Positions 1 to 64,000 of a DNA stretch of 64,000 nt are shown piece after piece; position 1 is the stretch's first letter, and the number at the start of each line of letters is the position of its first letter. Source of the DNA: Gammaproteobacteria bacterium (GTDB lineage: Bacteria; Pseudomonadota; Gammaproteobacteria; Pseudomonadales; Pseudohongiellaceae); assembly GCA_002711845.1 (NCBI GenBank), contig PASF01000014.1:62001-126000 (forward strand), given 5' to 3'. Under the pieces are notes generated by a model. That model was not told where the DNA came from. It saw nothing but the letters and a program-made list of their open reading frames with translations, and made no database searches. The position numbers and the translations under genes were made by a program.

Positions 1-317
1 AAGGCCATCCGGCCATCGCGCGGTGGCCGGTTGATGGCGACGCCCTGGCGCTGCAGAGACGCACACAGGTCGTAGATGTTGTCGACGCGGTAGGCCAGGT
101 GACCAAAGTTGCGGCCTTCGCTGTATAGTTCCGGATCCCAATTGTAGGTCAGTTCGATCTGGGCGTGTTCGTCGCCCTCGGCTGCCAGAAAAACTAGGGT
201 GAAACGGCCCGATTCATTGTCCCGCCGACTCAGTTCCCTGAATCCCAGTTTGTTACAGTAAAAATCCAGTGATGCCTCCAGACTGCTGACGCGCACCATG
301 GTGTGAAGGTATTTCAT
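1..317 (-). CDS. gloA: Lactoylglutathione lyase (glyoxalase I), C-terminus cut by window edge
   Basis: The frame opens with ATG at 317 and runs off the left edge, giving about 105 residues that begin MKYLHTMVRVSSLEASLDFY. This is the N-terminal glyoxalase/VOC fold. Glyoxalase I isomerises the methylglyoxal-glutathione hemithioacetal to S-lactoylglutathione in the cytoplasm. Visible metal-ligand candidates are His5, the Glu of QIELTYNWD and the His of FGHLAYRVD. The last ligand Glu would lie beyond the edge. A gtt-ctcccg stretch just above the start supplies a GGGAG Shine-Dalgarno on the minus strand. The full family length is usually about 130-180 residues, so roughly a third is missing here. 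Identification is firm. Confidence 0.9.
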   Translation of the reverse strand, partial: MKYLHTMVRVSSLEASLDFYCNKLGFRELSRRDNESGRFTLVFLAAEGDEHAQIELTYNWDPELYSEGRNFGHLAYRVDNIYDLCASLQRQGVAINRPPRDGRMA

Positions 318-366
318 AACGTTCTCCCGAAAATTTTCAGGCCGGTTAGTGGATAACACGCCACAT

Positions 367-774
367 TTAGCCGGGGGCAGTGCTGGCGACCAGGCGCAGC
401 GGGACATATTCCCCGGACTGGCTCCAGTCACCCTCGATGGCGATGACGTCGCCATTGTCGGCCAGGACCAGATTGCCATAGTACTCAACCTGAATACTGC
501 TGAGCCGGATCGTGATTTGCCGGTCGCGGATGCTGATGCTGTCGATGGGCAGCCCGCTGCGAAACTGGCTGGGAATGTCCAGGGTGCCGGTATGCCCGGC
601 GTCACTGCCTGCCATGTTCAGGTTAAAGACCACGTCAATGGGATCGTACTGGGCGGCTACCAGGGTGCCACGCCATTGACCGCTGAGGTCTTGCGCCGAG
701 GCACTGGTGCCGCTGAGTATGAAGAGGCCGATGACTAACAGGTATGCCGGATAGCGTCGCTTGAATGAGTTCAT
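367..774 (-). CDS. Small secreted protein of unknown function
   Basis: This 135-residue protein begins with a clear Sec signal peptide (MNSFKRRYPAYLLVIGLFIL, then SGTSASAQ with an AXA-type cleavage site). The mature part DLSGQWRGTLVAAQYDPIDVVFNLN and the later GTLDIPSQFRSGLPIDSI resemble, from memory, the beta-rich N-terminal domain found before secreted alpha/beta hydrolases. No hydrolase domain follows. It therefore looks like a stand-alone version of that domain or a periplasmic binding fold. It sits between gloA and another secreted protein on the same strand, but a terminator at 803-839 separates it from the latter. Function unknown. Confidence 0.75.
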   Translation of the reverse strand: MNSFKRRYPAYLLVIGLFILSGTSASAQDLSGQWRGTLVAAQYDPIDVVFNLNMAGSDAGHTGTLDIPSQFRSGLPIDSISIRDRQITIRLSSIQVEYYGNLVLADNGDVIAIEGDWSQSGEYVPLRLVASTAPG

Positions 775-802
775 GATGACAGCATAGCGCGGCGTTGCCG
801 AT

Positions 803-839
803 AAAAAAAGAGGTTGTTGCCAGTCGACAACAACCTCTT
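803..839 (-). terminator. Rho-independent terminator of the 862-1899 gene
   Basis: A 12-bp perfect stem (AAGAGGTTGTTG at 808-819 pairing with CAACAACCTCTT at 828-839) has an 8-nt loop. On the minus strand it is followed by a T run (plus-strand a-run 803-809). It lies 22 nt after the stop of the upstream minus-strand gene. Confidence 0.85.
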
Positions 840-861
840 GCGCCCGAGCGATCTGCTAAGC

Positions 862-1899
862 CTATTTCTTCAGGTATTCAAACGTCAGGTTGTAGGCCAC
901 ATTGGTCGTGATCGGGCCGATCACCGTTTGTGTCGTGGTGGTTGCCGAGAATTGTGCCCGGTAGAACACCCGACTGTCAGCGACACTGACTTCACTGATC
1001 TGGAAGCTGCTGAAGGTACTGGAATCAACACCTTCGGCATCATCCAGCGCCTTTCGCACGTCGTCTTCCAGACTGTCCAGTTCGGTGTTGCCTGGCGCCG
1101 GAATGCTGTCGATTTTAAAGGTGAACGGTGTGCTGACACCACTGGATGAGACCGTGCCCGCAATGGTGAGGGAATAGTCGCCGTCGGGGACTTCCACCAC
1201 CGGTTCCTCAATGGGGTCAACGGGCTGTCCGGTCAATTCAGCCAGAGTATTGGCGAGGGTGCCAATGGTCACCGGTGCGTCACCAAACTCGCCGCCCATG
1301 ACATACACCGTATTGTCCTTGATACCGATATAGGTCGTGGTGCTGGGATAGTAACGATAGACAAAGCCATCCAGAATGCTGAACGCGGCATTCACGGATG
1401 TGCTCGGGAACAGGTCGGCATACAGCTCTTCCGCCTTGGTCATCAGCTGGCTGACCTGGTTCATGTTCGGCGGGGTGCCGCCCAGCAAGCCACAACGGGT
1501 GGAGTTGCTGGTTTTGCTGCCGGTAAACTGGCCAAGGAAGACATCGGATGTGGACATGACGTTGGCTTCATTGAAGCTGCCCGAGGTTACATCGGAAACG
1601 GCCAGTTTGACACCCAGTGCCGGTATGCTCCAGGTCGCCTCAGCGCCGGAGACGGTCGGACTGCTCAACACCAGGTCGGCGATGCAGACGGTGCCACCGG
1701 CGGCGATCACCATGTCCACGGTGGTGCCGTCTGTCAGCGGCGCGCCTGCCTGGGCTGATCCGAAAGTCAACGAATAGGTTCCCTCCAGCGACGCCGGTAT
1801 TGACGTTGATTGCGCAAGCACCGCGCTGCTGCCCAATATCAGGGCGCCCGCTACGCAGGGGGCCAGTACCCGGCGTACTGCATTTCTGAAAATTGTCAT
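862..1899 (-). CDS. Secreted protein of unknown function with a YRYYPSTTTYIGIKD-type motif
   Basis: This 345-residue protein starts MTIFRNAVRRVLAPCVAGAL with a signal peptide ending near SSAVLAQ. Three parts are visible. The first, about residues 30-135, is a Gly/Thr-rich beta region. The central module, about 150-220, carries LYADLFPS, FVYRYYPS and GIKDNTVYVMGGEFGD. The third, about 235-345, begins after a short EEPVVEVPDGD linker and ends NLTFEYLKK. The central wording recurs, from memory, in many secreted proteins of marine gammaproteobacteria without known role. The gene is monocistronic: a strong terminator follows and purU lies divergently upstream. Function not assigned. Confidence 0.75.
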   Translation of the reverse strand: MTIFRNAVRRVLAPCVAGALILGSSAVLAQSTSIPASLEGTYSLTFGSAQAGAPLTDGTTVDMVIAAGGTVCIADLVLSSPTVSGAEATWSIPALGVKLAVSDVTSGSFNEANVMSTSDVFLGQFTGSKTSNSTRCGLLGGTPPNMNQVSQLMTKAEELYADLFPSTSVNAAFSILDGFVYRYYPSTTTYIGIKDNTVYVMGGEFGDAPVTIGTLANTLAELTGQPVDPIEEPVVEVPDGDYSLTIAGTVSSSGVSTPFTFKIDSIPAPGNTELDSLEDDVRKALDDAEGVDSSTFSSFQISEVSVADSRVFYRAQFSATTTTQTVIGPITTNVAYNLTFEYLKK

Positions 1900-2077
1900 G
1901 ACTCTTACTCCATTGCCATCTTGATTCGTTGAGGTTCATTGCACCGCAGTAGCGTAGGGCATTCGCCTGTTGGCGGGCACCCCCTGATCGGGGGGCGGGG
2001 TTAATCCATCGGGGAAAAATGCTACTATTCGCCTCCGGCCAGCGGGTGACCCGCAGACGTTAGGGAAAATGGTAGTT

Positions 2078-2947
2078 ATGGCAACAGACAGCAGAGGCAA
2101 ATATGTGCTGACGGTATCGTGCCCGGAGGCAAACGGCATCGTTCGCGCGGTCAGTGATTTCCTGTATCAGCGCGGGGCAACCATCAGTGAAGCGGCGCAG
2201 CACCGTGACCCGGTCATCGACCGGTTCTTCATGCGGGTGGAGTTTGAGGAAGTGGAGGCGCACCTGCCAGCCACCGACAAGCTCGATGAGGATTTCAGCA
2301 ACATTGCTGCCCGTTTCGACATGCAGTGGAATTTTTTTGATTTGAGCAAGCGGCCCAGGCTGCTGTTGGCTGTGTCACGTCACGGACACTGCCTGAATGA
2401 CATTCTGCATCGCTGGAGTGCCGGCGCGTTGCCGGCCGACGTGGTGGGTGTGGTATCCAATCATGAGGGCATGCGTGGTATCACGGAATGGTACGGGCTG
2501 GACTATTTTTACCTGCCCCTGACGCCGGCAACCAAGGCGGCGCAGGAAGCCGCCATGCTTGATATTGTCACCCGCAAACAGGTGGATGTACTGGGTCTGG
2601 CGCGCTACATGCAGATTCTGTCGCCGCGCATGTGCGAAGTGATGGCGGGTCGTGTTATCAATATTCACCACTCCTTTCTGCCCGGTTTCAAAGGCGCCAA
2701 TCCCTATCGCCAAGCCTACATGCGCGGCGTCAAAATCATTGGTGCAACCGCGCACTACGTCACCACAGACCTTGACGAGGGGCCCATTATTGAACAGGCC
2801 GTCGAACGCATTGATCACAATTTCGATATCGATGAATTGATGCAGATTGGTCGGGACGCGGAGTGTGCCGCGTTTGCCCGCGCACTTAAATGGCACTGCG
2901 AGCATCGTATCATCGTCAATGGCAACAAAACCGTGGTGTTCAGGTAA
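2078..2947 (+). CDS. purU: Formyltetrahydrofolate deformylase
   Basis: PurU hydrolyses 10-formyltetrahydrofolate to formate and tetrahydrofolate, balancing one-carbon pools and feeding formate to PurT. The 289-residue protein shows an N-terminal ACT domain (about 7-80, starting KYVLTVSCPEANGIVRAVSD). The formyltransferase domain (about 90-285) has the Asn-His-Asp catalytic set visible in INIHHSFLPGFKGANPYRQ and in TTDLDEGPIIEQ. Length fits the family (about 280-290). ATG 2078 is chosen over ATG 2069 because the AGGGA at 2062-2066 is 2 nt from the latter but about 11 nt from the former. The formaldehyde detoxification pair at 22397-24372 is not adjacent. Confidence 0.95.
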   Translation: MATDSRGKYVLTVSCPEANGIVRAVSDFLYQRGATISEAAQHRDPVIDRFFMRVEFEEVEAHLPATDKLDEDFSNIAARFDMQWNFFDLSKRPRLLLAVSRHGHCLNDILHRWSAGALPADVVGVVSNHEGMRGITEWYGLDYFYLPLTPATKAAQEAAMLDIVTRKQVDVLGLARYMQILSPRMCEVMAGRVINIHHSFLPGFKGANPYRQAYMRGVKIIGATAHYVTTDLDEGPIIEQAVERIDHNFDIDELMQIGRDAECAAFARALKWHCEHRIIVNGNKTVVFR

Positions 2948-3014
2948 GACATGGGCCACCACGGCACGGGTTCCTGATGTAGCATAAGGCAGTACACGCC
3001 CCGGGAGAATGTTA

Positions 3015-4691
3015 ATGCTGATTGCACTTGGCACGCTGGCCGGCGGTCTCGGCCTGTTTCTGTTAGCGGTATCGATGATCACCGATGGTCTTAAACTGGC
3101 GGCAGGTGGCGCCCTGAGAGACATCCTTGGACGGTCTACCGCCACCATCTGGCGTGGCATTTTTTCAGGCGCATTGCTCACCAGTCTGGTGCAGTCCTCC
3201 AGTGCCGTGACGGTCGCCACCATCGGTTTTGTCAATGCCGGTCTGTTGAACATCCAGCAGGCGCTGGGCGTTGTGCTGGGCGCCACGGTGGGCACCACCA
3301 TGACCGGCTGGCTGGTATCAATGGTCGGGTTTCAGTTCAGCATCACGGCATTTGCGTTGCCGCTGGTGGGCGCCGGTATGGTGTTGCGACTGGTGGGGCC
3401 GTCACGTCGCCTTGGCGCGCTGGGCGAGGCCATTGCCGGCTTCGGGCTGTTTTTTATTGGCATCGATTTTTTACGCGGGGCGTTCGAAGGCTTTGCGCAG
3501 ACAATGGACCTGGCCAGCCTGTCCCCCGAGGGCTTTGCCAGTGCTGTTATTTTTGTGGGTGTCGGTTTTGCGATGACGCTGCTGACACAATCCTCCAGTG
3601 CGGCCATAGCCATAACTCTGACCGCGCTGACCGGGGGCGTGATCAGCTTCCCCGCGGCCGCAGCGGCCGCGATTGGTGCGACGGTGGGTACCACCTCGAC
3701 ATCTGCGCTGGCTGTTATTGGCGCGACATCCAATGCCCGGCGCGTGGCCGCCGGCCACGTCATTATCAATGGCTTTAACGCGGTGCTGGGCATCATGTTG
3801 CTGCCCGTGGTGATCTGGCTGCCATCGGTTTGGGCCGGTATGCAGCAGTATCCCGCTTTCAGCCTGGCCCTGTTCCACACCAGTTTTAATGTGCTGGGGG
3901 TGCTGTTGCTGATCCCCTTGATGAAACACGTCAGTGTGTGGCTGGAACGCCGGTTCGTGGTGTTGTCCGAAACCCTTGGGCGACCACAATATCTGGACAG
4001 CAATGTCATGGTGTCGCCGACGCTGGCCATGGATGCTTTTTTTCTCGAGCTCAAGCGCATGGCCGACCTGACCCGCCTGCATGCCGTCGATGCGCTGAAC
4101 AGCGAGGGGGCGCCGGCGCCTGAGTTGCTGGCGCAACACGACGGCATTCTGCAATTGGTGCGGTATGTGGAAAAATCGGTGACAGACCTGGAAAAGGAGC
4201 GTCTGGGCACTGATGTGGCGATGCAGTTGCCGATGATACTGCGGATTGCCAATTACATCGATGACGCCGTCGTGCATGCCCAGAGCAGCGCAGAAACCGA
4301 TGCCGATGTTGAATATCTGCTGCACACTGAGGACGGTGAGCGCATACTGGCTTACCGGGCTGCCGTGCTCAAGCATCTGGCGCACTGCAACCCTGACCGG
4401 CCCGACTTCAGTCCCGACGAGGTAGACGAGGCCTACCAGGCTCTGCGAGTCACCTGGCGAGACCTGAAAACTGAACTGCTGAACGCCAGTGTTCGGGGAC
4501 GCTTGCCGGTTCAGCGCCTCAACCCGGCGATTGACAGCTTGCGCATGATGTTGCGGCTGGCGGAACGTGCTACCCGCATCGCCGTCCGGCTTACCGAACT
4601 GGGCCGCGCAGTGCCGGCAGTGGCTGGCAAGGTGGCCGCTGATGTCGCGGCTGGGACCAATGAGCCGACGTCAGCAATCGGCGCTGATTGA
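3015..4691 (+). CDS. Na/Pi cotransporter family protein with PhoU-like C-terminus
   Basis: This 558-residue inner-membrane protein has two inverted transport repeats. The hallmark QSSSA motif occurs twice, in SLVQSSSAVTVATIGF near residue 60 and TQSSSAAIAITLTAL near residue 195, each followed by a GATVGTT loop. About eight hydrophobic segments fill residues 1-310. The rest is a soluble helical region of the PhoU-like kind (MADLTRLHAVDALNSEG onward). Family members (NptA, YjbB) move phosphate with sodium, and YjbB can export it. ATG 3015 is preferred over ATG 3009 because GGGAG at 3003-3007 is then 7 nt away. It lies directly before the Pho-box promoter of pstS, which suggests a phosphate role. 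I see no Pho box in its own upstream region. Confidence 0.88.
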   Translation: MLIALGTLAGGLGLFLLAVSMITDGLKLAAGGALRDILGRSTATIWRGIFSGALLTSLVQSSSAVTVATIGFVNAGLLNIQQALGVVLGATVGTTMTGWLVSMVGFQFSITAFALPLVGAGMVLRLVGPSRRLGALGEAIAGFGLFFIGIDFLRGAFEGFAQTMDLASLSPEGFASAVIFVGVGFAMTLLTQSSSAAIAITLTALTGGVISFPAAAAAAIGATVGTTSTSALAVIGATSNARRVAAGHVIINGFNAVLGIMLLPVVIWLPSVWAGMQQYPAFSLALFHTSFNVLGVLLLIPLMKHVSVWLERRFVVLSETLGRPQYLDSNVMVSPTLAMDAFFLELKRMADLTRLHAVDALNSEGAPAPELLAQHDGILQLVRYVEKSVTDLEKERLGTDVAMQLPMILRIANYIDDAVVHAQSSAETDADVEYLLHTEDGERILAYRAAVLKHLAHCNPDRPDFSPDEVDEAYQALRVTWRDLKTELLNASVRGRLPVQRLNPAIDSLRMMLRLAERATRIAVRLTELGRAVPAVAGKVAADVAAGTNEPTSAIGAD

Positions 4692-4706
4692 CCTTGTATG
4701 TCAGCT

Positions 4707-4740
4707 TTGTCATATATCTGTCATACATCATCGTTATAGT
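4707..4740 (+). promoter_or_regulatory. Pho box and -10 element of the pstS promoter
   Basis: TTGTCATATATCTGTCAT at 4707-4724 matches 17 of 18 positions of the PhoB consensus CTGTCATAWAWCTGTCAY, with half-sites 11 bp apart. A -10-like TATAGT at 4735-4740 starts 10 nt after the box, the arrangement of class II PhoB-dependent promoters in which the box replaces the -35. pstS begins at 4792. Confidence 0.88.
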
Positions 4741-4791
4741 GGCGCACGTGATCGCTGATTCACTTTCGTTGCCCTGAAGGAGATCGTACTG

Positions 4792-5769
4792 ATGTTGAAA
4801 TATAAACAAGCTTTTGCTGCCATTGCGGTAGCGGGTTCCCTGTCACTGTCGGCCCACGTGGCTGCCGATGTTGATCCGAATCTGCCTGATTACGAGCGCG
4901 TCTCCGGCGTTTCCGGCAACCTGTCCAGTATCGGTTCCGACACACTCAACAATCTGATGACATTGTGGGCGGAGGAGTTCAACAAATTTTACCCGAATGT
5001 CAATGTGCAGATTCAGGGCGCCGGTTCGTCAACTGCGCCGCCCGCACTGACCGAAGGCACAGCCATGCTGGCGCCCATGAGCCGCGGCATGCGACAGTCC
5101 GAAATCCAGGCGTTCGAAGAAAGATTCGGCTACCCACCCACCGAACTGCCTGTGGCGGTGGATATGCTGGCGGTGTATGTCAACCGTGATAACCCCATTG
5201 AAAGTCTCAGTTTGCCAGAGGTTGACGCGATATTCTCGGCTACCCGCCGGTGCGGCTACAGTGAGGATGTTACCCGGTGGGGCCAGCTCGGCCTGACCGG
5301 TGACTGGCAAAACCGTGATTTTGCGCTGTATAGCCGCAACGCCGTGTCCGGCACCTACGGCTTCTTCAAGGACAATGCCTTGTGCGGCGGTGATTTCAAA
5401 TCCAGCATCAATGAGCAGCCTGGTTCTTCGTCCGTCGTGCAGGGCGTCACCGAGTCCATCAACGGTATCGGCTATTCCGGCATTGGTTATCGCACCTCGG
5501 GTGTGCGTGTGATACCGCTGGCGGCAACCCAAGGTGGCCCGGTCTTTGAAGCGACCCCTGAGAATGCCGCCAGTGGCGATTATCCGCTGTCCCGCTACCT
5601 GTTTGTCTACATCAACAAACACCCCAATCGCCCGCTGGACCCGATGACCCGGGAGTTTGTCAAAATGTTGTACAGCAAGCAGGGTCAGGAAGTGGTAGAT
5701 CGAGACGGGTTTGTTACGCTGCCCGCGGTGCTGACCAACCGGATACTGGCAGAATTGGGGATTGAGTAA
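4792..5769 (+). CDS. pstS: Phosphate ABC transporter substrate-binding protein
   Basis: PstS is the periplasmic phosphate-binding protein feeding the PstCAB transporter. The 325-residue protein has a signal peptide (MLKYKQAFAAIAVAGSLSLS, cleavage near AHVAA). Phosphate-binding loops are recognisable: SSIGSDTLNNL, GAGSSTAPPALTEG and SRNAVSGTYGFFKDN. A GAAGGAGAT Shine-Dalgarno precedes ATG 4792. A Pho box with -10 lies upstream, so expression under phosphate limitation is expected. pstC follows after about 200 nt containing further Pho-box-like sites, so the binding protein can be made in excess of the permease. Confidence 0.96.
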   Translation: MLKYKQAFAAIAVAGSLSLSAHVAADVDPNLPDYERVSGVSGNLSSIGSDTLNNLMTLWAEEFNKFYPNVNVQIQGAGSSTAPPALTEGTAMLAPMSRGMRQSEIQAFEERFGYPPTELPVAVDMLAVYVNRDNPIESLSLPEVDAIFSATRRCGYSEDVTRWGQLGLTGDWQNRDFALYSRNAVSGTYGFFKDNALCGGDFKSSINEQPGSSSVVQGVTESINGIGYSGIGYRTSGVRVIPLAATQGGPVFEATPENAASGDYPLSRYLFVYINKHPNRPLDPMTREFVKMLYSKQGQEVVDRDGFVTLPAVLTNRILAELGIE

Positions 5770-5771
5770 GC

Positions 5772-5789
5772 CTGTCATCAACGTGTCAT
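5772..5789 (+). promoter_or_regulatory. Second Pho-box-like site, directly after pstS
   Basis: CTGTCATCAACGTGTCAT matches 15 of 18 consensus positions, with CTGTCAT and GTGTCAT half-sites 11 bp apart, starting 2 nt after the pstS stop codon. The -10 at the expected distance (TAGTCT, 5800-5805) is poor. It may be an auxiliary PhoB site rather than a promoter by itself. Confidence 0.5.
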
Positions 5790-5871
5790 GCAGATGATCT
5801 AGTCTGCAGACTCTCCCCTGGGAAGATTGAACGACAAGGATGTCGACCTTTTTTTGGGGAATAAGACAGCT

Positions 5872-5905
5872 TTGTCACAAAAACGTCATGATAAATTGAT
5901 ATGAT
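5872..5905 (+). promoter_or_regulatory. Third Pho-box-like site with -10, promoter for pstCAB
   Basis: TTGTCACAAAAACGTCAT at 5872-5889 matches 14 of 18 PhoB consensus positions with the 11-bp half-site period. A -10-like TATGAT at 5900-5905 starts 10 nt downstream, exactly the spacing seen before pstS. This implies that pstCAB has its own phosphate-responsive promoter about 60 nt before the pstC start. Confidence 0.68.
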
Positions 5906-5965
5906 CCGCGTCGACATTGATCGTTGAAGCTGGAATCAGACTCAAAACCAGGACAAATCTCGCCG

Positions 5966-8263
5966 ATGACCGACACCTCCCCTGATTTACCTGCCCCGGG
6001 CAAAAGCAGCAAAAGCCTGTTGCCCGACCATGATCGACGCCAGGCTTTGCGCAGGAAGCGCATGCGTCGTGACAAGATGTCGCGTTGGGGCATTACGGCC
6101 GCAGGTTACGGTGTGGTGCTGGCGCTGGCGACCATCTTTATCTACCTGTTTTACGAGGTGGCGCCCATTTTGCGCGGCGCCGCGGTAACACCACAGGACA
6201 GTTACACTATTCCCGATACCGGCGCACAGACGGTTCAATTGCTGCTGGATCGCTATGAAGAGCTGGGCATTCAGTACACGGATCGCGGTGAAGCCGTGTT
6301 TTTCAACGCCAATACCGGCGTTGAGTCGCAGCGTTTTGCCATGCCGGTGCCGGCCGGTGCGCGTGTGACCAGTTTCGGTTCTGCCGAAACCATCTCCAAT
6401 ACCGCGGCGTTTGGCTTCAGCAATGGTGAGGCGATCGTTGCCCGCCATGATTTCCAGATCACGTTTCCGAACGATATCAGGCGTATCAACCCGCAGATGA
6501 CATATCCCCTGGGTGAGGCGCCCATCGTGATTGATGAGCAGGGCAGCGCCCTGCGCCTGATCGCCGTGGAGAACATGCAGCGCGGCGCCGGCGGCACCGC
6601 TGTTGCGGCCGTCACTGAAGACGGGCGGCTGCTGCTGGCCAATATCACCACCCGCACCAACCTGCTGTCAGGTGCCGTGCAGGTGAACCGGTCAGTAAAC
6701 ACACTGCCCGCGGTCCCCGGACGTGCGCAAAAGCTGCTGCTGGACAAATCCCTGGATAATCTGTTTGTGCTTGATGACCGCGGCCAGGTGCATTACTACG
6801 ATATTTCCACACCTGCGCAGGCGCGGCTGGTCCAGTCAGTCGACGTCGGTGGCGGCAGCCGGGTGACCGCCGCTGAATTCCTGGTGGGTGCGGTGTCCAT
6901 CGTATTTGGCACCGAGCAGGGTGAGTTGAGCCAGTGGTTCCTGGTGCGTGACGCGCAGAATCAGTACGGCCTGGAAGAGGTCCGGCAATTCAACTCGCAC
7001 GGTGCGGCCATCACCTCAATCGCGCCGGAATACACCCGCAAGGGCTTTGTGGTCGTTGATGCCGCAGGCCAACTGGGTATTCATTACGCCACGTCGGCCC
7101 GTACGCTGTTTCTGGAAAGCGTCGCCGAGAGGCCCCTGCAGCAGGTCGCCATCTCCCAGATCAATACGGGCCTGTTGTGGCTTAATGACCAGGGTCAGGT
7201 GGTCAGCGCCGATCTCTGGAATGAGCACCCTCAGCTGTCCTGGGACGCCCTGTGGAACAAGGTCTGGTACGAGGGCCGCGCCGATCCTGAGTATATCTGG
7301 CAGTCCTCGTCGGGTTCGGACGAGTTTGAATCCAAATTCAGCCTGATGCCGTTGACTGTCGGCACCCTGAAAGCGGCGTTTTATGCCATGCTCTTTGCCA
7401 TGCCGCTGGCCATTGCCGGTGCTATCTACACCGCCTACTTCATGACGCCGAAACTGCGCGGCGTGGTTAAACCCAGTATCGAAATCATGGAAGCCCTGCC
7501 CACGGTTATTCTGGGTTTTCTGGCTGGCCTGTGGCTGGCACCGTTTGTCGAAGACCACTTGCCTGCGATCTTCAGTTTCTTTGTCCTGATGCCACTGATG
7601 ATGCTGTTGTTTGCCTATGTGTGGGGGCGCCTGCCGGGCGCCATTCGCAACCGGGTGCCCGATGGCTGGGAAGCGGCGCTGATGGTGCCGCTGATTTTGC
7701 TGTTTGGCACCGTGTGCATCCAGCTCAGCCCCTGGGTGGAAATCTGGTTCTTTGATGGCAGCATGCGGCAGTGGTTCACTGATATCGGGATAACCTACGA
7801 TCAGCGAAATGCTCTGATTGTGGGTATTGCCATGGGCTTTGCGGTCATTCCGACCATTTTCTCCATCGCTGAGGATGCGGTGTTCACCGTGCCCCGACAC
7901 CTGACGCAGGGGTCCCTGGCACTGGGTGCGACACGCTGGCAGACAGTCATGGGGGTTGTTCTGCCGACAGCCAGCCCGGGTATTTTTTCGGCGGTGATGA
8001 TGGGTTTTGGCCGGGCCGTTGGCGAGACCATGATCGTACTGATGGCCACCGGTAACAGCCCGGTTGTCAATTTCAACATCTTCGAAGGCATGCGTACGCT
8101 GTCGGCCAATATTGCTGTCGAGCTGCCCGAAACGGCCGTGGGTTCGTCGCACTTCCGGGTGCTGTTCCTGGCCGCCCTGGTGCTGCTGGCACTGACATTT
8201 GTCGTCAACACGATTGCCGAGATCATCCGGCAGAGACTGCGGCAGCGTTACAGTAACCTGTAA
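5966..8263 (+). CDS. pstC: Phosphate ABC transporter permease PstC, long form with periplasmic domain
   Basis: PstC is one of the two membrane subunits of the high-affinity phosphate importer. This 765-residue form is far longer than the roughly 320 residues of E. coli PstC. A cytoplasmic basic N-terminus precedes TM1 (GYGVVLALATIFIYLFYEVA, about residues 50-70). A large domain of about 400 residues follows with propeller-like repeats (for example NLFVLDDRGQVHYYD, VSIVFGTEQGELSQWF). The permease core from about 470 carries FSLMPLTVGTLKAAFYAM and the EALPTVILGF and GRAVGETMIVL signatures. ATG 5966 is preferred because a TTG start at 5924 would sit too close to the promoter. Long PstC proteins are known, from memory, in other marine gammaproteobacteria. 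The domain's role is unknown to me. Confidence 0.9.
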   Translation: MTDTSPDLPAPGKSSKSLLPDHDRRQALRRKRMRRDKMSRWGITAAGYGVVLALATIFIYLFYEVAPILRGAAVTPQDSYTIPDTGAQTVQLLLDRYEELGIQYTDRGEAVFFNANTGVESQRFAMPVPAGARVTSFGSAETISNTAAFGFSNGEAIVARHDFQITFPNDIRRINPQMTYPLGEAPIVIDEQGSALRLIAVENMQRGAGGTAVAAVTEDGRLLLANITTRTNLLSGAVQVNRSVNTLPAVPGRAQKLLLDKSLDNLFVLDDRGQVHYYDISTPAQARLVQSVDVGGGSRVTAAEFLVGAVSIVFGTEQGELSQWFLVRDAQNQYGLEEVRQFNSHGAAITSIAPEYTRKGFVVVDAAGQLGIHYATSARTLFLESVAERPLQQVAISQINTGLLWLNDQGQVVSADLWNEHPQLSWDALWNKVWYEGRADPEYIWQSSSGSDEFESKFSLMPLTVGTLKAAFYAMLFAMPLAIAGAIYTAYFMTPKLRGVVKPSIEIMEALPTVILGFLAGLWLAPFVEDHLPAIFSFFVLMPLMMLLFAYVWGRLPGAIRNRVPDGWEAALMVPLILLFGTVCIQLSPWVEIWFFDGSMRQWFTDIGITYDQRNALIVGIAMGFAVIPTIFSIAEDAVFTVPRHLTQGSLALGATRWQTVMGVVLPTASPGIFSAVMMGFGRAVGETMIVLMATGNSPVVNFNIFEGMRTLSANIAVELPETAVGSSHFRVLFLAALVLLALTFVVNTIAEIIRQRLRQRYSNL

Positions 8264-8320
8264 GTTGCGGGTCATGGCTGCAGGTACTCCTGTGGTTTTT
8301 GAACATAGAGAGAAAATGGC

Positions 8321-9988
8321 ATGAGACAATGGTTTAAAAGCGGCACACCCTGGATATGGCTCAATGGCGGCGCCGTCGCCATGTGCATGATCATGGTGAT
8401 CGGCCTGATCGGTCTGATTGCGGTCAGGGGGTTCAGTCACTTCTGGCCTGCTGACGTTGCCGTTGTCGAAATCACCAGCCCGGGCGGCGAGCAGACCACC
8501 ATCATGGGCGAGCTGGTGCGCAGCCAGGTTATCTCGGCAGCCGTGGCGCGTGATTCGGGTGAAACCGTGCCGGATGATATCGACCTGGTTACCCGCCATC
8601 TGTTCAAACTGGGTAACCGCGATCAGACCGGGCGCGATTTCGTCTGGTATCTGGAGCTGGGCATGTCGCCCTGGCAGTACCCTGACGATGTGTTTGTCAT
8701 CGAGCGCCGTGAGTGGGGTAATTTTTACGGGCAGCCGTTGGCGTTGCTGCGTGAGGGCAATGTCGTCAGCACCCCGGGTGATGCTGATTTCTGGCCGCAA
8801 TTGCAGGACGCGGTCGACCGCAGCCTGGCCCTGTTCAGGGAAATCCGTCGTCTGGAGCGTGGCGAGATCGGTCGCATCAACACCGGCATCGAGCGCCTGC
8901 GCCTGGATGAGCGTAACCTGGAACTGAATCCGCCACCTGCCGACGTTGAGGCGCGCGAGCGTGCGCGTATTGCCGAGGCCACCGCCCGTTTCGAGGCTGA
9001 CTACGCGGTGCTGCGTGAAGAGCTTGATGCCATCTATCAAAGCACCCGGCGAGACACGCTGCGCATGCAGACTGCTGACGGCACGGAAGTGGATATCACG
9101 CTGGCCACCATTGTCCGTGTCACAGCGCCCAATGCCATGTCAGTATTCGACAAACTGGTGCAATATGTCGAACGGCTCTGGGAGTTCCTGACCGATGAAC
9201 CCCGCGAAGCCAACACCGAAGGCGGTATTTTCCCGGCGATCTTTGGCACCGTGGTTATGGTCATGGTGATGTCCATCATCGTGACACCTTTCGGCATTCT
9301 CGCGGCTATCTATCTGCGCGAGTATGCTCGGCAGGGCACCATGACGCGTATTATTCGCATCTCGGTTTACAATCTCGCGGGCGTACCGTCCATTGTTTAC
9401 GGTGTGTTTGGTCTGGGCTTTTTTGTGTATTTCCTGGGTGGCAATATCGACCAGCTGTTCTACGAAGCATCCTTGCCCGCGCCAACGTTTGGTACGCCGG
9501 GTCTGTTCTGGGCGTCGCTGACGCTGGCGCTGCTGACGCTGCCCATCGTCATTGTGTCCACTGAAGAAGGCCTGGCCCGTATTCCCAGTACCATCCGTCA
9601 GGGCAGCCTGGCACTGGGTGCCACCAAGTCCGAGACGCTGTGGAAGGTCATTGTGCCGCTGGCCACACCGGCGATGATGACCGGCCTGATTCTGGCGATT
9701 GCCCGCGCCGCCGGTGAAGTGGCACCGCTGATGCTGGTGGGTGTCGTCAAGCTGGCACCGACATTGCCGGTCGATGGCACGTTTCCCTATATTCATCTGG
9801 AAAGAAAAATCATGCACCTGGGCTTTCATATCTACGACGTCGGCTTCCAGAGCCCCAACGTTGAAGCCGCGCGCCCGCTGGTTTACGCTACCGCACTGGT
9901 GCTGGTCATGCTGATTGTCATTCTGAACCTGACGGCCATCAGCATCCGTAACCATTTGCGCGAGCGCTACCGCAGTGCCGGCGACTAA
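8321..9988 (+). CDS. pstA: Phosphate ABC transporter permease PstA, long form with coiled-coil insert
   Basis: PstA is the partner permease of PstC. The 555-residue protein is nearly twice the usual length of about 290. TM1 is at about residues 15-38 ([20 protein letters not shown]). A periplasmic insert of about 240 residues follows, whose middle is predicted from sequence to be a charged coiled coil ([20 protein letters not shown] through [20 protein letters not shown]). The transport core starts near residue 300 with [17 protein letters not shown] and carries [19 protein letters not shown] and the [10 protein letters not shown] loop. It lies 57 nt after pstC and just before pstB in the same operon. 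PstC and PstA both having extra periplasmic parts suggests that these parts meet each other or PstS. Confidence 0.92.
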
Positions 9989-10013
9989 ACCATCAAAGGA
10001 AGAGCAACGCACG

Positions 10014-10886
10014 ATGACAACTCAGACTGCCAACAACAAAACTGGCCCGACTGATGCCCGCGAACGCCCCGCAGTATCAGCTGCCGGCGCGCGCAAAGTA
10101 GCAGAGCGAGAAGCGCTGTCACTGGCGGACGAGACATCCAAGATTGAGGTCAGTAATCTCAACCTTTATTATGGCAATGACCAGGCGCTCAAGGACGTCA
10201 ATCTGATTGTGCCGGAGAAACGCGTTACCGCGTTTATTGGTCCGTCAGGGTGCGGCAAGTCAACCCTGTTACGTTGCTTCAATCGCATGAACGACCTGGT
10301 GGACATCTGCCGGATCGAAGGCGAAATCGTCATGGACGGCAAGAACATCTACGACCGTGATGTTGACGTAGCCGATCTGCGTCGCAGTGTGGGCATGGTG
10401 TTCCAGAAACCAAATCCCTTCCCCAAAAGCATCTATGAAAACGTGGCCTATGGCTTGCGTCTGCAGGGCATCAGCTCGCGTCGGGTGCTGGATGAAGTGG
10501 TGGAAAAATCGCTGCGCGCCGCAGCGCTGTGGGATGAGGTCAAGGATCGTTTGCAGGACAATGCGTTCGGGATGTCCGGTGGTCAGCAGCAACGTCTGGT
10601 GATTGCGCGCGCCATAGCCATCGAACCGGAGGTCATTCTGCTGGATGAGCCGGCGTCAGCACTGGATCCAATCTCAACACTCAAAATCGAAGAGCTGATC
10701 AACGAACTCAAGCGTGACTATACGATTATCATTGTTACGCACAATATGCAGCAGGCGGCCCGGGTTTCGGACTATACCGCCTTCATGTATATGGGCAACA
10801 TGGTCGAGTATGGTGATACTGATACGCTGTTTACCAATCCGTCGAAAAAGCAGACCGAAGACTATATTACCGGTCGCTACGGCTAG
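10014..10886 (+). CDS. pstB: Phosphate ABC transporter ATP-binding protein
   Basis: PstB is the cytoplasmic ATPase driving PstCA. The 290-residue protein carries Walker A (GPSGCGKST), the signature [16 protein letters not shown], Walker B ([12 protein letters not shown]) and the switch His in [16 protein letters not shown]. There is an N-terminal extension of about 45 low-complexity residues before [22 protein letters not shown] 10014 with AAGGA upstream is chosen. An in-frame GTG at 9975 would overlap pstA. pstB ends 5 nt before the convergent carboxypeptidase gene, so no phoU follows as it does in many Pst operons. Confidence 0.96.
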
Positions 10887-10891
10887 TCCTG

Positions 10892-12349
10892 CTACTGTCG
10901 CCATACCCATCTGAGCAAGGCATCACCGAGTTCCTGTCCGGGACCGGTGTGGGCCTGCGCGTGATTGACCAGTGCCACGACCACGTAATGTTTCCCCGAT
11001 TGTGCATGCACGTAGCCGGCTATGCCGGCGACGTCGTTCAGGGAACCGGTTTTGACATGACTGCTGGCATGCCCGTCACCGCTAATCAGCCGCTCCTGCA
11101 TGGTGCCATCCAGTCCTGCCAATGGCAGCGAGGCGACATACTCGGGCATGGTGGGAATCAGGAATCCGCGTTGTAATATTGCCCCCAGCAACGCTGCCGT
11201 CAGTCGTGTGTCGCGGCTCAGACCGGAGCCGTTGGCCATGACCAGTTCACTGTGATCAATGCCAACATCACTCAGGTAGCTGCGCACCGCGTCGACGCCA
11301 GTGTCAATGCTGGTCGGCGCGCCGCCATGCTGCAGACCAAGTGTCAGCAGTAGTTGCCGCGTCATCATGTTGTTGCTGTATTTATTGATGGATTTGATGA
11401 TGTCTGCCAGCGGTGGTGACTGCCAGGTCACGAGTGGCGGCACAGCCTCGTTGTCGGTGATGGCGCTTAGCGATGCTTCGCGAAGCTCTCCGTCGAATTC
11501 GCCGCCCAGTTCACGCCACAGCAGCTGAAACAGGCCAAAGTTGTACTGTGCCGCATCGAGCACGGCGCGGGTCATGCTGTATTCCCCGCAGCCCGACGGA
11601 TGTTGCCCGCTGAAGGTGACGGTGTTGCTGGCTACTTCTTCGCTGAAGCTGATACCACGCTGGAAACCGGTGCACGGGCCTTCACGTAACTGCAAGCGAT
11701 TGTTGATGGTCAGATTGGGCAGGGCCGGGTCGCTGCGGATGATGACATCACGGCCATTGTCATGCGGGTAGAAGAAGAAATTTACGACCTGGAAATTGAA
11801 CAGCAGCGCCTCGGGCAGGACGTTGTAGGCTCTGCCTGACTGGTTGTCTACCGGGCTGCCGGCGCGGACCGAGGTGTCAAACAGGCTGTTGTCAACAATC
11901 AGGTCACCGGTGATCCGTTGTACGCCGCGGCGGCGCAGAACTTTCAGCATACTGCGTACATGTTCTTCCACCAGAAACGGATCGGCACCGCCCCGAATCA
12001 GCAGATCGCCCTGCAATGTGCCGTTGATGACCGGTCCCAGTGCATGGATCCCGGTTTCCCAGGTGTAATCTGCGCCCAGCACCTCCAGACCTGCGAGTGT
12101 TGTCAGAGTCTTGATGGTCGAGGCCGGATTCATCGGCAAAGCGCTGTTGACGGCAAGCAGAGGCGTCGAGTTGCCCACTTCCTGCACCAGCAGGGCATAG
12201 GCATCATCCGGAAAGTCGTGGCCGTTGGTGACAAGTCGGACTGTCGGCGGTACGTCGCCAATATCGTCGGCGGTCGCAGTCTGTGCCAGCAAAACCAGGC
12301 TGGTCAGTATCGTCAGTGTGTGTTTAACGGTTCGCTTCAGGGTTGGCAT
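10892..12349 (-). CDS. dacB: D-alanyl-D-alanine carboxypeptidase/endopeptidase (PBP4 type)
   Basis: Class C low-molecular-weight penicillin-binding protein that trims and cleaves peptidoglycan cross-links in the periplasm. From ATG 12349 the protein has 485 residues with a signal peptide ending near AQTATA. Active-site motifs are present in order: SxxK as Ser77-Thr-Ile-Lys80 in NPASTIKT, SxN as KYSNNMMT near residue 345, and KTG in SHVKTGSLNDVAG near residue 445. The long stretch between SxxK and SxN is the inserted-domain architecture of PBP4. The frame is open to 12427, but the extra 26 residues would precede the signal peptide. Convergent with pstB. Confidence 0.93.
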   Translation of the reverse strand: MPTLKRTVKHTLTILTSLVLLAQTATADDIGDVPPTVRLVTNGHDFPDDAYALLVQEVGNSTPLLAVNSALPMNPASTIKTLTTLAGLEVLGADYTWETGIHALGPVINGTLQGDLLIRGGADPFLVEEHVRSMLKVLRRRGVQRITGDLIVDNSLFDTSVRAGSPVDNQSGRAYNVLPEALLFNFQVVNFFFYPHDNGRDVIIRSDPALPNLTINNRLQLREGPCTGFQRGISFSEEVASNTVTFSGQHPSGCGEYSMTRAVLDAAQYNFGLFQLLWRELGGEFDGELREASLSAITDNEAVPPLVTWQSPPLADIIKSINKYSNNMMTRQLLLTLGLQHGGAPTSIDTGVDAVRSYLSDVGIDHSELVMANGSGLSRDTRLTAALLGAILQRGFLIPTMPEYVASLPLAGLDGTMQERLISGDGHASSHVKTGSLNDVAGIAGYVHAQSGKHYVVVALVNHAQAHTGPGQELGDALLRWVWRQ

Positions 12350-12453
12350 GTGGGACACGACTCGTTCAAGGGCTGCTGCAGGGGTGAAGGCTTCACTTTT
12401 ACTGCCCGGCGGCGTTGTGTCAAGCAATTCCGCTGCCCCGGTGCCCGCTCAGA

Positions 12454-13236
12454 TCAGGGAAAGTTCATGATGCGTTTTCTGGTTTGTGTGGTGCCCAGCT
12501 GGTTATCAAACATGTCAATGGCGGCTTTGACGCGGGCCCCCGTGGTGGTCCGTTGTTCACTGTCGTTGGCCGGTGCGGAAGGCAGCGCAGGCGTGAAGAA
12601 GACTACCGTCGGGTTTTGCCCGGCGCTGGCAAAGTCATAGGGCGCCTCCTCTGCGCAATCAAGAAAGGCACTGCGCCGGTCGCGGCGCAGACAGTCAGGA
12701 TGGGTAGCCCGGCCACGGCGGTCCTGCTCGGCGCGATTGCGCGCGGCAGTGCGCAGATCTGTCAGTGAAGGCAGTTGCCTGAGAGGCGGGGTCGCCGGGG
12801 ATACCGGCGTCTCGGCGAGGGATGCGGATGCAGCCGGATCGGAGGTGTCAGCGCCAGCCTCCGCTGGCGCGGCGGTGTCAGCGACGGCGCTGGGTGCTGT
12901 GGGGTCCACATTGTCGGTGGTTACTGACGCAGGCTCTGCCGCAGCAGATTGCAGCGGACTGTCGGGCGCGCGGCGCGGCGGTGACTGAAAACGGATCTGT
13001 ATGCTGGGCGCGGCAATTGTCCGGTCAGCTTGCTGGTGGTCTCTATTGGCGGCATAAGTGGCCATGAACAGAATAATACCGTGAGCCAGTATGCTGACAA
13101 ACAGGGTGGCCGACAACACGCCATGTGATGACGGTTGCGCAGCATGCCGGGCGTCGTCGTCCAGGCTCAGATCGGTGAGTATACTGGGCTCGATGCGATT
13201 GTCCGGCAAGGTGTCTGACGTCTGAGGAGAGGCCAT
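12454..13236 (-). CDS. TonB-like inner-membrane-anchored protein, low-complexity linker
   Basis: The 260-residue protein from ATG 13236 has one N-terminal transmembrane segment (VLSATLFVSILAHGIILFMA, about residues 38-57). The layout of the first 60 residues is typical of TonB/TolA-like proteins. An Ala/Pro/Thr-rich linker (about 75-160) follows, then a basic region with LTDLRTAARNRAEQDRRGRA and a Cys pair (DCLRRDRRSAFLDCAEEAPYD). The usual TonB C-terminal YP motif is not seen, so it is not a standard TonB. It lies about 100 nt upstream of dacB on the same strand. Function unknown; an envelope role is likely. Confidence 0.7.
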   Translation of the reverse strand: MASPQTSDTLPDNRIEPSILTDLSLDDDARHAAQPSSHGVLSATLFVSILAHGIILFMATYAANRDHQQADRTIAAPSIQIRFQSPPRRAPDSPLQSAAAEPASVTTDNVDPTAPSAVADTAAPAEAGADTSDPAASASLAETPVSPATPPLRQLPSLTDLRTAARNRAEQDRRGRATHPDCLRRDRRSAFLDCAEEAPYDFASAGQNPTVVFFTPALPSAPANDSEQRTTTGARVKAAIDMFDNQLGTTQTRKRIMNFP

Positions 13237-13360
13237 GGCGGGTTTTTGTGATTGACGACTGTGCTGGTTTGACTGTTTTTTCCGTCGTCGGTTCCATACC
13301 GGCTCGGGCGGGGGTGTTGGCTCTAAGTAAGCACTCTGGAATACGGCCCTGTCGGGGGGG

Positions 13361-13573
13361 GCGCCTTTCGGGGACGCCCGTGAACCCATCTCTGTAGGGC
13401 TCGTCGCCAGCCTCCCTGCTGTGGCAGCTCAAAGGCTAGCACTAGCAGGAGGCCCTGGCGGTGTAGGGTGGCGACTTGAGGGGCGTATGCGACCCTTGGA
13501 TGGTCGCATCCGAGCCCCCCATGGACGGGTTTACGGGCGTCCCCGAAAGGCGCCACCCTACACCGCAAGGGCC
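13361..13573. repeat. Nested inverted-repeat element between the TonB-like gene and uvrA
   Basis: The 30-nt segment 13361-13390 and its reverse complement at 13524-13553 agree at 28 of 30 positions. Separately, 13451-13473 and 13551-13573 are reverse complements at 22 of 23 positions. A third hairpin lies between them, with ATGCGACC pairing with GGTCGCAT around a 7-nt loop (about 13487-13509) and GGGGC/GCCCC outer pairs. The element fills most of the 360-nt gap 13237-13595, in which I find no gene. It looks like a REP/BIME-like cluster or a small MITE. No transposase is visible. Confidence 0.72.
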
Positions 13574-13595
13574 GGGTTCATAGCACTATATGAGG

Positions 13596-16500
13596 TCAAC
13601 CGGCTAACATCGGCGCCAGGAACCGGGCAGTATGCGACCTTTTGCTTCTGGCGACCTTCGCCGGCGAGCCCTGTGCCACCAGTTTGCCGCCGGCATCACC
13701 GCCCTCGGGCCCGATATCAATCACCCAGTCGGCCTCGGCGATGACATCCAGATTATGTTCAATGACAATCACCGTGTTCCCCGTGTCCACCAGACGGTGC
13801 AGCACCCGCAACAGTTTCTCGACATCGGCCATGTGCAGGCCCACAGTGGGTTCATCCAGAACATACAGTTTGTGCGGCGGTTTGCTGCCACGCAGACTCA
13901 GGTGGGGCTTGGCCTTGGCCAGTTCGGCGACCAGTTTGATCCGCTGCGCTTCGCCCCCGCTCAGTGTCGGGCTCTGCTGCCCCAGAGTCAGATAGCCCAG
14001 ACCGACATCCTGCAACAGGCGCAGCGGGTGATAGACCGAAGGCACCGGCTGGAAAAACTCAACGGCCTGATCGATATTCATGGCCAGTACTTCACCGATA
14101 TGCTTGCCTTTGTATTGCACCGACAGGGTTTCGGCATTGAAGCGCCAGCCGCCACAGTCTTCGCAGTCAACACGCACGTCCGGCAGGAAATTCATTTCGA
14201 TCTTCTGCATGCCGTTGCCGGCGCAGGTTTCACAACGCCCGCCGGCGACATTGAACGAAAAGCGTCCCGGCAGGTAGCCACGCAGGCGTGCATCCACGGT
14301 GTCGGCAAACAGTTTGCGTATGGTGTCCCAGATGCCAATATAGCTGGCCGGGCACGAGCGCGGCGTTTTGCCGATCGGGGTCTGATCCACCTGCAATATC
14401 GAGTCAATATCCTGCCAGCCACTGATGTCATCACAACCTTGCCACTTGATGGCCTTGCGTTTTTTGCCTTTCTGCACCAAAACCTGACGCAGGTTGTCAT
14501 AGACAATCGAGCGAATCAGGGTACTTTTGCCGCTGCCACTGACGCCACTGACCGTGACCAGCCGTCGCAATGGAATACTGAGCGACAGATCTTTCAGGTT
14601 GTTCAGCCGGGCTCCGCGAATTGCCAGAGACTGCGCGGCAAGAGCATCACGCGCGTCCTGATCACGAAGCGCCGTCAGTGGATGGCGAAGCGGATTGGCG
14701 AGAAAGCGGCCAGTCAGCGAACGCCGGTTTTTCTTCAGCTGAGCAAAGGTACCGGTCGCCACAATTTCGCCGCCCAGGATGCCGGCACCCGGCCCGACAT
14801 CAATCAGATGATCGGCTTCGGCCATGGTGGCATCATCGTGTTCAACCACCACCACGGTATTGCCATGCTGTTGCAGCTCGCGCAGCGTCCTGATCAACAA
14901 CTGATTGTCACGGGCATGCAGGCCAATGGTGGGTTCGTCCAGGATGTAGCACACGCCCTGCAGGTTGGATCCCAGCTGCGATGCCAGTCGGATGCGTTGT
15001 GCCTCACCACCACTGAGGGTGGGTGCGGCCCGGTTCAGACTGAGATAACCCAGACCCACCTTTTGCAGAAATTTCAGGCGACTGTTCAACTCGATAACGA
15101 TGTCGCGGGCGATGGATTCCTGCTTTTTGTCAAAGCGTATTTTCGCCATTGCCTGGTCGGCCTTATCGACTGACAAAGCTGTCAGGTCGGCGATATTCCA
15201 TTGCTGGAAGCGCACCGCCAGCGCGGTCGGATTAAGTCGACTGCCCCTGCACGTGGTGCAGGTCTTGCCAATCTGGTCAGGTTCGCTGTCGAGCCAGGCG
15301 GCTTCTTCCCCGGTCTGCTGCTCATCAAACTGCGCAATGACTTCACCGGTACCGAAACAGCTTTTGCACCAGCCATGACGGGAATTGAAGGAGAACAGGC
15401 GGGGATCCAGGTCGTCAAAACTGTCCCCGCAGGACGGGCAGGCGCGCCGCGTCGAGAACAGGCTGTCCTTGCGAGATTTTTTACCCGGCTGGCTGGCTGC
15501 CACCATCAGCAAGCCATTGCCCACCGCCAGCGCCCTGTCCATCAGCTCGGTGAGGGTCTTTTCGTGCTGTGCATCCACCCGGCAGGTCCCGATCAGGATT
15601 TCAATATTGTGTTCTTTGTAACGGTCCAGCACCGGCCAGTTGTCGGCGGGCAGGTAGTCGCCGTCAACCCGCAGTTGGCTGAAGCCCTTGCTGACCGCCC
15701 AGGCGGCCAGCTCCTTGTAGATACCCTTGCGGGCTACGACAGCAGGTGCCAGGACATCCACGTTGGCTCCTTTCCAGTCCTTCATCAGTCTTGCCAGAAT
15801 CATTTCCCGGCTTTGGGGTTCAATGGCGACCTCGCAACGGGGACAGTACTGAGTGCCCAGCTTGACAAAAATAAGGCGCAGAAAGTGATAAATCTCGGTC
15901 AGCGTGGCAACGGTACTTTTGCGCCCCCCGCGACTGGTGCGCTGTTCAATGGCAACCGTGGGCGGGATACCATGGATGGCATCCACATCAGGACGGGTCG
16001 CCGGTTGTACAAACTGACGGGCATAGGCATTCAGCGATTCCAGATAGCGGCGTTGCCCCTCGGCAAAGACAATATCAAAGGCCAGCGTGCTCTTACCGCT
16101 GCCACTGACACCGGTGACCACGGTAAACTGATTCCAGGGGATACTGACATCGACGTTTTTCAGGTTGTGTTCGCGGGCATGATGGATCTGAATGGCGGGC
16201 AGGGCCTTCACGGCTTTGCGTTTGCGCGATGCAGGCGGCAGGCGTTGTTGGCCTGCCTGCTGTCGGTTTTGCTGACGCGCTTGCTCGTACTGTACCAGTG
16301 CTGCGGCTGTATGGCCGGGCCGCCCTGCCAGAAAATCCGCTGGGCGCCCTTCGGCGACCAGTTGTCCGCCGCCGTCACCACCTTCGGGGCCGATATCAAT
16401 TATCCAGTCGGCGCTGCGAATGATGTCGAGGTTGTGTTCAATGACGAGCAATGAGTGACCCGCGCCAATTAACTTGTGAAAGGCTGCCAGCAACACACTG

Positions 16501-19139
16501 ATATCATGAAAATGCAGACCGGTTGTCGGTTCGTCAAACAGGAACAGGATACCGTCATGGTGGGCGCGCTTGCCTTTGCCGCGCTGCCGAGAGACATCCG
16601 CAAGGTGCCCGGCCAGCTTCAGACGCTGTGATTCACCGCCGCTCAGGGTGGGCACTGCCTGGCCCAGTTGCAGGTAGTGCAGCCCGACATCCACCAGGGG
16701 TTGCAGGCAGGTGATGACATCGCCGTCATCGACGAAAAACTCCATCGCCTCGCTGACGGTGAGTTCAAGCACGTCGGCGATTGACAGGGCACGGCTGTCA
16801 TCACGCGGATCCAGCAGTGTGACGTCGAGAATTTCGCGCCGATAGCGGCGTCCGTTGCACTCACTGCAGCGCAGATAGATGTCGCTGAGAAACTGCATCT
16901 CCACATGTTCAAAACCATTGCCGGCGCAGACCGGACAACGGCCATTACCGGAGTTGAAGCTGAAGATGCCTGGCGTGTAGGCGCGTTCCTTTGCCAGGGG
17001 CTGGCTGACAAAGCGCTTGCGGATGACATCAAAGGCGCCGACGTAGGTGGCAGGAATGGAGCGGGTGGTCTTGCCCAGGGGACTCTGGTCGACCAGCACC
17101 ACGGTGTTCAGGTGTTCGTGGCCGCTGATGGACTGGTGTTCACCGGGCGCTTCGGTGGTGATGCCAAATTCCCGGCACAAACCGCGATACAGGATGTCCC
17201 GCATCAAGGTGGATTTTCCCGAGCCGCTGACGCCGGTCAGGCAGCAAAGTCCGCCCAGCGGAATGCTGACGTCGATAGCCTTTAAATTGTGTTCACTGGC
17301 ACCTTTGACGCTTAGGTGCTGTGGAGCTGGCAGGGCGACGGAGACATCAGTGGCTAACAGCTCCTCGATGCTGCGTTCTCCGCGCAAGTACTGTCCGGTG
17401 AGGGAGTGCCTGTCGCGCAGCAGTTGTGCGGGTGTGCCCATAAACCGCACCTCGCCACCGTGTTTGCCGGGGCCCGGGCCAATGTCGATGATCAGGTCTG
17501 CCGCCAGCATGACCTGCGGGTCGTGCTCGACAACAATCAGGGAATTGCCCGCGTCACGCAGCCGGTGCAGGATGTTGACCATGCGCTGCATGTCCCGTGT
17601 GTGCAGCCCGATGCTGGGTTCGTCCAGCACAAACAGGGTATTGACCAGGGAGGTACCCAGGGCGGTGGTCAGATTGATGCGTTGCACCTCGCCACCACTG
17701 AGAGTTCTTGATTGCCGGTCCAGGGTCAGATAGCCCAGCCCGACATCAAGCAGATAGCCCAGGCGGGAACGGATTTCACCCATCAGCAGATCGGTCGCTT
17801 TGTCCAGGTGCGACGGTAATTCAAGTGTTGTGAAAAATTCGGCGCATTGGGCCAGGGGCAACTGCATCAGCCCATGGATAGCCAGGGGCGGCACAGTTTT
17901 TTTCTTGCCACGCCCGGATGGCGTGAGTTTCCACCACAGGGCCTCCGGTTTAAGTCTGGCTCCCTGGCAGGCGCTGCATTCGGTGTAGGCGCGGTACCGC
18001 GACAGCAACACGCGGATATGCATCTTGTAGGCACGACCCTCCAGCCAGTTAAAGAAGCGGCGCACGCCATACCAGAGGCCGTCGTCCCAGTCGCCTTCAC
18101 CCTCGAGGACCCATTGCTGCTGTTCGTGGTTGAGTTCGCGCCAGGGTGTGTCCAACGGTATGCCACGTTTGCGCGCCGCCTTTTCCATATCCACCTGGCA
18201 TTCGTGATAGCTGGGGCTTTGCCAGGGTTTGACGGCGCCTTCGCGCAAGGTTTTGCTTTGATCAGGAACGACCAGGTCAAAATCTACGCCAATAATACGA
18301 CCGAAGCCTTTACAGCTTTCGCAGGCACCAACGGGCGAATTGAACGAGAACAGGCTGGGCGTCGGGTCATTGAATTCACGATTGCAGTCCGGGCAGTGCA
18401 GTCGGTTCGAATAGCGCAGTACCTGTTCAGTGGCAGTCTCAGGAGCCGCGTAGATGACGACATGACCACTGCCATGATGGAGCGCCGTTTCGACGGCTTC
18501 CGCCAGACGCTCCCGGTTCTCCCGGGTCAGCCGCAGGCGGTCCTGGATGGCGTGTACCTGATTGCCGGTGGTGTGCTGAATGCGGGTATAACCCTGTTGC
18601 GTCAGCCATTGCATGATTTCTTCATCACTGAAGTTGTGGGGCACCGTGACGGGCAGGCAGACATGCAGGCGGGTATCGGCTGTCAGCGACGCATACAGGC
18701 CGTTGACAATGTTTTGTGTGGTGTCGCGCCTGACCGGCTGGTGACAGCCAGGGCAGTGCAGATGCGACAGCCGCGCATAGACCAGCTTCAGATAGTCATT
18801 GAGCTCGGTCATGGTGCCCACGGTGGAGCGCGATGTGCGGACCGGGTTGGTCTGGTCGATGGCGATGGCCGGCGGGATGCCTTCGATGGCATCAACGGCG
18901 GGTTTGTCCATGCGATCGAGGAACTGACGGGCATACGCGGAGAAGGTTTCCACGTAACGGCGCTGCCCTTCTGCGTAAATGGTATCAAAGGCCAGCGTTG
19001 ATTTGCCGGAACCGCTGACGCCGGTGACAACAATGAGCTGATTGACTGGCAAATCCAGGCTGAGATTTTTCAGATTGTTCTGGCGGGCGCCACGCACCAC
19101 AATGGATTCGAGGACGGCAGTCTGCTTTTTTTGGGTCAT
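13596..19139 (-). CDS. Giant UvrA: two complete excinuclease A modules in one polypeptide
   Basis: UvrA is the damage-recognition ATPase of nucleotide excision repair; a normal subunit has about 940 residues and two ABC cassettes. This chain has about 1847 residues and four cassettes. Four GVSGSGKST Walker A motifs lie near residues 42, 635, 1012 and 1530. Four LSGGE signatures lie near 480, 833, 1373 and 1728. There are four Walker B motifs (LDEPSIGLH, FDEPTTGLH, LDEPTIGLH, LDEPTVGLH). Zinc-finger Cys pairs occur in both halves, for example GRCPVCAGNGFEH/LRCSECNGRRY and GRCETCAGNGMQK/VDCEDCGGWRF. Module 1 keeps a long insertion domain before CSACQGARL; in module 2 it is shortened to about 35 residues before CTTCRGSRL. 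A Gln/Arg/Lys-rich linker joins them at about 945-975. ATG 19139 or GTG 19145 could be the start. No uvrB is nearby, and a normal uvrA presumably exists elsewhere. Confidence 0.92.
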   Translation of the reverse strand: MTQKKQTAVLESIVVRGARQNNLKNLSLDLPVNQLIVVTGVSGSGKSTLAFDTIYAEGQRRYVETFSAYARQFLDRMDKPAVDAIEGIPPAIAIDQTNPVRTSRSTVGTMTELNDYLKLVYARLSHLHCPGCHQPVRRDTTQNIVNGLYASLTADTRLHVCLPVTVPHNFSDEEIMQWLTQQGYTRIQHTTGNQVHAIQDRLRLTRENRERLAEAVETALHHGSGHVVIYAAPETATEQVLRYSNRLHCPDCNREFNDPTPSLFSFNSPVGACESCKGFGRIIGVDFDLVVPDQSKTLREGAVKPWQSPSYHECQVDMEKAARKRGIPLDTPWRELNHEQQQWVLEGEGDWDDGLWYGVRRFFNWLEGRAYKMHIRVLLSRYRAYTECSACQGARLKPEALWWKLTPSGRGKKKTVPPLAIHGLMQLPLAQCAEFFTTLELPSHLDKATDLLMGEIRSRLGYLLDVGLGYLTLDRQSRTLSGGEVQRINLTTALGTSLVNTLFVLDEPSIGLHTRDMQRMVNILHRLRDAGNSLIVVEHDPQVMLAADLIIDIGPGPGKHGGEVRFMGTPAQLLRDRHSLTGQYLRGERSIEELLATDVSVALPAPQHLSVKGASEHNLKAIDVSIPLGGLCCLTGVSGSGKSTLMRDILYRGLCREFGITTEAPGEHQSISGHEHLNTVVLVDQSPLGKTTRSIPATYVGAFDVIRKRFVSQPLAKERAYTPGIFSFNSGNGRCPVCAGNGFEHVEMQFLSDIYLRCSECNGRRYRREILDVTLLDPRDDSRALSIADVLELTVSEAMEFFVDDGDVITCLQPLVDVGLHYLQLGQAVPTLSGGESQRLKLAGHLADVSRQRGKGKRAHHDGILFLFDEPTTGLHFHDISVLLAAFHKLIGAGHSLLVIEHNLDIIRSADWIIDIGPEGGDGGGQLVAEGRPADFLAGRPGHTAAALVQYEQARQQNRQQAGQQRLPPASRKRKAVKALPAIQIHHAREHNLKNVDVSIPWNQFTVVTGVSGSGKSTLAFDIVFAEGQRRYLESLNAYARQFVQPATRPDVDAIHGIPPTVAIEQRTSRGGRKSTVATLTEIYHFLRLIFVKLGTQYCPRCEVAIEPQSREMILARLMKDWKGANVDVLAPAVVARKGIYKELAAWAVSKGFSQLRVDGDYLPADNWPVLDRYKEHNIEILIGTCRVDAQHEKTLTELMDRALAVGNGLLMVAASQPGKKSRKDSLFSTRRACPSCGDSFDDLDPRLFSFNSRHGWCKSCFGTGEVIAQFDEQQTGEEAAWLDSEPDQIGKTCTTCRGSRLNPTALAVRFQQWNIADLTALSVDKADQAMAKIRFDKKQESIARDIVIELNSRLKFLQKVGLGYLSLNRAAPTLSGGEAQRIRLASQLGSNLQGVCYILDEPTIGLHARDNQLLIRTLRELQQHGNTVVVVEHDDATMAEADHLIDVGPGAGILGGEIVATGTFAQLKKNRRSLTGRFLANPLRHPLTALRDQDARDALAAQSLAIRGARLNNLKDLSLSIPLRRLVTVSGVSGSGKSTLIRSIVYDNLRQVLVQKGKKRKAIKWQGCDDISGWQDIDSILQVDQTPIGKTPRSCPASYIGIWDTIRKLFADTVDARLRGYLPGRFSFNVAGGRCETCAGNGMQKIEMNFLPDVRVDCEDCGGWRFNAETLSVQYKGKHIGEVLAMNIDQAVEFFQPVPSVYHPLRLLQDVGLGYLTLGQQSPTLSGGEAQRIKLVAELAKAKPHLSLRGSKPPHKLYVLDEPTVGLHMADVEKLLRVLHRLVDTGNTVIVIEHNLDVIAEADWVIDIGPEGGDAGGKLVAQGSPAKVARSKRSHTARFLAPMLAG

Positions 19140-19163
19140 AGGCACTTCATTCGATGCTCGCGG

Positions 19164-20120
19164 CTAGCGGCCGACGGAATCCAGGTCAGCGATGGCCGAC
19201 TGCACCCGCTGCCAGGTTTGCTGATAAGTGTCACGGAAGTCGCCGCCCAGCTCAACAGCTTTCTCAGCCAGGACCTGTGCCTGCTGCAGTGCATCCTGTT
19301 GCAGTCGTATTTGTGCCAGGTTGTTGTAGGCCGGTGCGTAATGGGGATGATAATCGATTGTGCGCTGATAGTGCTCGGCGGCGCCATCAATATCACCCTG
19401 ACCATACAGCAGGTTACCAAATCCCATCAACAGGCTGTTGTGGTCGGGCCAACGCGCGAGACCACTCTGGTAGGCGGGACTGACCTGCGTAGCCGCATTG
19501 TTCCCTTCCAGTGCAACGACGGCGTTGAAGTAGCGGTCAGGCTCTGCGCTCAGGGGCACGATGCCAGGCTCAACCACCAGCACTGCCCAGTGATCGGCGC
19601 GTGCCCAGGTACGTTCGAAGGTGGCCAGTGGGACGGTGTAGTTTTCAGTGACAGCGGAGTTCAGAATGACATGACCCTGTTGCAGGTCAAAGCCTTTGAC
19701 AACAGCGAAATGCCACTGCGGATACCAGTCCAGTCCCAGGTTCTGCATGACCAGCACCGGGTGGCCGCGGCGCACCTCACTGAACATGGCCTGCAGGGTG
19801 GGGGGTAACTGGTAGGCCAGGCGCCCGTAGCTGCGGGCTGCTGCCACCATTTCAATCTGGAAAGAGCCCTGACGTCCAGGCACATAAACCAGCGGCACCA
19901 GTGCGTCAGGGGTCACCTGTACCTGGCTTGCGCCCAGCACAGTGGCCAGTGCAGCCGGGCCACACTGGTAGTCTTCCTGCGGGAAAAAGGGCACATCAGG
20001 CACGAGCACTGCATCTCTGAACTGTACCGGCGTCTCATGCAGCAACGCCGCAGATTGCGGTGGTGAAACACAGGACGCCAGCACGATCAGGCTGAATATA
20101 CTCAGTAACAGCTGTTTCAT
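19164..20120 (-). CDS. PA2778-family lipoprotein: C39-like cysteine peptidase with TPR tail
   Basis: The 318-residue protein has a lipoprotein signal (IVLASC, lipid Cys17). A bacteriocin-processing-like peptidase domain follows with catalytic Cys53 in EDYQCGPAALATVLGAS and a His in WHFAVVKGFD (about 137). TPR-like helices lie near the C-terminus (GNLLYGQGDIDGAAEHYQRT and AYNNLAQIRLQQDALQQAQV). It is an envelope lipoprotein by signal. The small gene just upstream on the same strand belongs to the PA2779 family, the usual partner in Pseudomonas. The substrate is not known to me. The stop codon is about 24 nt before the giant uvrA start. Confidence 0.88.
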   Translation of the reverse strand: MKQLLLSIFSLIVLASCVSPPQSAALLHETPVQFRDAVLVPDVPFFPQEDYQCGPAALATVLGASQVQVTPDALVPLVYVPGRQGSFQIEMVAAARSYGRLAYQLPPTLQAMFSEVRRGHPVLVMQNLGLDWYPQWHFAVVKGFDLQQGHVILNSAVTENYTVPLATFERTWARADHWAVLVVEPGIVPLSAEPDRYFNAVVALEGNNAATQVSPAYQSGLARWPDHNSLLMGFGNLLYGQGDIDGAAEHYQRTIDYHPHYAPAYNNLAQIRLQQDALQQAQVLAEKAVELGGDFRDTYQQTWQRVQSAIADLDSVGR

Positions 20121-20153
20121 GCAGTTCTTTTGTTACCTTTGTTGCCCGATTAC

Positions 20154-20534
20154 TCAGACACCCGGGAAAATGTCGGTGACGCCAGCGACGTCAAGCAGGA
20201 TGAAGATCAACAGAATGGTCAGGATCGCGCCCAGCGCCCCTTCACCGGCCGGCAGCTGGTCAAGTTGACCCTGAATCTGCAGAAGCTCCGCCTCTGTCAG
20301 GTTGTTGATTCGGTTCTCGATGTCGGCCGCACTGATGCCATAGGCCAGCATGGTGCTCTGTACATCGTCACGTGCCATCAGGTTCAGCACGCTGTCCCGT
20401 TGCATCTGCAGTTCTGACTGCATCGCCAGTTGCTTGTTGTCGACAATGTCGGCGGATGCTGGCGCGGCGATGCTGCCGGCAAGAAACGCAGTCATCATGG
20501 TAAACATAACGGGCTTTTTAAGAGTATTTATCAT
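20154..20534 (-). CDS. PA2779-family small membrane protein
   Basis: The 126-residue protein from ATG 20534 has an N-terminal signal or anchor (PVMFTMMTAFLAGSIAAPAS). A helical middle follows (MQSELQMQRDSVLNLMARDD, then IENRINNLTEAELLQIQ), and a C-terminal transmembrane helix (ALGAILTILLIFILLDVAG) ends in TDIFPGV. This layout, paired 33 nt upstream of a PA2778-type cysteine peptidase, is typical of PA2779-family proteins. It may be the partner or substrate of the peptidase; that is inference. AAGGATG precedes the chosen ATG, and upstream in-frame codons lack such a site. Confidence 0.85.
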   Translation of the reverse strand: MINTLKKPVMFTMMTAFLAGSIAAPASADIVDNKQLAMQSELQMQRDSVLNLMARDDVQSTMLAYGISAADIENRINNLTEAELLQIQGQLDQLPAGEGALGAILTILLIFILLDVAGVTDIFPGV

Positions 20535-20740
20535 GGGGACATCCTTTTTTTGTTGAACATGAACAGCGTCTTGACTAAGAGCTGGTGTTGGCTCGGCCAT
20601 CCTGGCGAAGCACTGACGGTACTGAAACTGCGTGCTTCATGCGCCTGACACGCCAAGGATGCGTACTACGTTGCCAGTGGCCCATTAACTACGTTTGCAG
20701 GGTAATAGTCAAGGCGCGGGTCGAGTCACGGTCCGCGACG

Positions 20741-21322
20741 TCAGGCGTCTTTAATGCCGTTAAAGATGGTTTTCCGGGGTCGGGCCATGACCCGTTCCAC
20801 CATGGGTACAAAAAAGTCCAGGGGCCTGGATTCATAGGCGGGATCGAAGGCTTTGCCATCGTACACTTCACAAAAATGCCGGGTGTATTCGAAGTGTGGG
20901 GAATCTCTGTATTTGTCGCGCATGTTGCGATCACCGCCCAGATGATGAAAGTAGTCATAACCCTGAAAAATCTGATGGTGACGCAGCAGCCAGTGATTCG
21001 CTTCGGAGACAAAAGGTTTGAGGATGGCAGCCGCTATTTCGCCGTGATCATAAGTGCCCAAGGTATCGCCGATATCGTGGAGCAGGGCAACTACCACGTA
21101 TTCCTCGTCTTCGCCTGCTTCCCAGGCACGGGTTGCGGTTTGCAGGCAGTGTTCCAGACGATCCACGGGGAAGCCACCGCAATCGCCTTCCAGCAGGCGC
21201 AGATGCTTGATCACCCGGGCCGGTAAATCGCCGGCAAACGCCTTGAAGGCGCCGCCAATGATCTGCCAGTCTTCCTCAGTGCTGCTCTCGAAGCTGGTGA
21301 AAGTGGCCTGTTTTTCACTCAT
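20741..21322 (-). CDS. HD-domain protein (phosphohydrolase or diiron-oxygenase type)
   Basis: The 193-residue soluble protein carries an HD metal-binding pattern: His58 (LEHCLQTATRA), His82-Asp83 (VALLHDIGDTLG), His93 and His115/His116 (WLLRHHQIFQGYDYFHHLGG). The His-to-HD spacing of 24 residues equals what I recall for the mixed-valent diiron oxygenase PhnZ, and HHQIFQGYDY is unlike simple HD phosphatases. Either an HD phosphohydrolase or a PhnZ/TmpB-like oxygenase is possible. No phosphonate genes are adjacent to decide it. Single gene with about 200 nt free on its start side before the Tlp fusion. Confidence 0.8.
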   Translation of the reverse strand: MSEKQATFTSFESSTEEDWQIIGGAFKAFAGDLPARVIKHLRLLEGDCGGFPVDRLEHCLQTATRAWEAGEDEEYVVVALLHDIGDTLGTYDHGEIAAAILKPFVSEANHWLLRHHQIFQGYDYFHHLGGDRNMRDKYRDSPHFEYTRHFCEVYDGKAFDPAYESRPLDFFVPMVERVMARPRKTIFNGIKDA

Positions 21323-21408
21323 GCGGTTCCCGCTCCTGATTGATGTGGGCTGTCTGCTACAACCCGGGATTCTAACATGGGGGCCCGCGTTTGCCAGCCC
21401 AACCGCCG

Positions 21409-22215
21409 TTAACGCAGCTTGCGCAATTGCCGGTTGAGCGTGGCGCGGGACAGTTCACCGACATGAACATCGGTCATGTTGCCATCGGCGTCAAAAAAAT
21501 AGGTACTGGGCAGGCCACGCGTTTCCAGCAGGCGACCGGACACAGCTGAGGCATCCAGCAGGACATTGGCCAGCTCCAGGCCTTCGTCCGCCAGATAGTC
21601 GGCAATCTGGCTGGCCGATTCGGCCTGGTTGATAAAAATATAGTTAACCCAGGTGTCCTGACGCTGGGCGGCCTCCAGCACCGGCATTTCCCGGCGGCAG
21701 GGCAGACACCAGGTGGCCCACAGGTTGACGACCATGGGTTTGTCGTTCAACGACTGCAGGTTGAGTGTGTCACCGGTCAGGGTGGTCAGCGCGATCGGTG
21801 GCAGCGGCGGTCGGGGTGGCTGGATCTGCATGAGGCCCGCCATGCCAAGGCTCCAGACGACGGCGCCACTGCCGGCGGCCATGGCCAGCGGGCGGCGCAG
21901 GGCGGGCTGCCGCCAGCCGCGATACAGGCCGAACAGCGCTGCCGTGGCAACACCCGCAGCAAAATGGAAGCCGCCGTCGCGCACATCAAACATGCTGAGC
22001 GGTTCGACAAGGTAGTCGTCCAGATACAACAGCACAAACACCAGCCTCGAGCTGACAAATCCTGCCACCAGCATGCTGATGAGGGTGGGTGCCGGCGGCT
22101 GACCGCGACGGCGACTCAGCAGCCAGCCCGCCAGCAAGGCCACCAGCACACCGGCCAGGACCAGCAGTCGTTCTGCGGACAAAGCAAAAGGACCCGCAAT
22201 GGTGATCAAGAACAT
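21409..22215 (-). CDS. TlpA-like thiol-disulfide reductase fused to an Lgt-like membrane domain
   Basis: Of 268 residues, 1-130 form about four hydrophobic helices with an Lgt-like stretch (LLVLAGVLVALLAGWLLSRR, then FVSSRLVFVLLYLDDYL). Residues 140-268 are a thioredoxin-fold TlpA domain with the redox pair Cys170-Leu-Pro-Cys173 in NLWATWCLPCRREMPVLEAA and the cis-Pro loop GLPSTYFFDADGN. The thioredoxin domain should face the periplasm and reduce disulfides, perhaps for cytochrome maturation or envelope protein repair. The membrane part lacks most of a real Lgt (only about 130 residues), so it is probably an anchor or electron relay. Divergent from fghA. Confidence 0.87.
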   Translation of the reverse strand: MFLITIAGPFALSAERLLVLAGVLVALLAGWLLSRRRGQPPAPTLISMLVAGFVSSRLVFVLLYLDDYLVEPLSMFDVRDGGFHFAAGVATAALFGLYRGWRQPALRRPLAMAAGSGAVVWSLGMAGLMQIQPPRPPLPPIALTTLTGDTLNLQSLNDKPMVVNLWATWCLPCRREMPVLEAAQRQDTWVNYIFINQAESASQIADYLADEGLELANVLLDASAVSGRLLETRGLPSTYFFDADGNMTDVHVGELSRATLNRQLRKLR

Positions 22216-22396
22216 TACCTCCCCCGGATAACGACCGGTCGCAGCCGGACGGTGGTCAGCTTTCGTTGGCCATTATAGCATTGCTCTTCGCAGGGTGCTG
22301 CCGGCGCTGGCTGACAGCGCTGGCCAATTGCATTGGTTTTTTCCGGCGTGGTGGTTTATCGTCACGGGTCGACACAGACAAACAGCAGGACACGTT

Positions 22397-23227
22397 ATGA
22401 AAGTCATCGGCAATCAGCGGCTGTTCGGTGGAGAACAGATTCGCATCGAACATCCTTCGGAAACCCTGCAATGCATCATGCGTTTCTCCCTGTATCTGCC
22501 GCAGGGGATGGCCGCCAACGCGGAAGTCCCTGTGGTGTACTGGCTGTCGGGTCTGACCTGCAATGACGAAAATTTCAGCACCAAGGCCGGTGCGCAGCGC
22601 GTTGCGGCGGAACTGGGCATGGCGCTGGTCATTGCCGACACCAGTCCGCGCGGCGCCGCCGTGCCGGATGCCGACAGCTATGACATGGGGCAGGGTGCCG
22701 GCTTCTACGTCAATGCCACGCAGGCACCGTGGAAGGCGCATTACCGCATGTATGACTACATCACCCAGGAACTGCCGCATTTTGTGCAGGCACATTTTCC
22801 GGTGACGGACCAAAAGGCGATCAGCGGACATTCCATGGGTGGGCATGGTGCGCTGGTCATTGCCACCAGAAATCCGACGCACTACAGCTCGGTGACGGCG
22901 TTTGCGCCCATCGTCAATCCCATGGCCTGCCGTTGGGGACAAAAGGCGCTGACCCAGTATCTGGGTGATGATCGCAGTGAGTGGGCTCAGTACGACAGCG
23001 TCGAGCTGATCCGGGAGCATGGCTTGTCCCTGCCTCTGCTGGTTGATCAGGGCACGGCTGACGAATTTCTGGCGGAGCAGCTGTTGACGGAAAATCTGTC
23101 TGCAGTCCTTGAGGAGCGGGCAGATGCCCGTATCCGTTATCAGGAAGGTTACGACCATAGCTATTATTTCATTGCGTCGTTTATTGAAGAGCATCTGCGC
23201 TTTCATGCGAAATACCTGATGGCCTGA
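22397..23227 (+). CDS. fghA: S-formylglutathione hydrolase
   Basis: Hydrolyses S-formylglutathione to formate and glutathione, the last step of glutathione-dependent formaldehyde detoxification. The 276-residue esterase-D-type alpha/beta hydrolase shows the nucleophile elbow SGHSMGGHG (Ser146), an acid Asp in DQGTADEFL and the His of [24 protein letters not shown] is a family hallmark. ATG 22397 starts the conserved [11 protein letters not shown]; the frame is open further upstream to 22295 but without similarity. It is followed 38 nt later by the dehydrogenase of the same pathway. Confidence 0.96.
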
Positions 23228-23265
23228 GCGCCACAGCAATCGACACCGAACAGAGGATTGAACTG

Positions 23266-24372
23266 ATGAAGACAAGAGCCGCCGTGGCATTTGCTGCCGG
23301 TAAACCACTGGAAGTGATGGAAGTCGATCTGGAAGGCCCGAAAGCAGGTGAGGTGCTGGTAGAACTGAAGGCCACCGGCGTCTGCCACACCGATGCGTTC
23401 ACACTGTCGGGTGATGACCCGGAAGGGGCATTTCCGACCATTCTGGGTCATGAGGGCGCCGGTGTGGTTGTAGAGGTGGGGGCGGGCGTCAAGTCAGTGG
23501 CCGTCGGTGACACCGTGATTCCGCTGTATACACCGGAATGCCGCGAGTGCGAATACTGCCTGCACCCCAAGACCAATCTGTGTCAGGCGATACGTGGTAC
23601 GCAGGGCAAAGGTGTGATGCCTGACGGCAGCAGTCGTTTCTCGCTGGACGGCAAGCCGCTGATGCACTACATGGGGTGTTCCACATTCTCCAATTATACC
23701 GTCCTGCCGGAAATTGCCCTGGCAAAGATCCGCAGTGATGCGCCCGTGGACAAGGTCTGCTACATCGGCTGCGGGGTGACGACCGGTGTCGGCGCGGTGG
23801 TGTTTGATGCCAAAGTGGAGCCCGGGTCGCGGGTGGTGGTCTTCGGCCTGGGTGGCATTGGTCTCAATGTCATACAGGCGGCACGTATGGTCGGTGCCCG
23901 GCAAATCGTCGGTGTCGATATCAACCCCGCCAAGGTCGAGCTGGCACGCAAGTTTGGCATGACCGATTTCATTAACCCGAAAGACGTTCACGATGTGGTG
24001 GAGGCCATTGTCGAAACCACCAAAGGCGGTGCCGACTATACTTTCGAGTGCATCGGCAACGTGCATACCATGCGCCAGGCACTGGAAGCCTGCCACAAGG
24101 GTTGGGGCGAATCGATCATTATCGGCGTGGCCGGCGCCGGGCAGGAAATTTCCACACGGCCTTTTCAGCTGGTGACCGGGCGCGTTTGGCGGGGCAGTGC
24201 GTTTGGCGGCGCCAGAGGGCGCACCGACGTGCCGACGATTGTCGACTGGTATATGGAAGGCAAGCTCAATATCGACGATCTGATTACCCACACCATGCCG
24301 CTGGAGCGGATCAATGATGCGTTTGACCTGATGCACGAGGGCAAGTCAATCCGCAGTGTCATTTTGTACTGA
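23266..24372 (+). CDS. adhC: S-(hydroxymethyl)glutathione dehydrogenase / class III alcohol dehydrogenase
   Basis: Oxidises the formaldehyde-glutathione adduct to S-formylglutathione with NAD. The 368-residue zinc enzyme shows the catalytic-zinc Cys in [12 protein letters not shown] and the His in LGHEGAGVV. The structural-zinc four-Cys lobe is [16 protein letters not shown]. The Rossmann motif [18 protein letters not shown] is followed by [10 protein letters not shown] (Asp for NAD preference). It forms an operon with fghA (gene order fghA-adhC). No frmR-type repressor gene is next to it. Also called frmA; the family match is unambiguous. Confidence 0.96.
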
Positions 24373-24408
24373 CGACGTCGTCATCATGACGAAGATGGCA
24401 GCGTCGGA

Positions 24409-25299
24409 TTACAGGCCGCGTTGCCACTCTTCCCGCAGCGCGATGCGGCCCGGTTGATGAATGGCGGTACGCACTGTTTCCAGCATCTGCGCCTTGTCTT
24501 TGCCGAGCACGCCTTTGAGCACCAGATAGTTGGATGCGTGGTCACTGCGAAAAATGGTGCTGTCCAGCGCCAGGCTCTCCAACAGGATTTCCATTTCGCG
24601 AAACAGCTCCGATTTGTTGAGCTGCCGCCAGCGGCCGTTAAAATTCTTTTCGAAACGTTCACTGCCTTTGGGAAAGTCCACCACCAGGGTCGACAGGTAT
24701 TCGGGTTGTGCTGCATTCATCAGGCGTGCGCTTTCGATGGCATGCCGTTCACTGAGCTCGGGCCCGCCCAGCCCGTTGAGTACCATTACTGAGCTTTTGA
24801 TCCCGGCCGCTTTCATTTTTTCCAGCGCCGCCAATGAGCTGTCAAAGCTTTCGCCTTTTTCGATCAGGGTCAGCAGTTCATTGTCGCCGGTCTCACAGCC
24901 CACATACATCAGGCTCAGACCTTTCTCACGCAGCTCACGCAGGTCTGCCACGGATTTGTTTTTCAGGTTGCGTGGCAGACAATAGGCGCTGACCCGGGGT
25001 TTGTGCGGCAGCCAGCGGTTCAGCAGATCCATGATCTCATGTAGCCGGCGGACCGACAGCGTCATGGCATCGCCATCGGCCAGGAACACGCGGTAAACCG
25101 GGTAGCCCGCCTCGACGATTCCTCGCAGCTGGGTTTCCAGCTGCGACATGGGTGCCGGCTTGAAACGTTTCTGTTCCGCCGTATACATGTCGCAAAAGGT
25201 ACAGTTATTCCACGAGCAGCCATTGGTGACCTGCAGAATCAGGGATTTCCACTCGCTGGGTGGCCTGAATACCGGTTCAATGTAGGATAAAGGATACAT
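24409..25299 (-). CDS. Radical SAM protein with CX4CX2C cluster motif
   Basis: The 296-residue protein begins MYPLSYIEPVFRPPSEWKSL. It has the iron-sulfur motif GCSWNNCTFCDMY, in which four residues separate the first two Cys rather than the classical three. From memory, the spacing is shared by a COG1032-type subfamily. Radical SAM features follow: VFLADGDAMTL, SAYCLPRNL and YVGCETGDNELL (near 137). The C-terminal 60 residues are helical. Its reaction is unknown. Convergent with adhC and head to head with the TauE-type gene 78 nt away. Confidence 0.85.
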   Translation of the reverse strand: MYPLSYIEPVFRPPSEWKSLILQVTNGCSWNNCTFCDMYTAEQKRFKPAPMSQLETQLRGIVEAGYPVYRVFLADGDAMTLSVRRLHEIMDLLNRWLPHKPRVSAYCLPRNLKNKSVADLRELREKGLSLMYVGCETGDNELLTLIEKGESFDSSLAALEKMKAAGIKSSVMVLNGLGGPELSERHAIESARLMNAAQPEYLSTLVVDFPKGSERFEKNFNGRWRQLNKSELFREMEILLESLALDSTIFRSDHASNYLVLKGVLGKDKAQMLETVRTAIHQPGRIALREEWQRGL

Positions 25300-25377
25300 G
25301 GCGGCAGTATAACACCGGAGGCGACCTTGGCGCTGGCTTCGCGTAAAATGCCGTGTTTTGTGCTGCGGACGGCTCGA

Positions 25378-26085
25378 ATGGATATGTTGATAGCGATGGT
25401 ACTGGTGTTTGTCGGGGCGTTTGTCCAGACCGCAGTTGGCTTCGGTCTGGCCGTGATTGCCGCGCCGGTGCTGTTCTTTATCAACCCCGATTTTGTGCCT
25501 GCTCCGGTGACGGTGTGTGCGCTGGTGCTGTCGCTGGTGAATGCCTGGGCGTTTCGTGACGGTGTGTCGCTGCTGGGCCTTAAAGCCGCCGTGATGGGTC
25601 GGGTGCCTGGTTCTCTGGCGGGCGCGGGCCTGTTGTTATTGATTGACAAGAACATGCTGGCGCTGTGGATAGGCATGTCGGTGCTGTTTGCCGTGGCGGT
25701 CAGCCTGTCGTCGTTGCGCTGGCATCCCACGCCGGGCAGAATGATGACTGCCGGGTTTCTTTCCGGTTTCATGGGCACCAGCACCTCCATTGGCGGACCG
25801 CCGATGGCGCTGCTTTGGCAACACCAGGACCTGGCGCTGATACGCGCCAATCTGGCTGCGTTTTTCGTTGTCAGCTGTCTGATTTCATTGATTATTCTTG
25901 CGCCCATCGGGCATTTTGGTATGATCCATGTGTGGTTGTCATTACCGCTGCTGCCGGCAACCGTGCTGGGTTACTGGGTTGCTCGCAGAACCATGCATCG
26001 CTTGCCCGCCAACGCCATTCGCGCCGGCTCGCTGACGCTATGCGCCATGTCCGGCCTTTATGCCGTGGTCACCGCATGGCTGTGA
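25378..26085 (+). CDS. TauE/SafE family sulfite/anion exporter
   Basis: The 235-residue membrane protein has about seven hydrophobic segments and the two TauE half-motifs, FVQTAVGFGLAVIAAP near the N-terminus and FMGTSTSIGGPPMALLWQHQ near residue 140. Family members export sulfite, sulfoacetate or other small organic anions. ATG 25378 places the first helix as in homologues. A TTG at 25327 has a better Shine-Dalgarno (GGAGG at 25317-25321) but would add 17 non-hydrophobic residues; the start is uncertain. Followed after 115 nt by a TetR regulator in the same direction. Confidence 0.86.
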   Translation: MDMLIAMVLVFVGAFVQTAVGFGLAVIAAPVLFFINPDFVPAPVTVCALVLSLVNAWAFRDGVSLLGLKAAVMGRVPGSLAGAGLLLLIDKNMLALWIGMSVLFAVAVSLSSLRWHPTPGRMMTAGFLSGFMGTSTSIGGPPMALLWQHQDLALIRANLAAFFVVSCLISLIILAPIGHFGMIHVWLSLPLLPATVLGYWVARRTMHRLPANAIRAGSLTLCAMSGLYAVVTAWL

Positions 26086-26200
26086 AGGCCGACGGGGCGG
26101 GAAGCTGTCCTGGCAAAGGTTGTTGCTGTAGACTTACCGGTTACCCGCTGCCTTATTCAGCAGAAAAGCTTTTACAGGGAGACATCCAGGGTGGATAGCT

Positions 26201-27001
26201 ATGGACAATAACGTCGTGGAAACAATAACCAGCGCATGGCCCCAGGACACCAGTATCGACGCGTTTCGTCGGACCTGGACGCTTGAAGGCGAGCCTTTGT
26301 GGCAGCGTGTCTTCGCTGTGCATCACGAACGCATGCAGATCAAAAACGGCCGAACGGCCCTGCGTAATTTGCAGAAGATTTTTACCTGCACGTTTCGCCT
26401 GGCCAACAGTCAGGGATTTCATTCCATGAGCCTGCGCGACCTGAGCCGTGAAACGCAGATCAGCATGGGTGGCCTGTACGCCTACATTGGCAGTAAGTCC
26501 GACCTGGCATCAGCCATCGAGGCGGTGGTCCGGCAAACCATTGATGACGTGATGAGCGATCTGGAACAGCACCAGCTGGATCCTTATCAGCGACTGAAAG
26601 CAGTCATCTGCGCGGATCTGTACATGAACGACATCATGCACCCCTGGTATTACTTCTGTTTCATAGAGGCCAAGGGTCTGGACAAAGCCCAACGGGAAGC
26701 GGCGACACAGATGGAACTGAAGTTCGATCAGCGACTGGAAGAGATCTTTCGGGAAGGCATCAGGGCCGGTGTGTTCCGCGACGACGGCAACCCGACCCTG
26801 CTGGCTGCCAGCACCACCGCCATGCTCCAGCAATGGTACCTGAAGCGCTGGAAATTCCAGCATCTCAAGGTGGGTATCGCCGACTATGCCGATTTTGTGT
26901 TCGGGCATGTGCTGAGCAGTCTGAACTATCAACCGGAACACGCGACCCACACTGAGCCGGAAACTGCCGACGCTCAGGTCAATCTGCGTTCTCGGGCCTG
27001 A
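26201..27001 (+). CDS. TetR/AcrR family transcriptional regulator
   Basis: The 266-residue protein has an unusual N-terminal extension of about 50 residues before the HTH (about 60-105: FRLANSQGFHSMSLRDLSRE, then QISMGGLYAYIGSKSDLASA). This is followed by a helical ligand-binding domain. GGLYAYIGSKSDL is the standard recognition-helix context. The C-terminal domain has aromatic-rich DIMHPWYYFCFIEAKGLDKA. The extension and length exceed the usual 190-220. Its stop overlaps the convergent acyltransferase gene by 23 nt. Its targets may be the exporter upstream or the lipid genes opposite; nothing in the sequence decides this. Confidence 0.88.
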   Translation: MDNNVVETITSAWPQDTSIDAFRRTWTLEGEPLWQRVFAVHHERMQIKNGRTALRNLQKIFTCTFRLANSQGFHSMSLRDLSRETQISMGGLYAYIGSKSDLASAIEAVVRQTIDDVMSDLEQHQLDPYQRLKAVICADLYMNDIMHPWYYFCFIEAKGLDKAQREAATQMELKFDQRLEEIFREGIRAGVFRDDGNPTLLAASTTAMLQQWYLKRWKFQHLKVGIADYADFVFGHVLSSLNYQPEHATHTEPETADAQVNLRSRA

Positions 27002-27590
27002 TACCCCGTTTGGTGGCGTAAAACGCGCGGATCTTTTTGATGTCCGCGTCGACGTCGCCAGTCGGGTAAAAAAAGTCTGCCAGTCCCGCCTCTTTTCTGC
27101 TGACATCCAGGTAACCCATCAGAATGGGTACGCCGGCATTGTTGGCGATATGGTAGAAGCCGGTCTTCCAGGCCTGTACTTTTTTGCGGGTGCCCTCCGG
27201 TGGCACCAGGACCACCAGTTGCGGGTTTTGCTGATATTGTGCGGCTACCTGGTCGACAATGCCGTGATGGCTGCGCCGGTCGATGGGGATACCCCCCAGC
27301 CAGCGCATCAGGCCACCAAATGGAAACATGAACAGGCTGTGTTTGCCCATCCAGTGCGGTTTCAGCTCCAGCTTCAGCACCACCATCAGCATCAGCGGAA
27401 AATCCCAATTGCTGGTGTGCGGGGCGCCAATCAGCACAAAACGCTGGTCCTGTAAGGGTTTGCCGATTGCCCGCCAGCCCATCAGGGCCAGCAGGCCAGC
27501 CGAGATACCGCGCAACAGCGGTGTCAGCAAGGGTGTGTTGAATATGGTGGTGCGCATTGTTGTTATTTTTTTGGGTGTCGAGTCGGGCAT
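26979..27590 (-). CDS. Lysophospholipid acyltransferase (PlsC-like) family protein
   Basis: The 203-residue protein has the acyltransferase motif H-X4-D as HTSNWD in LIGAPHTSNWDFPLMLMVVL. The substrate motif is VPPEGTRKK in place of FPEGTR. A hydrophobic N-terminus (LLTPLLRGISAGLLALMGW) suggests inner-membrane association. The small size and HTSNWD are typical of a short subfamily of 1-acylglycerol-3-phosphate acyltransferase-like proteins whose acceptor is not established. The ATG follows directly on the stop codon of the nitroreductase gene (TAAATG), so the two are co-translated. Confidence 0.88.
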   Translation of the reverse strand: MPDSTPKKITTMRTTIFNTPLLTPLLRGISAGLLALMGWRAIGKPLQDQRFVLIGAPHTSNWDFPLMLMVVLKLELKPHWMGKHSLFMFPFGGLMRWLGGIPIDRRSHHGIVDQVAAQYQQNPQLVVLVPPEGTRKKVQAWKTGFYHIANNAGVPILMGYLDVSRKEAGLADFFYPTGDVDADIKKIRAFYATKRGIRPENAD

Positions 27591-28145
27591 TTACCAGTCC
27601 TGAACATAGGGTTGGAAGTCTTCTTCTTTTAACGGACGCCGCGGTCCGTCCGGTGTGCCCAGGTAGAGGAACGCCAGAAGACTCTCCTGTTCGGTCAGGC
27701 CCAGGCCCCGTGTCACCGTGTCATGCGTCGCCATCGGGCCGGTGCGCCAGATAGCGCCAATGTCCTGCGCATGGGCCGCGATCAGCAAATTGTCAATGGC
27801 GGCGCCGGCCGCCAGTTGCTGCTCGAGTAGCGGTACTTTGGGGTGGTCTCTGGGGCTGCAGATACCCACGATGATCATGGGTGCCCGCAAGGGTTTGCCA
27901 CGCAGTTTGTCGAGCTTCGCGGCTGGCAGTTCCGGTTCATCAGCCAACGCAGCCTGAGCAAACAGTTCGCCCAGACGTTCGCGAGCGGCGCCCTGCAGTA
28001 CCAGGAAACGCCAGGGCCGGAGCAGACCATGGTCAGGCGCGCGCATGGCCGCCTTGAACATGTTGTCGAGAGCGAGCGGGTCCGGGGCGGGATCAGTAAG
28101 CCGGGATACGGATACCCGGTTGTGTAAAGCTGTAAGTGCATCCAT
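27591..28145 (-). CDS. Nitroreductase family protein (YdjA-like)
   Basis: The 184-residue FMN-dependent nitroreductase-fold protein starts at ATG 28145 (MDALTALHNRVSVSRLTDP). FMN-binding features are the early RVSVSRL, the APDHGLLRPWRFLVLQG segment and the C-terminal GLGLTEQESLLAFLYLGTPD. Short length and the DHGLLRPWRF signature fit the YdjA branch, whose physiological substrate is unclear. It is second last in a minus-strand run with suhB, the MATE gene and the acyltransferase. No convincing Shine-Dalgarno is seen at the chosen start. Confidence 0.9.
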   Translation of the reverse strand: MDALTALHNRVSVSRLTDPAPDPLALDNMFKAAMRAPDHGLLRPWRFLVLQGAARERLGELFAQAALADEPELPAAKLDKLRGKPLRAPMIIVGICSPRDHPKVPLLEQQLAAGAAIDNLLIAAHAQDIGAIWRTGPMATHDTVTRGLGLTEQESLLAFLYLGTPDGPRRPLKEEDFQPYVQDW

Positions 28146-28209
28146 CCGGGAAGCATAAATCAAGTGTGCGGTTCAGGCCAGAGTTTTGCAGGACTGTCGG
28201 CTAACCTGG

Positions 28210-29589
28210 TCAGGCGGTGCCGGCGACCTCAAGGTGAGCCCGTTCCGCCGCCATGACCCGGCGAAAGGTCAGCCATGACAGCGCTGCCATCAACACATTG
28301 CCGGCAAACGCCCCGCCGAAGAATCCCGGCAGACCAAACAGCGAACTGCCAAGCCAGGCCAGCGGTACATAAAACACAAAGAACCGGGCGATGCTCAGGT
28401 ACAGCGCCACCATGGGCCGGTGAATGGCGTTCAGCGCCGAGTTGCACAGGATGATGACGCCCTGCATACCGTAGCTCAGCGGCATGATCCAGATGTACAG
28501 GCGGATGATACTGGCGACTTCCTCATCGCGGGTAAACACCCAGGCGATAAGCGAGGCTCCGGCTGCCATCAGGACATAGATCAGGAGCTGCCAGCCCAGC
28601 ACAAACCGCATTGACAGGCGGCAGGCCTCGTCAATGCGGTCAAGTTTGCCGGCGCCCAGGTTCTGGCTGACAAACGGGGGCAGGGTGCTCGACAGGGCCA
28701 GAATGACCATGCAGGCCATGGACTCCAGTCGGGAACCGACACCGAAGGCGGCCACGGCGGTGTCTCCGTAGCCGGCAATGATGGCCGTCATCACCCCGGC
28801 GGCAATCGGGGTCATCATATTGGCACCCGAGGCCGGGATGCCGATACGCAACATTTCCCGCGCCGATGTTTTGAATACTTGTGCCGAGGGCAGTCCTTTG
28901 TGAATCAATTCGTGACGGATGGCGAGGAAATAGAACAGGAAAATGCAGGCCCCTACCCAGGAGAACAGGGTGGCCAGCGCAGCACCCTGAATTCCCATGG
29001 CCGGTACCGGCCCCCAGCCGAAAATGAGCAGCGGGTCCAGGGCCGCATTGACCAGCCCGGCGCTGGCCATGACGATACTGGGCGTGCGTGTGTCGCCGTT
29101 GGCGCGCAGGACCGAATTGGCGCAGATCAGTGCCACCAGCAGGATGCTGGTCGGCAACCAGATATCCATGTAGTCGCGGATGGCGGGCAACAGGCTTTCC
29201 GATGCGCCCAGCAGCAGGAAGATCTGGTCCATCAACAGGTAGCCGACCAGGGCCAGAACCCCGGCCAGTGCCATGGCGACGTAATTGGTGACGGTGGATG
29301 CTTCCTTGGCCTTCTCTGTTTCGCCGCGACCGATGTATTTGGCCACCACGGCCGAGGTGCCAATGCTCAGGCCGATGGCCAGGCTCATGATGGTGAAGGT
29401 GACCGGAAAGGTGAAGCTGATGGCGGACAGGGCTTCGGTGCCCAGCATGCTGATAAAAAAGGTATCAACCAGATTGAAACTGAACATCATCAGCATGCCC
29501 AGTATCATCGGGATGGTCATGCTGACCAGTGTTGACGCGATGGGCCCGTTGGTCAGTTGGTAACGCTTGTTTGCCCTTTTTTCTGCCAT
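28210..29589 (-). CDS. MATE family efflux transporter
   Basis: The 459-residue protein has 12 hydrophobic segments in two similar halves. It starts at ATG 29589 with MAEKRANKRYQLTNGPI followed by TM1 (LVSMTIPMILGMLMMFSFNL). Typical MATE features include VDTFFISMLGTEALSAISF and LRANGDTRTPSIVMASAGLV. MATE pumps export cationic drugs and metabolites against Na+ or H+. It lies 46 nt downstream of suhB on the same strand. The substrate cannot be told from sequence. Confidence 0.93.
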   Translation of the reverse strand: MAEKRANKRYQLTNGPIASTLVSMTIPMILGMLMMFSFNLVDTFFISMLGTEALSAISFTFPVTFTIMSLAIGLSIGTSAVVAKYIGRGETEKAKEASTVTNYVAMALAGVLALVGYLLMDQIFLLLGASESLLPAIRDYMDIWLPTSILLVALICANSVLRANGDTRTPSIVMASAGLVNAALDPLLIFGWGPVPAMGIQGAALATLFSWVGACIFLFYFLAIRHELIHKGLPSAQVFKTSAREMLRIGIPASGANMMTPIAAGVMTAIIAGYGDTAVAAFGVGSRLESMACMVILALSSTLPPFVSQNLGAGKLDRIDEACRLSMRFVLGWQLLIYVLMAAGASLIAWVFTRDEEVASIIRLYIWIMPLSYGMQGVIILCNSALNAIHRPMVALYLSIARFFVFYVPLAWLGSSLFGLPGFFGGAFAGNVLMAALSWLTFRRVMAAERAHLEVAGTA

Positions 29590-29635
29590 ATCAGGCCATC
29601 GCGGTAATCTGTCGGGTTGAGGTTCTTTGGGGGTG

Positions 29636-30415
29636 TTATGCCTTGAGAGATTGCCGTATCTGCAACAGATGCTTGAAGCATTTGGGGTTGGCAAACAGCA
29701 GTTCCTTGCTGCCCTGAGTTTGCGGGTTTCCTTGCGGATCGCTGAGCAGGGCGCCTGATTCCAGCAGAATCAGCTGCGCAGCGGCCAGCGAGGTCTGGTG
29801 CTGCGGGCGGCACCAGCCGGCATCCAGGCGCCCGGCGGCCACATAGACCATGTCCAGTGGTGCGCAACCGCTCATGCGGATATGACAGGGCAGCGCCAGT
29901 AACTGTTCCTGCAGCTGGGCGAGGAAGCTGTCCTCGGCAGGTTGCGGGTCCAGGCCGACATAGGCGTTTTCCAGTGACGTCAGTTTGCCCGTGCGCATGC
30001 GGCTGTCATTGAGCTGTGCGCCGGCACCCCGGCTGGCGCAGAATTCCTGGTTGGCGGCCGGGTTCAGTACCACGCCGTGGGCAATGCCCTTGGCGGTTTT
30101 CAGGGCAATGGAGATGCAAAACGAGCCAAAACCACGCTGGAAATTGCGATTACCGGCCAGCGGATCAATCAGCCAGGTATTGTCGGTATCAGCGCCTGCC
30201 GTGTAGCCGCTCAGCCGTGATTCAACACTGAAATCGGGATAGGCTTTGCGCAAGTGATACAGGATGGTACGCTCGGCGTCCACATCCATACTGGTAATCA
30301 GCTCACCGTCTTTATCTTCGAGGATACTGACACGGTCAAGGCGATCACTGACGTGAATGATTTGTTCGGCAGCGCTGCGGGCTGCCCGGAGGGCGATATT
30401 GATAACGGGATGCAT
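29636..30415 (-). CDS. suhB: SuhB / inositol monophosphatase family protein with degenerate metal site
   Basis: The 259-residue protein aligns end to end with SuhB (MHPVINIALRAARSAAEQII at the start, AAGRLDAGW later) and lies divergently from trmJ, the usual suhB context. SuhB is both an inositol monophosphatase and a partner of the rRNA antitermination complex. The phosphatase metal ligands are damaged. The glutamate at E. coli position 67 is Arg67 here (SVESRLSG). DPLDGTTNF is DPLAGNRNF, keeping Asp84 but losing Asp87. The WDFAAG aspartate (E. coli 212) is Ser209 (QTSLAAAQ). Catalysis is therefore doubtful, whereas the antitermination role does not require it in E. coli. Alternatively this is a diverged paralogue with a different job. 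Confidence 0.88.
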   Translation of the reverse strand: MHPVINIALRAARSAAEQIIHVSDRLDRVSILEDKDGELITSMDVDAERTILYHLRKAYPDFSVESRLSGYTAGADTDNTWLIDPLAGNRNFQRGFGSFCISIALKTAKGIAHGVVLNPAANQEFCASRGAGAQLNDSRMRTGKLTSLENAYVGLDPQPAEDSFLAQLQEQLLALPCHIRMSGCAPLDMVYVAAGRLDAGWCRPQHQTSLAAAQLILLESGALLSDPQGNPQTQGSKELLFANPKCFKHLLQIRQSLKA

Positions 30416-30423
30416 GATATTCG

Positions 30424-30516
30424 CTTAACTAGTTGCCCGGGTTGAATCGGGACGGTTCAAAAGACGGAGAATGATAGCAAAATGCTGGCAGTCAGTCCTT
30501 AACTAGTTGTTATAAT
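30424..30516. promoter_or_regulatory. suhB-trmJ divergent control region with a 12-bp direct repeat
   Basis: CTTAACTAGTTG occurs twice, at 30424-30435 next to the suhB start and at 30498-30509 directly before a consensus TATAAT (30511-30516) reading toward trmJ. The core AACTAGTT is palindromic. The position against the -10 of one promoter and near the start of the opposite gene suggests an operator. No good -35 is visible for the TATAAT. Confidence 0.5.
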
Positions 30517-30553
30517 CCCGCCCCTGACTGAAACCAACCGCTGGAGTAGTTCC

Positions 30554-31447
30554 TTGCCAACAGACAAGCCCCCAAGCAACCCGTCTCAGCCCATCGCACC
30601 CGACCTCAGCCGGGTCCACGTTGTGCTGGTCAATACCTCCCACCCCGGCAATATTGGTGCGACTGCCCGAGCCCTGAAAAACATGGGTATCGCCAATCTG
30701 CGCCTGGTTGATCCGCGCGACTATCCCAGTGATGTGGCCGTGTGGCGAGCCGTCTCGGCGACCGATGTGCTGGCGCGCGCCAGGGTGTTTCCGACACTGG
30801 TCGACGCGGTGGCTGATTGTTCAATGGTCATTGGCACCAGCGCGCGCTCACGCCGTATGCCCTGGCCCATGCTGTCACCACGTCAGTGCGCGCGGCATGT
30901 CCTGCTCGAGACCCAGCGTGCAGCAGACGCCGGTGGTGGACAGATCGCGCTGGTGTTTGGTCGCGAGGACACCGGCCTGACCAACGACGAGCTGCAACAA
31001 TGCCACTACCATGTGCAGATACCCGCTAATGAGGATTACAGCTCGCTGAATCTGGCGGCCGCCGTCGTGGTGATCTGTTATGAAGTGCGTATTGCCATGC
31101 TCGAACTCGCGGGAGACCCCCGGCTGGGTGCGGACGCGCCGCTTTACGATCCGGCATCAGAAGACGAGTACTGGGACGTGCCCAAGGCCGATGGCCATCA
31201 GATGGAACTGTTCTACGAGCATCTGGAGAAGGCGCTGGTGGCCATGGATTTCCATGATCCGGAAAACCCGCGCCTGCTGATGCCGCGGATGCGACGCCTG
31301 TTCGGCCGCATTCGCCCGGATGCCATGGAGATCAATATTCTGCGCGGTGTGCTGACTTATATTGATGAGCACGTCAGGCGCGCCAACGCCAATCAACCGG
31401 TGCGCGATGCAGAAGCTGGAAACAAGCCACTCAAGGATACCAAGTAG
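30554..31447 (+). CDS. trmJ: tRNA (cytidine/uridine-2'-O-)-methyltransferase TrmJ
   Basis: TrmJ methylates the ribose of nucleotide 32 in several tRNAs. The 297-residue protein shows the SPOUT motifs [20 protein letters not shown] (motif 1), [16 protein letters not shown] (motif 2) and [16 protein letters not shown] (motif 3, the trefoil knot). A helical C-terminal extension follows. The start is TTG 30554 with GGAG at 30543-30546; no ATG exists before motif 1. Divergent from suhB and 1 nt before tex, so probably co-transcribed with tex. Confidence 0.94.
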
Positions 31448-31448
31448 T

Positions 31449-33776
31449 ATGAGCATCATGTTTGACAAAATTGCTGAAGAGATCGCCGCCCGTCCGGCGC
31501 AGGTCGCTGCGACCGTGGCCATGCTGGATGATGGTGCCACCGTGCCGTTCATTGCGCGCTACCGCAAAGAAGTGACCGGCGGCCTGGATGACATTCAGTT
31601 GCGTCGTCTGCAGGAACGGCTGATATACCTGCGCGAGCTCGATGATCGTCGGGATGCCATCATCAAAAGTATCCGGGAACAGGAAAAACTGACTCCGGCG
31701 CTGGAGCAGCAGATTCGCGCAGCCGACACCAAAACCACGCTGGAAGATCTGTACCTGCCCTACAAACCCAAACGCCGGACCCGCGCCCAGATCGCCCGGG
31801 AAGCCGGCCTGCAACCGCTTGCCGATAGGCTGTTTGCTGATCCGTCACTCGTGCCGGAACAGGAGGCAGAGGCTTTTATCAATGCCGACGCAGGCGTTGC
31901 CGACGGCAAGGCGGCTCTTGATGGGGCCAAACATATCCTGATTGAACAGTTCGGCGAAGATGCCGGGCTGTTGGGCAAGCTGCGCGATTTTTTCTGGGCC
32001 AGAGCGCACCTGTCATCGGAGCTGATCCCCGGCAAGGAGCAGGAAGGTGCCAAGTATCGGGATTACTTTGAGTTCTCCGAAGCGGTCAGCAAAATTCCGT
32101 CGCATCGCGTGATGGCCTTATTCCGTGCCCGCAATGAAGGCATTCTCAATCTCAAGATCGATATTCCGGTGGACCCTGCCGCACCGCCTGTCAGGCACAG
32201 CTGTGAGGCCATGATAGCCGCCCACTGGCAGGTGCATGACGAAGGTCGCGCGGCTGACGCCTGGTTGCAGGAAGTGGTGCGCTGGACCTGGCGTGTGAAG
32301 ATTCATACGCATTTGCAGACCGACTTTCTGACCCAGCTGCGCGATCAGGCCGAAGAAGATGCCATCAATGTCTTCGCGCGTAACATCAAGGACCTGCTAC
32401 TGGCCGCGCCAGCGGGCAAAAAGGTGACAATCGGCCTGGACCCGGGTCTGCGTACCGGGGTGAAGATGTGTGTGGTTGATGTGACTGGCCGGGTGCTGGA
32501 TCATGGCGCCATTTTCCCCACGGCCCCACAGAACAAGACGCGCGAAGCGGCGGCCGTCCTGCGCGCCATGTGCGAAAAGTACAACGTACAGCTGATTGCC
32601 ATCGGCAACGGCACGGCGTCGCGGGAAACTGACCAGTTTGTCGCTGACTTCTGCAAGGCGCATCCCGAGTTCAGGCTTAACCGTATCCTGGTCAATGAGG
32701 CCGGCGCTTCCGTCTATTCCGCTTCCGAATTTGCCTCCCAGGAACTGCCGGATCTGGACGTCACCATCCGCGGCGCAGTGTCGATTGCCCGGCGCCTGCA
32801 GGATCCACTGGCCGAACTGGTGAAAATTGAACCCAAATCCATCGGCGTTGGTCAGTATCAGCATGACGTGAGCCAGGTCAAACTGTCGCGCAGTCTCGAT
32901 GGCGTCGTGGAAGACTGTGTGAATGCGGTGGGTGTTGATGTCAACTCCGCATCGGCGCCGCTGCTTAAGCGGGTGTCCGGTCTGACCCAGTCTCTGGTGA
33001 GCAACATTCTGGAGTTCCGCGACAAAAACGGCCAGTTCCGCAGCCGCAGCGACCTGAAAAAAGTGCCGCGCTTTGGCGACAAGACCTTTGAGCAGGCCGC
33101 CGGGTTTCTGCGCATTCACGAAAGCGAAAATCCGCTGGATGCCTCATCCGTGCATCCCGAATCCTACCCGCTGGTGGAAGATATCGCGCGTCGCCATGGC
33201 CGCGAAGTCAAATCTCTGGTGGGCGACAGTGCCTTCCTGAGATCACTCAAGGCCAAGGACTATGTCACCGATGTCTATGGATTGCCGACGGTAGAAGATA
33301 TTTTGCGTGAACTGGAAAAGCCCGGGCGCGATCCGCGCGGCGAGTTCAAGACCGCAGCCCTGAAAGAAGGCGTTGAAACGCTCACCGATCTGACGCCGGC
33401 AATGATTCTGGAAGGAACAGTAACGAATGTCACCAATTTTGGTGCCTTTGTTGATATCGGTGTGCATCAGGATGGCCTGGTGCATATCTCGGCACTGTCG
33501 GACAAATTCGTCAAGGATCCGCATGAGGTGGTCAGTGCCGGTCAGATCGTCAAGGTCAAAGTGCTGGAAGTGGACAAAGAACGTAAACGTATCGCCCTGA
33601 CCATGCGCCTGGACGATCCTTTGCCGTCGCAGACCGGTGCCAAACCGTCACGGCCGGGGCCGACGTCGGCCGAGTCGAACAAGCGCAAGAAGGATTTCGC
33701 CGCCGCCGCTCAGAACAAGCGGCAGACGGGGACGATGGCGGCCCTGTTTGAGCAGGCTCTGAAGAACAAACGCTAG
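31449..33776 (+). CDS. tex: RNA-binding transcription accessory protein Tex
   Basis: Tex is a conserved nucleic-acid-binding protein related to eukaryotic Spt6. From ATG 31449 it has 775 residues: N-terminal HTH region, a YqgF-like RNase H fold ([20 protein letters not shown], about 330), helix-hairpin-helix repeats ([39 protein letters not shown]), and a C-terminal S1 domain (about 650-725, [20 protein letters not shown]). A basic tail ends it. It starts 1 nt after the trmJ stop. The stop overlaps the convergent ygiQ stop by 4 nt. Confidence 0.96.
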
Positions 33777-35992
33777 AGGCTGCGGGTGCGTTTGGGCCGG
33801 GCGTTTCGGCGCGCCTTGGCCGGGCGCGCCGAACGGCCGGGCTTGTCATCCGGCACCAGCTGGTGCGGCGCGTCGCCGATCAGGTCTGCGCGGCCCATCT
33901 TGCGCAGTGTGGTGCGCAGGATCGGCCAGTTCTTCTCGTCGTGGTAACGCAGGAAGGCCTTCTGCACGCGGCGGTCCTCAAAATGCTTGATGCTGCCCAC
34001 CGCCTCACTCTTGTAGGTCACCTTCTTTAGCGGATTCTTGCCGGAATAGTACATCGCGGTCGCCAGCGCCATGGGCGACGGATAGAAGGTCTGCACCTGG
34101 TCCGGTTTGAACTTGTGCTTTTTCAGCCACAGGCCCAGGTTCATCATGTCTTCATTGTCGGAACCCGGGTGCGCGGCAATAAAGTAGGGGATCAGATACT
34201 GTTTTTTGCCAGCCTTGGCGGAGAAATGATCAAACATCGCCTTGAATTCGTCGTAGGAGCTGATGCTGGGTTTCATCATCTTTGACAGCGTTTTGTCTTC
34301 GCTGTGCTCCGGCGCAATTTTCAGGTAACCGCCAACATGGTGTGTCACCAGTTCTTCGACATACTCAGGGTCCTTTAGCGCCAGGTCGTAACGCAACCCC
34401 GAGGCAATGGCCACGCGTTTTACGCCGGGAATGGCGCGCGCCTTGCGATAAAGCTGGGTGGTCGGCTTGTGGTCGGTTTCCAGATGCTGGCAGATGGTCG
34501 GATAGACACACGACAGCCGCTTGCAGTTTTTCTGGATGTCGTGCGATTTACAATTCAGTTTATACATGTTGGCAGTGGGCCCGCCCAGATCGGAGATGGT
34601 GCCGGTAAAACCGGGGACCATGTCGCGGATCTTCTCGATCTCCTTGAGAATTGATTCTTCCGAACGGCTCTGGATGATCCGGCCTTCGTGTTCAGTGATG
34701 GAGCAGAAGGTGCAGCCACCGAAGCAGCCGCGCATGATGTTGACCGAGGTCTTGATCATGTCGTAGGCAGGAATGCGTGCATCGCCGTACGACGGATGCG
34801 GTCGCCGCTGGTAGGGCAGGTCAAACACGCCGTCCAGCTCGTCGGTTTCCAGCGGAATGGGCGGCGGATTGACCCAGATGTCCATGGTGTCGTGTTTTTG
34901 CACCAGCGTCTTGGCATTATAGGGGTTGGACTCCTGATGCAGCACGCGGGAAGCGTGCGCATAAAGCGCCGGGTCATTCTTCACCTTGTTGTAGGAGGGC
35001 AGGCGAATATAGGTTTTGTCCGGGTCGGTATCGAATTTGCGCTGCAGCGGCAACGGAATAATGCGGATCGGCAGGACGTCGTCTTCGTCTTTTTTCGCTT
35101 CGCGTGCCTCGGTGGCTTCCCGGATCTTGCGCGCATCCGGCTCGGTAATCTGATCGTGGGGCACATCATAGGGGTTGGGGATGTCGTCGATACGTCCCGG
35201 CCAGTCGATGCGAGTGGAATCGATCTCGGTCCAGCCCGGGGGTGCCTCGCGACGCAGCACGGCGGTGCCGCGTAAATCACTGAGTTCCCTGATGGTCCGC
35301 CCGTTGGCGACGCCGTGAGCGAATTCAACCAGGGCGCGTTCGGCATTACCGTACAGCAGTATGTCGGCATTGGCGTCGATCAGCACTGATTTGCGAACCT
35401 GATCGCTCCAGTAGTCATACTGGGCAATACGGCGCAGACTGGCCTCAATGCCGCCCACCACAATCGGAGTCTGGTAATACGCTTCGCGGCAACGCTGGCT
35501 GTACACAATGACCGAGCGGTCCGGGCGCTTGCCGGCTTCGGCATTGGGTGTATAGGCATCATCAGTGCGGATTCGCAGGTCTGCCGTGTAACGGTTGATC
35601 AGTGAGTCCATATTGCCGCCGGTGACACCAAAAAACAGATTGGGCTCACCCAGTGCCTTGAACGGCTCCGCACTGTCCCAGGCCGGCTGCGCAATAATGC
35701 CCACCCGGAACCCCTGGGCTTCCAGCAGGCGGCCGACGACGGCCATGCCAAAGCTTGGATGGTCAACATAGGCATCGGCGGTGACAATGATGATGTCGCA
35801 ACTGTCCCAGCCCAGCGCATCCATCTCTGCCCGTGACATGGGCAGGTAGGGCGCGGTGCCAAAACATTCCGCCCAATAGGGCTGATACGAGAACAGGTGC
35901 CTGGGCTTGATGGCCTGCTTGCTGTCAGGACCGGTTTCCGGCCGTGAGCGAGATTTGACGCGGGTGGATGAAGGCTGGGCAGGTGTTTGCAT
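33773..35992 (-). CDS. ygiQ: YgiQ family radical SAM protein
   Basis: The 739-residue length equals that of E. coli YgiQ. An N-terminal B12-binding-like region ([20 protein letters not shown], then [17 protein letters not shown]) precedes the radical SAM core with CX3CX2C in [18 protein letters not shown] near residue 416. Later comes [19 protein letters not shown] and a basic C-terminal tail rich in Arg/Ala. The biochemical role of YgiQ is not settled in my knowledge. Convergent with tex. Confidence 0.93.
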
Positions 35993-36050
35993 CAGGCGGA
36001 GGCCTTCCGGCGGTCTGCCGGCGCTTGGGAATTGGGAGTCGGTGCCTATT

Positions 36051-36782
36051 CTACAGTATTTCCGGGCTGTCTAGAAACAAACCTATGGGCATCTCTGCGC
36101 CATTGATGCTCAGCAGTTGCTCCTGCAGCTGAATGGTGGTCTGCGCCCGACCGTTGCTGAGCCGGGTCCAGCCCTGCTGCCGGTAGACTTCCAGTGCCTC
36201 CGCAGCCGGGCTTTGTGCCAGCGCCAAGGCATTGGCGTCGATCCGTAGCGTCAGCTGCATGTTGCGCAATACGGCGCGCCAGCCCCGCCAGGACGCGTTG
36301 ACGGGCCATCGGGCGCGGGCTTCCAGCCAGTGGTCACCGGCAAACGCGGTAAAACCGGTGATGGCATCAAAATGCAATTGCCCTCGTGAATCAAGACGCA
36401 GTATGCCAGAACCGGAAAAATTGGTCTGCCCGGGCCCTGGCTGTTCGTATGCCGGTAGCAGCCGGATGTCCGCGACGGCAAACAGGGTGTCGTACAGATG
36501 CCACATGATGGGCCCATGATTGACGTGCAGAATGGCGTGCTGTGTCGGCGACGTCAGGCCATCGGCAGAAAACATGCTGCTTGCCGCGCTGAAGTGAATG
36601 TCAGTGCTGAACCAGCCCGCGCGCACGTCTTGGACATCAATGTTGAACGCCTGAGCATTTTCCAGTGCCTGGCGCAGTGGCGGGCGAATCAGCAGTCCGG
36701 TCAGAGGTGGCAGCACCGTGGTGACCAGCAGGATCGGCACCAGTGTCAACAGCAGTGTCAGGATGGCCAGTTTTTTCAGCAT
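36051..36782 (-). CDS. YdgA-like (DUF945-type) envelope protein
   Basis: The 243-residue protein from ATG 36782 ([20 protein letters not shown]) has an N-terminal signal or anchor, then a beta-rich domain. [20 protein letters not shown] is reminiscent of the HGP motif of YdgA/DUF945 proteins. [11 protein letters not shown] and [16 protein letters not shown] support this. YdgA proteins are usually about 500 residues, so this is a short form. Function unknown. No partner gene is adjacent. Confidence 0.68.
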
Positions 36783-37117
36783 GGGGTTTGGAAATGCACC
36801 TGAATGGTTGGCAGGAAAAAACGCTGACATGGTAACAGATTCCGCCGGACGGAGCAGGGCTGCCAGTCAACGGACATCATTGTTGATGATGGGGCTGATC
36901 AATGAACGTTATAACAGTTGAGCTGAGTCACGACCGCGTTATTCGGTTTGCAATAGCATAACCTATTGGCTATCGTTTACCCGCTTTTCATGGAGGTTCC
37001 GTGTGTCTTTTTCTGCCTGTTGCTGGCCGGACATACGTTGTAGTGATGATCTGTTGGAAAAATAAGCAGCATGTAACCGTAATTTGGCATTTTGCATAAG
37101 AATAAGTGAGGAAATTT
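36783..37117. other. Intergenic region upstream of the first TonB receptor
   Basis: No gene is seen in these 335 nt. They are more AT-rich than the surroundings and contain a perfect 6-bp inverted repeat (CAATAG 36951-36956, CTATTG 36963-36968), a possible operator. The stretch before the receptor start (GAGGA at 37108-37112) does not share the leader found before the other two receptors. Confidence 0.5.
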
Positions 37118-40100
37118 ATGTCCAGATGGCTTGGTAGTTTTACAAAAGCCCGTGTTATGACCGGCGTCATGTCCAGCGTCGCCTGTCTGCCCCTGTACGC
37201 TCAGGAGAACACTCAACAAAATGCTCAGGCAGCGCAGTCGGAAGTCGAAGAAGTTGTGGTCACCGGTTCCTATCTGCGCGGCAGCCCACTGGATGCGCCG
37301 TCGCCGGTGCAGTCGGTCGACAGAGCATCAATGGAAGCCCAGGGCGCGTCACAAATCTGGGACGTGATCAAGAACCTGGAGATCAATTCCGGCTCCATTT
37401 CCAACGAAGGTGCCGATGGCAGTAATGCCGCACTGGGCAACCTGTCAGGTACCGCCAATATCAATTTGCGCAACCTGGGTGAGAACTCGACGTTGACACT
37501 GATCAACGGCAAACGCCAGGTTGCGGCCGCGACCACCACGCCCTCGGGGGGCGAATTTGTTGATATCAACACCATTCCTCTGGTCATGGTCGATCGTGTT
37601 GAAGTACTGACCGATGGCGGCTCAGCGCTGTACGGTTCCGATGCTGTGGCCGGTGCGGTCAACATCATCATGCGTACCGATTTTGAGGGCCTTGAAGTTT
37701 ACGGCGACGTGCAGAACATTGAAAGTGCCGGCAGCCGGTTCGACAAAACCGGCAGCGTTATCTGGGGCTGGGCCAATGACACCGGCAGTACCAATCTGGT
37801 GCTGGCCGGTGAAATGTTCCGCCGTGACCCGGTGCCGATTACCGCTGCGCGTTTCTACGACGAGCGCTCCGAGTTCACCGGCGTCGTGGGCGGGCTGGGC
37901 ACGCTGATCAATCAGGGCTCATTCGGTGCGCGGCTGAATCAGGCCTATATCAATCAGGATGCCATTGATCAGGCGATTGCCGAAGGTGGCACCGGTTCAT
38001 TGCGCTACACGGACCCGCTGTGCTCCCAGCTGACGTCGGCGGATGGCTCGCCGCTGTTTACCGGCACCCGCACCGCTCAGCGAGGCGAACCCAGCAGCAG
38101 CTGTCGCGAAGAAGATGCCCAGTGGCGCCTGCTGACCGTCGGCATGGAGCGCGACAGTCTGTCTGCGGCCTTCAGCCACAGTTTTAATGAGGCCGCTGAG
38201 TTCTATTCCTTTGCGCAGTGGTCGCAAAGTGACATCGAACGATCTGATTCAGGCTATGTCACCGCCCGGGGCCCGAGCTTTTTCCTGGCACAGCCCGGTG
38301 CCCATGCCGGTGTGCCGGCCTGGGGTGGCTACGGTATTGGTCAGACTGCGGAGCTGGGCTACTTTGCGCCAGCCGTGGGTTTGAGCCGTCCAACGGCCAA
38401 TGATATCCCCAATGCGCCGATCGCGCTGGCCAATGGCGGCCCCAACGTGCCCATGTCCGGCACGGTGCAGACCGGGAACTTCCCGCGCAGTGGTGGCAAC
38501 ACCAACATGAACACCACCGAAACCATGGGTCTGCAGGCCGGTGTGAAGGGTGAGTTCTATGCGCTGAATGATCGCCGTTTCAACTATGATGTGGGTGTGT
38601 CGTGGAGTGGTACCAGCTTCGAGCTGGAGTACCAGACCTTCCAGCGCGACCGCGCCGAGCTGGCCGTTAATGGCCTGGGCGGCCCCAACTGCACGCCCAA
38701 TGGTGTCAGCGACTTCGATTTCAGAAGTGCGCGCGGTGCTGTGTCGCCAGCATTGCCGACGTTCTGGGATTTCCTGGGTGATACCTTTACTCAGGAGTAC
38801 TTCCCGGGCTTCGTGCACACCACACGGGAAAGCCTGTCGCTGGCGCTGACCAGTAACAATCATGGCCAGGGTGGCTGCGAATTCTACAACCCGTTCCTGA
38901 CCTCGGTGACTGACCCTGATCTGGGCAATTCCCAGGCCCTGCTGGACTGGATGACGCCGACCGTGTTGCGTTCTGACAAACGCAACCAGCTGGCGGTGTT
39001 TGATGCCGTGGTGGCCGGTGAAATGTTCGAAATGGCCGGTGGTATGTCCCAGTTTGCACTGGGGGTGCAATACCGGCAGCAGAACAACAAATCCAATGCG
39101 CCCACGCTGAATGACCCGGGGCTGCCGAATGCCATTCTGGGCTGGGATGCCAATGGCAACGTCGACCAGACGCACTATGTCAGCAACAACTATGAGTGCT
39201 CGCAGTGTATTTTCAACTATGACCTGGATCGTAATGTGCGTGCCGTCTTCTCCGAGTTCTCGCTGCCGTTGCTCAACAATGTCGAGACACAGTTCGCCCT
39301 GCGTTACGAGGATTACGGTGGTTCAGTGGGTGGCGAATTGACACCCAAGGTTGCCGCCAGCTGGCGCCCGGTCGAAGAACTGTTGTTCAGAGGTTCATTC
39401 TCGCAGTCGTTCCGGGCGCCGAACCTGGCCGTCATCGAGGAAGGCCTGGAAGCCGGTCAGGTGACGTTCCGCGATCCATTGCGTAATCAGGCCGTACGCG
39501 CCGGTCTGGCGGCGGTCAATAATGCCAATGCGGAACCCAACACCACCTACAGCGTCGGCGCGCCGGCACCGGATGTGGGCAATGAGTCGGCCAATACGTT
39601 CAGCGCCGGCTTTATCTGGACACCGTATGGGGTGCTCGATGGTCTGAGCGTGACCACTGATTTCTGGCGTTTCGAAGTCAAGGATCGGGTCATGCCGCAA
39701 CCGGCCATCTCATCGATTTCCGGCGAACTGGATGCGTTTTCCGCGGCGGCGACCAATCCGGCCAACTATGTCCTGAACTCATCACTGGCCAACGATGCCG
39801 CTCAGCCCTATGTCGCCTGTGATCCCAACGCGCTGGAAGCGCAATGGGGCAGCGATCCGCAAGCGTCGCAAAACGCAGCCGGGCAGGTTATTGAAGGCTC
39901 GCGACTGGACTGTGTGGTTGACCCCCGCGAGTATGTAGTACCCAACGTGGTGCGCACACAGGGCAGCACAGAAGGTGCCCTGGTGACCATCGTCAGTTCC
40001 ACCATCAATGCCGGTGAAGTGATATCCGATGGTTTTGACCTGAAGCTGGGTTATGACTGGGAGATGGATCTGGGTCGGTTCCGTGCCAGCATGGACTTTA

Positions 40101-40585
40101 CCTACGTCAATCAGTACACCCTGAAAGACGTGCCCGGTCTCGAGCTGGGACTGCTGGAAACCGGTGTGTTTGATGCCGCCGGTACCACGGGTGATGGCAT
40201 CCTGGTGCGCTCACTGCCGGACAAAAAGGGTAATCTGACCCTGAACTGGTCCAGCCATGACCTGCGTCACAGTGTCACCGTGATTAACCGGTTCATTGGC
40301 TCGTATGATGACCTGGCGTATCGCAATACCTTTGAAAACGGTAATGATTACGTACGTTCGGTGGTTCGCGACAAGGTCGACAGCTATAACAGTATTGACC
40401 TGCAGTACAGCTACACCCACCAATGGGCTGACAGCCGACTGGGTACCAGCATCTTTACCATAGGTGCACTGGATGCCTTTAATGCGACGTTGCCGTTCCG
40501 CTATGCCGGCGCCCTGAACTACGATGCTTCGGTGTTTGATGGCCGGGGTCGTCGTTTGTACGCCAGGGCGTTGTTGCAGTTCTGA
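37118..40585 (+). CDS. TonB-dependent receptor, copy 1 of a tandem triplet
   Basis: The 1155-residue outer-membrane receptor has a signal peptide (MSRWLGSFTKARVMTGVMSS, cleavage after PLYAQ). A short acidic linker is followed by EVEEVVVTGSYLRGSPLDAP (plug start). The plug carries INLRNLGENSTLTLINGKRQ and GGSALYGSDAVAGAVNIIMR. A very large 22-strand-type barrel ends GRRLYARALLQF with a C-terminal Phe. Conserved Cys pairs lie in predicted outer loops (CSQCIF near 695, also GPNC and GGCEFY). ATG 37118 with GAGGA 5 nt upstream is chosen over GTG 37106. Such receptors import bulky substrates using TonB energy. The ligand is unknown. Confidence 0.93.
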   Translation: MSRWLGSFTKARVMTGVMSSVACLPLYAQENTQQNAQAAQSEVEEVVVTGSYLRGSPLDAPSPVQSVDRASMEAQGASQIWDVIKNLEINSGSISNEGADGSNAALGNLSGTANINLRNLGENSTLTLINGKRQVAAATTTPSGGEFVDINTIPLVMVDRVEVLTDGGSALYGSDAVAGAVNIIMRTDFEGLEVYGDVQNIESAGSRFDKTGSVIWGWANDTGSTNLVLAGEMFRRDPVPITAARFYDERSEFTGVVGGLGTLINQGSFGARLNQAYINQDAIDQAIAEGGTGSLRYTDPLCSQLTSADGSPLFTGTRTAQRGEPSSSCREEDAQWRLLTVGMERDSLSAAFSHSFNEAAEFYSFAQWSQSDIERSDSGYVTARGPSFFLAQPGAHAGVPAWGGYGIGQTAELGYFAPAVGLSRPTANDIPNAPIALANGGPNVPMSGTVQTGNFPRSGGNTNMNTTETMGLQAGVKGEFYALNDRRFNYDVGVSWSGTSFELEYQTFQRDRAELAVNGLGGPNCTPNGVSDFDFRSARGAVSPALPTFWDFLGDTFTQEYFPGFVHTTRESLSLALTSNNHGQGGCEFYNPFLTSVTDPDLGNSQALLDWMTPTVLRSDKRNQLAVFDAVVAGEMFEMAGGMSQFALGVQYRQQNNKSNAPTLNDPGLPNAILGWDANGNVDQTHYVSNNYECSQCIFNYDLDRNVRAVFSEFSLPLLNNVETQFALRYEDYGGSVGGELTPKVAASWRPVEELLFRGSFSQSFRAPNLAVIEEGLEAGQVTFRDPLRNQAVRAGLAAVNNANAEPNTTYSVGAPAPDVGNESANTFSAGFIWTPYGVLDGLSVTTDFWRFEVKDRVMPQPAISSISGELDAFSAAATNPANYVLNSSLANDAAQPYVACDPNALEAQWGSDPQASQNAAGQVIEGSRLDCVVDPREYVVPNVVRTQGSTEGALVTIVSSTINAGEVISDGFDLKLGYDWEMDLGRFRASMDFTYVNQYTLKDVPGLELGLLETGVFDAAGTTGDGILVRSLPDKKGNLTLNWSSHDLRHSVTVINRFIGSYDDLAYRNTFENGNDYVRSVVRDKVDSYNSIDLQYSYTHQWADSRLGTSIFTIGALDAFNATLPFRYAGALNYDASVFDGRGRRLYARALLQF

Positions 40586-40610
40586 TATCTGGCCACCAAC
40601 GCTGCACAAT

Positions 40611-40654
40611 CAAAAGCCCTGTTGACGATCTGTCAACAGGGCTTTTGGGTTTTT
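40611..40654 (+). terminator. Strong terminator after TonB receptor copy 1
   Basis: A perfect 16-bp stem (CAAAAGCCCTGTTGAC, 40611-40626, with GTCAACAGGGCTTTTG, 40632-40647) has loop GATCT, then GGTTTTT. It means copy 2 needs its own promoter. Confidence 0.93.
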
Positions 40655-40823
40655 AATCGACAACCCGGCACCTTTTTGCGGTGAAGCGAACTTTTAGCTG
40701 GCTTGTCGGTGGCCTTTTGAGGTCTTTATCAATCCTGCCAATATTCCCCATTCCCAGTATTTATGCAGCCTCCAGCGATGCGAACAAGGCCGTATCCGGT
40801 CACCTGGATAAAATGTGTGAACT

Positions 40824-41008
40824 GGTTCAATTTTAATTGCATTGCCCGTTTCAATTGGATACAGTTTGTGTCGATTCCCTGTAGTTCCGGTCAATCTGAA
40901 AGGATGCGAGGCCGGAGTAGTATTGAGTTGCTTGAGTTGTAAAAACACTAAAAAACGCATCTAAGCAGTGCATACGTTTCCAAAAATAATAATCACGGGG
41001 GAATATCC
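40824..41008 (+). promoter_or_regulatory. Duplicated leader of TonB receptor copy 2
   Basis: This segment closely resembles 44615-44779 before copy 3. Shared blocks are ATTGCATTGCCCGTT, CAATT-GATACAGTTT, GATTCCCTG, CCGGAGTAGTA, GAGTTGCTT and AATAATAATCAC before the Shine-Dalgarno. An AATTG/CAATT inverted repeat flanks the block ATTGCCCG. The conserved blocks probably contain the promoter and an operator or a transcribed leader shared by both receptors. No gene lies in 40586-41008. Confidence 0.6.
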
Positions 41009-44000
41009 ATGTCCAAATGGCTTGGTTTCCGAAATAAGACCCTGGTGCTGACCAGTGTGATGTCAGGTGCAGCCTGTCTGCCAGTTTTTGCCCAGGATTC
41101 AGAAGTAGATGTTGAAGAAGTAATAGTCACCGGTTCCTATATCCGTGGCAGCCCTCTGGATGCGCCCTCGCCAGTGACCACTGTTGACAGGGCGTCAATT
41201 GAAGCACAAGGCGCGGCCCAGATCTGGGACGTGATCAAAAACCTCGAAATAAACTCCGGTTCATTCACCAACGAAGGTGCGGGCGAAGGCCAGGCACTGT
41301 CAGGTACCGCCAACGTCAACCTGCGTAACCTGGGTGAGAACTCCACACTGACGCTGATCAATGGCAAGCGCCAGGTATCTGCTGCGACGGTTACCCGAAG
41401 TGGCGGTGAATTTGTTGACATCAATACCATCCCGCTGGTCATGGTTGAGCGCGTTGAAGTGCTCACTGACGGTGGCTCTGCCCTGTATGGGTCGGACGCT
41501 GTGGCAGGTGTGGTCAACGTCATCATGCGCACCCAGTTTGAAGGCCTGGAAGTGTACGGTGATGTGCAGGCGCTGGAAAATGCCACCGATCGCCAGGATA
41601 AAACCGGCAGCGTGATCTGGGGCTGGGCCAGTGACAGCGGCGACACGCATTTTGTATTGTCAGGTGAAATATTCCGACGTGACCCGGTACCCGTCGAGTT
41701 CGGCAATTTCTACGACGAAAACGCCCAGTACACCGGTGTCGTGGGCGGCATGGCGGGTAACATCAGCGCCACCATGGCCAATCCGGCGTTTGGTTCGCGC
41801 ATTAACCCGGCCTACATCAATACCGCACTGACACAGCGTAATATTGCTGAAGGTGGCTCGTCCAACACGGTGCTGACGGATCCGCTGTGTGATGACCTGA
41901 CGTCAGCAGATGGCCGGCCGTTCTTCACCGGCACCCGCACTGACCGTCGTGGTGCCAACAGTGGTACCTGCCGTGAGTTCACCGAAGAGTGGAATTTCAT
42001 GAGTGTGGGCATGGAGCGCGACAGCATCGCTGGCGCCTTTAACCACACCTTTAATGAGAATGCCGAGTTCTATTCGTTCTTCCAGTATTCCGACACCACC
42101 ATCGAACGCTCCGACTCCGGTGCACACGGGTCACGTGGCCCTACCGTGTTCCTGGCAGCACCAGGTTCTCACGCAGGCAACCCTGGCTTCGGTGGCTATG
42201 GCATTGGCATGACCGCAGAACTGGGTTATTACGCCGGCAAGGCTGGGCTGACTCGCCCGACCAGCATCCCGAATGCGCCCAACACGCTCGCCAATGGCGG
42301 TCTGAACGTGCCGTTCTATGCCAGTGTGCAGGACTCCAACACCCCCCGCATGGGCGGTAACACCAATATTACCGAGTCTGAAACGCTCGGTATCCAGGCC
42401 GGTGTCAAAGGCGAGTTTTACGCCTTTAATGATCGCCGTTTCAACTATGACGTGGGTTACTCCTGGAGCGGCACCAGCTTCGAGCAGGAATACCAGACCT
42501 TCCAGCGTGACCGTGCCGAGCTGGCGGTAAACGGTCTGGGTGGTCCCAACTGCACACCTAACGGCATCAGTGACTTCAATTTCCGTGATGAGCCGGGCCC
42601 CTTTGGGGGTGCGATTCCCACCATGTGGAACGTGAGCAACCAGGCGTACTACAAAGGGTACACACAGACCTTCTTCCCGGGTTTTGTATTCACCACCCGT
42701 GAAAGTCTGTCGCTGGCATTGACCAGTAACAACCAGGGCCAGGGTGGCTGCGAGTTCTACAACCCCTTCCTGACGCAGATGACCAATCCGGATCTGGCCA
42801 ACAGCGATGAGCTGATGGCGTGGATGGCGCCGACGGTCAAGCGTGCTGACAAACGCAACAAGCTGGGCGTCATTGACGCGGTTGTGTCGGGTGAGCTGAT
42901 GGAAATGCGTGGGGGCATGGCGCAGTTTGCGGTCGGTGGTCAGTACCGTATGCAGAACAACAAATCCATTGCACCTGCGATGAACCAGCCAGGCCTGGCC
43001 AATGCCATTCTGGAGTGGGGCACCAATGGCGAACCCAATACCACGCATTATGTCAGCAACAACTTCGAGTGCTCTGAGTGTATCTTCAACTACAGCAACG
43101 ACCGCAACGTCTCTGCTGTTTTTGGCGAACTGTCGTTGCCGCTGATTCAGAATGTGGAAACCCAGATAGCACTGCGCTACGAGGATTACGGCGGGAACAT
43201 TGGCAGCGAAGTGACACCCAAGGTGGCGCTGAGCTGGCGTCCGATGGATACGCTGTTGCTGCGTGGCTCCTTCTCGCAGTCCTTCCGCGCGCCCAACGTC
43301 GGTATCGTGGAAGAGGGCCTGGAATCCTCCAGCAACACCTTCCGTGATCCACTGCGTAACCAGGCGGTCCGTGCCGGTCTGGCCGACGTCAGCAATGACA
43401 ACGCGCTGCCCAACTTTACCTATACCCTGGGTGGTCCGGCGCCAGACGTGGGCAATGAGTATGCCGATACCTTCAGTGCCGGGTTTGTCTGGACACCGGC
43501 CGGTCGTCTTGAAGGCCTGAGCCTGACCGCCGATGCCTGGCGTTTTGAGCTGACCGATAAGGTACTGCCGCAGCCCGGTATTTCAGCAATTGCTGACGAA
43601 CTGGCGCTGTTCCAGCAGGCGGCGGCGGACCCTTCAAACTACGTGCTGAACGGGACCATCCCGTCCAGCCGTACTGGCGGATGGGCCAGCCTGGACCAGT
43701 TGACACCTTGTGACCCAAATGCTCTGGCAGCTCAGTTCGGTACCGATCCCAGCACGCAGGGTACACCGGGTGGTGAGACTGGTTTCCGTGATGTACAGCC
43801 AGGCTCACGCCTGGATTGCGTGGTCAATCCGGCGGCCTATCAGATCGAAGGTGTGGTCCGAACCTTTGGCGTGAGCACGGGTTCGCTGACGACCACGCAA
43901 CTGAGCACCATCAACGCCGGCACCATCATCGCTGACGGTATAGACGTGAAGGCCAGTTACGGCTGGACTAATGACCTGGGTCGTTTCCGTCTCGGCCTGG

Positions 44001-44488
44001 ACTACACGCACGTTAATCAGTACACACTGAAGGATGTGCCGGGTCTGGAACTGGGTCTGCTGGAAACCGGCGTGTTTGATGCGGCCGGTACGACCGGTGA
44101 TGGCAACCTGGTGCGTTCATTGCCAGACAACAAGGGCAATATCAGCCTGAGCTGGATGAGCAATGGCAATCACGGTGCTTCCATCATTACGCGGTTCATC
44201 GGTTCGTACAGCGATCTGGCTTACGAAAACACCTTTGCCACCGCCAATGATGAAGTCCGTGCCCTGTTGAGCCGGAAGATTGACAGCTACCAGAGTGTTG
44301 ACCTTCAGTACAACTACACGCATCAGTGGGCCAACCAGGCGTTCGGCACCTCTATTTTCACAGTGGGTGTACTGGATGCGTTTAATGCCGACCTGCCCTA
44401 CCGCGAAGCGGGTGCCATCAACTACGATGCATCGGTGTTTGATGGCCGTGGTCGTCGTTTGTATGCTCGCGCGCTGTTGCAGTTCTGA
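41009..44488 (+). CDS. TonB-dependent receptor, copy 2 of a tandem triplet
   Basis: This 1159-residue paralogue of copies 1 and 3 has signal peptide MSKWLGFRNKTLVLTSVMSG cleaved after VFAQ. A plug starting DVEEVIVTGSYIRGSPLDAP and a barrel ending RRLYARALLQF follow. The plug is almost the same as in copy 1 except for a 3-residue deletion around GEGQALSG. Differences concentrate in loops (for example FNFRDEPGPFGGAIPTMWNV, where copy 1 has a different sequence). Conserved CSECIF (near 688), GPNCTPNG and GGCEFYNPF suggest fixed extracellular disulfides. GGGGGA precedes ATG 41009. It has its own leader and terminator. Confidence 0.93.
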   Translation: MSKWLGFRNKTLVLTSVMSGAACLPVFAQDSEVDVEEVIVTGSYIRGSPLDAPSPVTTVDRASIEAQGAAQIWDVIKNLEINSGSFTNEGAGEGQALSGTANVNLRNLGENSTLTLINGKRQVSAATVTRSGGEFVDINTIPLVMVERVEVLTDGGSALYGSDAVAGVVNVIMRTQFEGLEVYGDVQALENATDRQDKTGSVIWGWASDSGDTHFVLSGEIFRRDPVPVEFGNFYDENAQYTGVVGGMAGNISATMANPAFGSRINPAYINTALTQRNIAEGGSSNTVLTDPLCDDLTSADGRPFFTGTRTDRRGANSGTCREFTEEWNFMSVGMERDSIAGAFNHTFNENAEFYSFFQYSDTTIERSDSGAHGSRGPTVFLAAPGSHAGNPGFGGYGIGMTAELGYYAGKAGLTRPTSIPNAPNTLANGGLNVPFYASVQDSNTPRMGGNTNITESETLGIQAGVKGEFYAFNDRRFNYDVGYSWSGTSFEQEYQTFQRDRAELAVNGLGGPNCTPNGISDFNFRDEPGPFGGAIPTMWNVSNQAYYKGYTQTFFPGFVFTTRESLSLALTSNNQGQGGCEFYNPFLTQMTNPDLANSDELMAWMAPTVKRADKRNKLGVIDAVVSGELMEMRGGMAQFAVGGQYRMQNNKSIAPAMNQPGLANAILEWGTNGEPNTTHYVSNNFECSECIFNYSNDRNVSAVFGELSLPLIQNVETQIALRYEDYGGNIGSEVTPKVALSWRPMDTLLLRGSFSQSFRAPNVGIVEEGLESSSNTFRDPLRNQAVRAGLADVSNDNALPNFTYTLGGPAPDVGNEYADTFSAGFVWTPAGRLEGLSLTADAWRFELTDKVLPQPGISAIADELALFQQAAADPSNYVLNGTIPSSRTGGWASLDQLTPCDPNALAAQFGTDPSTQGTPGGETGFRDVQPGSRLDCVVNPAAYQIEGVVRTFGVSTGSLTTTQLSTINAGTIIADGIDVKASYGWTNDLGRFRLGLDYTHVNQYTLKDVPGLELGLLETGVFDAAGTTGDGNLVRSLPDNKGNISLSWMSNGNHGASIITRFIGSYSDLAYENTFATANDEVRALLSRKIDSYQSVDLQYNYTHQWANQAFGTSIFTVGVLDAFNADLPYREAGAINYDASVFDGRGRRLYARALLQF

Positions 44489-44501
44489 TAGCACGACAGA
44501 T

Positions 44502-44533
44502 AAAAAAGGGCCCCGCTTGCGGGGCTTTTTTTT
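44502..44533 (+). terminator. Terminator after TonB receptor copy 2
   Basis: A GC stem (GCCCC 44510-44514 with GGGGC 44521-44525, extendable by GC pairs into the loop) is followed by eight T, with an A run before it. It starts 14 nt after the stop codon. Confidence 0.88.
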
Positions 44534-44614
44534 GTCTGTGGCAAAGACATTACCTATGGTGATAATGCTTATACTTTTGGTTTATGAGGAGTGAAGATTG
44601 CCGAATTGTGAGCC

Positions 44615-44779
44615 TGTTCAAATTTGATTGCATTGCCCGTTGCAATTAGATACAGTTTTTGCTGATTCCCTGATGTACCGGCAACCCAAGGAAAGCCCGC
44701 CGGAGTAGTAGCGAGTTGCTTTAGCTAATGACGAGTAGAGCAGTACGTTCCTAAAATAATAATCACAGGGGGAATACCC
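44615..44779 (+). promoter_or_regulatory. Duplicated leader of TonB receptor copy 3
   Basis: Homologous to 40824-41008 (see the shared blocks listed there). Here the central block is flanked by ATTGC/GCAAT, and TCAAATTTGA just upstream is a perfect palindrome. The segment ends in AATAATAATCACAGGGGGAA immediately before the copy 3 start. The conserved arrangement with changed bases points to a retained regulatory site. Confidence 0.6.
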
Positions 44780-47700
44780 ATGTCCAAATGGCCTGGTTTC
44801 CGAAGAAAAGCTCTGGTTTTGACTGGAGTCATGTCGAGTGCAGCCTGCCTGCCTGTTCTGGTTCACGCGCAGGACAATCAAGAAGCAGAAGTCGAAGAAG
44901 TTATTGTCACCGGTTCCTATCTGCGCGGCAGCCCGCTGGATGCGCCCTCACCTGTGCAGGTGGTAGACCGGGCGTCCATTGAGGCGCAGGGTGCCGCCCA
45001 GATCTGGGACGTCATCAAAAACCTTGAAGTCAACTCAGGCTCCATCAGTAATGAAGGCGCTGACGGTGGTAATGCCGCGATGGGCAACGTCTCCGGCATG
45101 GCCAACGTCAACCTGCGCAACCTGGGGGAAAACTCCACGCTGACGCTGGTCAATGGCAAGCGCGTGGCGCCAGCTGCCACCACCACGCCTACGGGTGGCG
45201 AATTTGTCGATATCAATACCATCCCGCTGGTCATGGTCGAGCGGCTGGAAGTGCTGACTGACGGCGGCTCGGCGCTGTACGGGTCGGATGCGGTGGCCGG
45301 TGTGGTCAACGTCATTATGCGCACCCAGTTTGAAGGCCTGGAACTGTATGGCGACGTGCAGGCCATCGAAAAAGATCTGGGTAATCAGGATCGCACCCTC
45401 AGTGCCATCTGGGGCTGGTCCAATGACTCGGGTTCCACTCATTTTGTGATTTCCGGCGAAATGTTCCGCCGCGATCCGGTGCCTATTACTGCCGCCCGTT
45501 ATTTTGATGAAAAATCCGAATTCACCGGCACGGTTGGCGGTTTTGGCACGCCCCTGGTTAATGCGGCGTTCGGTTCCAATGTGAATCCGGCGTATTTAAA
45601 TGAAGACGTGCGGGCCCAGGCGATCGCTGAAGGTGGAAACAGTCAGCCCCGTTACACCGATCCATTGTGCTTCAGCCTCACCGCTGCTGACGGTGCGCCT
45701 TATTTTGTCGGCACCCGCACAGCTGACAGAGGGGAGCCCAGCTCAAGCTGCCGTCAGGATACCTTCCAGTGGAGTCTGTTGAATGTGGGGATGGAGCGTG
45801 ACAGTTTGGCGGGCGCCTTTGACCATGCGTTCAGCGATACCGTCGAATTTTATTCTTTTGCCCAGTATTCCAACAGCGATATCGAACGCTCCGACTCCGG
45901 TGCCTATACCAGCCGGGGCCCGACGATGTTCCTGGCCCAGCCGGGCGCGCATCGGGGCAATCCGGCCTGGGGTGGCTATTCCATCGGCCAGCCCATGGAG
46001 CTGGGATACTTTGCACCCGCTATTGGCCTGGCACGTCCCACTGCTGCGGACATTACCAATGCGCCAACCGATATCAGAAACGGCGGCCTGAATGCGCCCA
46101 GCTATGCCAATATGAACATTGGCAGCTCGCCGCGCATGGGAGGCGGCAATCAGGTCAGCCGTACCGAGGCACTTGGCGTCCAGGCCGGTTTCAAAGGTGA
46201 GTTTATCGCCATGGATAACCGCCGATTCAATTATGATGTCAGTTACTCCTGGAGTGGTACCAGTTTTGAACTGGAGTATAAGACCTTCCAGCGTGACCGC
46301 GCACACCTGGCGGCCAATGGTCTGGGGGGGCCCAACTGTACCCCCAATGGCGTGCCGGATTTTGACTTCATCAGCGCCCGTGGTCATATCTCACCGTTCA
46401 TACCGACGGCCTGGGACTTTGTCGGTTCCAGTATGACTCAACTGTTCTTTCCGGGGTTTGTGTTTAATACCTACGAATCGCTGTCATATGCCCTGACCAG
46501 TAACAACCAGGGTAAGGATGGTTGTCAGTTCTACAATCCGTTTCTGACCCGACAGTCGGATCCCAGCCAGGCCAACTCCCAGGAGCTGGTGGACTGGATG
46601 ATGCCGACCATCCGTCGCTCGGACAAACGCAACAAACTGGGCGTGTTTGACGCGGTACTGGCCGGCGAAATGTTCGAAATGGCCGGCGGCATTTCGCAGT
46701 TTGCCGTGGGTGTTCAGCACCGCGAACAGAATGCCAAGTCGATTGCGCCGATCATGAATCAGCCCGGCCTCAATGCCATTGCCGGTTTCGGTGCTGACGG
46801 TGTGCCCAATGATTTCCGCTATGTGTCGAACAATTTTGAATGTTCCGAGTGTATCTTTAACTATGATCACACTCGCAGTACCCGCGCGGCGTTCATGGAG
46901 CTGTCTCTGCCGTTTCTGGATCGAATTGAATCGCAGATCGCGCTGCGTTATGAGGATTACGGCGGGCAGATCGGCGGTGAACTGACGCCCAAGGTGGCCT
47001 TGAGCTGGCGGCCGACGGATGCCTGGCTGTTCCGGGGTTCATTCTCGCAATCCTTCCGTGCCCCCAATATCGGCGTGCAGCTGGAGGGTCTGGAATCCAG
47101 TTCCACCACCTTCCGTGACCCGATCAGCGCGCAGGCGGTGCGGGCGGGCATGGTGCCGCCGACCAATGAGAACGCTGAACCGGAAAGTAGTTACACAGTG
47201 GGCTCCCCGGCGCCAAATATTGGTAACGAATATGCCAATACGTATAGCGCTGGTTTTATCTGGACACCGCAGGGGCGACTGCAGGGGCTGAGTATTAACG
47301 CTGATTTCTGGCGTTTCGAAGTGGAAGATCGCGTCATGCCGCAGCCGGGTATTTCTGCCATCGGTCCGGAGATTGCTGCGTTTGAACTGGCGGCAGCAAA
47401 CCCGGACAACTATGTTTTTAACGGGACCATTTCCAGCAGTCCGTCACCTGCTTACGCTGGCCTTGATCCTTACCAGTCCTGCGACCCGCAGGCCCTGTCG
47501 GCGCAATGGGGTGATGATCCGGAAAACTCCAAGACAGCCGGCGGCCAGGTGATTCCGTTGTCGCGACTCGACTGTGTCGTCGATCCACGCACGTATGTGG
47601 TGGATGGTGTGGTGCGGTCGGCGGGCAGCACGACGGGCGCGCTGGTCACGATCAGCTCGGCCGCTATCAACGCCGGTGAGGTAACAGCGGATGGTGTTGA

Positions 47701-48247
47701 TCTGAAGGCATCCTATTCCTGGGATACCGATCTTGGCCGTATCCGGATTGCGTCGGACTTCACCTACGTCAATCAGTACAAGCTTAGCAATGTGCCTGGG
47801 CTGGAACTGGGGCTGCGCGAAACGGGTATCTTTGATGCGGCCGGCACCACCGGTGATGGTCTACTGGTACGTTCGTTGCCCGATAAAAAGGGCAACCTGA
47901 CGCTCAGTTGGACCACGCCGAGCCTGAAGCACACGTTTACCGTGATCAATCGTTTTGTCGGCTCCTACGACAACCTGGCTTACCAGGATACCTTTGACAA
48001 CGGCAATGACTATGTGCGTTCAATCGTCAATCGCGAGATTGACAGCTATCACAGTGTCGACCTGCAGTACAACTACATGCATGAGTGGGCCAACCCGAAC
48101 CTGGGTACCACCTTGCTGACGGTGGGTGCACACGATGCCTTTAACGCGGATCTTCCGTTCCATTACAGCGGTGCGCTGAATTACGATGCCTATCAGTTTG
48201 ATGGCCGTGGTCGCCGCCTGTATGCGCGGGTGTTGATGCAGTTCTGA
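44780..48247 (+). CDS. TonB-dependent receptor, copy 3 of a tandem triplet
   Basis: This 1155-residue paralogue has signal peptide MSKWPGFRRKALVLTGVMSS, cleavage after LVHAQ. The plug starts EVEEVIVTGSYLRGSPLDAP and the barrel ends RRLYARVLMQF. It shares NFECSECIFNYDH, GPNCTPNG and the GQIGGELTPKVALSWRPTD strand with the others, while loops differ (for example FISARGHISPFIPTAWDF). In several stretches it agrees with copy 1 (SNEGADGGNAAMG) and in others with copy 2 (VVNVIMRTQFEGLE), suggesting recombination between copies. It has its own leader and a long bidirectional terminator. Confidence 0.93.
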   Translation: MSKWPGFRRKALVLTGVMSSAACLPVLVHAQDNQEAEVEEVIVTGSYLRGSPLDAPSPVQVVDRASIEAQGAAQIWDVIKNLEVNSGSISNEGADGGNAAMGNVSGMANVNLRNLGENSTLTLVNGKRVAPAATTTPTGGEFVDINTIPLVMVERLEVLTDGGSALYGSDAVAGVVNVIMRTQFEGLELYGDVQAIEKDLGNQDRTLSAIWGWSNDSGSTHFVISGEMFRRDPVPITAARYFDEKSEFTGTVGGFGTPLVNAAFGSNVNPAYLNEDVRAQAIAEGGNSQPRYTDPLCFSLTAADGAPYFVGTRTADRGEPSSSCRQDTFQWSLLNVGMERDSLAGAFDHAFSDTVEFYSFAQYSNSDIERSDSGAYTSRGPTMFLAQPGAHRGNPAWGGYSIGQPMELGYFAPAIGLARPTAADITNAPTDIRNGGLNAPSYANMNIGSSPRMGGGNQVSRTEALGVQAGFKGEFIAMDNRRFNYDVSYSWSGTSFELEYKTFQRDRAHLAANGLGGPNCTPNGVPDFDFISARGHISPFIPTAWDFVGSSMTQLFFPGFVFNTYESLSYALTSNNQGKDGCQFYNPFLTRQSDPSQANSQELVDWMMPTIRRSDKRNKLGVFDAVLAGEMFEMAGGISQFAVGVQHREQNAKSIAPIMNQPGLNAIAGFGADGVPNDFRYVSNNFECSECIFNYDHTRSTRAAFMELSLPFLDRIESQIALRYEDYGGQIGGELTPKVALSWRPTDAWLFRGSFSQSFRAPNIGVQLEGLESSSTTFRDPISAQAVRAGMVPPTNENAEPESSYTVGSPAPNIGNEYANTYSAGFIWTPQGRLQGLSINADFWRFEVEDRVMPQPGISAIGPEIAAFELAAANPDNYVFNGTISSSPSPAYAGLDPYQSCDPQALSAQWGDDPENSKTAGGQVIPLSRLDCVVDPRTYVVDGVVRSAGSTTGALVTISSAAINAGEVTADGVDLKASYSWDTDLGRIRIASDFTYVNQYKLSNVPGLELGLRETGIFDAAGTTGDGLLVRSLPDKKGNLTLSWTTPSLKHTFTVINRFVGSYDNLAYQDTFDNGNDYVRSIVNREIDSYHSVDLQYNYMHEWANPNLGTTLLTVGAHDAFNADLPFHYSGALNYDAYQFDGRGRRLYARVLMQF

Positions 48248-48271
48248 TTGCGTGAAGCACACGCTTCAAAA

Positions 48272-48319
48272 AAAGCAGGAGGGGGACCGGTTGCCGGCAA
48301 CCTGTCCCCCTCCTGCTTT
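48272..48319. terminator. Bidirectional terminator between receptor copy 3 and the EAL gene
   Basis: A perfect 16-bp stem AAAGCAGGAGGGGGAC (48272-48287) pairs with GTCCCCCTCCTGCTTT (48304-48319). The loop itself contains the palindrome GGTTGCCGGCAACC. An A run on the left gives a T run for minus-strand transcripts. It lies between two convergent genes, so it probably serves both. Confidence 0.85.
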
Positions 48320-48338
48320 CATTCGATGCAATGTCGGG

Positions 48339-49115
48339 CTAAAACAATTCGTCAGGCACCTCAGGGAGTTTCTCGAAACCCGGGTAGGCAAAGTAGTAAC
48401 CCTGAAACAGATCCACACCTTGACTGGCCAGCCACCGGTACTCTTCTTCGCGTTCCACGCCCTCGGCCAGTATGTCGATATTGAGTTTGCGGCAGGTCAG
48501 AATGACGCCCTGAATGATGGCCTGGCGTGCCGGTTTCATGTCCACCTGATCAATCAGGATACGGTCGATCTTGATGTAGTCAGGCTGGAATTCCGCGAGT
48601 AGGTTCAGACCGGAGTAGCCGGCGCCAAAGTCATCTATCACGGTGGTAAAACCGAGTTTCTTGTAAGTCTCGATAATACTGACCAGGTGAGTTTTCTCGC
48701 GCACTTCCTCGCTTTCGGTCACTTCGAAATGTATTTTTTCCACCGGAAAGCCGAATTCCTTCGCCGCGGCCAGCGTGGTGCGAATGCACAGTTCCGGTCG
48801 ATATACCGCGTTGGGGGTAAAATTGATATTCAGCGCGACCTTGAGGCCCAGTCTGGTGGCCAGTTCTATGGCTCTGACGCGGCAGGTCTGATCAAAATTG
48901 TAGAGGTTGTCGCTGTTGATCTGCTTTTGCACGAAAGCAAAACCCTGCCCCTCCGGGCCCCGCGCCAGCGCCTCATAGGAGACTATTTTGCGCGTACTGG
49001 CACGGACGATAGGCTGAAAGGCGAAACTGAGATCGAACGTATGATGATCATTGTCCCGACAACCGCCGCAGCCAAGGTCATGCGTGTCGGCGTTGTGTAA
49101 CTTGATGCTTTGCAA
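48339..49115 (-). CDS. EAL-domain c-di-GMP phosphodiesterase
   Basis: The single-domain protein has about 258 residues. All EAL residues for catalysis are visible: YEALARGPEG, LNINFTPNA, FEVTESEEV, DDFGAGYSGLNLL, IKIDRILID, LAEGVEREEEYRWL and FQGYYFAYP. It should hydrolyse c-di-GMP to pGpG. The N-terminus before SFAFQPIV carries a Cys/His-rich piece (HDLGCGGCRDNDHHTF) that might bind a metal. TTG 49115 with GAGG 5 nt upstream is the best start. A GTG at 49187 would add 24 residues without a Shine-Dalgarno. Convergent with TonB receptor copy 3. Confidence 0.88.
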   Translation of the reverse strand: MQSIKLHNADTHDLGCGGCRDNDHHTFDLSFAFQPIVRASTRKIVSYEALARGPEGQGFAFVQKQINSDNLYNFDQTCRVRAIELATRLGLKVALNINFTPNAVYRPELCIRTTLAAAKEFGFPVEKIHFEVTESEEVREKTHLVSIIETYKKLGFTTVIDDFGAGYSGLNLLAEFQPDYIKIDRILIDQVDMKPARQAIIQGVILTCRKLNIDILAEGVEREEEYRWLASQGVDLFQGYYFAYPGFEKLPEVPDELF

Positions 49116-49205
49116 TACAACCTCACAATATCCATGTTTTCTATGGCATCTTATCACGCTGAAACTTATTGAGAAAACTGCCAGCACAAATTTGAATTGA
49201 AACCG

Positions 49206-50444
49206 TCAGGTGACAAATTTCCGGCTGTATCGGCCCAGAACCGCGCCAATAATCAGCAACACACTGCTCAAACTGAAGGTCAGCCGGAAGTCCTGCTGCC
49301 AGTCAATCAACAGGCCGGCGGCTGCCGGTCCCAGTAACTGGCCCAGCGCAAAAAACACCGTCACGAAACTCACCGCCATGGCCGCATGCTGCGGTTTTAC
49401 GGTACTGGTTGAGGCCGCCAGTATGGACGTAAACAGACCACTGACCGAGGCGCCCATCAGCACATAGTGCAACATGAACATGGTCGTTCCGGCGTGCAAT
49501 ACCGGCAGCACGGTGGCGATACATGACAGCAGCATGCAGACCAGCAGCGCATTGGCATGTCCGATGCGGTCGGCAGCCCAGCCCCATGCGGGTCCGGCGA
49601 ATACCGACAGCAGACCCATGACGGCCACCAGCCGGCCTGCTGTCAGTGCATGCACACCTGACGCCAGGGCAAAGCTGTACATAAACAGCGTCTGCACAAT
49701 GTAGGTGGCACCGACAATACCGTAAACCGCGCCAATCACCATGACATGACGATTACGGTATACGCTGGCCAGGCCGCGCCGGACGCTCACGTTTTCACTG
49801 TGTCGTGGGGGTTCCCGTAACAGCACCGTGATCAGCAGCAAGGTCACCACGGCACTGATAAAGAAGATGCCCCAGACCAGTCGCCAGGCGCTGGCACCCG
49901 CGGCATTGGTCAGTGCCGGGACCAGCGCGCCGCTGATCAGGATGCCGAGCCCGACACCACTGTTGGCAAATCCGATGACCGTGCCGCGCCGGTCCGGATA
50001 CCAGGTGCCGAGCAGTGAAATCAGTGGCGTGAAGGTAAACGCGGTGCCGAACCCCAGCAGCACCATGGCCAGCAGCAACCAGCCGTAGCCTGACGCCTGG
50101 CTGAGCAGTAAAAAGCCGGTGGCTGCCAGCCCCAGGCCGATGATGATGGCGAGCTTGCCGCCGAAGCGGCCGGCAAACACCCCGGCATACAGCAGCAAGG
50201 ACAGGTATCCCATGGCGGTGACAGTGCCCAGATTGGCGGCCTGCGCGTAACTCAGCCCCAGATCTTGGCGCATGGCGGGTAACACCAGGCCATAAGCCAG
50301 ACGCGCAAACACCACGGTGACCAGTGTGCACAGAATGCCCAGGGCGCTGAGCAGGGCGATGGGTGGGCGCGCCAGCGGCGCAGGTGTGGCCGCGGGGTCA
50401 GGCTGGTTATCGGCTGCTATGCTCAAGAGAGAGGGTTCCCGCAT
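49206..50444 (-). CDS. YbfB/YjiJ-type MFS transporter
   Basis: The 412-residue protein has 12 predicted membrane segments. TM1 contains LVTVVFARLAYGLVLPAMRQ, close to the ARFxYGxxLPxM signature of the YbfB/YjiJ group. TM2 carries AQAANLGTVTAMGYLSLLLY, and the MFS loop 2-3 is AGRFGGKLAIIIGL. The substrate is unknown. It is on the same strand as the EAL gene, with about 90 nt between them, and divergent from the receiver operon. Confidence 0.9.
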   Translation of the reverse strand: MREPSLLSIAADNQPDPAATPAPLARPPIALLSALGILCTLVTVVFARLAYGLVLPAMRQDLGLSYAQAANLGTVTAMGYLSLLLYAGVFAGRFGGKLAIIIGLGLAATGFLLLSQASGYGWLLLAMVLLGFGTAFTFTPLISLLGTWYPDRRGTVIGFANSGVGLGILISGALVPALTNAAGASAWRLVWGIFFISAVVTLLLITVLLREPPRHSENVSVRRGLASVYRNRHVMVIGAVYGIVGATYIVQTLFMYSFALASGVHALTAGRLVAVMGLLSVFAGPAWGWAADRIGHANALLVCMLLSCIATVLPVLHAGTTMFMLHYVLMGASVSGLFTSILAASTSTVKPQHAAMAVSFVTVFFALGQLLGPAAAGLLIDWQQDFRLTFSLSSVLLIIGAVLGRYSRKFVT

Positions 50445-50553
50445 GGAGTGACGGCATCAACGTGACTCAGTCTAGCAGACCCGGGTAGTATCATCGACAG
50501 GCCATGATCGTTATACTCTAGTGCCGATTGCCAAAAAGCCCAGATTCAAGCTT

Positions 50554-50919
50554 ATGCCTACAATCTATATTGCTGATGATGATCCTTTGCTGATCGATTT
50601 GCTCCGATTCCGTCTGGAGCGCAAGTCGTACACCGTCCAGAGTTCAACCGACGGTGAAGAGGCCCTGACCCAGATGCTGGCGTCGCCGCCAGACCTGATT
50701 GTGCTGGACTATCAAATGCCGGTGCGCAACGCCCATGAAATTGTTGAAATCCTCAAACAGCAGCCGAGCTGCCGCGACATTCCTATTCTGGTGCTGGCAT
50801 CACAGTGGCGTGAGGAAGATGTCATCGATGCCCTGCAACAGGGCATTACCGACTATGTGATCAAACCCTTCTCGCCCGATGAATTACTGTTTCGCATCGA
50901 ACGGGCTTTGCGACCATGA
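50554..50919 (+). CDS. Stand-alone response-regulator receiver domain
   Basis: The 121-residue protein is only a CheY-like receiver: acidic pocket DDD (8-10), phospho-acceptor Asp52 in VLDYQMP, Ser83 at the Thr/Ser switch position and Lys104 in IKPF. No DNA-binding output domain follows. It is the first gene of a four-gene operon: its stop overlaps the next start (ATGA at 50916-50919). A cognate kinase is not in the window. It presumably controls the export or glycosyltransferase proteins by protein contact (inference). ATG 50554 is chosen; GTG 50521 would add 11 residues. Confidence 0.9.
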   Translation: MPTIYIADDDPLLIDLLRFRLERKSYTVQSSTDGEEALTQMLASPPDLIVLDYQMPVRNAHEIVEILKQQPSCRDIPILVLASQWREEDVIDALQQGITDYVIKPFSPDELLFRIERALRP

Positions 50920-52334
50920 TAAGACGCGCCAGTAGCAGCATGAGCAGAAGCATGAGCAGAAGCATGAATAGCAGCAAGAGTATCCTGCACATCGTTGCCA
51001 GCCCTTACCGCGGTGCGCTGTCGCTGCTGTTTGCTGCCGTCATCAGCCTGATGTCAGCCGGCCTGCAGGCACAGGACTACGATCAACTGATTCAGCAGGC
51101 GATCACAGAACGAAACGCGGGAGAATTTGCTGCGGCCGAACAAACTCTGCGCACCGCTTATGCAATTCCGCCCGATAAAACCGAGGTATCAACACTGCTG
51201 GCCATGGTGATTGCCTTCCAGGCGCGCTACGAGGAAGCCATCAGCATACTGGAGGATGCCCTTGCGCAAAACCCGGACGACATCGGATTGCGCCTCGGCA
51301 TGGCCAGGATTCGCGCCTATCAGAGCCTGTTTGCAGAAGCGGCGCAATTGGCCGACGCGGTGGCCCAGCGTCACCCTGACAATGTCGAGGCCCTGAATCT
51401 GTCCGGCCGGATAGCGCTGTATCAGCAACGGCCCGGGCAGGCCGTCGAGTATTTTCAGCGAGCAGTCACCCTTGAAGGTGATGATCTGGAAGCCTGGATA
51501 GGTCTGCATGATGCGCGCGCCGCGCAGGGTCGTGACCAGCTCGCTGACGACGCATTGGCCGAGGCCATGCGGCTATCCCCCGACCATATTGATGTGCGGC
51601 TGCGGGTCGAGCGCAACCTGAGTCCGCCGGGTCCGGTTCACGAATGGATTGCCGGTCTCGACAGCAGTCGTTTTCGTAACATCGACCTGAGCCAATGGCG
51701 CGACCACTTTGTGGAATATCGGCGTCAACACAATCTTGACAGTGCTTACTACGTGCGCGCCGAGCACAATAACCGCTTCGACAATCGCGATACCGTGATT
51801 GAGGCGGGCTGGCTCGGGAATCAGCGCGCTGCGTTGCCATGGCAGCTGTCTGCGGCCGTCAGCAGCAGCCCCGATTTCTCCGCGCGGTATCGGCTACGCG
51901 GCGCCGTGACCGCTCGCCTCAACGAAGGCAATGATGTGTTCGGCGCAACCCTGCTGACACCCTCGCTGCAATATGCTGACTACACGACCGGTTCAGTGGC
52001 GCGACTGGGGTTTGATCTGGAGCATTATATCGCCGGCACAGCACTGTGGCTGACGCCTGGTTTGGGTCTGGTGCGCGATGAGGACGGGGATAACTCGGTG
52101 GCCTGGACGCTGGGCATAAACTGGCAGGCCAGCGCCAGGGTGCGAGTCGGCGCCATGCTGGTAGACGGCGTCGAGACTGAAAACCGTATTACCACCGACA
52201 CCCGGTCACGCAGTGCCTATCTGCTCTGGCAGGTGACGCCGGCCGTTGCGTTGCGCTTTAACGTCGGTCGACATGACCGGCGCAATGCCTATTCACGGGA
52301 GAATGCCGGAGTCAGTGTTGCGTTCCGGTACTGA
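50916..52334 (+). CDS. TPR and beta-barrel outer-membrane protein (YaiO-like)
   Basis: The 472-residue protein has a signal peptide whose hydrophobic part is LSLLFAAVISLMSAGLQAQ. TPR repeats follow (about 50-225, for example GEFAAAEQTLRTAYAIPPDK, RYEEAISILEDALAQNPDD, RPGQAVEYFQRAVTLEGDD). The last 240 residues form a beta-barrel ending NAGVSVAFRY with an aromatic C-terminus. The layout of periplasmic TPR plus outer-membrane barrel is shared with polysaccharide export porins such as PgaA and with YaiO. The first 16 residues come from three copies of a 12-nt repeat, so a start at ATG 50964 is also possible. Translationally coupled to the receiver gene. Confidence 0.88.
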   Translation: MIRRASSSMSRSMSRSMNSSKSILHIVASPYRGALSLLFAAVISLMSAGLQAQDYDQLIQQAITERNAGEFAAAEQTLRTAYAIPPDKTEVSTLLAMVIAFQARYEEAISILEDALAQNPDDIGLRLGMARIRAYQSLFAEAAQLADAVAQRHPDNVEALNLSGRIALYQQRPGQAVEYFQRAVTLEGDDLEAWIGLHDARAAQGRDQLADDALAEAMRLSPDHIDVRLRVERNLSPPGPVHEWIAGLDSSRFRNIDLSQWRDHFVEYRRQHNLDSAYYVRAEHNNRFDNRDTVIEAGWLGNQRAALPWQLSAAVSSSPDFSARYRLRGAVTARLNEGNDVFGATLLTPSLQYADYTTGSVARLGFDLEHYIAGTALWLTPGLGLVRDEDGDNSVAWTLGINWQASARVRVGAMLVDGVETENRITTDTRSRSAYLLWQVTPAVALRFNVGRHDRRNAYSRENAGVSVAFRY

Positions 52335-52403
52335 TCTGCACGCAATAGGGGGCTGTGGTCCTGACGCCGCGTCAGCATCGCCACATGGAACCGGAGGCAG
52401 ACA

Positions 52404-53510
52404 ATGTTCCTGCTGGAACTGATCTGGCTGGCCACAGGGGTGCTCGCCGTGTCGGCTATGCTGATATTTTTGGTGCTGGTGATACGTCGCGCGCTGGATG
52501 AACGGGCAGCAAAGCATAACGAGGCGGTCAGACGACTCATTCAGCAAATCCTGTTTCGTTACATGGCCGACGACAGTGTGGCGGATCAATCCGACCTGGA
52601 TAATCTGCTGAGTTTTCGTCGCCGGGACAAACCGGTATTGCGCAAACTGGCCATCGACCTTTTCCATCTGGTGCGAGGCAAAGAAAGGGAACGGCTGACG
52701 CAGTTGCTGAAACGCATTGGCTTCCGGCGTGAGTGTATCAAGGATCTGCGCAATGGCAGCGCGCGGCAACGCCAGCTGGCAGCCGCTGCGCTGCAGATGT
52801 TTGCCGACGTGAAAAGCCGGACAGCGCTGTTGAAGGCACTGGACGACCGGGACCCGGAAACCAGGGTCGCCGCGGCCGACTCGCTGCTTGTGATTGATGC
52901 GTTGCCAGACCTTGATGTCTTAATGGAGAAACTCGATCACTCCGTTACCGCCAGGTCGCGCGATGTACGAACCCTGTTTCGCGATATCGCCAGGCGCTCG
53001 CCGGCATACCTGATTGCCCTGGCCGAGCAAAAGCACTTGGGACTGACGGAAAAACTGCTGATTGCCGACGCCATGGTTGATGCCCGTGACTATCACGTAT
53101 TGCCCGTCCTGCTGGGTTACGCGCGTCACGACGATGCCGAGCTGAGGGCAGCGGCGCTGCGCGCACTGTCGGCCCTGCAGCACCCGGCGGCCGCGGATGT
53201 GGTCAGCAGGGGGCTGCGGGACATGAGCTGGCAGGTACGGGCAGTGGCGGCAAAAGCCGCCGGTCGTATCGGTCTGCAGGAATGCCTGTCACCCCTCAAC
53301 TTTCTGATTGATGACCGCAACTGGTGGGTGCGCTTTCGTGCGGCAGAGGCGCTGTGCAAACTGGGTGATGAGGGTATCGCGGTGCTTCAGGTACGCGCGA
53401 CCTACACCGGTTGCGGTGGCTTTGGTCGGGGCGCCCGAATGGCTGCGCTGATTCTGGATGAAAACGGTCTGCGCCAGTTCGATGACGTGCAGGAGGTTAT
53501 CAATGCTTGA
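52404..53510 (+). CDS. Membrane-anchored HEAT-repeat protein
   Basis: The 368-residue protein has an N-terminal transmembrane helix (LIWLATGVLAVSAMLIFLVL, about 6-27). A helical cytoplasmic or periplasmic domain of HEAT repeats follows from about 120 (RQLAAAALQMFADVKSRTAL, DRDPETRVAAADSLLVIDAL, DDAELRAAALRALSALQHP, SWQVRAVAAKAAGRIGLQE, NWWVRFRAAEALCKLGDEG). HEAT arrays are protein-binding scaffolds. Its stop overlaps the glycosyltransferase start by 8 nt, so both are made together. Likely a scaffold for the synthase at the inner membrane. Confidence 0.87.
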   Translation: MFLLELIWLATGVLAVSAMLIFLVLVIRRALDERAAKHNEAVRRLIQQILFRYMADDSVADQSDLDNLLSFRRRDKPVLRKLAIDLFHLVRGKERERLTQLLKRIGFRRECIKDLRNGSARQRQLAAAALQMFADVKSRTALLKALDDRDPETRVAAADSLLVIDALPDLDVLMEKLDHSVTARSRDVRTLFRDIARRSPAYLIALAEQKHLGLTEKLLIADAMVDARDYHVLPVLLGYARHDDAELRAAALRALSALQHPAAADVVSRGLRDMSWQVRAVAAKAAGRIGLQECLSPLNFLIDDRNWWVRFRAAEALCKLGDEGIAVLQVRATYTGCGGFGRGARMAALILDENGLRQFDDVQEVINA

Positions 53511-54963
53511 GCAGATTGTCAGTGTGCTGCTGCAAGCGCTGAATAACAGCGCCGAGTGGGTGGTCGGCGTTGTCATCGCCGTGGGGCTGGCGCAAAACCT
53601 GGTGGTGCTGGTCCAGCTGCTGATGGCAACGCGGGCGATGAAGCGCGAAGATCAAACGCAGAATCGGGAAACGCTCTGGCACCAGCGCGCGCCGGGGGCG
53701 CCTCCCGTTTCGCTGATTGCCCCGGCTTACAACGAGAGCCTGAATATCGTTGAAAGCACCCGGTCGCTGCTCAGTATCCGCTATCCGCATTTCGAAGTCA
53801 TTGTGGTCAACGATGGCTCGAAAGACGATACCCTGCAAACACTGATCGAACATTTTGATCTGCGACCCAGCTTGCGCGCCTATGACAATCTGACACCGCA
53901 CAAGGCCATCCGGGGTGTGTATCAGTCGCGTCTGTACAACAACCTTGTGGTTGTCGATAAGGAAAACGGGGGCAAGGCTGATGCGCTGAACGTGGGCATC
54001 AATGTGTCACGCAGTCCGATGTTTTGCGCCGTGGATGCAGATTCAATGCTGGAAGCAGATGCATTGTTGCATGCAGTACAGCCGTTTCTGACCAGCCCGA
54101 CCGAGGTCGTCGCCGTGGGCGGCACCATTCGCGTGGCCAACGGTTGTCATATCCGTGGTGGCCGGGTCACCCGCGTCGGGCTCTCCGACAAGCTGGTGCC
54201 GTTATTGCAGACGGTGGAGTATACGCGGGCCTTCCTGATTGCCCGGGTGGCCATGAGTGAACTCAATGTGCTGACCATGATCTCCGGTGCCTTCGGCATT
54301 TTCAGGCGCTCGGCGGTGCTGGCCGCCGGCGGGTATGATGTCAACACGGTCGGGGAGGATTATGAACTGGTCTTGCGCCTGCATCGTTACCATCGCGAAA
54401 ACAATATTCCCTACGATATTGTGTCTGTTGCCGAACCGGTGTGCTGGACCGAAGTGCCTGACAATCTCACGATTCTGTCAAGGCAGCGCAAACGCTGGCA
54501 ACGCGGTGCGCTGGAGACGTTTTTTAAACACCGCAGCATGTTGATGAACCCACGCTATGGCCGGATAGGCACGATTGGCATGCCGTTCTCGCTGCTGATC
54601 GATGTCATCGGTCCGCTGGTGGAAGTGCTGGGTTATGTGTTGGTACCCCTGTTGTGGTTCAGCGGCATGCTGAACCCGGATTTCGCCCTGGCTTTTGTGG
54701 CACTGACGTTTTTCTTTGGCATTTTTGTCAGCGCAGGATCGCTGATACTGGAAGAGGTGGCCTTGATGCGCATACCCAGAGCAAAGGATCTGCTGAAGAT
54801 GATGGGCATCATATTGATTGAAAACTTCGGCTACCGGCAGCTGAATAATATCTGGCGCGCACAGGGCTGGTGGGAGTTTGTCCGCAAGAAAAAGAGTTGG
54901 GGCGAGATGACCCGTTCGGGGCTGGGCAAGACCGATAAATCGCGAAATCCACCCGTCATCTAA
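53503..54963 (+). CDS. Processive family 2 glycosyltransferase
   Basis: The 486-residue inner-membrane enzyme starts at ATG 53503 (AGGAGG upstream) with TM1 (WVVGVVIAVGLAQNLVVLVQ). The catalytic GT-A domain has VVNDGSKDDT, KENGGKADALNVG, the DXD-like VDADSMLE, GEDYELVLRLH and QRKRWQRG (the QxxRW of processive synthases). C-terminal membrane helices lie near 365-400 and 400-430. This is the architecture of PgaC, hyaluronan and cellulose-type synthases that extrude polysaccharide. It closes the operon receiver, TPR-barrel, HEAT, synthase. The sugar cannot be told. Confidence 0.92.
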   Translation: MLEQIVSVLLQALNNSAEWVVGVVIAVGLAQNLVVLVQLLMATRAMKREDQTQNRETLWHQRAPGAPPVSLIAPAYNESLNIVESTRSLLSIRYPHFEVIVVNDGSKDDTLQTLIEHFDLRPSLRAYDNLTPHKAIRGVYQSRLYNNLVVVDKENGGKADALNVGINVSRSPMFCAVDADSMLEADALLHAVQPFLTSPTEVVAVGGTIRVANGCHIRGGRVTRVGLSDKLVPLLQTVEYTRAFLIARVAMSELNVLTMISGAFGIFRRSAVLAAGGYDVNTVGEDYELVLRLHRYHRENNIPYDIVSVAEPVCWTEVPDNLTILSRQRKRWQRGALETFFKHRSMLMNPRYGRIGTIGMPFSLLIDVIGPLVEVLGYVLVPLLWFSGMLNPDFALAFVALTFFFGIFVSAGSLILEEVALMRIPRAKDLLKMMGIILIENFGYRQLNNIWRAQGWWEFVRKKKSWGEMTRSGLGKTDKSRNPPVI

Positions 54964-55518
54964 TCACGGGCGATCAACATCGTCGAGGCAGGGCGGCCGG
55001 GTCCGGGAGGCATGGTCCAGGATGCATGACCAGGCCTGTTTCTTGTCCGCTACCGACATGGCAGCGTGGGCCGGGCTGGTCGATGGCAGTCGCACCTGTG
55101 AAATGTGGCTGGCGGACGGCGGCAGTGTCGGCGCGACGTGCTGCAGGAACACCGTATGTGCTTTGGCACCGTTGAAGCAGAAACGTTCAAGCTGCCGATG
55201 ATGATCAAGAAAATCCGCAAAATCATTGACCTCGATGGAGGCGGTGACAATGGCGGAATCCAGGCTGCCGGTGCGTGTGCAGGTACGTAAAACATCCCAC
55301 AGCGCGATACCCTGTTCCTGCAGGGCAGCCAGCCTTTCGTCATAGCCTGTCTGCGCGGGCAGGCCCAGCAGCGCGCTCATGATGGGCCAGAAACTGTTGC
55401 GCGGGTGCGCATAATACTGTTGTGCCTGCAGGGATGCGACACCGGGCATGGAGCCCAGTATAAGCACCCGCGCATCCGCCCGGGCGACGGGCGCAAAACT
55501 GTGAACCTGGTAAGTCAT
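54964..55518 (-). CDS. DNA-deoxyinosine (hypoxanthine) glycosylase of the uracil-DNA glycosylase superfamily
   Basis: The 184-residue protein has the superfamily motif 1 as [20 protein letters not shown] with the following [10 protein letters not shown]. Motif 2 is [10 protein letters not shown] near residue 148. GSMPG and STSPAHA are typical of the hypoxanthine/uracil MUG-like branch that removes deaminated bases from DNA. ATG 55518 is used (GTG codons precede it). It ends directly at the stop of the convergent glycosyltransferase gene. Confidence 0.9.
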
Positions 55519-55615
55519 CACCACATGTTGGCATCACTTGCCTGAGGATGTCCATTCTTAACAGCGCCGTCATCATGCTGTCATCGAGCGGCGGTAGTCT
55601 GAAGAACTGTTGCCG

Positions 55616-57451
55616 ATGATCCCATTGAATAGCCTCCAGGCAGTGACTACTCAGATGACAGTTAATGAACAACGGGAAGCGTTGCTTGCCATCATAAGAC
55701 AGGGTGCCGTCACAACGTTATTTCAGCCCATTGTTTCCACCCTCGAAAACCGTGTTATCGGCTATGAGGCGCTGTCCCGCGGCCCCTCCAACAGTCCCTT
55801 GCATTCACCGCTGACACTGTTTGCCACTGCCCGGCATTTCGGGTTGCTGACGGATCTGGAAATCCTGTGCCGCCGCAACGCGGTGCACAGCTTCTGCGGT
55901 GGCGGCTTTGACGGACAGCTGTTTCTCAATGTGTCCCCGGAAAGCCTGCTGGAGCAACAACACTATCCAGGGCGGACGCTGTCAATTCTCCGGCAATACG
56001 GCATCACACCCGATCAGGTTGTTATCGAACTGACCGAACACTCGCCTATCGACAATGTCGGATTGCTGCAGAATGCCTTGCATCACTACCGGGATATGGG
56101 CTTTTCCATTGCGCTGGACGATCTGGGTGCTGGCTATTCGAGCCTGCGTCTGTGGACCGAACTGCAGCCTGAATTCGTGAAAATTGACCGGCATTTTATT
56201 GATGGAATCCACCGTGACCCGATGAAACGTGAATTTGTCGGGTCGATACTCAACATGGCCAAGGCCTCGCGCTCGCATGTCATCGCCGAGGGCATAGAGC
56301 TTGCGGAAGAGTTGCGGGTGCTGGAGAGCATGGGCGTCGACTGGGTGCAGGGGTACTGGCTGGGCCGGCCTGACACGGCGCCGGTTGCCGATGCACAGGG
56401 GCTGCTGGCAAAGCTGAATCTGGAGGAATCTCCCGCCTCGGACCCGGGGCTGCACAGCCTGATCATTGACGTGGCGGGCGTGCACGTCAGTGAGAAAGTC
56501 AGTCAGGTGCTGCAGCGCTTTCAGCAACAGCCCAGCCTCAACAGTCTGGCAGTGCTTGACGACGACAATATGCCTGTTGGCACGGTTCACTGTCACGCAT
56601 TGAGCCAGGCCATGCTGAAACAGTATGCACATGAACTGCATGGCCGCAAACCCATCGGGCATATGATGGACAAGGATTGCCTGGCCGTTGATGTTCAACA
56701 AAGCCTGCAGCGGGTCAGTCGCCTGCTGACCAGTCGGGCGCGGCAGCGCCTGGAAGAAGACTTCATTATTACCCGGGATGGCATGTATTTAGGCCTGGGC
56801 CGGGTCATTGATGTGTTGCGCCAGATTACCGAATTGCAGATCAGGCAGGCACAGTTTGCCAATCCGCTGACCTTGCTGCCTGGCAATATCTCCATACAGG
56901 AATGCCTGGACCGACTTCTGCAGAATCACCTGTCGGCACACCTGTGTTATATCGACCTGGACTCCTTCAAGCCCTTCAATGATGTGTATGGATACGGCAA
57001 GGGAGATGAAGTCCTGCTGGGGCTGGCGCAACTGTTGCGGGAATGTTGTCACCCGGACCAGGACTTTGTCGGGCATATTGGCGGCGACGATTTCATGCTG
57101 GTATTGCGTTGCCAGGACTGGCAGGCGCGCCTGCAGTCACTGAACAACAGTTTTTTGTCGCTGTGCCGGCAACTGTACAAGCCCGAGCATATCGCAGCAG
57201 GGGGATTCCATGCGCCCGATCGGGACGGCGAATGGCGCTGGTATGACCTGCTGAGCCTGTCTGTGGGTGTGCTGGCGTTGCCAGAGGATGCTGACGCTGC
57301 GGTGAATGCCAGCCAGTTGGCTGAGCTGGCATCCCGCAACAAACACGAAGCCAAAAAAATAAAAGGCTTCAGTGTGGTCTGCAACGACCTGGACGAGCTG
57401 TTACATGGTGCCACGCCCGCGCTGAGCGTCGATCCGGCCTGCCTCCAATAA
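55616..57451 (+). CDS. EAL-CBS-GGDEF c-di-GMP protein
   Basis: About 611 residues with reversed domain order. The EAL domain (about 15-255) is intact: YEALSRGP, LFLNVSPES, IELTEHSP, DDLGAGYSSLRLW, VKIDRHFID, IAEGIELAEEL. A CBS pair (about 265-395, ending IITRDGMYLGLGRVIDVLRQ) follows. The C-terminal GGDEF-like domain (about 420-580) has LCYIDLDSFKPFND but the signature reads HIGGDDFMLVL (GGDDF). So it is likely a phosphodiesterase with a sensory or GTP-binding GGDEF and nucleotide-sensing CBS. The start may be ATG 55616 or ATG 55655. Its 3' end overlaps the convergent MFS gene by 51 nt. Confidence 0.9.
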   Translation: MIPLNSLQAVTTQMTVNEQREALLAIIRQGAVTTLFQPIVSTLENRVIGYEALSRGPSNSPLHSPLTLFATARHFGLLTDLEILCRRNAVHSFCGGGFDGQLFLNVSPESLLEQQHYPGRTLSILRQYGITPDQVVIELTEHSPIDNVGLLQNALHHYRDMGFSIALDDLGAGYSSLRLWTELQPEFVKIDRHFIDGIHRDPMKREFVGSILNMAKASRSHVIAEGIELAEELRVLESMGVDWVQGYWLGRPDTAPVADAQGLLAKLNLEESPASDPGLHSLIIDVAGVHVSEKVSQVLQRFQQQPSLNSLAVLDDDNMPVGTVHCHALSQAMLKQYAHELHGRKPIGHMMDKDCLAVDVQQSLQRVSRLLTSRARQRLEEDFIITRDGMYLGLGRVIDVLRQITELQIRQAQFANPLTLLPGNISIQECLDRLLQNHLSAHLCYIDLDSFKPFNDVYGYGKGDEVLLGLAQLLRECCHPDQDFVGHIGGDDFMLVLRCQDWQARLQSLNNSFLSLCRQLYKPEHIAAGGFHAPDRDGEWRWYDLLSLSVGVLALPEDADAAVNASQLAELASRNKHEAKKIKGFSVVCNDLDELLHGATPALSVDPACLQ

Positions 57452-58495
57452 CCTGACGGCTCTTATCAGCGGCAGCATGATGACCGCGAAGGCAAGCACA
57501 GACCAGACGCCCAGCAGGTTAAGCGCAGCGCTGATGCCATGCATGTCAGCCAGGTAGCCGACAAAGGGTCCGGTGACAATGAAACCGAAACGAAACAGCA
57601 GGCTGTTCAGTGAGTTCACGGTCGCCCGGCACCGGCCGGGAATGCGACGATTCAGGGCGTTGGCGAGGATCACCTGATACAGGCCCCGGCAGAAAAACAG
57701 CATAAAGCACAATGCCACGCCGGCCCAGCCGCCCAGCCACGCCATACCGAAGATACCAATCACCGGCAGAATGCCAATGACCACCAGGGCGAATACCGCC
57801 CCTGTGGTTCGTTCCAGGGCATAGCTGCATTTGCTGGCCAGCGCCACCGTCAGGCTTTGCGCAAACCACAACGCGCCGAACAGTGCCAGCGACAACCCCA
57901 TGTCGTCCCAGTACGGCTGTATCAGCCAGGCCACATGGATGGTCGCCAGGTTGTACACCGGCAGGGCAATGAAGACCATGCGCAGAATACGGTCACCACG
58001 GGCCACGTGCTGATAAATGTCCCTGAGGCTGACGACCCGGTCACCGGGCTCGCTGGCATTATCAACCGGAGGTTCAACAACAAGCAGTGCCATCCACAGG
58101 CAGACCCAGGCGGTCAGCGACTGTACCAGTATCATGATGTCGAATGACCACATGGCCAGCAGGCCGCCGAACAGGGCACCCAGTCCCTCGGCCAGGGATT
58201 TGGTAAACCCGAGCTGAGACAGGCTCTGTGCATGTTCGCCCTCACCCTGGGCCAGTGCCCGCTCGCTGTCATACAGCAGCGCCAGCCGGCGACCCATGAC
58301 ATCCGCAAAGTAACCTGATGGCGCCTCAAGAATAACGATGGCACCGGCATAAATGGCCTGCAGATAAAAAATCTCCGACAGGCTCAGACCTTTTGACTGA
58401 AAATAAGGCACCAACACCGGCACAATCAGCAAAAACATGTGAAAGAACGCCAATGCGTAAACGATATTGATATTTCTCTGCAGTTTCTCAACCAC
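57401..58495 (-). CDS. MFS transporter
   Basis: The 364-residue protein starts at GTG 58495 (VEKLQRNINIVYALAFFHMF) with AAGGAG about 7 nt upstream. About 10-12 hydrophobic segments are visible. SEIFYLQAIYAGAIVILEAP and SGYFADVMGRRLALLYDSER form the loop 2-3 region. FCRGLYQVILANALNRRIPG, then RATVNSLNSLLFRFGFIVTG resemble efflux MFS proteins. The substrate is unknown. It lies about 100 nt downstream of the small transcript region 58593-58894 on the same strand, beyond a terminator. Confidence 0.88.
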   Translation of the reverse strand: MVEKLQRNINIVYALAFFHMFLLIVPVLVPYFQSKGLSLSEIFYLQAIYAGAIVILEAPSGYFADVMGRRLALLYDSERALAQGEGEHAQSLSQLGFTKSLAEGLGALFGGLLAMWSFDIMILVQSLTAWVCLWMALLVVEPPVDNASEPGDRVVSLRDIYQHVARGDRILRMVFIALPVYNLATIHVAWLIQPYWDDMGLSLALFGALWFAQSLTVALASKCSYALERTTGAVFALVVIGILPVIGIFGMAWLGGWAGVALCFMLFFCRGLYQVILANALNRRIPGRCRATVNSLNSLLFRFGFIVTGPFVGYLADMHGISAALNLLGVWSVLAFAVIMLPLIRAVRLLEAGRIDAQRGRGTM

Positions 58496-58592
58496 AATAC
58501 ACTCCTTCGCTGGCTTTTTCGCCGGCACTGCCTATCCCTTTTTGTTGTGTCGCGCAGACCGTCAGTCTGGCGACAGATTTTCCTGCGGCAAT

Positions 58593-58631
58593 AAAAAAGG
58601 CCCCTGAATTCTTTGGAAACTCAGAGGCCTT
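58593..58631 (-). terminator. Minus-strand terminator ending an orphan transcript
   Basis: TCAGAGGCCTT (58621-58631) pairs with AAGGCCCCTGA (58597-58607) over 11 bp with one G-U in the minus-strand RNA. A T run (plus a-run 58593-58598) follows. It reads toward the MFS gene but lies before it, so it ends a transcript started near 58894. Confidence 0.82.
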
Positions 58632-58667
58632 CGTGATACCTGATCTGTAAATGGTTGGATTTACAAA

Positions 58668-58835
58668 CTACGTCAGATACACCTCCTGTTTCATTTTGTG
58701 TTCACGCACAATAGGCTTGTTCCACACAGACATAGCGGAGCTGGATGCCCAGCACAGCATCGCCGGCACGCAGGCCGGTGTCAGGGTGGCCAGCGTCTGG
58801 CGCTGTTGCGATGTGAATGGCTGTGAAATAAACAT
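58668..58835 (-). CDS. Candidate small peptide whose C-terminus resembles the PQQ precursor PqqA
   Basis: This 55-codon frame (ATG 58835, stop 58668-58670) lies inside a transcript bounded by a good promoter and a terminator. An internal ATG at 58733 gives the 21-residue end MSVWNKPIVREHKMKQEVYL plus T. Against PqqA peptides, W, P, I, V, E, E and V fall in the same register. The conserved Gly is Lys, and the tyrosine required four residues after the Glu is absent; a Tyr occurs two residues after it. Neither start has a good Shine-Dalgarno, and no pqqBCDE genes are nearby. It could be an orphan RiPP precursor, a relic, or a frame by chance inside a noncoding RNA. Confidence 0.3.
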   Translation of the reverse strand: MFISQPFTSQQRQTLATLTPACVPAMLCWASSSAMSVWNKPIVREHKMKQEVYLT

Positions 58836-58900
58836 GGGTGTTTGCCGTCAAAAAAATGTTTGCCCGCGAGTCGATCTGCTGTGATTTGCGGGGGGTAGGG

Positions 58901-58928
58901 ATTTTATGCCTCTTATTCTCAAAGTCAA
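58901..58928 (-). promoter_or_regulatory. Sigma-70 promoter of the orphan minus-strand transcript
   Basis: On the minus strand TTGACT (58923-58928) and TAAAAT (58901-58906) are separated by 16 nt. This predicts a start near 58894 and a transcript of about 300 nt to the terminator at 58593-58631. The 58496-59028 gap holds no other gene that I can support. Confidence 0.65.
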
Positions 58929-59028
58929 GTTACCGGCATAAATATAATTGAAAATTATTACATCGCCTCGACATTCGATTCGGTACAATGCAGCGCTGAA
59001 TTTAAGAAGTGACGTCAGGGGGACTGAA

Positions 59029-59949
59029 ATGTGGTTTAAAAATATTCGTCTGTATCAATTTACCCGGCCGTTTGCACTGTCTGCCGATGAACTGGAACAG
59101 AAGCTGTCTGAATGTCCGTTTCAGCCCTGCAGCAGTTTTGAGCGAAGCCGCTTTGGCTGGGTCAGCCCGCTGGGTAAAGACGCAGAGGCACTGACGCACA
59201 GCCTGGGACAGTGCATCATGGTGTGTGCGCGCAAGGATGAGAAACTGCTGCCGGCCTCCGTGGTCAACGACGCCGTCAATGAAAAGGTGGAAGAGCTGGA
59301 AGCTGAGCAAAGCCGCAAGGTGTATCGCAAGGAAAAACTGCAGATCAAGGATGATGTGACCGCGGCATTGTTGCCTCGCGCCTTTTCGCGAACCCGCAAG
59401 GTGTTTGCCTATATCGATGCACAGGCCGGGCTGTTGGTCATCAATACCAGCAGTGCCAGCGCGGCGGAAGAGCTCATTTCGGGCCTGCGGGAGTGCCTGG
59501 GTTCCATGCCGGTGGTGCCCGCGGATGTGCAGCAGGCTCCCGCAGCAGTGATGACTGGCTGGTTGCAGGCGCAGGTGGCCGACGGGCAATTCGAGATCAG
59601 CGAAAACTGCGAGTTGATAAATCCGGCTGAAGATGGCAATTCGATTCGCTGTTCCGGCCAGGACCTGACGGCGGAGGAGATCAGTGTCCATCTCGCCGCC
59701 GGCAAGCAGGTCAGAAAGCTGGGAGTGGTATGGAATCAGAGTCTGAGCTGTGTGCTGGCCGACGACCTGACCATCAGCCGACTGCGTTTCGAAGACATGA
59801 TTCTGGAGAAAGCCCAGGAAGCTGATGCCGAAACGGCTGCTCAGCAGTTTGATCAGGACTTTGCGGTCATGAACCTGACCCTGTCAGGGCTGTTCAACGC
59901 CCTGTTTGCGGTCTTTGGTGGCGCCAGGGCGCCCGATACCCAAGGGTAA
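59029..59949 (+). CDS. rdgC: Recombination-associated protein RdgC
   Basis: RdgC is a ring-forming DNA-binding protein that modulates RecA. The 306-residue protein starts at ATG 59029 (MWFKNIRLYQFTRPFALSAD) with AGGGGGA upstream. Recognisable segments are CSSFERSRFGWVSPLGKDAE, KVYRKEKLQIKDDVTAALLP, SRTRKVFAYIDAQAGLLVIN and the C-terminal DQDFAVMNLTLSGLFNALF. The length matches E. coli RdgC (303). Single gene. Confidence 0.96.
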   Translation: MWFKNIRLYQFTRPFALSADELEQKLSECPFQPCSSFERSRFGWVSPLGKDAEALTHSLGQCIMVCARKDEKLLPASVVNDAVNEKVEELEAEQSRKVYRKEKLQIKDDVTAALLPRAFSRTRKVFAYIDAQAGLLVINTSSASAAEELISGLRECLGSMPVVPADVQQAPAAVMTGWLQAQVADGQFEISENCELINPAEDGNSIRCSGQDLTAEEISVHLAAGKQVRKLGVVWNQSLSCVLADDLTISRLRFEDMILEKAQEADAETAAQQFDQDFAVMNLTLSGLFNALFAVFGGARAPDTQG

Positions 59950-59955
59950 AAACGC

Positions 59956-60198
59956 TCAGGTGTCTGTGGCCGGGGCGTTCAGTGATTCCAGAGCGCTCTG
60001 CACTCGGGCGAGAACATCGCCGCCGCTGTCACCGGATTTCATCCCCTCGGACTGGGCGGTGAGCAACAGCCGTGCGTCATCTTCCCATCGGCGCAGAACC
60101 TGAACTTTCTGCTCTCTGCTCAATTGTCCGTCGGCCAGCACCTGCTGCGGAGCGTCAAAAGCGCTGGCGGGGTCTAGCAGCATATCGTCGAATGTCAT
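59956..60198 (-). CDS. Small conserved hypothetical protein (SREQKVQVLRRWEDDAR type)
   Basis: An 80-residue acidic, helical, soluble protein with no signal. LLDPASAFDAPQQVLADGQL and SREQKVQVLRRWEDDARLLL match, from memory, a small protein common in proteobacteria, often near envelope or stress genes. The last 30 residues are Gly/Ser-rich then helical. Function unknown. Convergent with rdgC (6 nt apart). AGGAGGCAC upstream of ATG 60198 supports the start. Confidence 0.8.
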   Translation of the reverse strand: MTFDDMLLDPASAFDAPQQVLADGQLSREQKVQVLRRWEDDARLLLTAQSEGMKSGDSGGDVLARVQSALESLNAPATDT

Positions 60199-60282
60199 GA
60201 TGTGCCTCCTGCGATTGTTTTGGCTCGAACCCTATTCTCGCACGGCTTGCCATTTGGGGCCAATGGCCTTAAGGTAACCCGT

Positions 60283-60567
60283 ATGTTAAATATTATATCA
60301 TTGATTATATTGAGTATATTGCTATCGCTGGCGGCAGCCTGGGCACACTACCGGCTCAGCAGTCACACGGCCAAAACCCGTCGTCTGGCGCGGCTTGCGC
60401 TGGTGGTTATCGGTGGAGCGTTTGCCTGGGTGATGGCGTTTGTGTATACCGGCGCTCAGGGGCTCGCCCAGGTGCTGATCTTTATCAGCGCTTTTGGTCT
60501 GGTGCATGTGCCCGCAGCCTGCGTGCTGCAGTTAAAGCACTGGCGCGGCATACCGCGCCAGGACTGA
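60283..60567 (+). CDS. Small inner-membrane protein of unknown function
   Basis: 94 residues from ATG 60283 (AAGGT upstream). Three hydrophobic stretches are visible: LNIISLIILSILLSLAAAWA, LARLALVVIGGAFAWVMAFV and GLAQVLIFISAFGLVHVPAA, with a basic loop between the first and second. No family recognised. It ends about 40 nt before the convergent OsmC gene. Confidence 0.72.
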   Translation: MLNIISLIILSILLSLAAAWAHYRLSSHTAKTRRLARLALVVIGGAFAWVMAFVYTGAQGLAQVLIFISAFGLVHVPAACVLQLKHWRGIPRQD

Positions 60568-60610
60568 CCGTGCCACGATTGACAAAGGTCTGACTCAGGG
60601 CTGGGAAGAC

Positions 60611-61036
60611 TCAGTTGCTGAGTGTTGCATCCAGCGTGATATCCGCGTTCAGCAGTTTGGATACCGGGCAGCCAGCCTTGGCCTTGTTGGCAATGGTCTG
60701 GAAGGCGGCCTCGTCAATCTTGGGAATTTTCGCCTGCATCAACAGGTGGACCGCAGTGATGGCAAATCCGTCATCCACCTTGTCCAGGGTCACCGTGGCT
60801 TTTGTATCAATGCTGTCCGGCGTAAAACCTTCTTCGCCGAGCAGCATCGAGAACGCCATGGAGAAGCAACCCGCATGGGCGGCGCCGATCAACTCCTCAG
60901 GGTTGGTGCCAGGTGTGTCTTCAAATCGCGTGTTGAACCCATACGGGTTGGCAGACAGTACGCCGCTTTCAGTGCTGAGGGTGCCCTTACCCTGTTTGAG
61001 GTTTCCCTGCCAAGTCGCTGAGGCATGCTTTTTCAT
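60611..61036 (-). CDS. osmC: OsmC family peroxiredoxin
   Basis: The 141-residue protein starts MKKHASATWQGNLKQGKGTL with AGGAGGACAA upstream. The catalytic Cys pair is Cys57 in AAHAGCFSMAFSM and Cys123 in AKAGCPVSKLL. It reduces organic hydroperoxides with dihydrolipoyl-type thiols. GTNPEELIGAAHAGCF is the OsmC (rather than Ohr) signature. Single gene. Confidence 0.94.
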   Translation of the reverse strand: MKKHASATWQGNLKQGKGTLSTESGVLSANPYGFNTRFEDTPGTNPEELIGAAHAGCFSMAFSMLLGEEGFTPDSIDTKATVTLDKVDDGFAITAVHLLMQAKIPKIDEAAFQTIANKAKAGCPVSKLLNADITLDATLSN

Positions 61037-61117
61037 CGTTTGTCCTCCTGAAAGTTAGTGTGTGACCACAGGAAAACATATCGGATCACCCAGGTAAAGC
61101 CGTGATCCGGTGGTCAA

Positions 61118-61600
61118 TCAGGACGACGGGTTCCACTTGGACCATTCTTGCATAAAAGTGTCAGCGCACTCTCCGGCCACGCCGTCAGCATCGAAATCGG
61201 CAGCCGCGACAGCGCCCAGCCCACCGTTCTCCCACAACAGGGTGTGCACATCCGTTGATCTTAATCCCCAGAATTCCAGTGTGGTGGTGTAGGCAATGGT
61301 GGCATTGTCGGTGCGCAGGGCGTTGATTTTACAAACCAGGTAATCCCGACTCGCCGACTGACGGCGGATACCATGCGGCTTGAGTCGAGACTCAAATTCC
61401 CGTTGTGCCAGCAAGCGGAATTCCATCGGGTCAATGGTCATGTCCTGCCAGCTGGCGACCTGGACATGCAGATCGAATTGCATCACGCCCGACATCGACA
61501 GGCCGTTGCCTTGCGGGAAAACCTGAGCGCTGCTTTGCCCTGTCAGCAGGGCCAGTATCAGCCCGGTCAACATGGGCCAGCGGTGACATGTGCGGGTCAT
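61118..61600 (-). CDS. Secreted protein of unknown function
   Basis: 160 residues with a signal peptide (MTRTCHRWPMLTGLILALLT, cleavage near GQSSAQ). A mixed alpha/beta mature part includes DLHVQVASWQDMTIDPMEF, YLVCKINALRTDNATIAYTT and LEFWGLRSTDVHTLLWENG. It ends in an acidic DFDADGVAGECADTFMQEW. Two Cys may pair. No family recognised. It is last in a minus-strand series after the diguanylate cyclase (92 nt gap). Confidence 0.75.
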   Translation of the reverse strand: MTRTCHRWPMLTGLILALLTGQSSAQVFPQGNGLSMSGVMQFDLHVQVASWQDMTIDPMEFRLLAQREFESRLKPHGIRRQSASRDYLVCKINALRTDNATIAYTTTLEFWGLRSTDVHTLLWENGGLGAVAAADFDADGVAGECADTFMQEWSKWNPSS

Positions 61601-61692
61601 GGCCAGCTCTCCTTACGTTTTCAGCCAGATTTTTCACAGGCTGCCGATGATAGCCCAATTCAGTCATTGGCGTTAAGCGGATTTTCCGGGGC

Positions 61693-62784
61693 TTACCGCA
61701 CGGCCTCAAAGGTGTCGTCGGCGGTGGCAATCACGGCACAGGCGCGTCCCCGACGCTTGGCGTCATACAGCGCATCATCAGCGCGCCGCAGCAGTTGATC
61801 CGAGAACCGCTGGCTGTCCGGCGGCGTCTGGCTGGCGATACCAAAACTGGCGGTGACCTTGAGGCCCTGGCTGAATGCTGTGGCGGCAAAGGCGGCACGC
61901 AGTTTGCTGGTGATGGCCGCTGCCGATTCAGTCGCCGTGCCTGGACAGATGATCAGAAACTCTTCACCGCCCCAGCGCCCGCAGATATCCGTGGCCCGCA
62001 TCTGCCGTGTGAGTACACCGGCGAACTGCTGCAAGACGGCGTCTCCGGTAAGATGACCGTATTCGTCATTAATGTGCTTGAAATGGTCTATATCGCAAAG
62101 CACCAGTGTTAGCGGTTGACCGTTGCTGCGGTGTCGCGCCAGTTCCTGTTGCAGCAGCGTGTCCAGGTGGCTTCTGTTATGCAGCCCGGTCAACTTGTCG
62201 GTGATTGACTGATGCTCAAGTTCGGCGAAGGCTTCCGCGCGCGAGCGCTCATATAGACGGAAGATAAACCACTGTGCAGTGAGCACCTCGACAATATTCA
62301 GCCACGCGCCCAGGGTCACCTCGGCGGCTGGCCAGTCGGGCAGGCGCAGATACACATAGGCGATGACATAGACAAACACCAGACCGCTGAGCCAGGCGCC
62401 GGCGCGCCGGCCCAGCAGAAAAAACGCCACCGGCGGCAATACCGTCACCCAGATGATTGAATAGCTGCGACCTTCGGCCAGGTGAATGAAACTGAGCAGC
62501 ACGGCGATCAGGATGATCACCACCAGCCAGGATGCAATCAACAGTTGCCCGGAACGGTGAAAATACAGCAACGCCAGTGTGACGCCGATGGCGCCGGCGT
62601 AGTCCAGTGCGGCAACGGGATAGGCCGAGAACACGAACACATTGATACTGCCAATCACGGCAAAGTACAGCGTCATGATGATGAGAATGGCGTAAACCAG
62701 TCGACGCTGATGACGAATCGGGCCGCTCAGGGCAGACCTGACGTCACCCGGGGATTGACTGCCTGTGGGGAATGAGTATGCCAT
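61693..62784 (-). CDS. Membrane-bound diguanylate cyclase (GGDEF)
   Basis: The 363-residue protein starts at ATG 62784 (MAYSFPTGSQSPGDVRSALS). Six hydrophobic segments (about 25-180) form a membrane sensor of unknown ligand. A GGDEF domain (about 205-355) follows with LVLCDIDHFKHINDEYGHLT, active site GRWGGEEFLIICPG, and the inhibitory I-site RATD five residues before GGEEF. It should synthesise c-di-GMP with product inhibition. It begins 4 nt after the methyltransferase stop, so they are co-transcribed. Confidence 0.93.
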   Translation of the reverse strand: MAYSFPTGSQSPGDVRSALSGPIRHQRRLVYAILIIMTLYFAVIGSINVFVFSAYPVAALDYAGAIGVTLALLYFHRSGQLLIASWLVVIILIAVLLSFIHLAEGRSYSIIWVTVLPPVAFFLLGRRAGAWLSGLVFVYVIAYVYLRLPDWPAAEVTLGAWLNIVEVLTAQWFIFRLYERSRAEAFAELEHQSITDKLTGLHNRSHLDTLLQQELARHRSNGQPLTLVLCDIDHFKHINDEYGHLTGDAVLQQFAGVLTRQMRATDICGRWGGEEFLIICPGTATESAAAITSKLRAAFAATAFSQGLKVTASFGIASQTPPDSQRFSDQLLRRADDALYDAKRRGRACAVIATADDTFEAVR

Positions 62785-62788
62785 GGCA

Positions 62789-63589
62789 TCACACGCCAGG
62801 GGGCCAGGCGAGCAGGTCGATATGTCCGACCAGGCAGTGACCACTGCCTGCGTGTGACAAGCGGAACGTTTGCCAGTCGGCAAGTGCGGCGTCGGACAGG
62901 CCGTAGCCGTGGGTCACGGCGGCGCGAATGCCCCTGATCAGTTCACTCACCAGCGCCTGTTGCTCCGGGCCCAGTTGCCACGGGCTGTCTCTCATTAGCA
63001 CGGTGTAGCCGGCCTTTTCCAGTGCTGCTTTCATGGTCATCGATGCATCCGGTCCCAGTGCCGGCCCCAGGCCCTTGTCCCGGTGTTGATCCCGGTTGAA
63101 GGCGTCCAGCACGGCAGCGTCCAGCGGATGCGCCGGCGTCCAGTGGGTGCGGCCGTCGTAGTTCAGGGCGGCATAAACCACGGTCGATTGCTGCCGTGCT
63201 CTGGCCACCAGGCTATCGACCAGATCGGCGGAAATCAGGTCAAACAGGGCGGATGCTGACAGCAACGCGGCACCGCCCAGTGGCAGTGCGGCAACATCAC
63301 GCAGATCTGCCTGGTAATCCTCAACGATCTCGGCCTGGCCATGTCGCCGCAAGGCCTCGTTCAGCAGCGCCGGGTCATGGTCCACCAGCCGCCAGACGCA
63401 GCGCTGAGCGCCCATGGCCGTCAATGCCCGCAGCGTTGATCCGGTGCCCGCGCCCAGGTCAACAATGATCGGCGCAATGTCAGTATCGCCCTGCAGATAG
63501 CTCACCAGCGTGCTGACCAGCTCCGGGTCGCGCGCAGCATGATCTGCAGGTTCACGTAAATCCAGCCAGCTAACAGAAAAACCGCTCAT
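62789..63589 (-). CDS. Class I SAM-dependent methyltransferase
   Basis: 266 residues from ATG 63589 (MSGFSVSWLDLREPADHAAR). SAM-binding motif I is IIVDLGAGTGSTLRALTAMG, the acidic residue is in WRLVDHDPALL, and LISADLVDSL fits motif IV-V positions. The LDLREPADHAAR opening and context with a glycosyltransferase recall, from memory, a gene cluster known from alphaproteobacteria; the substrate is unknown. It lies 36 nt after the glycosyltransferase and 4 nt before the cyclase. Confidence 0.88.
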   Translation of the reverse strand: MSGFSVSWLDLREPADHAARDPELVSTLVSYLQGDTDIAPIIVDLGAGTGSTLRALTAMGAQRCVWRLVDHDPALLNEALRRHGQAEIVEDYQADLRDVAALPLGGAALLSASALFDLISADLVDSLVARARQQSTVVYAALNYDGRTHWTPAHPLDAAVLDAFNRDQHRDKGLGPALGPDASMTMKAALEKAGYTVLMRDSPWQLGPEQQALVSELIRGIRAAVTHGYGLSDAALADWQTFRLSHAGSGHCLVGHIDLLAWPPGV

Positions 63590-63625
63590 ATTGTCCCTCA
63601 TTGTGTCTGTTGTCGACAGGGGTGA

Positions 63626-64000
63626 TCATCGTTGGTGGCTTGCCACCGATTGCATTACCTGCAGCACCCGGGCTGCGGTGTCGTGCCAGTCCGGCAAATC
63701 TGCTGCGGCTGCCTGGGCACCTTGCTGCAGTTCACGCCGCCGCGACGGATTGCCCAGCAGATCGAGCAGGGCGTCGGCCAGGGCGTCCACATTGTTCGTC
63801 GGCACCAGTACCCCGGCGCTGGCCGGCACCACATCCGGCAGGGCGCCAGCCCGGGTGGCCACCACCGGCAAGCCGAATGACAGCGCTTCAGCGAAGACCA
63901 TACCGTACCCTTCAAAGTGCGAGGGCAGGACAAAGACATCGGCCGCTGCGTACTCGGTGTCCAGCTCATCGAGACTGCCAGTAAACACGATACGATCATC
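63626..64000 (-). CDS. Glycosyltransferase family 4, N-terminus beyond window edge
   Basis: The C-terminal 124 codons are visible. The GT-B donor-binding motif is present as VFVLPSHFEGYGMVFAEALS (E-X7-E type), then GLPVVATRAGALPDVVPAS and GVLVPTNNVDALADAL. The frame is open to the right edge. It is the first visible gene of a run with the methyltransferase and diguanylate cyclase. The acceptor is unknown. Confidence 0.9.
   Translation of the reverse strand, partial: DDRIVFTGSLDELDTEYAAADVFVLPSHFEGYGMVFAEALSFGLPVVATRAGALPDVVPASAGVLVPTNNVDALADALLDLLGNPSRRRELQQGAQAAAADLPDWHDTAARVLQVMQSVASHQR

Follow-up and report, generated by a model that had tools for sequence, protein, structure and literature searches.

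The window, the whole 64,000-nucleotide stretch of gammaproteobacterial DNA that was analysed, contains four closely spaced genes on the positive strand, flanked by an MFS gene and a DNA-deoxyinosine glycosylase gene:

50554 to 50919, positive strand, stand-alone receiver domain protein of 121 aa (PF00072, 84 bits)
50916 to 52334, positive strand, TPR and YaiO-type outer-membrane beta-barrel protein of 472 aa (TPR models, TIGR04390, PF19413)
52404 to 53510, positive strand, HEAT-repeat protein of 368 aa (PF13646, 72.8 bits; cut-off 27.7)
53491 to 53496, positive strand, RBS-like AGGAGG of the GT2 gene, assigned by reading the sequence and located within the end of the HEAT gene
53503 to 54963, positive strand, membrane GT2 glycosyltransferase of 486 aa (PF13641, 67.1 bits)

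The receiver and TPR-barrel genes share an ATGA overlap (50916 to 50919) and the HEAT and GT2 genes overlap by 8 nt (53503 to 53510), both as originally predicted, while a terminator scan listed no terminator-like site in the 69-nt gap between the TPR-barrel and HEAT genes. Comparison with genome G013, in which the set is syntenic, shows purifying selection on each of the four genes (dN/dS 0.07 to 0.14, dS 1.3 to 1.8). The original prediction had placed these genes and described them as a compact synthesis and export module; the open reading frames, the domain matches and the recurrence of the gene order in distant genomes bear out both the placement and the description.

Scanning a genome collection with the GT2 returned at least 565 confirmed relatives, of which the best-scoring 80 loci were examined, so the frequencies given here describe the nearest relatives rather than all of them. 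The HEAT gene lies directly upstream of the GT2 gene in 76 of these 80 loci; three of the other four are cut by a contig end, and locus L057 has no HEAT gene and an N-terminally shortened GT2. The loci are not independent: at 90% identity, 66 remain of the 78 whose GT2 has 380 aa or more, and 13 of the 16 monoderm loci. In the non-redundant set from which GT2s at least 90% identical had been dropped, HEAT is upstream in 64 of 66, both misses being contig-end loci. Of the 76 HEAT-GT2 loci, 67 have a receiver gene no more than 3 kb upstream. The 80 loci span 14 named phyla, several represented by MAGs only. The gene order is conserved in relatives, as the original prediction required. These scans relied on mechanical ORFs as gene calls and on a HEAT profile derived from five starting loci; the profiles for the barrel, hydrolase-like and deacetylase families drew in part on these same 80 loci, which biases them towards detection there. 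No relative was found in viral contigs with the GT2 query.

The association with HEAT is specific to this group of GT2s. Among 30 TIGR03937 matches listed for 114 genomes of the class, seven reach 469 bits or more with the family profile, each of them adjoining a HEAT gene, whereas the 23 scoring below 190, including five true PgaC proteins, have none within the flanking sequence retrieved, at most about 1.5 kb. In a quickly built tree with its long branches flagged, 57 HEAT-linked GT2s (52 of the 80 loci, the window and four further sequences) split from 20 controls, comprising four E. coli proteins (PgaC, YaiP, NfrB and BcsA) and 16 loci out of the low-scoring 23 (SH-aLRT 85). Sequence comparison marks as the conserved core a receiver, a HEAT protein bearing a single hydrophobic helix at its N-terminus, and a membrane GT2. 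Hydropathy places the helix of the HEAT protein at residues 9 to 27 (52428 to 52484), in agreement with the original description of this gene, and the HEAT repeats are probably cytoplasmic because basic residues follow the helix.

The GT2 carries the catalytic motifs DAD (D178 and D180, 54034 to 54042), GED (residues 284 to 286, 54352 to 54360) and QRxRW (residues 328 to 332, 54484 to 54498), corresponding to the DXD and QxxRW expected of it. The catalytic Asp, DxD, ED and QRxRW positions are invariant in all 83 family members examined, each 380 aa or longer. Glycosyltransferase matches are the only ones over the 486 aa in the domain scan, and hydropathy indicates approximately three hydrophobic helices, one N-terminal and two C-terminal, which is few for a single-chain channel. 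A structural model of the protein (pLDDT 87.2) has the Chlorella virus hyaluronan synthase as its best Foldseek match (E 4.5e-17), and a second structure comparison gave Z 28.5 over 388 residues with hyaluronan synthase and Z 25.1 over 377 residues with BcsA. Fold and DxD/QxxRW motifs together identify a processive-type membrane GT2 as in synthase-dependent systems, its processivity being predicted. The highest Z score of the model, 32.3 with 337 of 345 residues aligned, belongs to the archaeal mannosyltransferase PcManGT, which acts in N-glycan assembly.

The TPR-barrel protein passes the cut-offs of the YaiO barrel families (TIGR04390, 60.5 bits against 32; PF19413, 27.3 against 23.9), in line with its predicted location in the outer membrane. 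It has a hydrophobic signal region at approximately residues 34 to 52 by hydropathy, TPR helices up to residue 234 and then approximately 14 strands from residue 241 (51636 to 52331). For comparison, the barrels of PgaA and BcsC are 16-stranded and those of OmpG and CymA 14-stranded. Foldseek with the AlphaFold2 model (pLDDT 89.4) gave BcsC as the best match (E 2.1e-9); VIA-align with the model returned TPR proteins and other barrels, with BcsC absent among the 50 matches listed. Within the best 80 of at least 565 relatives, the barrel gene is present in 36 of 40 Pseudomonadota loci and in none of the ten Bacillota or six Actinomycetota loci, both phyla being monoderm. Two of the four Pseudomonadota loci without the gene (L056 and L080) show no evident cut. 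The predicted architecture and this phyletic pattern correspond to the exporter plan of synthase-dependent systems, an outer-membrane TPR and barrel protein in diderms.

The similarity to PcManGT raises the question of whether the product of the GT2 is a lipid-linked sugar or glycolipid, comparable to those of the dolichyl- and undecaprenyl-linked GT2s, with the TPR-barrel protein acting as a porin or assembly factor. Gene content in G002 would agree with such a product, since downstream of the core that genome encodes a bacterial sugar transferase and then a WecG/TagA-type protein, an arrangement typical of lipid-linked pathways. We nevertheless consider it quite unlikely given the QRxRW signature of processive synthases in all 83 members examined, the longer structural alignments to hyaluronan and cellulose synthases, the BcsC match to the whole TPR-barrel architecture, the occurrence of the barrel gene in step with an outer membrane, and the recurrence of deacetylase and hydrolase-like partners.

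These partners are found in part of the family. An exported hydrolase-like family is present in exactly the four of 37 related genomes, the window's included, that carry the GT2 family; in the window's genome its gene (L139, 8161 to 9987) is on another contig, unlinked to the operon. In a draw of 114 genomes from the class, the hydrolase-like family occurs only in the window's genome, although five others in the draw used for the specificity control carry a HEAT-linked GT2, so this partner is not universal. A deacetylase (PF01522; family A6) often lies near the clusters of relatives, however it was not found in the window's genome, and is also encoded by G026, a genome without the GT2 family. 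A PDB sequence search with this family gave no match at 0.01. Deacetylase and hydrolase-like genes are side by side in G002, G013 and G021, and the occurrence of both proteins in some relatives points to an N-acetylated amino-sugar product. The original prediction that the operon lacks a deacetylase, PilZ or PgaD-like part is correct for its four genes, none of which encodes a PgaB-type deacetylase, PgaD or PilZ, but overlooks the deacetylase and hydrolase-like partner that belong to the wider system in some relatives.

Adjacent deacetylase and hydrolase-like genes parallel PgaB, and the Pga/Hms system (PgaABCD) shares further features with this locus, including a PgaC/IcaA-like GT2 and an outer-membrane TPR and barrel protein. 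The PgaC/IcaA equivalog TIGR03937 is still the best NCBIfam match of the GT2. The operon could on these grounds be read as a divergent Pga producing ordinary poly-N-acetylglucosamine, in which HEAT replaces PgaD and the split deacetylase and hydrolase replace PgaB. The scores are far below the equivalog cut-offs, however, both for the GT2 (139.3 bits against 422.3) and for the exporter with the PgaA equivalog TIGR03939 (31.4 bits, TPR part only, against 366.65). Membership of PgaC was rejected on the sub-cut-off score, the position of PgaC on the opposite side of the tree branch and the lack of an adjoining HEAT gene at the five true PgaC loci of the class. With a HEAT protein and receiver in place of PgaD, a barrel of approximately 14 strands and no PgaB-like gene in the operon, a divergent Pga appears unlikely.

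Other polysaccharide systems share individual parts. Nfr of E. coli (NfrB-NfrA-YbcH) also combines an inner-membrane QxxRW GT2 with an outer-membrane TPR-barrel protein, but nfrBA-ybcH lacks both a HEAT and a receiver gene, and in the tree NfrB sits apart from the HEAT-linked GT2s, on a very long branch. The E. coli yaiP-yaiX-yaiO row likewise contains a GT2 and the YaiO barrel, but IS2 interrupts yaiX, the row has no HEAT or receiver gene, and YaiP is outside the group on a long branch. Bcs (BcsA-BcsB-BcsC) has the same GT2 fold and TPR-barrel exporter plan; here, the GT2 has no PilZ, the operon has no BcsB or BcsZ gene, and no BcsB was found among the scanned operon and flank proteins. The xagABCD operon of Xanthomonas and the sfz/xag-like stalk clusters are GT2-bearing biofilm or stalk operons outside Pga and Bcs, where Sfz2 is an EpsE-like domain fused to a GT2 next to the BcsB-like Sfz1, and the available portions of their descriptions mention neither a HEAT protein nor a lone receiver (PMC3609779, PMC8250860, PMC4643136); identity with xagABCD or sfz was rejected as their parts, so far as these portions describe them, differ from those of the window operon. 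EmbRS of Rubrivivax was also rejected, its tables, in the accessible part of the paper, listing wza, wzx, wzy and kps-type clusters (PMC3684757). No description of a system with the same four parts was found in the literature searched, which covers part of the matching papers, supporting the original claim of an undescribed system.

The receiver gene runs from an ATG at 50554 to a stop at 50919, with an in-frame GTG at 50521. The domain profile scan identified no second domain above cut-off, leaving PF00072 alone and confirming the absence of an output domain. The protein retains the phospho-acceptor D52, the acidic pocket (D8 to D10) and K104, and across 72 clusters the family receivers have the phospho-Asp in 71, the Lys in 72 and the Thr/Ser in 68. 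The window receiver has Ala82 where the Thr/Ser switch residue usually sits, as do the receivers of G013 and L022, making canonical switching uncertain in the window lineage. A search of the window's genome found only one Hpt match, which together with the Ala suggests that the relay may have been modified or lost in this organism. The predicted control by receiver phosphorylation thus fits the family, in which a phosphorylatable receiver is typical, but is in doubt for the window lineage. Phosphorelay components recur at other loci: a single protein combines Hpt, GGDEF and two receiver domains in L084 (Rossellomorea aquimaris) and L068, a hybrid histidine kinase is upstream in L027, and G002 and G021 encode an Hpt-REC-REC protein, adjoined by a kinase gene in G021. 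In the plasmid collection the HEAT protein matches four records, three from Mesorhizobium and one from Devosia, and these copies are surrounded by a sensor-type ATPase or PAS protein and extra receiver and Hpt genes. In Mesorhizobium ciceri WSM1271 the genes of the set are MESCI_RS32000 to RS32015, with the sensor-type gene at RS31990 and the Hpt gene at RS32020.

The receiver, HEAT protein and GT2 co-diverge across 58 clusters (r 0.75 for receiver and HEAT, 0.86 for HEAT and GT2), with a partial correlation of receiver and HEAT given GT2 of 0.36 (0 of 2000 label shuffles), although co-divergence does not show contact between the three. Natural fusions lend no support to contact, since none of the ORFs in the scanned loci hit a second of the four profiles. 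It is improbable that the receiver is a passenger regulating something else, such as a kinase branch or diguanylate cyclase, while HEAT, GT2 and barrel run without it. Nine of the 76 HEAT-GT2 loci among the best 80 of at least 565 relatives do have no receiver within 3 kb upstream, and the switch residue is replaced in the window lineage. However, a contig start truncates two of these nine, L042 and L074, and two others, L052 and L072, carry a receiver elsewhere in the locus; the other 67 loci retain it, it co-diverges with its partners, and in the window it is under purifying selection (dN/dS 0.08 against G013).

The original prediction also drew attention to three c-di-GMP enzymes in the window, all of which exist:

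48339 to 49187, EAL protein
55610 to 57451, EAL-CBS-GGDEF protein
61744 to 62205, negative strand, GGDEF match inside the ORF at 61693 to 62883

The window's genome has 37 GGDEF matches, duplicates included, which makes the nearness of these genes a weak indication of a connection. Functional association with the EAL-CBS-GGDEF neighbour was rejected, as the gene is missing at the corresponding position in G013 and is thus not part of the module.

Taken together, the operon probably encodes a hitherto undescribed type of synthase-dependent exopolysaccharide system, built on a receiver-HEAT-GT2 core and putatively gated by the receiver. Judging from its fold and catalytic motifs, the GT2 would polymerise sugar from a nucleotide-sugar and thread the chain across the inner membrane. 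The TPR-barrel protein would be the periplasmic and outer-membrane exporter, on a BcsC-like plan with a smaller barrel, and would be absent where no outer membrane exists. The HEAT protein, anchored by its single helix, may hold the GT2 and dock the receiver, and a phosphorelay of hybrid kinase, Hpt and receiver could switch synthesis on and off by direct contact. In part of the relatives, the exported hydrolase-like protein and polysaccharide deacetylase accompany the system, pointing to an N-acetylated amino-sugar as the product. The phosphorelay would take the role that c-di-GMP plays with PilZ, PgaD or MshEN in Bcs, Pga and Nfr. The available sections of a review on synthase-dependent systems treat their control by c-di-GMP (PMC8461298), and the accessible text on Nfr describes a secreted, uncharacterised polymer and an NfrB that senses c-di-GMP via a fused MshEN domain (PMC8669469).

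More tentatively, and at somewhat less than even odds, the family may be a phylum-spanning exopolysaccharide machine of monoderms and diderms, its synthase gated directly by a phosphorelay receiver via a membrane-anchored HEAT adaptor. An outer-membrane exporter would be present only where needed, some lineages would have a separate hydrolase-deacetylase pair, and in some phyla a GGDEF domain on the same receiver protein would let two signalling currencies meet on one synthase. A widespread set with a phospho-receiver as its most constant regulatory part would mean that two-component signalling can act post-translationally on polysaccharide synthesis, and the sharing of one core by Gram-positive and Gram-negative phyla would amount to a natural experiment that separates the synthesising unit from the export unit. 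Annotators gain a recognisable gene set replacing four generic names.

The exported hydrolase-like family has no Pfam match. A PDB sequence search gave it one weak glycoside-hydrolase match (E 1.6e-5), and its members are candidate matrix-degrading hydrolases.

The original prediction had read four genes of the window as an operon for a candidate undescribed exopolysaccharide system, with phosphorylation of a lone receiver as its control. All four genes were confirmed in the window sequence at the predicted coordinates:

50554-50919, receiver
50916-52334, TPR plus YaiO barrel
52404-53510, HEAT
53503-54963, GT2

Both predicted overlaps, between the first and second genes and between the last two, are exact, and genes 2 and 3 are separated by a 69-nt gap in which a scan of the window listed no terminator-like site. 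The related genome G013 carries all four genes flanked by the same MFS and glycosylase genes as in the window, and the window proteins share 70-86% identity with this syntenic copy. The dN/dS values of 0.07-0.14 between the two copies, at high dS (1.3-1.8), indicate that all four genes, including the receiver, are kept by selection. In the window genome (G000), the window lies on contig C6, the end of which is matched at 100% by contig C14 (138,747 bases) in each of three stretches tested, one of 19,001 bases in the middle and one of 3,000 at either end; either the assembly is redundant here or a large stretch was recently duplicated, and counts of the four-gene locus in G000 are doubled as a result.

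The predicted gene order recurs elsewhere, both in G013 and, at 27-52% identity, in G125 of the same class (receiver-YaiO-HEAT-GT2). A scan of a genome collection queried with a five-row GT2 alignment confirmed at least 565 relatives, the best 80 of which were kept and searched with profiles that drew on five starting loci each for receiver, HEAT and GT2 and on three for YaiO. Among these best 80, the core recurs with HEAT immediately 5′ of GT2 in 76 loci, 67 of which have a receiver within 3 kb 5′ of HEAT, and the profile search gave no second HEAT match. Three exceptions begin at a contig end (L025, L059 and L090) and one is without HEAT (L057); when GT2s at least 90% identical are dropped, HEAT is present in 64 of 66 loci, the misses being L059 and L090. 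The 80 loci span 14 named phyla, among which several enter through MAGs alone and one is labelled archaeal. L025, a MAG contig labelled Hydrogenophaga, holds a GT2 fragment 78% identical to that of the window, and a family member also lies on L080, a MAG contig labelled Klebsiella pneumoniae; both labels may reflect mis-binning. At E 1e-80, the GT2 family was found in only four of 37 related genomes, window genome counted (G000, G002, G013 and G021), three of them within the genus, which makes up 15 of the 37, indicating that the module is accessory. The order is receiver-HEAT-GT2 in G002 and G340, and receiver-HEAT-GT2-YaiO in G021.

As a control, 114 genomes of the class were searched with the PgaC/IcaA model, and 30 loci among the matches were listed. 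With the GT2 family profile, seven of these reach 469 bits or more, and a HEAT gene adjoins in all seven, including the window genome's own two copies and L127, where it lies on the opposite strand. No HEAT was found within the fetched flanks of the 23 listed loci scoring below 190 bits, five of which exceed the PgaC cut-off, nor beside the six other listed GT2 loci of the window genome (L003-L008). As far as tested, the HEAT link is specific to this GT2 family. In a quick maximum-likelihood tree, a branch with SH-aLRT 85 places 57 HEAT-linked GT2s opposite 20 others (E. coli PgaC, YaiP, NfrB and BcsA included), several of these controls being long-branched. The window GT2 and that of a gammaproteobacterial MAG (L022) form a pair within a 28-row group (support 97), in which most of the other named members are alphaproteobacterial; this grouping suggests that the window GT2 may have been gained horizontally.

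Every one of the 83 GT2 members of at least 380 aa keeps the first Asp and the DxD, ED and QRxRW positions unchanged. The GT2 model (pLDDT 87.2, pTM 0.86; 53-row alignment) has Chlorella virus hyaluronan synthase as its best Foldseek match (E 4.5e-17); a second aligner places an archaeal mannosyltransferase, PcManGT, at the top (Z 32.3 over 337 residues), ahead of hyaluronan synthase (Z 28.5 over 388) and BcsA (Z 25.1 over 377). The GT2 would polymerise a sugar chain, putatively of amino-sugar nature, and translocate it. By hydropathy, the window GT2 has about three hydrophobic helices, PgaC about five, PgaD two and the HEAT protein one, and such a helix falls within the first 70 residues of 76 of the 81 HEAT proteins of at least 280 aa. 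The HEAT protein may be anchored next to the GT2, offering a cytoplasmic scaffold.

Modelled alone, as had been proposed, the TPR-barrel protein (pLDDT 89.4, pTM 0.65) shows TPR helices followed by a barrel of about 14 strands, and its best Foldseek matches are to the E. coli cellulose exporter BcsC (9b8a, E 2.1e-9; 9b8h, E 1.5e-8). With VIA-align, the ranked matches are single TPR chains and single barrel chains, the barrels including CymA, OmpG and FadL-type channels (Z 19-21), and BcsC was not found among the 50 matches listed. Within the best 80 of at least 565 loci, 36 of 40 from Pseudomonadota have a barrel gene close to the core, and the profile search found it in none of ten from Bacillota or six from Actinomycetota. 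All 16 of the latter retain HEAT and GT2; the receiver lies upstream in 15 of them and, in L072, downstream. No barrel was found in four Pseudomonadota loci: L025 at a contig end, L057, which is also HEAT-less, and L056 and L080, which have no evident cut; other diderm phyla are mixed (e.g., four of six Fidelibacterota, one of three Gemmatimonadota). Given this distribution, the TPR-barrel is most simply read as the machine's outer-membrane part, which would lead the chain outward in diderms, and receiver-HEAT-GT2 as its core. In Bdellovibrio sp. qaytius (L067:2722-6579), the TPR part and the YaiO barrel are encoded by two genes, with that of a sulfatase-type protein in between, directly preceding receiver-HEAT-GT2. 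In a Bacillota locus, the gene of a 1077-aa protein with no Pfam or NCBIfam match (L084:9374-12607) separates the GT2 from a receiver/hybrid-kinase pair; this protein may be a sensor, or may take the exporter's place in monoderms, and a similar gap occurs in L079, L085, L086 and L100. In E. coli K-12 (L103, 4070-7936), an IS2-broken yaiX lies between yaiP (GT2) and yaiO (barrel), possibly a decayed GT2-barrel system.

Receiver residues are well kept across clusters (phospho-Asp 71/72, Lys 72/72, Thr/Ser 68/72), the Thr/Ser exceptions being Ala in the window, G013 and L022 and Val in L083. The family receiver is often the C-terminal-most domain of a longer protein, and in L084 and L068 it is joined with Hpt, GGDEF and another receiver. 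G002 and G021 encode an Hpt-REC-REC protein, adjoined in G021 by a histidine kinase gene; a hybrid histidine kinase is encoded upstream in a Labrys locus (L027), and around the copies on plasmids of Mesorhizobium ciceri and Devosia lie genes for an ATP-binding or PAS protein, more receivers and an Hpt gene. Together, these residues and neighbours make phosphorelay input to the family well supported; for the window's own receiver it is uncertain, given its Ala and the single Hpt match in the window genome. Across 58 of the 72 clusters, near-duplicates left out, distances correlate at 0.75 for receiver-HEAT and 0.86 for HEAT-GT2; with GT2 removed, the receiver-HEAT value is 0.36, as high as in none of 2000 label shuffles. 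By these sequence distances the three proteins travel together, although correlation is no proof of contact, and the receiver may dock on the HEAT scaffold to gate the synthase. An EAL protein is encoded at 48339-49187 of the window and scores 313 bits against the cut-off of 430 for RimA (S6 modification phosphodiesterase), close to this equivalog threshold, yet below it; the G013 locus, too, has a similar ORF start next to it (L016:8116-8502).

When the mechanically called genes of 85 loci were clustered, four large families emerged (85, 75, 74 and 60 loci), which comprise the four reported genes together with signalling proteins. Each further family covers at most nine loci, and those in at least seven were examined, the two largest being A5 and A6. 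A5, a putatively exported hydrolase-like family of about 525-608 aa, has a conserved DIEPY motif, no Pfam match and one weak glycoside hydrolase match in a PDB sequence search (E 1.6e-5); some of its members begin with a signal-like N-terminus. A6 is a polysaccharide deacetylase (PF01522, about 590-680 aa) whose alignment shows THDVD-, HTVAH- and FRPG-type motifs, which are those of CE4 enzymes. Where they occur, these hydrolase-like and deacetylase proteins would process the chain. In the fetched flanks of the best 80 of at least 565 loci, A5 is present in ten, A6 in eight and both in four. They directly precede the core in G002, and are paired on a contig other than the core's in G013 and G021; in the window genome, A5 (608 aa) is unlinked to the core on contig C11 (C11:132190-133563; L139:8161-9987), and no match to A6 was found. 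A5 is present in exactly the four of 37 related genomes with the GT2 family, a chance of 1 in 66,045 if genomes were independent, yet three are of one genus. Counting against these links, A6 also occurs in G026, which is without the GT2 family, and A5 was found in the 114-genome class draw in the window genome only; five others with a HEAT-linked GT2 (G057, G069, G088, G125 and G128) are in an equally large, apparently the same, class draw.

The four-gene set works like the Pga, Bcs and Nfr systems but fails those of their defining features that were tested, and is best placed as a variant of the synthase-dependent kind. No description of it was found among the open-access papers listed in searches for the set or its nearest kin, so that its absence from the literature is unproven; plasmid records of family copies carry generic gene names only. 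Elsewhere in the window, at 37106-48247, lie three tandem ORFs of 1155-1159 aa, the first and third sharing about 71% DNA identity over 2.5 kb; by eye, the third reads like a TonB-dependent receptor.
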